Source: a virus. From it: a stretch of DNA of 28,107 nucleotides. Of this stretch, positions 1 through 28,107 are shown one piece after another. The DNA lies in the IMG/VR virus record IMGVR_UViG_3300047548_000533, positions 1 through 28,107 of that record, one strand, 5' to 3'. Positions within the stretch are counted from its first letter, which is position 1; every line of letters starts with the position of its first letter. Below the pieces are notes generated by a model. It made no database searches. It saw only the letters and a list, made by a program, of their open reading frames with translations, and was not told the DNA's origin. A program made the translations under genes and the position numbers.

Positions 1-1749
1 AGCAACCAGAGCCTGTTTCAAGACTATGATTTTGATGGCTCTAACATGTCTGTGTTGCTTGATATCCTTAGCTATAACACTTACTTGAACACTTTCTACT
101 TGAATATGGTTGCTTCTGAGATGTTTATGGATTCTGCACAGCTCAGAAACAGTGTTATATCAATAGCTAAAGCTCTCAATTACACGCCTAGATCAGCGAA
201 GTCATCGAGAGCTATAGTTAACTTAACTTTTGCACAGTCTAATTTAACTACATTTGAGATCCCAGAAAGTACACGCTTCACGGGTAAAAACTCAAACGGG
301 TCTTACACTTTCGTGACTAACGAGACTCTAACACTATATCCGTCAAATAACGTGTTTACAGCCGCTAATGTAAGTATCTATGAAGGAGTCATAGCGCAAG
401 ACACTTTCGTGTATAATTCTTCACTCGAGGGGCAGCGATTCATACTGACTAACGAATTGATTGATACTGACTCAATACTAGTCGGTGTCACTGAAGACAA
501 TGGTCTGACGCCATTGTCTTACACCAAGTCTACTAGCTTGTTTGGGTTGAACGCTAATTCACAAGTGTATTTTGTTCAAGCTACAGAAGATACTAAGTAT
601 GAAATTGTTTTTGGTGACGGTACTTTTGGTAGGAGACCAAAGAATGGCGCGATCATAACCGCTAACTACAGAGTGACTTCTGGAAACGTTGCTAATAAAT
701 GTACGTCTTTCATACTAGACGACAATTTAGGGTCTTATAACGGATATGGTTCAGCTATCATACCAAGCATTACTGTTGCTTCTACTTCTTTTGGTGGTGC
801 TGAAGCAGAAAGCATCGAAGAGATTCGTTACAGAGCGCCGAGAAATTTTCAAACTCAAGAACGTGCCATCACGACTGAGGATTTTCGTAACTTAGTACTT
901 CAAAATTACCAATATATTAAGACAGCACATGTGTATGGTGGTGAAACTGCCACTGGTACACCACAGTTTGGTAAAGTATTCATAGCACCGGCAACTTTTA
1001 CGGGTGAGTTTTTATCAGATGCTGAGAAAGAAGAGATTGAGTCTTATTTATCTGAAAAATGTACACTTGGTATAACACCAGTAGTGGTCAATCCAGATTA
1101 TCTTTATTTGTTAGTGGATGTCACTTGCAAATACGATGCTAATCAGACTACACTATCACCTTCTGATGTCTCTACTATTGTCAAAAACGCTATAACTACG
1201 TTTAATCAAAATGAACTAAACGACTTTAATAAAGAGTTTAGATTTTCACGATTTGAATCTGCTATAAATGCGGCTGACACTAGTATTTCAAGTAACGAGA
1301 CAAAAGTAACTCTTAAAAAAATAGTTAATGTAGTAGAAAACACACTAGTAACTATAGCAGTTCAATTTCGTAATACCATAACACCGGGTTCTTTTTCATC
1401 AAGCGAATTTATCTCAAATGGTAGACGCTATTCATACACCGATTATAATCCAAATGCTAACACATTTCAAGTCACACAAACTTCAGGTAATATCGTAGTC
1501 ACGAACACTTCACGTGTTGTTTATTTAAAAGATGTTACCGTTCCTGGTATACAAACTTATCAAAATGCTGGATCCATAGACTACATCACTGGAACAGTTT
1601 CACTAAACCAAATAAATATATTTGATAAAGTAAATGAAAACGGCATTATTTTCTATAGTAAACCAGCATCACCAGATGTAAGTTCTAGTAAAAATGATGT
1701 AATAGTCATTGATTTATCTAACATTAATATTACGGTGAAAACTACCTGA
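1..1749 (+). CDS. gp6: Baseplate wedge protein, T4 gp6-like (5' end outside window)
   Basis: Baseplate wedge subunit related to T4 gp6 and P2 gpJ, which form the inner ring and dimer core of the contractile-tail baseplate. The reading frame is open from base 1. The first visible codons (SNQSLFQDYDFDGSN) continue directly into the conserved NMSVLLDILSYNTYLNTFY segment, so the ATG at 46 is internal and the gene begins before the window. Visible protein is about 582 residues; T4 gp6 is about 660. Family-like landmarks are the DSAQLRNSVISIAKALNY region near the N-terminus, a FGDGTFGRRP turn about one third in, and a Baseplate_J-type stretch around TTEDFRNLVLQNYQYIKTAHVYG (split here only for identification; centred near base 900). 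The stop codon overlaps the next start (TGATG), so the two are probably translationally coupled. Family assignment is by recognition of these motifs. Confidence 0.85.
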   Translation, partial: SNQSLFQDYDFDGSNMSVLLDILSYNTYLNTFYLNMVASEMFMDSAQLRNSVISIAKALNYTPRSAKSSRAIVNLTFAQSNLTTFEIPESTRFTGKNSNGSYTFVTNETLTLYPSNNVFTAANVSIYEGVIAQDTFVYNSSLEGQRFILTNELIDTDSILVGVTEDNGLTPLSYTKSTSLFGLNANSQVYFVQATEDTKYEIVFGDGTFGRRPKNGAIITANYRVTSGNVANKCTSFILDDNLGSYNGYGSAIIPSITVASTSFGGAEAESIEEIRYRAPRNFQTQERAITTEDFRNLVLQNYQYIKTAHVYGGETATGTPQFGKVFIAPATFTGEFLSDAEKEEIESYLSEKCTLGITPVVVNPDYLYLLVDVTCKYDANQTTLSPSDVSTIVKNAITTFNQNELNDFNKEFRFSRFESAINAADTSISSNETKVTLKKIVNVVENTLVTIAVQFRNTITPGSFSSSEFISNGRRYSYTDYNPNANTFQVTQTSGNIVVTNTSRVVYLKDVTVPGIQTYQNAGSIDYITGTVSLNQINIFDKVNENGIIFYSKPASPDVSSSKNDVIVIDLSNINITVKTT

Positions 1750-3983
1750 TGTCTATAGAAAAGTACGTATCACCTTTCATAGCTAGGCAGTTCCCGTCAT
1801 TCTACAACGACGAGGGACCAAATTTCATAGCGTTCGTAAAAGCTTATTACGAATGGATGGAGTCTACCGGTAAACCCATCGGTGAAGCGAGGTCTCTACT
1901 TGAGTATCTTGACATAGACACTACGTCAGATACGTTTATAAAGTACTTCAAGAATACACTTATCAATTCACTACCAGAGTCAGTGGTGATTGATAAAACT
2001 TTACTGATGAAACATGTTTTAGAATTATATCGTTCTAAGGGTACTAAACGTGCTTATGAGTTATTGTTTAGACTTGTGTATGGTGAAGACATAGAACTTT
2101 ATATACCCAGTGAATATATATTTAAGCCTTCCGACAATACATGGAGAGTTCCCACTTATCTTGAAACTACTGGGCATCCTAAATTATCTTTATTAATAGG
2201 TACCAAAATAAGAAATAATGCTGGTGCTTCTGCTATAGTTGAATCTGTAGATAAAAAAATAGTAAGTGGTAGGACTATAAACATTCTTACTATCACTAAT
2301 GTTTCTGGTGATTTCAAACGCGGAGATAGAATTTATCAATCTATTTCTAATGACGTTACTTCTATAGATGGTCCAATAATCATTGGATCATTAAATGCTA
2401 TAGCTATAACAAGTGGCGGCACTGATTACACCAAAGGAGAAATATTAGACGTTCTCGGTAATGGTATACAGGGTAAAGCTAGAGTTGTTTCCGTAGCTGA
2501 TCAGTTTAATGGCGCTATAAATTTCTTACTATTAAATGGTGGTACTGGGTTTTCTACTAATGCTACCGTTACAGTAAAGCAGACTCTTAATTTAGATATA
2601 GTAGATACGGTTGGTGTTTTTTCAAATGGTCAAGTCTTAGTAGACACAACGACTAATGCTAATGGCACTATAGTATTTGCTAATAGTTCTTTTATAAGAA
2701 TAATCGACCGAAGCACGACTCTATCATTTAGTGTTGGTAACCAAGTCAACACATCTAGTGGTTCAGCTACCATAGATAGAATAACCGGCGGTACCGGTTC
2801 CGGTGCTTCTTTTAAAGTCGGTGGCATAGTAGATAAAGAACTGCTTAACTTAAACACTGACTATATAAATGATTACTCTGGTTTAAACTTAGACAGAGTG
2901 TCAAATACCTTACTACTTGAATTAACTTCTGTTACAGGTACATTTAACGCGGGTGACACAATCAATAGCACTGCAAACGTCTTGATGCTTGAGGGTAATA
3001 AGTTATCTGCTAACAACGTAGCTAACGGTGAGTCATTCTCAAACTCTTCATTAGGTATATCAGGATTATACGTGTATCGAGCCGATGTCAGCCACGCTTG
3101 GGTCACTTCATCGACTGACTCAGATCTTGATAATGCAAACATAGTTGCTGGAGTCATACTAGTAAGTAACACCAACTCATCTGTGTTAGAATTAGTAAGA
3201 ACACCAACTAAGCAGACTATAACTGGTAATGCTACTATAGATACAGTTACCGGAAGTAATGTCACGCTATCAAGCGTCAACGGGTACTTTGTTCCAACAA
3301 AGACTGTGACGTCTAACTCCGGTGCTACGGGAAATGTATCAGTAGTGACTCGCTTAACTGATTGGAATTTTCCCAAGAGCGCTTTCAATCCGACTAATTT
3401 AGACTCCACTATTGAGTCTGCTTTAACTTATACAGTCTTTGAAGTCGGTACGATATCATTTTTGTCATCTATAAACCCTGGATCACAATACACTTCTAAA
3501 GTGTACATAGACGTCATTGAACCAAACGTAGCTGCGTTGAATATAACTGACGCATTTGGCAACATCAAGGGTCATAATGCTGTAGTTGATTCAAAGATAG
3601 TCGGTGGTAACGGAATTATATCTTCAGTACAAATAATCAACTCTGGATATGGTTACTTAGATGGAGAAACAGTTATTCTTAGCAACAGTAATAATGCAAC
3701 TATAGTCGAAGGATCTACTATAGTTGGCATGCCTGGTCTTGGCGAGGGAAGGTGGCTAAATAGAAAGAGCTTTGCTAGTGATGAGATGAAGTTACAAGAT
3801 AGTCTTTTTTATCAAGATTTTTCTTATCAAATTATAGCAGAAAAAATGTTATCAATGTATGAAAACATTGTTAGAAACTTAATACATCCAACTGGAATAG
3901 CGTTATATGGAAGATACAGACTGAATGATGAGATTCTTGATGATACATCTAGCTTCGTTGAGTCTTCTATCTCTCAAAATTAG
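1749..3983 (+). CDS. Baseplate wedge/structural protein in the gp7 position, gpI-like N-terminus
   Basis: A 744-residue virion protein lying between gp6-like and gp8-like genes, the slot occupied by gene 7 in T4. The first 130 residues are helical and contain FVKAYYEWMESTGKP and LELYRSKGTKRAYELLFRLV. The second resembles the 'KGT..al..l' signature of P2 gpI-type baseplate proteins, which are the structural counterpart of the gp7 core. The middle (about 150-640) is beta-rich and Asn/Ser/Thr-rich, with units such as ITSGGTDYTKGEILDVLG and LLNGGTGFSTNATVTV that recur in the next gene. From about residue 665 the protein returns to a conserved helical end (GEGRWLNRKSF, YQDFSYQIIAEKML, LIHPTGIALYGRYRLN), a tail I know from many phage structural proteins. 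It starts by 1-nt overlap with the upstream stop. The gp7 equivalence is inference from position and N-terminal motif; a structural role is much safer. Confidence 0.7.
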   Translation: MSIEKYVSPFIARQFPSFYNDEGPNFIAFVKAYYEWMESTGKPIGEARSLLEYLDIDTTSDTFIKYFKNTLINSLPESVVIDKTLLMKHVLELYRSKGTKRAYELLFRLVYGEDIELYIPSEYIFKPSDNTWRVPTYLETTGHPKLSLLIGTKIRNNAGASAIVESVDKKIVSGRTINILTITNVSGDFKRGDRIYQSISNDVTSIDGPIIIGSLNAIAITSGGTDYTKGEILDVLGNGIQGKARVVSVADQFNGAINFLLLNGGTGFSTNATVTVKQTLNLDIVDTVGVFSNGQVLVDTTTNANGTIVFANSSFIRIIDRSTTLSFSVGNQVNTSSGSATIDRITGGTGSGASFKVGGIVDKELLNLNTDYINDYSGLNLDRVSNTLLLELTSVTGTFNAGDTINSTANVLMLEGNKLSANNVANGESFSNSSLGISGLYVYRADVSHAWVTSSTDSDLDNANIVAGVILVSNTNSSVLELVRTPTKQTITGNATIDTVTGSNVTLSSVNGYFVPTKTVTSNSGATGNVSVVTRLTDWNFPKSAFNPTNLDSTIESALTYTVFEVGTISFLSSINPGSQYTSKVYIDVIEPNVAALNITDAFGNIKGHNAVVDSKIVGGNGIISSVQIINSGYGYLDGETVILSNSNNATIVEGSTIVGMPGLGEGRWLNRKSFASDEMKLQDSLFYQDFSYQIIAEKMLSMYENIVRNLIHPTGIALYGRYRLNDEILDDTSSFVESSISQN

Positions 3984-3993
3984 GTAGAGTAAA

Positions 3994-6900
3994 ATGTCAT
4001 CTTTGCTTACAATAAATCACTTTGTTAATACTGCTAATAGTTTTATTCAAGATATAAAAAGTAGCTCAAACACACACTATGTGTTTGCAGCTAGACACTT
4101 TCCATGGGTAAATGCTAATGGTGTAAATGATGACTCTGCAATAGGAAATGTTAGCACATCAGTCGCACAGACTGAGCATGATGTTTATAATGAGATTTTA
4201 TATGGTAAACTTATTCAATCTACTGATGTTAGTCATGTAGTTCCAAGGTACAACTGGACTTCTAACACAGTGTACCCAGCATATGATCAAAATGATACTG
4301 CTCTGTATACAAAACAATTTTTTGTTGTTACTTCAGGAGCTGGTGATGAGTATAATGTTTATAAGTGTCTTTATAATAACGGTAACACAGCTAGCACTAT
4401 AAAACCATCACTTCAAATAACTTCTGGTACTTTTGAGACTGGTGATGGCTATGTGTGGAAGTACATGTACACCATAGATGCGACTTCTAACACAAAGTTT
4501 ACTACTACAAACTTTATACCGGTAGTAGCTAACACACAAGTACAATCTAACACTATACCAGGAACAATAGATGTTATAAAGATTGCCAATGGAGGAACTA
4601 ATTACAATGTTTATGAGATTGGACAAGTACAAGCTATCATAGATAGAAATAACATCAAGATATCTTCTAACTCTTCTTCTTTTAATAATTACTATACTAA
4701 CTCATCAATATACTTAAAGACTGGGTTTGGTTCTGGTCAAGTAAGAGAAATTTCTAGTTATAATGGTACTTCTAAAGTAGCTACAATAGCTGATCCAATT
4801 GATTTATATGTAAGATATGATTTAGTAAACACTTCTTTCATTGCTGGTGGTGGCGCAGTCGGTGAAAAAATGGAACAAGTCATAGATAATATTGATTTTC
4901 TTTATAGAGTTGGTTATGTAAATCCTAACTCTAATGTAGTGCAAACAGATACTTCTGTGTCAGCTATAGTAGATTCATCAAATACATCTACAATATCTGT
5001 ATCGAGATTCAATAAGAATGTAAATTTTAATAATATTTTACCACTAAGAGATACTTCTGATACAGGAACAGCTACAGCATCTATACAAGTAAATACTAGT
5101 AATTCTAGTGGTTTATCGGTTGGAGTCGTGCTTACTAATGGAACCGGCTATACATCAAACACGACTGTGACTATAACTAGTGTCACTGGTACGGGCGGAG
5201 TAGCTAATGCACAAGCTAACTCGACTGGTAAGATCACGACTATAAACATAGCTAATTCGGGTAATGCTTATGCTACAATACCAACAGTAGTTGTCGGTGC
5301 ACCGACTGCACAGACTTTTAACGCTAACACAGACGTGACTGCTGGGAGTAATGCTGGTTCAAATAATGTTATATCATTATACACCGCTAATGTTTTTGTA
5401 GTCGGTGACCAAATAACATACTCAGTATCTTCTGGTAACACTGCTATTGGTGGGTTGAGTAGTAACACGACTTATTTTGTTCAATTTGCTAATGCTACAC
5501 ACATAGCTTTATGTCTTACAGCAAACACAAATGATGCTAACAGGATACAACTGACGAAAGGTTTGACTGAGTCCGGTCACATTCTTCAGGGTAAAACAGC
5601 CACTGCCACGATATACCCAGCTAGTTTTGTAGTCACTAACGCAACTGCTACTGCGCTGACCACTTCTTATTCTAACAATGATTTCATTCGTATCGGTGAC
5701 AATGCGAATACTAACATCAGAAGAATAATGACTGTGAATGCTACTACTATAACAGTCAATTACCCATTCAGCAACACGCTGACTAGCAACACGACTTTTA
5801 AAATGAATACAGCGTTAGAACCATCTTCAATAACCACCACTTTTGCTAACGGCATTATCAGTAACAGCAACATCAATTCTAGAAAATTAACTATAGCTAA
5901 TACTAGTGTAGTGGGTGCATCTTTCATTCTTGGTGAACGTGTTGATCTTCTTGATTATGCAAATACTTCTTTAAATGCTAATGGTACCGTTGCTTTTAGT
6001 AACTCTACTACTATTTTCATATCTGGTGTTAACGGCACTTGGACAGCAAATAATAGAATAAAAGGTGCTTCTTCACTCTTAACAGCTAATGTTATGTCAG
6101 TAGATACTAACCCAAATGTGACTATTAAAAATCCTAATGGTACTTTTTTGATAGGCAGAAGAGTAGATTTTAGAGACAGTACCACTAATACTGGTATAGC
6201 TTTAATCAATGATATAATCAATTTATCACAAGATGTAGTCGAGTATGAGATAGGACCAACAATAAAAATAACTGGTGATGGTAATGGTGCTATAGCTGTA
6301 GCTTCTGTTAATACTTCTATTGGCGCTGGAAATACAATTAATAAGATCACAGTAATTAATGCTGGTAATAATTACACAGAAGCTAATGTAACAATATATG
6401 CTAATACTTCTTATGGCAGTAACGCTGTAGCTAATGCTATCATATCTCCTCTACTTGGACATGGTGCTGATCCTGTTCATGAACTTGGTGCTAGATACGT
6501 AAGCATTGATGTTAAGTTTGACACAGCATCAAATGAATCTTGGTATTTTCCTACTATTGTTACTGCTAGAAAATTTGGTATCATAAAAAATCCAACATTT
6601 GCTAATGTTAATTTTACACTGACTAACTTTGATAGAGTAAGATTGACTACAAATAATATAAGTGGATGGACTAACGGCGAAATAGTAGTACAAGGATCTT
6701 CAAACGCCGCTGGTGTAGTCACTACTAGTAATTCTACAACATTAGAATTAAAAAATGTTAAGGGCACATTTGTAAATACCGCAAATGTTCAGTCTACAAT
6801 ATATGGTTACTCTTCTGATAAGACAGCTAATGTTACTGCAGTATCTGTATTAAGATTTTTTGCTAATGATGTAGCTACACAAGAAAATGGAGCTAATGGT

Positions 6901-7620
6901 ATTATTATAACTGGTGCTAATTCATCTAATACAGAAGTTTACATGACTCATGTTAGTGGAAAAATGGTTAATGGTTCCATTATAAGCACGTCTTCAAACG
7001 CATATGCGACCATCAATAGCATAAGTTCTTTTGATAAGACTAAGAATCTTTCTACTACCTTTGGCAAAAGATTCAATCAGACTTCAAGAATAACACTTGC
7101 TTCAAACACAGGTAGTTATATTGATGATGAATATGTAACACAAACTGGCACTGGAGCTAGAGGAAGAATCTTAAGTGACGTTAGTGATTTAGATTTAGTC
7201 ATAAATAACTTAACCGGTTCTTTTGCAATAGGTGATAATTTATATAATTTAGCAAACACAGCTAATGCTAAAATAACATTTGCAAACAGTACTTACTTAA
7301 AACTAACAAACGTTTCTAATACTTCTGCGTTTGTTGTTTCTTCTAATGTGAGCAATGGCTTAGGAGCTTCTGCAAACGTAGGCAATGTTCATACAGTAAT
7401 CATAGTAAGTGATGTGACTAAAACAGTAAACTTTTCATCCTCAAACTCAAGCCAAACAATTATAGGTGCTAATTCGGCCGCTAATGGTGTTCCATTATCA
7501 GTAACTATACCGGATCTTGTAAGAGAAACAGGCAAAGTATTGTATTTAGAAACTTCAAATACTGTTGTTACTCGAGAAATAAATAGCACAGAAGAAATCA
7601 GACTAGTACTAAAGTTCTAA
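3994..7620 (+). CDS. gp8: Baseplate wedge protein, gp8-like, with very large internal insertion
   Basis: T4 gp8 is a 334-residue wedge subunit. This protein has 1208 residues but both ends of the family are recognisable. N-terminal gp8 features are HYVFAARHFPW (about 28-38), the YNEILYGKLIQSTDVSHVVP and PRYNWTSNTVYPAYD segments, and EYNVYKCLYNNGNTASTIKP followed by DGYVWKYMYTI (to about 165). The C-terminal gp8 signature GHGADPVHELGARYV begins at residue 822 and is followed by FPTIVTARKFGIIKNP. Between them lie roughly 650 residues of beta-rich, Asn/Thr/Ser-rich sequence with repeated 'NGGTNY', 'NGTGYTSN' and 'NAGNNYTE' units. A further 320 residues of similar material follow the gp8 end. A ribosome site (GGTAGAG) precedes the ATG. 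Several same-length antisense frames here are by-products of the biased composition. The insertion is a direct observation; its role (outer baseplate shell or fibre docking) is unknown. Confidence 0.75.
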   Translation: MSSLLTINHFVNTANSFIQDIKSSSNTHYVFAARHFPWVNANGVNDDSAIGNVSTSVAQTEHDVYNEILYGKLIQSTDVSHVVPRYNWTSNTVYPAYDQNDTALYTKQFFVVTSGAGDEYNVYKCLYNNGNTASTIKPSLQITSGTFETGDGYVWKYMYTIDATSNTKFTTTNFIPVVANTQVQSNTIPGTIDVIKIANGGTNYNVYEIGQVQAIIDRNNIKISSNSSSFNNYYTNSSIYLKTGFGSGQVREISSYNGTSKVATIADPIDLYVRYDLVNTSFIAGGGAVGEKMEQVIDNIDFLYRVGYVNPNSNVVQTDTSVSAIVDSSNTSTISVSRFNKNVNFNNILPLRDTSDTGTATASIQVNTSNSSGLSVGVVLTNGTGYTSNTTVTITSVTGTGGVANAQANSTGKITTINIANSGNAYATIPTVVVGAPTAQTFNANTDVTAGSNAGSNNVISLYTANVFVVGDQITYSVSSGNTAIGGLSSNTTYFVQFANATHIALCLTANTNDANRIQLTKGLTESGHILQGKTATATIYPASFVVTNATATALTTSYSNNDFIRIGDNANTNIRRIMTVNATTITVNYPFSNTLTSNTTFKMNTALEPSSITTTFANGIISNSNINSRKLTIANTSVVGASFILGERVDLLDYANTSLNANGTVAFSNSTTIFISGVNGTWTANNRIKGASSLLTANVMSVDTNPNVTIKNPNGTFLIGRRVDFRDSTTNTGIALINDIINLSQDVVEYEIGPTIKITGDGNGAIAVASVNTSIGAGNTINKITVINAGNNYTEANVTIYANTSYGSNAVANAIISPLLGHGADPVHELGARYVSIDVKFDTASNESWYFPTIVTARKFGIIKNPTFANVNFTLTNFDRVRLTTNNISGWTNGEIVVQGSSNAAGVVTTSNSTTLELKNVKGTFVNTANVQSTIYGYSSDKTANVTAVSVLRFFANDVATQENGANGIIITGANSSNTEVYMTHVSGKMVNGSIISTSSNAYATINSISSFDKTKNLSTTFGKRFNQTSRITLASNTGSYIDDEYVTQTGTGARGRILSDVSDLDLVINNLTGSFAIGDNLYNLANTANAKITFANSTYLKLTNVSNTSAFVVSSNVSNGLGASANVGNVHTVIIVSDVTKTVNFSSSNSSQTIIGANSAANGVPLSVTIPDLVRETGKVLYLETSNTVVTREINSTEEIRLVLKF

Positions 7621-7638
7621 TCAAAGGGTCTATACAGA

Positions 7639-10600
7639 ATGCCTTTAGAAACTAATTTTAACGCGGCTCCATATTTTGATGATTATGATCAAGCTGACAA
7701 TTATTACAAGATCCTTTTTAAGCCAAGCACGGCTGTTCAGGCTAGAGAACTTACTCAGATCCAGAGCATAATACAGGATCAAGTAGATAAGTTTGGTCGA
7801 CACATATTCAAAGACGGATCTATAGTAGAAGGTTGCACAGTATCATATGATTCACAATATGAGTACGTAAAGCTTCAAGACTTAGACACCAGTGGCACAG
7901 TCATCAATGTTAAAGATTATATTGGTAATAAACTAGTAAACATTGCTAACTTACAAGCTATCATTATAAATTCTGTCGCTGGTCTAGAAGCTAATGATCC
8001 TGACCTAAACACAGTCTACATCAGATACTTGAACTCTGCTCTGTATGCTAACGGTGTACAACAAAAAACTTTTGACGCCGGTGAAGATGTATTCATTAGG
8101 ACAACTACAGATACAAATGTAGCTAACGTAATTGTAGCTAGTGCTTCTTACTCGCCTATTGGTAAAGGATATGCTGTATCAGTTAACGAAGGTGTGATAT
8201 TCAAGAGTGGATACTTTGTGCGAGTAGCGCCACAAACCACTATAGTATCAAAGTATGACACTAATCCACAGAATAAAGCTATTGGGTTTGAACTTGCGGA
8301 ATCAATAGTTACGGCAGATACTGACGAGAATCTTTATGATAATGCTATAGGTTCACCAAATTTTAACGCTCCAGGTGCTAGCAGACTCAAACTATCCGCG
8401 ACGCTAGTTTCTAGAGTCAGTGAGAACACTTCGACAAACTCAGCTACTTCAAACACTAATAACTTTTTCTCTATTGTTAACTTCAGAGATGGTCTACCTG
8501 CAATCATTAACACCGATCCTCAATATGCTAAAATCGGTGCTGAGATGGCTAAAAGAACTTATGAAGAGAGCGGCAACTACATTGTAGATCCATTTGAACT
8601 ATCAGTTTCTGCTAACACGACTAACGCAAACAACTTGGTGCTTGAAGTAGACAAGGGTCTTGGTTACGTCTATGGTTACAGAGTAGAATTCTCTGATAAG
8701 AACAGAGTAGACATAAGAAAAGGCACTGATAGTGTTTACTTCCCAAATCAGATAGTAACAGCAAACTACGGTAACTACGTATACGTCAAAGAACTATGTG
8801 GTCCGTTTGATATCTTTAATTTAGATGAAGTTGAATTATATTATAACGGCAACGCCGGTTCATTGCACGTTACAAATAATGATTATGCTAGTGCTTCAGC
8901 ACCGACTACAAAGATCGGTACTGCTAGAGTAAGAACTATAGAATATTACAGTGGAACACCAGGTACCCCTGACGCTCAGTATAAAATGTATCTGTTTGAT
9001 ATCAAGATCACAGAAGGCAATCGTTCTTTCGCCGACACGCGTGTCATATACGCCACGGACGGCAGTTCTGTAAAAGCTTTTGCCGATCCAGTACTAGTGA
9101 GCGGAGAAGCTGTCTTGCGTGAGACTGCTAACCGTGACATGGTCTTTAGCTTGGGTAAGAATGCTGTAAAGACTATCAATACTACACCAACTTCTTTTAC
9201 CTATAGGACTAGTACTACTAGAACTTTTCAAGCAAATGGTTCTGCTAGCATCACACCACCGACTTCACATCCAGGCGGCACAGATAAGATAGCACTCACT
9301 GGATCTCTATCTGAGGGTAACGAATCTACTTTCATTGTAGTGCCTAACACCGCTTCCAGAGCAGCAAATGCTACGGGCACAGTCACTGTTACTCCTGGTT
9401 CAAACGTTGTTACCGGTTCTGGAACTTCATTTACAACCGAATTTGCGGTTGGTGATTATGTTTATGTAGCAAATGCTACTGCAGTTACATATAATATACG
9501 TCGTGTAACATCAATAACAAATACAACTTACATGACAGTCGCAAATACATTTAGTAATGCCTTGAGTTCTAATGCTTATGCTCGTTATTTCCCAGCTGGT
9601 ATACCAATCAGTTTTTCACGTGAAGATTCAGCTAACGTCACCATAGCTAGTGATGGTTTATCAGGAACACTTAATCTTGGTGTAAATCTTGGTAATACAT
9701 TTGTAGCTACTATTTATTATGACGTCTTTAGAGATCAAGCTACTCAAGCTGCTAAAGTAGTTAATAAAAATAGATATGTAAAGATAGCTGCAAACACGCA
9801 TCCAAGCAAAAATGTTGGTCCATGGTCTCTCGGTATATCTGATGTGATCAAAATAAGAGCTGTGCATCAGGGCATAACGTATGCTAATACTAACCCAAAT
9901 TATGCAGATAAATTTATACTCGATAATGGTCAAAGAGATGGGCATTATGGTTTAGCATCAATTAGCTTAAAACCTGGCGCCGGGCATACAGTGGGTGCTA
10001 ACGATTTATTTTTGATTGAATTAGATCATTTGACTCCAGATTATTCTGGTGGAATAGGTTACTTTTCTATCAATTCATACCAAATAGATGATGCAAATAC
10101 TTCTAATACTACAGCTATTCAAACTGCGCAAATCCCGGTATTCACGTCTAGTACTGGTGCATCACTAGATCTTCGTGATTGTATTGATTTTAGACCATAT
10201 GCTAATAATACAGCAAATAGTGCTACAATAATAGCTGATGCTACAGTTAACCCAAGTACTTCTTTAGTATTAAAGATAGACAGTGATGGTGCTTATTCCA
10301 TAAAAGCAGATTCTAACTTCAATACTGCTTTTTCTTACTACTTGGGTAGAAAAGATAAAGTTGCTCTGTCATCAGAGGGCAGAATAAATGTAATTGAGGG
10401 TGCCCCATCCCCAACGCCAAGTGCACCACGAGACATAGATGGTTCTATGACTCTGGGTGTGTTGACTATCCCACCATATCCTTCACTATCACAAGAAGAT
10501 GTAAAAACTTTCAACAGACCAGAATACGGTGTGTCTATCGATCTTCAACAATATCGTCGTTACACCATGCGTGACATTGGAGTACTAGATAATCGATTTG

Positions 10601-13600
10601 CTAGACTAGAATACTACACTTCATTGTCACTGTTAGAGTCATCTGCCAAAACTCTAATCATTAAAGATGACACTGGTTCTGAGAGATTCAAGAATGGATT
10701 TATTGTAGACTCATTTAAGGGCTTCACAATCGCTGATACATCAAGCACTGAATTTAAAGCAGCGGTTGACTATAAAGTACAAGAACTAGCACCGACTATT
10801 TCTAGAAACATGATCGATCTAGATTTCAACGCTAGTAACAGCACAAACGTCACTAAGACCGGGAGCCTCATTCATCTATCTAGTAACACGGTCCCTTACA
10901 TAGAACAAAGCTTTGCTAATAAAGTAAGAAACTGTGCAGAAAACATCATATACGTGTGGAACGGTAACGTCACTCTTGACCCACCAGGTGATGCCGGCGT
11001 CGACCTTGATGTTAACCCAAGCATTGTGGGTAATATCGATTTATCAGGCATTACCACTCTAGTGAACGCTTTGCCGAGCATCATCGGCACCGAAAGAGTC
11101 GTCAGTACATCTACTGCTGAGAGAGTGATACGTAACACCACTACTCAGAGTATGGTCAGTGGAAGATTGAGTAACATCAACTCTCAAGACGTTGAAGCAA
11201 TCACCACGACCACTACTGTTCGACCCGATCTAGACTTTAGCGCTTCTACTATCTCAAACAGGTTTGATTTCGGTGAGATCGTTCAAGACGTCTCTGTACA
11301 ATTATTCATGAGACCCAGAAGAGTAAGATTCACCGCTTCTGGAATCAAGCCAAACACGAGAGTTTATCCATTCTTTGATAGCATTGCCGTCACACAACAC
11401 TGCACTCCGACCGATTCAAGCTTTGCCCCCACCGATACACTCGGTGGTGAGTTCACCAGTGACAGCAACGGCTTCGTCTATGGTTTGTTTGATATTCCAG
11501 CTAACACCTTTAAGACTGGTGACAGAGTATTCAGACTAGCTGACGTTTCTAACATATCTACTGACTCAAACTCAGTAACCACACAAGCTGCCGGTAGCTA
11601 CACTGCTAGCAATATAAGCATAACTAAGTCTAGGTTTAGTCTTACTACCAGGTTGCCACAAGTAGCTGTTAATACGATAAATGTTTCTAACAATGTACAA
11701 TCTTCTAGAACTTTTTCACGTGTAACGTCTATACTTCCAGTACCTCCAGTTGCTACACCGACTGCAACCACTGTTAGAAGAGTTGATCCTATAGCTCAGT
11801 CGTTCTTTATTGATAGTGGTGAAGATACAGCTGGTGTTTATGTCCCACAGATAGACGTGTTCTTCAAGACGAAACATCCTACTTTTGGTGTAGAGATGCA
11901 AGTAAGATACATGGATAACGGTGCACCGACAACAAAGATCGTACCTTTCGGAAGGAAAGCATTGACGCCGGCGCAAGTTAACGTTAGTGAAGACTCTTCA
12001 GCAGTCACTTCTTTCGTGTTTGATTCACCGCTGTTTTTACAAACAAATGAAGAGTATTGCTTCGTAGTAGTGCCACTTGGAAACAACGATGGTTATAACT
12101 TGTGGGTGGCTGAGATAGGTGGCACCGACGTGTTGACTAACATACCCATTTACGTCAACAACTCTACCGGTGTATTGTTCTCTTCTTCTACTAATAGCAT
12201 ATGGACACCATACCAAAAAGAAGACGTTAAGTTCGTCATTCATCGTGCTAAGTTTTCATCTAACACTGGAACGATTATTTACAATAACGCTAATGATGAG
12301 TTCTTTACTGCTAATAATTTCTATGGTGATTTTAGAGCAGGTGAAAAGCTATATGTATCAAATGGTATAGTAGTAATGACTTCTAACGCTAGTGGAAATA
12401 GCACATCAAATACGGTCGCTGTCTATAATAATGCCTCACCAAATGCTGTTAGCCTGTTTTCTGCCGCTAACAGTGGTTACATATACGTTACTTCTAACAC
12501 TGGTGAAGTGACTGATGTCAGATACATAACATCAATACCAAACACCACACACATCGTATTAAACTCAAATTTAAGTTTCACCGATTCTAATTGCTCTATT
12601 GGTTACATCGCTGCTAATGGTGGACTGTATGGTTATGTTTCTCGTGTATCTTCTTCACAGAATTTGCTTCACGCGTATCAGAGCACAGCTAACTCAACAA
12701 CCGGATTTACTAATGTAGTATTTGGTTCTGCTAATGCTTTACTCATCGGATCTGAGAGTGGCGCTAGAGCAAACTTAGTGTCGGTTGATTCTTTGACTTA
12801 CAGTGTCGTAGTCCCGCAGTTCTCTTACATCACACCATCCGGAACCAATGCTTCTGTAAGATTGAAAGGTATGAATACTTCAGGTTCCATTGATTCAGAT
12901 TTCACCGTTGTTACTTCTGACATGGAAACTTTCTTTACTGATAAAGAGAGAATCATCAGGTCTAGGTCAGTGGAACTACAGAATGGTGGAACAAAAAGCT
13001 TAATTGTATCAGTGCCACTGACTAGCATTAATGATCAATTGAGTCCAGTGTTTGATGATATCAAGTCAGACATGCTAGTTATTAAAAACGTGATCAATTT
13101 TACTTCTAACACTACATATGAAGTAAACCCAGCAGGTGGTGATGCAGCTGCTAAGTATGTTTCTAAGCGAGTTGTACTAGCAGAGGGTCAAGATGCGGAA
13201 GATTTACTTGTATATCTTTCCGCATATAAGCCAGCAAACACAGACATAAAAGTTTACACCAAGATACTAAACGCTGATGACTCAGAGCAGATTGAATCAA
13301 AAGCATGGACTCTGTTGAATCAAAATACTTCTTCCGCTGTAATAAGCAGCAGAATTGATCGCAATGACTACAAAGAGTTTGTATATGACGTACCATTTAG
13401 ATACTCAGTCAATGCTGCATCAAACACTGCCATGTCTGACTATGCAATATACAGTACATTTATATCTACCGGTATATCAGGAAATGCTTTATCTATAAGC
13501 AACTCTTCTGCTCTCTCGGTCGGCTCTTTGCTCTATTACGTCGGCACAAACGCTAACGGACTGTCTAATGGTTTCTATAGCATACTGACTTCTAACACGA

Positions 13601-13872
13601 CATCATTGAAGCTAGCTACACCGGGTTCAACCACTGAGCTATCTATAACTAATACAGATATTACAAATACAAGTCCAAATTATTTGTATTATATTCCTCA
13701 GACGGCATTTAAAGATAGGTATGAATCAAATACCATCTCGTACTATACAAAAACCGGTGCACACTATCATAGTTTTAAGACTTTCTCTATCAAAATAGTC
13801 ATGGTTTCTGACGAGGGATCACACATAGTGCCTAGAGTGTCTGACATGAGAGCCATAGCATTACAGGTATAA
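7639..13872 (+). CDS. Giant DUF4815-type virion structural protein
   Basis: A 2077-residue structural protein of a type common in marine T4-like phages. The N-terminus carries the DUF4815 hallmark: FNAAPYFDDYDQADNYYKIL, then KPSTAVQARELTQIQSIIQD and FGRHIFKDGSIVEG, within residues 7-65. The region from about 1385 (IAQSFFID) to 1540 has the later conserved module, with VPQIDVFFKTKHP, SPLFLQTNEEYCFVV and SSSTNSIWTPYQKEDVKFVI. Asn/Ser/Thr-rich beta segments resembling the flanking genes occur around 540-640 and 1540-1720. The C-terminus ends with YHSFKTFSIKIVMVSDEGSH and a short conserved tail. The ribosome site is AAAGGG, 11-12 bases before the ATG. It sits directly after the wedge genes and before the fibre gene, which suggests a baseplate-periphery or fibre-attachment role; that role is inferred, while virion-protein status is well supported by family resemblance. 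Confidence 0.75.
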   Translation: MPLETNFNAAPYFDDYDQADNYYKILFKPSTAVQARELTQIQSIIQDQVDKFGRHIFKDGSIVEGCTVSYDSQYEYVKLQDLDTSGTVINVKDYIGNKLVNIANLQAIIINSVAGLEANDPDLNTVYIRYLNSALYANGVQQKTFDAGEDVFIRTTTDTNVANVIVASASYSPIGKGYAVSVNEGVIFKSGYFVRVAPQTTIVSKYDTNPQNKAIGFELAESIVTADTDENLYDNAIGSPNFNAPGASRLKLSATLVSRVSENTSTNSATSNTNNFFSIVNFRDGLPAIINTDPQYAKIGAEMAKRTYEESGNYIVDPFELSVSANTTNANNLVLEVDKGLGYVYGYRVEFSDKNRVDIRKGTDSVYFPNQIVTANYGNYVYVKELCGPFDIFNLDEVELYYNGNAGSLHVTNNDYASASAPTTKIGTARVRTIEYYSGTPGTPDAQYKMYLFDIKITEGNRSFADTRVIYATDGSSVKAFADPVLVSGEAVLRETANRDMVFSLGKNAVKTINTTPTSFTYRTSTTRTFQANGSASITPPTSHPGGTDKIALTGSLSEGNESTFIVVPNTASRAANATGTVTVTPGSNVVTGSGTSFTTEFAVGDYVYVANATAVTYNIRRVTSITNTTYMTVANTFSNALSSNAYARYFPAGIPISFSREDSANVTIASDGLSGTLNLGVNLGNTFVATIYYDVFRDQATQAAKVVNKNRYVKIAANTHPSKNVGPWSLGISDVIKIRAVHQGITYANTNPNYADKFILDNGQRDGHYGLASISLKPGAGHTVGANDLFLIELDHLTPDYSGGIGYFSINSYQIDDANTSNTTAIQTAQIPVFTSSTGASLDLRDCIDFRPYANNTANSATIIADATVNPSTSLVLKIDSDGAYSIKADSNFNTAFSYYLGRKDKVALSSEGRINVIEGAPSPTPSAPRDIDGSMTLGVLTIPPYPSLSQEDVKTFNRPEYGVSIDLQQYRRYTMRDIGVLDNRFARLEYYTSLSLLESSAKTLIIKDDTGSERFKNGFIVDSFKGFTIADTSSTEFKAAVDYKVQELAPTISRNMIDLDFNASNSTNVTKTGSLIHLSSNTVPYIEQSFANKVRNCAENIIYVWNGNVTLDPPGDAGVDLDVNPSIVGNIDLSGITTLVNALPSIIGTERVVSTSTAERVIRNTTTQSMVSGRLSNINSQDVEAITTTTTVRPDLDFSASTISNRFDFGEIVQDVSVQLFMRPRRVRFTASGIKPNTRVYPFFDSIAVTQHCTPTDSSFAPTDTLGGEFTSDSNGFVYGLFDIPANTFKTGDRVFRLADVSNISTDSNSVTTQAAGSYTASNISITKSRFSLTTRLPQVAVNTINVSNNVQSSRTFSRVTSILPVPPVATPTATTVRRVDPIAQSFFIDSGEDTAGVYVPQIDVFFKTKHPTFGVEMQVRYMDNGAPTTKIVPFGRKALTPAQVNVSEDSSAVTSFVFDSPLFLQTNEEYCFVVVPLGNNDGYNLWVAEIGGTDVLTNIPIYVNNSTGVLFSSSTNSIWTPYQKEDVKFVIHRAKFSSNTGTIIYNNANDEFFTANNFYGDFRAGEKLYVSNGIVVMTSNASGNSTSNTVAVYNNASPNAVSLFSAANSGYIYVTSNTGEVTDVRYITSIPNTTHIVLNSNLSFTDSNCSIGYIAANGGLYGYVSRVSSSQNLLHAYQSTANSTTGFTNVVFGSANALLIGSESGARANLVSVDSLTYSVVVPQFSYITPSGTNASVRLKGMNTSGSIDSDFTVVTSDMETFFTDKERIIRSRSVELQNGGTKSLIVSVPLTSINDQLSPVFDDIKSDMLVIKNVINFTSNTTYEVNPAGGDAAAKYVSKRVVLAEGQDAEDLLVYLSAYKPANTDIKVYTKILNADDSEQIESKAWTLLNQNTSSAVISSRIDRNDYKEFVYDVPFRYSVNAASNTAMSDYAIYSTFISTGISGNALSISNSSALSVGSLLYYVGTNANGLSNGFYSILTSNTTSLKLATPGSTTELSITNTDITNTSPNYLYYIPQTAFKDRYESNTISYYTKTGAHYHSFKTFSIKIVMVSDEGSHIVPRVSDMRAIALQV

Positions 13873-13873
13873 C

Positions 13874-14089
13874 GTGCAGTATTTAAAAGTAAAAGATGCT
13901 GAAGAGTTTGTTCGTGATGCAGACTCTTCAGCTATCCTAAATACAGATAACGATTCTCTGCGTGCATACAAAGCTCGCAAAAAGAAAGAAGCTCATCTTG
14001 ATGCCATAGTAAAAGAACATGAGGAGCTAAAAAGAGATATAAATGAGATTAAAGAACTCCTAAGATCATTAGTAGGACATAATAAATGA
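13874..14089 (+). CDS. Small conserved coiled-coil protein of marine T4-like phages
   Basis: A 71-residue protein starting with GTG one base after the preceding stop; no in-frame ATG gives a comparable product. The N-terminal half (YLKVKDAEEFVRDADSSAIL followed by NTDNDSL) resembles the 'vRD..s.AilNtD' pattern of small proteins found beside structural genes in marine myophages. The C-terminal half (from about residue 30) is highly charged with heptad-like spacing (HLDAIVKEHEELKRDINEIK), predicting a coiled coil. It overlaps the fibre gene by four bases (ATGA), implying coupled translation. A role as a linker or assembly helper for the adjacent fibre is possible but not shown. Function unknown. 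Confidence 0.65.
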   Translation: MQYLKVKDAEEFVRDADSSAILNTDNDSLRAYKARKKKEAHLDAIVKEHEELKRDINEIKELLRSLVGHNK

Positions 14090-16491
14090 CTATAACTGTT
14101 ACCTCTGTCGCTAATACTCAATCATTTGGCGCATGGTTATCTACTACAAACAGACTAGTCGAGATTGTATCTCAAAACACTGTGACTGTCGATACTTCTA
14201 CCGGTGGTTCAATTTCTACTGGTAACGGTTATGTTAATGGTTACTTCGGTGCTAATTATTTGTATGTTGCAAATGGACTGAGTGGTGGAAACGTTTCTTC
14301 TAATGGTGTACTCAACATAGTCTCTAATGTAGCTTTTAAGTATAGCACTAGTAACTTAGTAACACTGACTGCCAATAGTACTGTTTCTGTTTTAATGATT
14401 GCAGTAACTAATGTAAATATTACAGCTAATAGTATCTCAATTACTGGTAATACATCATTTGCAAATGCTGTGACTTTTTCTGAAGCAGTCACATTTGCAA
14501 ATGCTGTAAATATGACTTCTACAAGCCCATCAGTATTTAGTTCAAATGTAACTGTAAATGGCACTGTAAGTGTTGGTAATTCAACGGTTAATACCACAAT
14601 AAATTCAACGGCGTTTGGTATATCTAATTCAACAGTATCATATTCAATATTAGCACCAACTGCAGCTCAATATGCTAATAATGATTACTATTTAAATGCT
14701 AATGGTCAGTGGAGTAGAGTTGTTACCGGATCAAATACATATATTCAATTTAATGATTCGGAAACTCTAGGCAGTTCATCAAGTTTAACATTTAATAAAA
14801 CATCGACCACACTCAGTGTAGGGACATTTACTGCTAATTCAACCGTTGTAAATTCAACTGCTTATAATATTGGTTCAAATTTTATAGCAAATTCTACCGG
14901 TATATATGCCGGCGTAGTTAATGGTTCAAGTATAACAGTTGGTACTTCAATAATAGCTAATACTACCAGATTAGCAATTGGTACTGCAGTTGGTCTACAA
15001 GCTAACAATGGTATAGGTACTTCTGGTCAAGTATTAACTTCAAATGGTACTACAGTGTATTGGAGTACACCATCTGCAGGTGTTGCAGGTTCTAATACAC
15101 AAATACAATTTAATGATGCTGGAGCTCTAGCAGGTGATACTGGTTTAACATTTAATAAAACAACAGATACATTATCTACTAATACAATTTTAGCCACTAG
15201 CACAATAAATGCTGCTAGTCATACCGTTGGTACTAACACAATTGCCAATTCAACTGGTGTATTTACAACTGGAACAGTTAACGGCGCAACAATTAGTGTT
15301 GGTACATCAGTAATTGCTAATACTACTAGATTAGTAATTGGTACTGCAGTTGGTCTACAAGCTAACGGTGGTATAGGTACTTCCGGTCAGGTATTAACGT
15401 CGAATGGCACTACAATATACTGGGGATCTGCGGGTGCAAGTGGTACTGTAACATCTGTAGCGACTGGTAATGGTCTTACAGGTGGACCAATTACAACTAC
15501 TGGTACGGTATCAATATTAGCAAATAGTGGTATAACTGCTAATACCACAGGGTTATTTGTTACTCAAGGTACTGGTTTGGTAGTAAATGCTACTGGTGTT
15601 CATGTAAATGCTACATACATTGGAACACTTGCAGCAAACTCTTCTACATACTTAGGCTCAGTTAATAATTTAGGTAATACTACAGGAATTTATACTACTG
15701 GCACTATTAATGCTGCTAGTCATACTGTTGGTACTTCAACTATTGCAAATTCCACTGGTGTATTTACAACTGGAACAGTTAACGGCGCAACAATTAGTGT
15801 TGGTACTTCAACAATTGCCAATTCAACTGGTGTATATACTGGTGTTGTAAACGGTTCAAGTTTAACAGTTAGTACTTCAACTATTGCAAATTCCACTGGT
15901 GTATTTACAACTGGCACCGTTAATGGTGCAACAATTAGTGTTGGTACATCAGTAATTGCTAATACTACTAGATTAGTAATTGGTACTGCAGTAGGTTTAC
16001 AGGCTAACGGTGGTATAGGTACTTCTGGTCAGGTATTAACTTCAAATGGTACTACAGTTTATTGGGCGGGAGCAGGCGTTGCCGTTACTGCAAATAATAC
16101 TGATTCACAAACGTTTTTCATTCCCATGTCGAATTCCACTACAGGAACATGGTCTAATGGTGTAGTATCTAACACTAAACTATATTTTGTACCATCCACG
16201 GGTACATTAAATGCTACAATCTTTAATTCACTATCTGATAGAAAACAAAAGATTAATATTGTCACAGCACCTGTTGGATTTATTGATGCAATTCGTGGTG
16301 TTGAGTATAATTGGAAAGATACTGGTAAGAAATCATCTGGTGTAATTGCTCAAGAAATAGAGGAATATCTACCTCATCTTGTTGAAACCAAAGATGGTTC
16401 AAAAAGTGTTAATTATTCTGGTTTGATAGCTTATTTGATTGAAGAGATTAAAGAATTAAAAGATAGAGTAAAGGCATTGGAGAATAAATAA
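14086..16491 (+). CDS. Tail fibre with C-terminal self-cleaving S74 chaperone domain
   Basis: An 801-residue fibre-like protein. The N-terminal 200 residues are beta-rich and Asn/Thr/Ser-rich. Residues from about 215 to 680 consist of recurring blocks: SNTQIQFNDAGALAGDTGLT, GTSVIANTTRLVIGTAVGLQ, GIGTSGQVLTSNGTTVYW, and GTVTSVATGNGLTGGPITTT. The last 85 residues form an intramolecular chaperone of the Peptidase S74 (endosialidase-type) family. In that family the domain folds the trimeric fibre and then cleaves itself off before a conserved Ser. Here SDRKQK places the presumed catalytic Ser at 717 and Lys at 722 (spacing 5, as in the family), followed by GVIAQEIEEYLP and the terminal helix YSGLIAYLIEEIKELKDRV. 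The predicted mature fibre is residues 1-716. Long identical DNA repeats lie inside the gene. The fibre call is strong; the receptor is unknown. Confidence 0.82.
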   Translation: MTITVTSVANTQSFGAWLSTTNRLVEIVSQNTVTVDTSTGGSISTGNGYVNGYFGANYLYVANGLSGGNVSSNGVLNIVSNVAFKYSTSNLVTLTANSTVSVLMIAVTNVNITANSISITGNTSFANAVTFSEAVTFANAVNMTSTSPSVFSSNVTVNGTVSVGNSTVNTTINSTAFGISNSTVSYSILAPTAAQYANNDYYLNANGQWSRVVTGSNTYIQFNDSETLGSSSSLTFNKTSTTLSVGTFTANSTVVNSTAYNIGSNFIANSTGIYAGVVNGSSITVGTSIIANTTRLAIGTAVGLQANNGIGTSGQVLTSNGTTVYWSTPSAGVAGSNTQIQFNDAGALAGDTGLTFNKTTDTLSTNTILATSTINAASHTVGTNTIANSTGVFTTGTVNGATISVGTSVIANTTRLVIGTAVGLQANGGIGTSGQVLTSNGTTIYWGSAGASGTVTSVATGNGLTGGPITTTGTVSILANSGITANTTGLFVTQGTGLVVNATGVHVNATYIGTLAANSSTYLGSVNNLGNTTGIYTTGTINAASHTVGTSTIANSTGVFTTGTVNGATISVGTSTIANSTGVYTGVVNGSSLTVSTSTIANSTGVFTTGTVNGATISVGTSVIANTTRLVIGTAVGLQANGGIGTSGQVLTSNGTTVYWAGAGVAVTANNTDSQTFFIPMSNSTTGTWSNGVVSNTKLYFVPSTGTLNATIFNSLSDRKQKINIVTAPVGFIDAIRGVEYNWKDTGKKSSGVIAQEIEEYLPHLVETKDGSKSVNYSGLIAYLIEEIKELKDRVKALENK
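15286..15350 (+). repeat. Direct repeat in fibre gene, copy 1 (65 bp)
   Basis: A 65-bp block identical by eye to 15928-15992 in the same gene, encoding the ATISVGTSVIANTTRLVIGT unit. A separate 43-bp identity links 15731-15773 with 15872-15914. Identity at synonymous positions indicates recent duplication or homogenisation rather than selection on protein alone. Confidence 0.85.
15928..15992 (+). repeat. Direct repeat in fibre gene, copy 2 (65 bp)
   Basis: Second copy of the block at 15286-15350, in the same reading frame and 642 bp downstream. The bases just outside the block differ in synonymous positions, so the identical tract has sharp ends. Confidence 0.85.
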
Positions 16492-17657
16492 TGCCTAATT
16501 TTAGTGGCGGTGAAGGTGAATTATCAGAATTATATCTAAGTGAAACCGATATATTAGAAAGATATGTTGGCAATCAGTTGTGGTTATGGGGTAGTAATAC
16601 TGTTGGACAACTTGGTGACAACTCAGTAACTCACCGTTCATCACCAGTACAGACCATTTCTGGTGAAACCAACTGGAAACAAATAAGTGTTGGTGTAGGT
16701 CATTCTGCGGCTATAAAAACAGATGGTACTTTATGGTCATGGGGTAATAATTATAGTATAACTGTTGGTGGTCAATTAGGTGATAATACTAGTATTCATC
16801 GTTCATCTCCAGTGCAGACAGTTGCTGGTGGAACTAATTGGAAACAAGTAAGTTGTGGTAGTTATTTTACAGCAGCAATTAAAACAGATGGTACTCTTTG
16901 GTTATGGGGTAGTAACACTAATGGTGTACTGGGTGATAATACAACAGTCTCCAAATCATCACCAGTACAAACAGTCTCAGGCGGCACAAACTGGAAACAA
17001 ATAAGTGGTTCTGCGGCTATAAAAACAGATGGTACTCTTTGGTTATGGGGTAAAAATACTGATGGACAACTTGGTGACAACTCAGTAACTCACCGTTCAT
17101 CGCCAGTACAAACAGTCTCTGCTGGTACTAATTGGAAACAAGTAAGTGTTAGTGGTAGTGGTAATTCTACAGCAGCAATTAAAACAGATGGTACTCTATG
17201 GTTATGGGGTCTTAATGGTAATGGGCAACTAGGTGACAATTCTATAACCAGTCGTTCATCTCCAGTACAGACAGTCTCGGGTGGCACTAATTGGAAACAA
17301 GTAAGTTGTTTTAATGAAACTACAGCAGCAATTAAAACAGATGGTACTCTATGGTTATGGGGTAAAAATACTGATGGACAACTTGGTACTAATGATATAG
17401 TTCATCGTTCATCACCAGTACAAACAGTCTCAGGAGGTACTAACTGGAAACAAGTAAGTGTTGGCGTAGGTCATTCTGCGGCTATAAAAACAGATGGTAC
17501 TTTATGGTCATGGGGTAGTAATGCAAATGGACCATTAGGTGATAATACTACTACTGCTAAATCATCACCAGTGCAGACAGTTGCTGGTGGAACTAATTGG
17601 AAACAAGTAAGTTGTGGTAGTTATTTTACAGCAGCAATAACTTATACAGAATCATAA
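16491..17657 (+). CDS. RCC1-repeat beta-propeller protein A
   Basis: A 388-residue protein. A 29-residue N-terminal segment (with LSELYLSETDILERYVG) leads into seven consecutive RCC1/ATS1-type repeats of about 51 residues from residue 30 to near the end. Each repeat has the pattern LW.WG.N..GQLGDN, SSPVQT, GGTNWKQ.S and AAIKTDGT. Seven repeats is the number that closes an RCC1 propeller. Repeat 2 has a small insertion (NYSITVGGQLGDN). Repeat 3 is four residues short (WKQISGSAAIKTDGT). The last repeat ends AAITYTES, diverging where the others continue. The gene starts by 1-nt overlap (TAATG) with the fibre gene. No signal peptide is evident. RCC1-like proteins serve as protein-binding platforms; in a tail-fibre locus an adhesin or receptor-binding head is the likeliest role, by inference. 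Confidence 0.8.
   Translation: MPNFSGGEGELSELYLSETDILERYVGNQLWLWGSNTVGQLGDNSVTHRSSPVQTISGETNWKQISVGVGHSAAIKTDGTLWSWGNNYSITVGGQLGDNTSIHRSSPVQTVAGGTNWKQVSCGSYFTAAIKTDGTLWLWGSNTNGVLGDNTTVSKSSPVQTVSGGTNWKQISGSAAIKTDGTLWLWGKNTDGQLGDNSVTHRSSPVQTVSAGTNWKQVSVSGSGNSTAAIKTDGTLWLWGLNGNGQLGDNSITSRSSPVQTVSGGTNWKQVSCFNETTAAIKTDGTLWLWGKNTDGQLGTNDIVHRSSPVQTVSGGTNWKQVSVGVGHSAAIKTDGTLWSWGSNANGPLGDNTTTAKSSPVQTVAGGTNWKQVSCGSYFTAAITYTES
16695..16746 (+). repeat. Direct repeat in propeller A (52 bp), matches 17466-17517
   Basis: A 52-bp tract in repeat 1 of propeller A is identical to 17466-17517 in repeat 6. Part of the same tract (around 17010-17035) recurs in repeat 3, where 12 bases are missing in frame just upstream (near 17005). 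Confidence 0.85.
16809..16879 (+). repeat. Direct repeat in propeller A (71 bp), copy 1
   Basis: A 71-bp tract spanning the second half of repeat 2 is identical to 17568-17638 in repeat 7. Identity covers third codon positions and ends abruptly on both sides. Confidence 0.85.
17568..17638 (+). repeat. Direct repeat in propeller A (71 bp), copy 2
   Basis: Second copy of the 71-bp tract at 16809-16879, in frame, 759 bp downstream. Immediately after the tract the frame leaves the RCC1 consensus and stops, as if the 3' end of the gene was formed by recombination at this repeat. Confidence 0.85.
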
Positions 17658-17666
17658 GAGGAAACT

Positions 17667-18302
17667 ATGTTTTTTGCACTAGTACATAATAATTTTGTAT
17701 CAATTGGACCAAGACTTTGGAATAAACTTCTTTTTGAAGAAGCACTTCAAGAGGAATGTGATATTACCTATACTTTGCCAACTAGAAATGACGAAGGAAC
17801 TCCTTTTATCATTGCACCTAATGTAATGATCTTACCAATAGTTTCTTTATCACAACCAGTATTTAATGCAAAGATACAAAGACTTGATGGTCCTTACTGG
17901 GTCTTTACAGATACAGAAGCACAAATGAGTTTTACAGTTGTTGATCTTCCGATTGAAGCTGTAAAAAATCAACTTAAAGTTGTTATAGCTAATAATAGAT
18001 ATACCAAAGAAGTTGGTGGTATAAAGATGACTATTCAGGGTATAGAAGTATCAATTGATACTGCCCGTGGTTCAAGAGAAATTTTCTTTGATGCTTATAA
18101 CAGCATGGAACCATCAGAAACTATTAATTGGAAATTTCCAGAATGTTGGTTGACTCTTACTAAAGATGAACTTGGTTCAATTGTAGCTGCTGGTAAACTT
18201 CATATTCAAACATGTTTTGATTGGGAAAGAGATAAAGATCAAGAGATAGATTCTGCTCAGACTCTCCAAGCATTAGATGCTATAGTTCTTAATTTTGAGT
18301 AA
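17667..18302 (+). CDS. DUF4376-like tail-associated protein
   Basis: A 211-residue protein. The first 85 residues (FFALVHNNFVSIGPRLWNKL and a later GPYWVFTDTEAQMSF) resemble short tail-fibre-associated N-termini. From about 95 to 205 it matches the DUF4376 pattern seen in many phage tail-region proteins: GIEVSIDTARGSREIFFDAY, INWKFPECWLTLTKDEL, GSIVAAGKLHIQTCFDWERD and IDSAQTLQALDAI. A strong ribosome site (AGAGGAA) lies five bases before the ATG. It sits between two propeller genes, so an assembly-helper or tip role for the propellers is plausible; nothing in the sequence proves it. The DUF4376 assignment is from memory of the family pattern. Confidence 0.65.
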   Translation: MFFALVHNNFVSIGPRLWNKLLFEEALQEECDITYTLPTRNDEGTPFIIAPNVMILPIVSLSQPVFNAKIQRLDGPYWVFTDTEAQMSFTVVDLPIEAVKNQLKVVIANNRYTKEVGGIKMTIQGIEVSIDTARGSREIFFDAYNSMEPSETINWKFPECWLTLTKDELGSIVAAGKLHIQTCFDWERDKDQEIDSAQTLQALDAIVLNFE

Positions 18303-18307
18303 TAATA

Positions 18308-19555
18308 ATGGCTAGTATCTATGATGCTAATACAAATTACACCGTGAATGGAACTGATCTTAGATATAATCCTGGAATGGTCACGCGTGAGTATTTAATA
18401 GATGTTTATCCATCATTAATAGATAATTTTAGATTTGCTGGTTTATGGACTTGGGGTGATAATAGTTTTGGACAATTAGGTATAAATAATATATTAAATT
18501 ATTCTTCTCCGGTTCAAACAATATCTGGTGGCACTAATTGGAAACAAGTTAGCGGTGGAAGTAGTACAACAGCTGCAATCAAGACTGATGGCACATTGTG
18601 GCTTTGGGGATTAAATAGTAATGGACAATTAGGCGATAATACAATTACGCATCGTTCTTCTCCGGTTCAAACAATATCTGGTGGCACTGATTGGAAACAA
18701 GTAAGTTGCGGTGGAACTTTTACAGCTGCAATTAAAACTACTGGCACTTTATGGTTATGGGGTGAAAACCTTTATGGTCAATTAGGCACAAATGATCGCA
18801 TTTATAAATCATCACCAGTTCAAACAGTCTCTGGTGGCACTAACTGGAAACAAGTAAGTTGTGGTGGTAGCCATGCTGCCGCTATTAAAAATGATGGTAC
18901 TTTATGGTTGTGGGGAAAAAATACACCAAGTGGATTTTCTGGCGGTCAACTTGGTGATAATACATTATTACACAGATCATCGCCCGTTCAAACAATTGCC
19001 GGTGGAACTAATTGGAAACAAGTAAGTTGTGGTAGTGAACATACGGCAGCCATTAAAACAGATGGCACTCTGTGGTTATGGGGTTCAAATGCAACTGGCG
19101 GTTTAGGTAATGATCTTAATAGTGATAGATCATCACCAATACAAACTGTTACCGGTGGTACCAATTGGAAACAAATAGAATGTGGACAAGAAAATACTGC
19201 CGCTATTAAGACTGATGGTACTTTGTGGTTGTGGGGATTTAATCAAAATGGTGCATTGGGTGACAATACACGGACTCATCGTTCCTCACCAGTACAAACA
19301 GTCTCTGGTGGTACTAACTGGAAACAAGTTAGTCTTGGTAGTTTTTTTACAGGTGCTATTAAAAATGATGGTACCTTGTGGACTTGGGGTGTAAATACAT
19401 CCGGTCAACTTGGCGATAATACTGTAGTTAGCAAATCATCTCCGATTCAAACAATCTCCACTGGTACAAATTGGAAACAAGTAATCTGTGCATCCAGTAT
19501 AACAATATGTATTAGAGATGATTCATCTGATCCATTTAGAGCAGAACCAATATGA
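18308..19555 (+). CDS. RCC1-repeat beta-propeller protein B
   Basis: A 415-residue paralogue of propeller A. A 45-residue N-terminal segment contains NYTVNGTDLRYNPGMVTREY, related to the start of propeller C (NYRMNGTDFDDLF), and may be the virion-docking part. Seven RCC1-type repeats run from residue 46, each with LW.WG, GQLG, SSPVQT, GGTNWKQV and AAIK.DGT elements. Repeat 4 has a five-residue insertion (KNTPSGFSGGQLGDN). Repeat 5 is divergent (GGLGNDLNSDRSSPIQT). The last repeat ends WKQVICASSITICIRDDSSD, breaking the consensus as in the other two propellers. The stop overlaps the next start by four bases (ATGA). Host-surface binding is inferred from location. Confidence 0.8.
   Translation: MASIYDANTNYTVNGTDLRYNPGMVTREYLIDVYPSLIDNFRFAGLWTWGDNSFGQLGINNILNYSSPVQTISGGTNWKQVSGGSSTTAAIKTDGTLWLWGLNSNGQLGDNTITHRSSPVQTISGGTDWKQVSCGGTFTAAIKTTGTLWLWGENLYGQLGTNDRIYKSSPVQTVSGGTNWKQVSCGGSHAAAIKNDGTLWLWGKNTPSGFSGGQLGDNTLLHRSSPVQTIAGGTNWKQVSCGSEHTAAIKTDGTLWLWGSNATGGLGNDLNSDRSSPIQTVTGGTNWKQIECGQENTAAIKTDGTLWLWGFNQNGALGDNTRTHRSSPVQTVSGGTNWKQVSLGSFFTGAIKNDGTLWTWGVNTSGQLGDNTVVSKSSPIQTISTGTNWKQVICASSITICIRDDSSDPFRAEPI
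19257..19299 (+). repeat. 43-bp tract identical between propellers B and C, copy in B
   Basis: Identical by eye to 20791-20833 in propeller C, across codons for LGDNTRTHRSSPVQT. Flanking bases differ, so this looks like a short conversion tract between paralogues about 1.5 kb apart. Confidence 0.85.
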
Positions 19556-20055
19556 TAAGTCCACTTATTAAATTAATAACAATCGATGGATTCTTTTCTG
19601 AAGAACAAGCAACTAATTTATATAATATAACCAAAAATCTCAGTTTTACAGAAAAAGAATTTGGTTTAGAAATAGATCAATTTAATATGGTGCCAGAAAA
19701 TGCTAATGAATTATTCTCTGGAATCTTTAATACCAATATTATTGTAGATGAAGAACGTTCTGGTATATTTCGTATTCCACGGCATTTTATTCATTTTGAA
19801 AGCTTTGATAGCATCAATGAATGGATATTTGTATGTGCACTCGAAAAATCATTTTTAACTATATACGAGCATCTTGATACTGGTTCAAAGACAGCACTAG
19901 ATGAATATAAGTTAGGTTATATGGATCTATTACAATGGGACTATCAAGCTCAACATCAATTATCCCCAGGACAAGGCGTTTTATTTCGCCCATGGCTGTT
20001 TCATTCGCTTGATTGTGGGTTAGTTCAGATCTTTAGATTAAGAGAGACCGATTAA
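19552..20055 (+). CDS. Cupin-fold / 2OG-Fe(II) oxygenase-like protein
   Basis: A 167-residue protein between propellers B and C, coupled to both by short overlaps (ATGA and TAATG). Residues 75-165 read like a double-stranded beta-helix enzyme. IPRHFIHFESFDSINEW has a possible HxE iron pair (His81, Glu83) on a JmjC-like spacing. An alternative HxD pair is His107/Asp109 in IYEHLD. Both precede SPGQGVLFRPWLFHSLD, which supplies a typical distal His (His151) with Arg162 eleven residues on, where such enzymes bind 2-oxoglutarate. Small 2OG oxygenases of this kind are frequent in marine myophage genomes. If active it could hydroxylate a virion or host protein. Which His/acid pair binds iron, and whether it is catalytic, cannot be told from sequence alone. 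An inactive cupin-like structural protein is the alternative. Confidence 0.5.
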   Translation: MISPLIKLITIDGFFSEEQATNLYNITKNLSFTEKEFGLEIDQFNMVPENANELFSGIFNTNIIVDEERSGIFRIPRHFIHFESFDSINEWIFVCALEKSFLTIYEHLDTGSKTALDEYKLGYMDLLQWDYQAQHQLSPGQGVLFRPWLFHSLDCGLVQIFRLRETD

Positions 20056-21221
20056 TGACTACTAATTATCGTATGAATGGTACGGACTTTGATGATCTAT
20101 TTGTTAGAAAAGATATATTCACAGAAGGTGGTTTATGGTTATGGGGATTTGCATCTTTTGATAATACCAATTTAGATAAAGTTTCTCCTGTACAAATTTT
20201 TGGTGGTGGTACAAATTGGAAATTAATTGCATCTTCTAAAGATACATTTTCAGATAGTTTTAGCGAAAGCCATGCTGGAATTAAAACTGATGGTACTTTA
20301 TGGACTTGGGGTAGGAATGGTGGTGGTCAATTGGGTGATAATACCACCACACATCGTTCTTCACCAGCTCAAACAATATCCTCTGGCACAAATTGGAAAA
20401 CCGTTTCTGTTGGTAGTCAATATACATTAGCAATTAAAACTGATGGTAATTTATGGCTTTGGGGTAAAAATGATTTTGGTCAACTTGGTACTAATGATAT
20501 AGTTCATCGTTCTTCTCCAGTACAAACTGTTGCAGGTGGCATCAATTGGAAACAAATAAGCGGTGGTTGGAGACACACAGCAGGAATTAAAACTGATGGT
20601 ACTTTATGGTTATGGGGTTATAATTTATTGGGTCAACTTGGCGATAATACAATTGTTTCTAAATCTTCACCTGTTCAAACAATTGCGGGTGGTACTACTT
20701 GGAAACAGGTAAGTTGTGGCTCTTATCACACAGCCGCTATTAAAACTGATGGTACTTTATGGACTTGGGGTGGTAATGGTAATGGTGTACTGGGTGACAA
20801 TACACGGACTCATCGTTCCTCACCAGTACAAACTGTTGCAGGTGGTACAAATTGGAAACAAGTAAGTTGTGGTGATTATCATATATCATCAATTAAAACT
20901 GATGGTACTTTATGGTCATGGGGTTATAATAATTATGGTGTATTAGGTGATAATACACAAATTAATAAATCATCGCCTGTTCAAACTGTTGCAGGTGGTA
21001 CAAATTGGAAACAAGTAGATGCACATTATCATAATGCTGCTGTTAAAACTGACGGCACTCTATGGTTATGGGGTTATAATTTATACGGTCAGATTGGTGA
21101 TAACACTAATTTAAATAGCAAATCATCGCCAGTTCAAACTGCACATGTTGGAACAAATTGGAAAATGGTTTCAGCAGGCGGATATGCATCTATGGGGATT
21201 AGAGGTGATTATTGGGCATAA
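20055..21221 (+). CDS. RCC1-repeat beta-propeller protein C
   Basis: A 388-residue third paralogue. A 26-residue N-terminal segment (TTNYRMNGTDFDDLFVRKDI) precedes seven RCC1-type repeats starting at residue 27. Repeat 1 is the most divergent of all 21 repeats in the window (LWLWGFASFDNTNLDKVSPV, with an insertion near KDTFSDSFSESH). Repeats 2-6 are close to consensus (GQLGDNT, SSPVQTVAGGTNWKQVSCG). Repeat 6 lacks one residue (KQVDAHYHNAAVKTDGT). Repeat 7 closes with WKMVSAGGYASMGIRGDYW. The gene begins by 1-nt overlap with the oxygenase-like gene. Like propellers A and B it has no signal peptide or membrane segment. A role as an alternative or additional adhesin head is inferred. Confidence 0.8.
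   Translation: MTTNYRMNGTDFDDLFVRKDIFTEGGLWLWGFASFDNTNLDKVSPVQIFGGGTNWKLIASSKDTFSDSFSESHAGIKTDGTLWTWGRNGGGQLGDNTTTHRSSPAQTISSGTNWKTVSVGSQYTLAIKTDGNLWLWGKNDFGQLGTNDIVHRSSPVQTVAGGINWKQISGGWRHTAGIKTDGTLWLWGYNLLGQLGDNTIVSKSSPVQTIAGGTTWKQVSCGSYHTAAIKTDGTLWTWGGNGNGVLGDNTRTHRSSPVQTVAGGTNWKQVSCGDYHISSIKTDGTLWSWGYNNYGVLGDNTQINKSSPVQTVAGGTNWKQVDAHYHNAAVKTDGTLWLWGYNLYGQIGDNTNLNSKSSPVQTAHVGTNWKMVSAGGYASMGIRGDYWA
20791..20833 (+). repeat. 43-bp tract identical between propellers B and C, copy in C
   Basis: Second copy of the tract at 19257-19299, same frame, encoding the same part of an RCC1 repeat. Neighbouring repeats in this gene use different synonymous codons for the same residues. Confidence 0.85.
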
Positions 21222-21251
21222 TAAATAACTCTGTGATAATCATGGAGTTAT
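21220..21251 (+). promoter_or_regulatory. Late-promoter-like box and hairpin covering the next ribosome site
   Basis: Between propeller C and the methyltransferase, AATAAATA (21220-21227) is one base off the T4 late box TATAAATA. It runs into a 27-base inverted repeat (21225-21251): ATAACTC pairs with GAGTTAT, extended by two G-U pairs and two further pairs around a five-base loop. The right arm contains GGAG (21244-21247), the ribosome site for the ATG at 21255, so the RNA hairpin could hide it. No T-run follows, which argues against an intrinsic terminator. Confidence 0.45.
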
Positions 21252-21254
21252 ATT

Positions 21255-21800
21255 ATGTACAAACTAAACGTCGGCTCAGGCTATAAAAGAATCAATGGAT
21301 TCATCAATATTGATTCTGATCCTAACTGCAAACCAGATCACGTATTAGACATAGAGACAGATAGTCTCCCATTTCAAGATAATTCGGTTGATGAAGTTAT
21401 CTGTCATCATATTTTAGAACATCTAGGGTTTGGTTTTTTTCATTTTATAAAAGAACTCTACAGAATTTGTGCTGATCAAGCAATTATAAATATTAGAGTG
21501 CCACACCCACGACATGATATATTTTTGATAGATCCGACACACAAACGCCCGATCTATCCTGATACATTAGCTATGTTTTCAAAAAAAAGAAATGGAATAG
21601 ACATAGAAGCAGGTGGGTGTGAATCTACCCTAGGTCTTATGTATGATGTTGATTTTGAAGTCGTTGATGTAGATTACGTGTTGAATCCTTTCTATCATAA
21701 TTTGTTTCAGACTATTTCCAACGAACAATGTGATCTAATAGTTCAGTCACAAAACAACGTCATTCAAGAAATTCTTATCAAGCTAATGGTAGTAAAATGA
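21255..21800 (+). CDS. Class I SAM-dependent methyltransferase
   Basis: A 181-residue protein with a short Rossmann-type methyltransferase fold. Motif I is LNVGSGY (residues 4-10, SAM glycine loop). An acidic residue ends strand 2 in GFINID (Asp20). LDIETDSLPFQDNSVDEV leads to ICHHILEHLG (motif IV and following helix, about 49-58). A further strand is seen in AIINIRVPHP. This resembles the Methyltransf_11 type often found in glycan and surface-polymer gene clusters. The stop overlaps the downstream glycosyltransferase start by four bases, which suggests joint expression. The substrate is unknown: sugar, protein or lipid are all possible. A run of eight A (21581-21588) lies in the gene, but the frame continues intact after it. 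A ribosome site GGAG precedes the ATG inside a possible hairpin. Confidence 0.78.
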   Translation: MYKLNVGSGYKRINGFINIDSDPNCKPDHVLDIETDSLPFQDNSVDEVICHHILEHLGFGFFHFIKELYRICADQAIINIRVPHPRHDIFLIDPTHKRPIYPDTLAMFSKKRNGIDIEAGGCESTLGLMYDVDFEVVDVDYVLNPFYHNLFQTISNEQCDLIVQSQNNVIQEILIKLMVVK

Positions 21801-23107
21801 ATCCGCTAGCGACCGCTGAGTTCTTAATAAGTCATAAATTGAATGATGACGCTAAAGTAGTCTTGGATATCATGAAGAAGTACTGCAAGACAGTCGCGCA
21901 GATGGACGCAATCGGTAAGCTGTACGCGGATATCCGTGAGTTCAATGATTGTTTAGAACTAGCTATTAGAATTCATGACACCGTGTCACATCCTAAAGAA
22001 AAGTGGGATGCTAGAGTCAATATCATTCGTGCATGTCTCAATACAAACAAACCACTTGAAGCACTGAAATATATAAACATCAATGAAAAAATTGATCCAA
22101 ACGATCATCCAAATCGTATGGATAAAGCAATGGCTTGTTTTCTTCTGAATAGAAAAACAGAAGGTGAAGCATTGCTTAGATCAATACTTACCGAACCTAG
22201 AACCGATGATATTGATGCTCGAGTAAGATTTAATCTTGGTACATATGAATTAGCAAATGGTGACTTCAAACCTGGCTTGAGAAAAGTGTTACTAGATGGA
22301 AGAAAATTAAATATCTGGCACAAGTATTCATTACCAGTAGAACAACAATGGGAAGGAATTCCACAACCGGGTAAGACCATACTGATGTGTGCCGAGGGTG
22401 GTATGGGTGATGAAATTATATCAGTTCGATTTCAGAAACAATTCCGTGATGTTGGTATGAATCCTATTTGGTATACTGATAGAAAAGACTTGGCATCTGT
22501 ATTCAGACGCTGTGGTTTTGATGTCATAACATCACTTTCTGACTATAAGCCTGAATGGCTTTGGTGTTACTCTATGCCGTCACCTTCATATCTGGAACTA
22601 GATGAAGATCAACTTTGGTATGGACCATATCTAAAACCAATTAAAAAAGCAAAAAAATTAGATGGATCTTTAAAAATTGGTCTAAAATGTATGGGTAATC
22701 CCAAATATGATCAGGATCTACACAGAACCATACCAGTACATCAGGTATTAGATTGTTTTCATCCAGAAGCTACTATCTATTCATTTCACGTTGATGAAGA
22801 TATACAAAGTGATAGAGTCATTTCATTGCGTAATGAAATAAACTCATGGGATGATACACTTGATTTTCTGGATCAAATGGATCTAGTAGTATCAAGTTGT
22901 ACTAGTTTAGCACATGCTGCTTCTGCTATGGGTAAGAAAACAATAGTTATGGTGCCCATATTAAATTACTATACTTGGGCTAGACCTGGTCGACATTCTA
23001 AATGGTATTCACAAAATACAACAATATTGAGACAGACAGAATATGATAACTGGAATTCTCCAGTTGAAGAATTGAGGTTATGTATTGATGAATTATACCA
23101 TTCATAA
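21797..23107 (+). CDS. TPR-containing GT-B glycosyltransferase (GT9/GT41-like)
   Basis: A 436-residue protein. Residues 1 to about 175 are all-helical with TPR-like pairs (AKVVLDIMKKYCKTVAQMDA, then PLEALKYININEKIDPND). From about 190 there is a GT-B-like half: ILMCAEGGMGDEIISVRFQK (195-214; glycine-rich GxGD loop of GT9-type transferases), IGLKCMGNPKYDQDLHRTIP (294-313), and DLVVSSCTSLAHAASAMGKK (362-381), the nucleotide-sugar binding region of the C-terminal half. TPR plus GT-B architecture is also that of protein O-/N-glycosyltransferases of the GT41 kind. Adjacent methyltransferase and GT-A genes support a sugar-modification pathway. Target and donor are not determinable; modification of virion surface proteins is inference. 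Confidence 0.72.
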   Translation: MNPLATAEFLISHKLNDDAKVVLDIMKKYCKTVAQMDAIGKLYADIREFNDCLELAIRIHDTVSHPKEKWDARVNIIRACLNTNKPLEALKYININEKIDPNDHPNRMDKAMACFLLNRKTEGEALLRSILTEPRTDDIDARVRFNLGTYELANGDFKPGLRKVLLDGRKLNIWHKYSLPVEQQWEGIPQPGKTILMCAEGGMGDEIISVRFQKQFRDVGMNPIWYTDRKDLASVFRRCGFDVITSLSDYKPEWLWCYSMPSPSYLELDEDQLWYGPYLKPIKKAKKLDGSLKIGLKCMGNPKYDQDLHRTIPVHQVLDCFHPEATIYSFHVDEDIQSDRVISLRNEINSWDDTLDFLDQMDLVVSSCTSLAHAASAMGKKTIVMVPILNYYTWARPGRHSKWYSQNTTILRQTEYDNWNSPVEELRLCIDELYHS

Positions 23108-23459
23108 AAGAAACATAAACATAACTTCTATAGTCAGTACCGAACCAGAGTCATCTGTTCCATGTGGTTCTTGTAATGCTTGCTGCAAGTTATTGTCACC
23201 GCATTTGACACCAGATGAAGTGTCATCTGGTAAATACCCTATTTCTTTAATTCAACCTACACCTGAAATGATTATGCATGATCCAACCATTGGACCTGTA
23301 GTCACCATGTTTAAAAATAAAGATGGTGGATGCTCTATGTTTATAGATAATAAATGTTCTATCTATGAAGATAGACCAAGAGCATGTCGTATATTTGATT
23401 GCAGAAAAGGTCATCATCCAAAGACTAATGAAATAGCTCATGAAAAGTTTGGAATTTAA
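23088..23459 (+). CDS. YkgJ-type CxxCxxCC metal-binding protein
   Basis: A 123-residue protein using the ATG at 23088; a TTG one codon earlier is less likely. It overlaps the glycosyltransferase by 20 bases. The cluster motif CGSCNACC gives Cys26, Cys29, Cys32 and Cys33. Four more cysteines (82, 90, 100, 105) lie in GGCSMFIDNKCSIYEDRPRA and RIFDC, matching the full eight-cysteine pattern of the YkgJ/UPF0153 zinc- or iron-chelating family. That family includes FliB, which is linked to lysine N-methylation of flagellin. Its placement within a methyltransferase/glycosyltransferase group suggests a part in protein modification, but the family's chemistry is poorly known, and the phage protein could instead be an iron-sulphur or metal chaperone. 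Confidence 0.78.
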   Translation: MNYTIHKRNINITSIVSTEPESSVPCGSCNACCKLLSPHLTPDEVSSGKYPISLIQPTPEMIMHDPTIGPVVTMFKNKDGGCSMFIDNKCSIYEDRPRACRIFDCRKGHHPKTNEIAHEKFGI

Positions 23460-23462
23460 ATT

Positions 23463-24281
23463 ATGAAAACTGCGGCTTACACAATCTGTAAGAATGAGAA
23501 ACAATATGTAGAAAAGTGGTTATATTACACCCGTAACTTCACTTATAGAGTATTGTTAGACACAGGATCAACTGATTGTACATATGAAGAATTACGGAAA
23601 GCAGCACAATCAGATCCAAATTTAATACTAGAACAAAAGACTTTTATTCCATGGAGATTTGATACAGCCAGAAGATACAATTTGAATATGATACCTACTG
23701 ATGTTGATTGGTGTCTGTCTCCTGATATGGATGAATATTTTTCCATAAACGTACTTAAAGAAATGGAAAATACTATAATCAATTATCCAAATGTAACTAA
23801 TATATCATGTGACAGACTAGATGTATATTCAGAAGTAGTGAGGGTAGGACCACCAAATCATTTAGGGACTAATAAGATACATCGTAGACATGATTACACA
23901 TGGAATCAACCGATCTATGAACACTTGTCTTGGATACATAAAGACAGACCCGAGGTAGAGATATACAATAAAGACATATACTTAGTTCATGATCAAGACT
24001 TTAAGAAACAGTCAAGACCGGAACTTTATCTCAAGATGTTACGAGAAGAGTACGAGGCTAACCCGACCAATGACTGGTGTCTATGGTTTTTGGTCAATCA
24101 TTACTTCAAAGAAAAAGATCTAGATAATTTCATAGAGACTGCTACTGTGTTTGTGGGGTGTGCCACCGAGACTAACAAAAAAGTACAAGTGTTAAATGAA
24201 TTGATGAAGTTTTATAAACACCCAGAAGTAAACTCAGATACAAAAGAAAAGATAAAGAGAGTCTTTGAATCTTATAAATAA
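23463..24281 (+). CDS. GT-A glycosyltransferase (GT2-like)
   Basis: A 272-residue protein with a GT-A nucleotide-sugar transferase fold. AAYTICKNEKQYVEKWLYY is the N-terminal 'kNE...l.eWl.h' motif. VLLDTGSTDCTYEEL (30-44) contains Asp33 and Asp38 of the family's 'DngStDgT' loop. WRFDTARRYNLN (64-75) and SPDMDEYFS (86-94) follow, the latter with the DxD-type metal-binding acids Asp88 and Asp90. IYEHL (151-155) and YLVHDQDF resemble the acceptor-side motifs of bacterial and phage GT2-like enzymes. The C-terminal 75 residues are helical. No membrane helices are present, so it is cytoplasmic. Its stop codon lies within a T4-type late promoter box serving the following genes. Acceptor unknown; virion glycosylation or host-surface remodelling are the candidates. 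Confidence 0.78.
   Translation: MKTAAYTICKNEKQYVEKWLYYTRNFTYRVLLDTGSTDCTYEELRKAAQSDPNLILEQKTFIPWRFDTARRYNLNMIPTDVDWCLSPDMDEYFSINVLKEMENTIINYPNVTNISCDRLDVYSEVVRVGPPNHLGTNKIHRRHDYTWNQPIYEHLSWIHKDRPEVEIYNKDIYLVHDQDFKKQSRPELYLKMLREEYEANPTNDWCLWFLVNHYFKEKDLDNFIETATVFVGCATETNKKVQVLNELMKFYKHPEVNSDTKEKIKRVFESYK
24273..24280 (+). promoter_or_regulatory. T4-type late promoter box TATAAATA
   Basis: Exact match to the T4 late -10 box TATAAATA, recognised in T4 by gp55 with the gp45 clamp and gp33. It overlaps the end of the glycosyltransferase gene and lies 27 bases before the next ATG (24308), which starts a run of structural genes. Box, position and context agree. Other matches inside genes (18481, 21485) have no downstream start. 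Confidence 0.65.
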
Positions 24282-24307
24282 AGATAAAATGACTTTAGGG
24301 TTTAAAG

Positions 24308-24634
24308 ATGGCAGCACGAGTAAACATAGTTATAGATCAGGGTACTACGTTCAACACCACATATAGTTTCACTGATGATAATGATGAGCCAATTAATTTC
24401 ACCACTTTTTCAGCTAACTCACAGATGCGTAAGTCATACTCATCTAATACGGCTTACACATTCACTGTTGGGCTAGCTAACAACGGCGTCATCACTTTGT
24501 CTATGAATTCAGCCACGACCAGTACGATAACAGCCGGTCGTTACATGTATGACTTAGAAGTACAAGATACAAATGGCACTCGTTCAAGATTAGTTGAGGG
24601 TATGGTTACAGTTACACCGGAGATAACCCGATGA
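24308..24634 (+). CDS. Small beta-sandwich virion protein (BppU-N-like)
   Basis: A 108-residue protein of a type I recognise from marine T4-like phages. It opens with VNIVIDQGTTFNTTYSFTDD and continues with ANSQMRKSYSSNTAYTFTV, ITAGRYMYDLEVQD and a conserved tail LVEGMVTVTPEITR. The strand pattern resembles the N-terminal domain of baseplate upper proteins (BppU) and similar Ig-like fibre-docking domains. It is the first gene after a perfect late promoter box and overlaps the next gene by four bases. A role as a fibre adaptor is inferred; virion association is likely from the neighbourhood. Confidence 0.6.
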   Translation: MAARVNIVIDQGTTFNTTYSFTDDNDEPINFTTFSANSQMRKSYSSNTAYTFTVGLANNGVITLSMNSATTSTITAGRYMYDLEVQDTNGTRSRLVEGMVTVTPEITR

Positions 24635-25029
24635 CTGTAAGTATAAAACTAAAAAATCTTAATGGTTCTTTAGTTGCTAATAGATCTTATGTACCTATTA
24701 AGTCAGGATTACAAACTATAAAGCTAACCGGTTCAAACGGATCTTTAGTTTCTTATCCTACTAATGTTCCTACTGTATCTACGACTGCTATTAATGATTT
24801 ATCGCAATATCCAAATACTGCTACAGTCTTATCATATGACGCTACTACTTATGCTAATGCAGTAGCTTATGTGATTGCTAATTATACTAGTACAAATTCT
24901 TTGCAATTAAACACTTTAAATGATATTGATGCACCACCGACAATATCAAATAACAGTACATTGGTTTATGATACCACTACTAATAAATATGTTGTAAAAC
25001 AAGTAGACCTTAACGGGGGCACTTTCTAA
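24631..25029 (+). CDS. Hypothetical tail-associated protein with C-terminal NGGTF
   Basis: A 132-residue protein of unknown function, linked to its neighbours by ATGA and TAATG overlaps. It begins VSIKLKNLNGSLVANRSYVP and is rich in Asn, Ser and Thr like the fibre genes. The end reads LNTLNDIDAPPTISNNSTLV, YDTTTNKYVVKQ, then VDLNGGTF. The downstream fibre protein closes similarly (LVYDTLDGGTF), so the two share a terminal module. No catalytic motif, signal peptide or membrane segment is visible. A structural role in the same fibre complex is the simplest reading. Confidence 0.55.
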   Translation: MTVSIKLKNLNGSLVANRSYVPIKSGLQTIKLTGSNGSLVSYPTNVPTVSTTAINDLSQYPNTATVLSYDATTYANAVAYVIANYTSTNSLQLNTLNDIDAPPTISNNSTLVYDTTTNKYVVKQVDLNGGTF

Positions 25030-26633
25030 TGTCTAATCTGATTCAAATTAAAAGAAGTTCTACAACAACTATACCAGCTTCTTTACAAGAAGGTGAACTA
25101 GCTTACACTTCAAACGGTGATGTATTTTACATTGGTAGTCCTAATGGTTCTATAGTAGCTATCGGTGGTCTTCGCACACCTGGTACACTGACCGCGAATC
25201 AAGCTTTAGTAGCTAACTCTTCTGGCAGCATTAACGAACTTCGAACCGCAATAGCTAATGTTGGTTCTATCTATGCTAACGGATCTTTTGGTTCTGCTGG
25301 TCAATTACTTACTAGCAATTCTTCTGGTGTGTATTGGTCGACCCCAGCACCCAGTGTAGCTGGTTCTGATACTCAGATTCAGTTTAATGATGGAGGCTCA
25401 TTATCTGGTGATTCTGGTCTAACTTTTAATAAGACTACTGATACTTTATCTACTAACACCGTATTAGCTACAAGTGTTGTAAATGCTGCTACACTTAGTG
25501 TTGGTACAAGCACAGTAGCAAATTCAACCGGTGTATTTACGACCGGCGCAGTAAATGGCGCAATACTCAGTGTCGGATCTTCCATAGTAGCTAACTCTTC
25601 TAGGCTAGTAATTGGATCTGCAGTAGGACTTCAAGCTAACGGTGTAATTGGTACGTCTGGTCAAGTATTAGCTTCTAACGGTACGTCTGTTTATTGGACT
25701 GATGCCGGTGGTTCTGGCACAGTAACATCTGTATCTTCTGGCAATGGTTTAACTGGTGGTCCGATTACTTCATCTGGCACACTCTCGGTGCAAGCTGGAA
25801 CAGGCGTCACAGTCAACTCGACCGGTGTTCACATTGGTCAAGACGTTGGCACGACTTCCGGTGTAACGTTTGGTTCACTGTCCGTCACAGGCAACGTAGC
25901 ACTCGGTGACGCTGGTTCTGATACAGTATCACTGAACGGCGCTGTGAATACCGGTATTATGCCTTCTGCCAATGTTACCTATAACATTGGCAATAACACA
26001 ATGCGTTGGGCAGAAATTCACACATCAAACCTACATGCGGTTGGTGGTTACTTTGATGGCAGTGTTCAAATTTCTGGTAATCTTTCTGTACTTGGTACAA
26101 CTACTACAGTAAGCGCTAACAACCTTATCGTTGATGACTCACTCATTCAGTTAGCCGCAAACAACACGAGTTCTGATTTATTAGATATTGGCTTCTTTGG
26201 TAGCTACAACGTCGATAATGGTGCTCATGAACACGCTGGTTTGTTTCGTGATGCTTCTGAAGATGTATTTAAATTATTTAAAGGTCTTCAAGACTCTCCC
26301 ACAAATGTAGTAAATACTAATGGTACTGGTTACACTACTGCTACACTATTAGCATACCTATCTTCAGGTGCACTATCAACAAATGCAACACATGTAGCTA
26401 TAACAGCCAATTCAACAGTTAATGTGTCGATAGTCGCTAATACGCTAACTCTAGCTACAGCTTTAATTGGAACTAGTGGTGGTACTGGCAAGTCTACCAT
26501 GACAAACAATGCTATACTTGTTGGTAATAGTACTAACGGCTTTAATGAGTTAGTCTTAGGAACAAATGGATATGTTCTACAATCTAATGGCACAGCTTTA
26601 GTCTATGACACATTAGATGGTGGTACATTCTAA
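25029..26633 (+). CDS. Tail fibre-like structural protein with Mtd-N-like start
   Basis: A 534-residue protein. The N-terminus, IQIKRSSTTT (5-14) and GELAYTSNGDVFYIG (22-36), resembles the attachment domain found at the start of many phage fibres and of the major tropism determinant. Residues 110-280 share a block with the S74 fibre upstream (DTQIQFNDGGSLSGDSGLT, GTSGQVLASNGTSVYW, VSSGNGLTGGPITSSGTLS). The following part, ANVTYNIGNNTMRWAEIHTS, then LIVDDSLIQLAANNTSSDLL and HAGLFRDASEDVFKLFKG, is a module widespread in marine phage structural proteins. It ends in LDGGTF and has no S74 domain. It is probably a fibre or baseplate-attached structural protein; the exact position in the virion is unknown. 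Confidence 0.7.
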   Translation: MSNLIQIKRSSTTTIPASLQEGELAYTSNGDVFYIGSPNGSIVAIGGLRTPGTLTANQALVANSSGSINELRTAIANVGSIYANGSFGSAGQLLTSNSSGVYWSTPAPSVAGSDTQIQFNDGGSLSGDSGLTFNKTTDTLSTNTVLATSVVNAATLSVGTSTVANSTGVFTTGAVNGAILSVGSSIVANSSRLVIGSAVGLQANGVIGTSGQVLASNGTSVYWTDAGGSGTVTSVSSGNGLTGGPITSSGTLSVQAGTGVTVNSTGVHIGQDVGTTSGVTFGSLSVTGNVALGDAGSDTVSLNGAVNTGIMPSANVTYNIGNNTMRWAEIHTSNLHAVGGYFDGSVQISGNLSVLGTTTTVSANNLIVDDSLIQLAANNTSSDLLDIGFFGSYNVDNGAHEHAGLFRDASEDVFKLFKGLQDSPTNVVNTNGTGYTTATLLAYLSSGALSTNATHVAITANSTVNVSIVANTLTLATALIGTSGGTGKSTMTNNAILVGNSTNGFNELVLGTNGYVLQSNGTALVYDTLDGGTF

Positions 26634-26651
26634 AAAAAGGAACTTTATATT

Positions 26652-27110
26652 ATGAATGAAAATGTGACTGATAGTGATGTCTTTATCAATACTTACATAA
26701 AAAAACAAGAAGATTTTATTGTAAAAATGATAAGAGAAAAGTTGGAGCTTGAAACAAAGCTCCAACTAGTACAAACAGCCTTGATAGAAAAAATTAATGA
26801 AAAGAATAATGTTGATGAGTTACTTAAACAATCTGTTAACGGTGTTCAGACTCTGACGATTGAACGAGATAACTTAAAGAAAGAAATTGATTCATCCACT
26901 GAGAGATCAGAAGCTTTTCGTAAAAAATGTGAACAACTTACTAATTCACTAGTAGAAGAACAAAATAAGACTCGTGAATTGACTATAATAAAAAATGATT
27001 ACGATACACTAAAGATTAACTATAACTTGGTCAAGAATTCACATGAGACTTTGCAATCTAAGTTAGATGAATTACAAGCCGAAAAAATAATCAAGAAAAA
27101 AAAGACTTGA
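26652..27110 (+). CDS. Coiled-coil protein of unknown function
   Basis: A 152-residue, strongly charged protein with heptad-like leucine/isoleucine spacing from about residue 12 to 145 (for example FIVKMIREKLELETKLQLVQ and KLDELQAEKIIKKKKT at the end), predicting a long parallel coiled coil. The ribosome site AAGGAA lies about nine bases before the ATG. It differs from its neighbours in lacking Asn/Thr-rich beta sequence. It lies between two fibre-type genes. A scaffold, chaperone or fibrous-stalk function is possible; I do not recognise the family. A perfect inverted repeat lies inside the gene near codons 30-39. Confidence 0.6.
   Translation: MNENVTDSDVFINTYIKKQEDFIVKMIREKLELETKLQLVQTALIEKINEKNNVDELLKQSVNGVQTLTIERDNLKKEIDSSTERSEAFRKKCEQLTNSLVEEQNKTRELTIIKNDYDTLKINYNLVKNSHETLQSKLDELQAEKIIKKKKT
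26740..26767 (+). other. Perfect 11-bp inverted repeat inside coiled-coil gene
   Basis: GTTGGAGCTT at 26741-26750 is mirrored by AAGCTCCAAC at 26757-26766 around the six-base loop GAAACA. A further A-T pair (26740/26767) extends the stem to 11 bp with no mismatch. No T-run follows, so it is not a standard terminator. Confidence 0.6.
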
Positions 27111-27131
27111 TAAGGAAAATATTAATTAACT

Positions 27132-27602
27132 ATGGCTAACACTAGGTTTCAACACAAAAGAAGTACTGTAAGTGGTGTATCACCCACTACTTCCGACATA
27201 GCTACGGCTGAATTAGCCATCAATGTGGCTGATAGAAAATTATTTACTTCTAACGGAACAAGTGTGTTTGAACTTGGTTCTAACTTAGTTAATTTATCAG
27301 TAACCGGTAATGCTAATATTAAAGCTATCATAGCAAATGGTAGTTTAGGAACAGCTGATCAAATTTTAACTAGTAACGGTTCAGCCATTTATTGGTCAAC
27401 AAGCACCAGCAGTGGTTTTAGCAATGGTCAATCTATATCTGTAAATAATTTTGTAATTACTGGTGCTTTTACTGCTAATAATAGCAACGGTACTTCAGGC
27501 CAAGTATTAACTTCTAATGGAACCGGTGTATACTGGTCCACTTCATCAGGCGGCACAACTATCAATAAAGTTGTAGCCATGACTATTTTATTCGGGAGAT
27601 AA
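27132..27602 (+). CDS. Short fibre-type structural protein
   Basis: A 156-residue protein. The N-terminus FQHKRSTVSG (6-15) with AELAINVADRKLFTSNGT (26-43) is the same kind of attachment domain as in the 534-residue fibre protein. It is followed by two copies of the 'GTSGQVLTSNGTGVYWSTS' unit, the first degenerate (GTADQILTSNGSAIYWST), that also occurs in both larger fibre genes. It ends TTINKVVAMTILFGR without a receptor-binding or chaperone domain. It looks like a minimal member of the fibre family: a docking domain with two repeat units, either a short adaptor or a remnant of a longer fibre. Ribosome site AAGGAAA, well spaced. Confidence 0.65.
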   Translation: MANTRFQHKRSTVSGVSPTTSDIATAELAINVADRKLFTSNGTSVFELGSNLVNLSVTGNANIKAIIANGSLGTADQILTSNGSAIYWSTSTSSGFSNGQSISVNNFVITGAFTANNSNGTSGQVLTSNGTGVYWSTSSGGTTINKVVAMTILFGR

Positions 27603-27605
27603 TAG

Positions 27606-27965
27606 ATGGCTGCACCAAATATAGTCAATGTAGCTAATATTGCAGGAAAAACAGCTGTAGCAAACGTCTCAACTACTGCAGCAAATGTCGTTGAGAATTC
27701 TGCTGCTAGTGGTACTGTATTGAAAATTAATACTCTTTTGATTTCAAATATTGATGGCACTAGCGCAGCAGAAATAACTACTTCTTTATTTAGAAGTTCA
27801 GTAGCTTATCCTATAGCTTCTACGATTTCTGTTCCAGCTGATGCTACTCTAGTTGTTCTTTCAAAAGATACATCAATGTATTTAGAAGAAGGTGATGCTA
27901 TAAGATGTTCGGCATCAGCAAACGGTGACTTAGTAGCAATATGCAGCTATGAGATTATAAGTTAG
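27606..27965 (+). CDS. Conserved small virion protein of marine phages
   Basis: A 119-residue protein of a family I recognise from marine tailed phages. It begins APNIVNVANIAGKTAVANVS and continues LKINTLLISNIDGTSAAEIT, IASTISVPADATLVVLSKDT and YLEEGDAIRCSASANGDLVA, ending CSYEIIS. The pattern is an all-beta jelly-roll-like domain without catalytic motifs. It follows the short fibre gene by three bases. Function is not established; being surrounded by fibre genes, it is probably a small decoration or fibre-associated protein. Confidence 0.65.
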   Translation: MAAPNIVNVANIAGKTAVANVSTTAANVVENSAASGTVLKINTLLISNIDGTSAAEITTSLFRSSVAYPIASTISVPADATLVVLSKDTSMYLEEGDAIRCSASANGDLVAICSYEIIS

Positions 27966-27975
27966 GATTGAAACA

Positions 27976-28107
27976 TTGAGTTCTAATTTTTTTAATGGTG
28001 GTATAATAGGTAAATCTAATAATCCAACATCTAATGTAGCTAGTGGTGTTTGGTCATTAATAATACAATTTTTAAGTCAATCAGCTAATTCTTGGCCTAT
28101 ATTAAAA
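27976..28107 (+). CDS. Marine phage structural protein, TTG start, 3' end outside window
   Basis: The frame is open from a TTG at 27976 to the window end (44 codons). A ribosome site AGGA (27964-27967) lies eight bases before the TTG. The product begins SSNFFNGGIIGKSNNP and contains VASGVWSLIIQFLSQSANSW followed by P. The 'NGG.ig......asGvWsl..Q......WP' pattern is common at the N-terminus of marine phage tail or fibre proteins. No in-frame ATG occurs in the visible part, so TTG is the best start. Cut by the window edge, so length and C-terminal domains are unknown. Confidence 0.6.
   Translation, partial: MSSNFFNGGIIGKSNNPTSNVASGVWSLIIQFLSQSANSWPILK

Follow-up and report, generated by a model that had tools for sequence, protein, structure and literature searches.

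A conserved phage gene module of three RCC1 propellers, a DUF4376 protein and, often, an oxygenase-like protein

Gene content of the locus

The window, that is, the whole stretch of DNA analysed here, is an IMG/VR virus record of 28,107 bases that carries, after a set of baseplate and fibre genes, a tail fibre gene, a block of tightly packed genes denoted R1, D, R2, X and R3, and downstream cargo genes, with the following coordinates and supporting evidence:

14086..16491, + strand: tail fibre with a C-terminal S74 intramolecular chaperone domain (Pfam PF13884, E 2.9e-8; PHROG tail fibre matches)
16491..17657, + strand: R1, RCC1 propeller with 7 Pfam repeats and an R1-type N-terminal segment, the first ~30 aa (Pfam; N-terminus typing)
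17667..18302, + strand: D, DUF4376 protein, probable fibre or propeller assembly chaperone (PF14301, E 3e-10; phrog_10508 tail fibre, E 1e-16; AF2 pLDDT 96)
18308..19555, + strand: R2, RCC1 propeller with 7 Pfam repeats and an R2-type N-terminal segment, the first ~45 aa (Pfam; N-terminus typing)
19552..20055, + strand: X, 167-aa protein with a predicted 2OG-Fe(II) dioxygenase fold and the motif HxE (81-83)...H151...R162 (AF2 pLDDT 83; PDB matches)
20055..21221, + strand: R3, RCC1 propeller with 6 Pfam repeats and an R3-type N-terminal segment, the first ~30 aa (Pfam; N-terminus typing)
21255..23459, + strand: downstream cargo, namely methyltransferase-like, TPR-type and CxxCxxCC proteins (Pfam; phmmer against R2-R3 interval genes)

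By ORF coordinates, the fibre gene and R1 overlap by 1 base, R1 and D are separated by 9 bases and D and R2 by 5, R2 and X overlap by 4 bases and X and R3 by 1, and a gap of 33 separates R3 from the methyltransferase-like ORF. The tightly spaced order of propeller, DUF4376 protein, propeller, oxygenase-like protein and propeller that a preliminary description of this DNA had reported is thus borne out, no gap or overlap exceeding 9 bases. R1, R2 and R3 all match RCC1 (PF00415, E 8e-55 or better, and also PF25390) and together contain 20 repeats above the Pfam cut-off (7, 7 and 6), in line with the approximately seven of a propeller. D scores 41 bits against DUF4376 (PF14301), for which the curated cut-off is 25, and the Pfam scan of X gave no match. 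The S74 fibre gene lies directly upstream of the module.

Conservation and variation of the module

Viral contigs were searched with several seeds, yielding 74 loci for the R2 protein (from the best 80 of 169 matches), at least 80 for a D alignment, 62 for an X alignment and 41 for an alignment of the R2 N-terminus. ORFs were labelled with profiles made from the window and locus proteins, and non-redundant sets are clusters at 90% identity; the D and X profiles were built on module members and therefore lean towards module-linked relatives. Single-sequence scans with D and with X found one locus each, and the idea that these are rare genes was rejected on the numbers of loci that the profiles recovered.

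RCC1 genes flank D on both sides in 70 of the 84 non-redundant D genes, and an RCC1 gene immediately precedes D in 72; at least one RCC1 neighbour is present in 79, and two of the other five have no RCC1 gene in the stretch examined. The exact R-D-R order occurs in 67 of 78 representative D loci with at least 6 ORFs, compared with a mean of 2.9 and a maximum of 9 in 2000 within-locus shuffles of gene order, and the exact R-X-R order in 21 of 44 X loci (shuffled mean 1.2, maximum 6), so that the neighbourhood survey suggested in the preliminary description reveals strong co-occurrence. Broken down by seed, D has RCC1 genes on both sides in 29/31 clusters (R2 protein) and 40/46 clusters (D profile), and X in 18/38 (X profile); the complete order of the window, R-D-R-X-R, is found in 17 of 46 X clusters. 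The Pfam DUF4376 model matches 34 of 49 records at E 0.01, 27 of them above the cut-off, and some of the 15 records without a match nevertheless carry D according to the module-built profile. Neither RCC1 nor DUF4376 was detected in 33 viral contigs found through the gp6-like protein of the window, a control that is uninformative, many of these contigs being short fragments. The fibre-R1-D-R2-X-R3 block is a conserved module: many uncultured phages encode, in fixed order, three propellers and a protein that probably helps folding, often joined by an oxygenase-like enzyme.

The interval between R2 and R3 holds 0 to 7 genes. Among 64 groups with typed R2 and R3, this interval is empty in 12 and consists of one gene in 27, which is X in 26 cases; 22 of the other 25 intervals contain most of one ordered series that comprises a TPR-type protein, an oxygenase-type protein, genes without a Pfam name and a cysteine-rich protein. 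An oxygenase of either kind is present in 42 of the 64 intervals, X in 27 and another family in 15, the assignment of the latter to PF13759 resting on the S-SRM01 member, the sole one scanned.

A cultivated example of the module is provided by the Synechococcus phage S-SRM01 (Kyanoviridae), whose host is Synechococcus sp. KCZYC6 and in which gp334-gp344 include, as in the window, a fibre gene, an RCC1 gene (gp335), a DUF4376-type gene (gp336) and a second RCC1 gene (gp337), followed further along by an oxygenase and a third RCC1 gene (gp344); unlike the window, S-SRM01 has six genes in the R2-R3 interval, and its oxygenase is not of the X family but belongs to PF13759. The main text of the S-SRM01 paper (PMC8557907) mentions neither RCC1 nor chromosome condensation. 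Among 22 named phage genomes, DUF4376 was found in S-SRM01 and Kaldavass, and in none of 11 T4-like genomes without RCC1; a search of the 22 genomes for X, run without a positive control, returned nothing. Within a set of nine further named RCC1 records plus BUCT-ZZ01 (one of the nine, Marinobacter PS6, being covered by tblastn and annotation only), DUF4376 occurs only in Kaldavass, where the gene, annotated as 'virion structural protein', lies beside a tail fibre gene ~220 kb along the record from the RCC1 array. The marine virus AG-345-E08 has a fibre-like gene, an RCC1 gene, a further gene, an RCC1 gene, five genes including oxygenases, and a third RCC1 gene, and similarity between D and the gene in the D slot is undetectable. 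In E. coli phage W70, three RCC1 genes stand in tandem, and no match to the D or X profile at E 0.01 was found in the 18 kb around them (two stretches, with 41 and 49 ORFs). Oxygenases of PF13759 are present, counted per genome, in 7 of 8 cyanophages without RCC1, with up to 17 matches in one of them; of the RCC1 records, S-SRM01 and AG-345-E08 alone have them.

These comparisons bear on the proposal, made in the preliminary description, that each propeller travels with, or needs, a partner of its own. Pairing one to one does not fit arrays that usually contain a single D for about three propellers, nor the groups in which R2 and R3 are adjacent (12/64), and a need for partners is contradicted by the W70 trio and by the RCC1 records, among which Kaldavass alone has DUF4376, and has it elsewhere. 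The same description had named, as a finding that would speak against it, partners equally common beside fibres other than RCC1; this applies in part to oxygenases in general, given their presence in RCC1-less cyanophages, and does not apply to the D subfamily. The strict partner hypothesis is therefore rejected, the module stands, and the link between X and the propellers is looser than that between D and the propellers. In the open-licence literature, we found no report that pairs RCC1 with DUF4376 or with a phage receptor binding protein, and none of the papers on phage RCC1 or tails, most represented by their titles and the starts of their abstracts, describes the module; the overlap with an RcGTA paper (PMC10218006) is limited to gene names.

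Propellers, DUF4376 protein and oxygenase-like protein

Outside the blades, R1, R2 and R3 carry different short N-termini. In 39 cassettes with three single propellers (117 cases), with the boundary between N-terminus and first blade set by a simple pattern, the best-scoring match in another genome is at the same position for 114 of the 117 N-termini versus 56 of the 117 propeller domains, for which about 39 are expected by chance. Restricting the comparison to genomes with D identity below 60% or below 45% leaves the N-terminal count at 114, and a limit of 35% lowers it to 112, the respective counts for the propeller domains being 47, 48 and 44; when scored by percent identity instead, 104 N-termini and 54 propellers match at the same position. 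Positions were labelled by where each gene stands with respect to D, independently of the N-termini, and the test is thus not circular. Searches for non-RCC1 proteins with these N-termini gave nothing better than E 0.5 in the module loci, except for one truncated propeller, and nothing better than E 4 in the named phages beyond S-SRM01.

The propellers of one genome are on average 63% identical (genome means 39-82%), compared with 52-54% between genomes at the same position and 53% at different positions. Binned by D identity, same-position and different-position propeller identities differ by no more than 0.2 points up to 60%; above 60%, the same position is slightly higher (69.0 vs 67.5% in 21 genome pairs and 70.0 vs 66.3% in 4). 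The longest exact DNA segments shared pairwise by the propeller genes of the window span only 32-43 bases, so that no very recent conversion is visible there. To judge by these sequence comparisons, R1, R2 and R3 are not interchangeable copies, and the position-specific N-termini, combined with heads that are most alike within a genome, appear to be a new feature; the simplest reading is that the heads recombine within one genome while the N-termini stay distinct.

Published DUF4376 proteins act as fibre chaperones and, by analogy, D is most likely an assembly chaperone or cap, in agreement with the folding helper suspected in the preliminary description. According to the portions of these reports used here, gp26 of phage V22 binds cells only if co-expressed with gp27, which parts from the fibre in size exclusion and is absent from the final complex (PMC7289586); gp9 of phage A5 is not required, remains partly bound to its fibre and has been proposed to play a transient cap role (PMC10579305); and the Campylobacter DUF4376 protein F341_034 is a putative fibre chaperone (PMC10877375). 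The same partial sources indicate that V22 gp26-gp27 and A5 gp8-gp9 resemble the module in that a ~200-aa protein with a C-terminal DUF4376 directly follows a receptor-binding gene in the tail module, whereas the client there is a tail fibre, and here RCC1 propellers stand on both sides of D, with a third propeller and often an oxygenase downstream.

D lies directly downstream of R1, and chaperones of the V22 type are encoded just downstream of the receptor-binding gene that they serve, making R1 a candidate client. That R1 is the only client of D is a candidate reading favoured by this position and by D genes without a following R2, in one group after several propellers (L154) and also in L144, but a mirror-tree comparison of D with the N-termini gives the weakest tie to R1 (partial r 0.31 for R2, 0.17 for R3 and 0.09 for R1). 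In counts affected by contig ends, D accompanies the R1 type in 63/64 groups, the R2 type in 67/72 and the R3 type in 58/69; in one locus (L203), D is set apart by three genes. The best PDB matches to the D model, which are prefoldin subunits (Z ~7), fall below the trust level for helical models and are not taken as evidence, and Foldseek returned no match for this model at E 0.001.

For X, the top PDB match of the AF2 model is PiuC (9qn4; Z 12.3, rmsd 2.7, 135 residues), and prolyl hydroxylases match with Z up to 11.7 (P. putida prolyl-4-hydroxylase, 4j25). All 50 listed PDB matches (Z 10.4-12.3) are of the 2OG-oxygenase type, although some with uninformative titles, such as vaccinia C16, are only presumed to be, and a double-stranded beta-helix is predicted. 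Among 42 relatives of X, H81 is conserved in 41, E or D83 in 41, H151 in 40 and R or K162 in 35, positions that we take to be the HxD/E...H iron ligands and the distal R/K of the superfamily. X therefore shares with the 2OG-Fe(II) dioxygenases 9qn4 and 4j25 a predicted fold, the HxE...H motif and an R/K near the end but differs from them in its low identity (12-13%) and in matching no Pfam or PHROG family at E 0.1, whereas a relative in L025 matches phrog_81 (E 0.0016). Our best guess from the model is that X is a hydroxylase; the oxygenase-like enzyme of the preliminary description is in keeping with the predicted fold, the metal motif and a single fusion ORF.

For 45 of 46 X clusters, the representative locus contains an RCC1 gene, the X profile itself having come from RCC1 loci. 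Of the 46 non-redundant clusters, 21 have X immediately flanked by two propellers, and in 17 the nearest propeller is 2-10 genes away. In contig L303, one uninterrupted ORF of 514 aa has an X domain (27-188, E 2e-65) followed by RCC1 repeats (196-438, E 4e-45), the only such fusion among the ORFs labelled. It could be an assembly error; if it is not, the fusion is direct evidence that X and the propellers work together, and it allows X to enter the particle.

A host-recognition reading and its alternatives

The block most likely encodes an adhesin module with three heads, an assembly chaperone of the DUF4376 type and a modifying enzyme, the client, substrate and virion location given here being our proposals. 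Taken as a whole, the following reading has, in our estimate, a little better than an even chance. The block would be the host-recognition module of a T4-like phage, in which three RCC1 propellers would occupy different fibre or baseplate sites, each attached through its own N-terminal segment, and recombination would keep the heads alike within a genome, with little positional memory. D, judging from its homologues, would assist the assembly or capping of the propellers, most probably of the neighbouring R1 and R2, and would then leave, like V22 gp27; X, given its predicted fold, may hydroxylate a product of the same operon, most simply the propellers.

This reading is supported by the place of the module after baseplate genes and an S74-ended fibre, the prevalence of R-D-R, the presence of D with nearly all groups of the R1 type and most of the R2 and R3 types, the N-termini that keep their position far more often than the propellers, the greater identity of heads within than between genomes, the chaperone descriptions, in the portions cited, of V22 gp27 and F341_034, and the fold, metal ligands and L303 fusion of X. 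Mass spectrometry, as described in parts of the respective papers, detected RCC1 proteins in virions of W70 (PMC11370258) and an RCC1-like protein in those of GAP32 (PMC5259590), which supports it as well and implies that neither D nor X needs to be encoded nearby for propellers to enter the particle. The reading is weakened by the published DUF4376 clients, which in those same portions are fibres and not propellers; by R1 without D (the R1-R2-X-R3 group of L023), R2 without D (L237, with R2 and R3 alone) and D without RCC1 (L147); by the mirror-tree result, which favours the R2 N-terminus over R3 and R1; by the dissimilar protein in the D slot of AG-345-E08; by the W70 trio, with neither partner nearby; and by X, which is not always adjacent to a propeller and whose sole fusion may be an assembly error.

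A more specific scheme is tentative and, on balance, doubtful: N-terminal plugs would fix the propellers at distinct virion sites, recombination among the phage's own propeller genes would swap and homogenise the heads, a DUF4376 chaperone acting in trans would occupy the nearly invariant slot between sockets 1 and 2, and the dioxygenase, which one contig has fused to a propeller, would modify the heads, together forming a receptor-diversifying array of RCC1 propellers. If true, fixed N-termini with homogenised heads would be a clear case of varying the host-contact surface without breaking assembly. Since S-SRM01, a cultivated phage, has this module, direct tests of virion location, of dependence on the chaperone and of modification are possible.

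We regard it as fairly unlikely that D instead remains in the particle as a structural adaptor joining R1 and R2 to the fibre or baseplate. Such a role would suit the constant placing of D between two propellers whose N-termini differ, the usual single D per array, D distances that track the R2 N-terminus most closely, the annotation of the Kaldavass protein and its place beside a tail fibre, and the partial retention of A5 gp9 on its fibre; the departure of V22 gp27 from its fibre, again according to the partial sources, and the existence of D-less arrays, W70 included, argue against it.

Passive mosaicism, in which the propeller repeats are recombination sites for cargo and the gene order reflects shared descent or hitchhiking and not need, is unlikely. 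The varying R2-R3 interval, the occurrence of X away from propellers and the oxygenases common in RCC1-less cyanophages are consistent with it, but the R1-D-R2 slot is nearly invariant despite divergence of D to ~25% identity, the intervals are no random mix, with X in nearly all those of one gene, and X is fused to a propeller in L303.

It is improbable that D serves as chaperone to the upstream fibre, with R1 merely lying in between. DUF4376 genes come after fibre genes in Campylobacter and Alteromonas phages, as far as the portions of those reports go, and on the 5.9-kb contig L147, which contains no RCC1 gene, D is directly preceded by a gene without a Pfam match that was judged fibre-like by eye; against this stand the S74 chaperone domain already present at the end of the window fibre, a crude S74 motif in 31 of 59 genes upstream of R1, and the RCC1 gene that directly precedes D in most clusters.

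There is likewise little probability that X, instead of acting on the propellers as a free enzyme, rides into the virion as part of a propeller protein, or that it is a structural domain without activity. Such a reading draws on L303, where the X domain stands ahead of the RCC1 repeats in the place that the short N-terminal segment takes in the other propellers; against it, this fusion occurs in one contig only, and the iron ligands are kept in 40-41 of the 42 relatives.

W70 and the Rak2-like jumbo phages (GAP32, 121Q, phAPEC6 and Kaldavass) resemble the module in encoding RCC1-like proteins, several per genome in most, but differ from it in the lack of a D or X match near the W70 trio and in being described, in the parts of the sources used, as DNA-condensing. 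Condensation of DNA in the head by RCC1 proteins, as those parts suggest for phAPEC6 and W70 (PMC7247149, PMC11370258), is very improbable here, where the RCC1 genes come after genes for baseplate and fibres and enclose a homologue of fibre chaperones, and the nameable interval families (TPR-type, PF13759-type) include no DNA-related one. With probably tail-borne heads, separate N-terminal ends and a fibre-chaperone homologue, the module is a concrete alternative to the printed idea and suggests a modular host-grabbing device, not a DNA-packing one.

Among the downstream cargo proteins of the window, a connection of the CxxCxxCC protein with FliB and lysine methylation was considered, but a literature search did not support it. 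By phmmer, this cargo has relatives inside the R2-R3 intervals of other phages, namely the TPR-type protein (E 1.5e-70, 24 members), the CxxCxxCC protein (E 1e-4, 12 members) and the methyltransferase-like protein (E 7e-58, 1 member).

Cargo genes around the third propeller

The following genes lie after R3, the third RCC1 propeller gene, in the window, whereas their relatives in other phages occupy the interval between the second and third propellers (R2 and R3), so that the block looks as if it had been shifted across R3.

21255-23459, 3' of R3: methyltransferase-like, TPR-type and CxxCxxCC genes

Other settings of the DUF4376 and oxygenase-type proteins

In contig L203 (3743-9355), a propeller of the R1 type, which bears a long extension at its C-terminus, is followed by three genes, one of which falls just below the PF13640 cut-off, then by D (the DUF4376 protein, a probable assembly chaperone) and a fibre that is S74-like by eye; D is thus separated from R1 by intervening genes. 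Some module-bearing contigs (L087, L088) carry a second DUF4376 gene without flanking propellers, found in L088 near a glycine-rich gene and two genes judged by eye to be oxygenase-like.

In a phage otherwise unlike that of the window (L303), an X domain, oxygenase-type, and RCC1 repeats share a single 514-aa ORF (7920-9464), with a second RCC1 gene downstream at the contig end.

Related propeller arrays

A marine single-cell virus (L329, MH319737.1) has the same propeller grammar as the module, with an unrelated-looking protein in the slot of D; by eye, all three of its propellers share an N-terminal motif that differs from those of the module.

15123-15815, reverse strand: 230-aa protein in the slot of D

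Erwinia phage Kaldavass (L316) carries an array in which a single gene of ~170 aa, whose product has relatives in many jumbo phages, separates the fourth and fifth RCC1 genes.

695-7933: five annotated RCC1 genes
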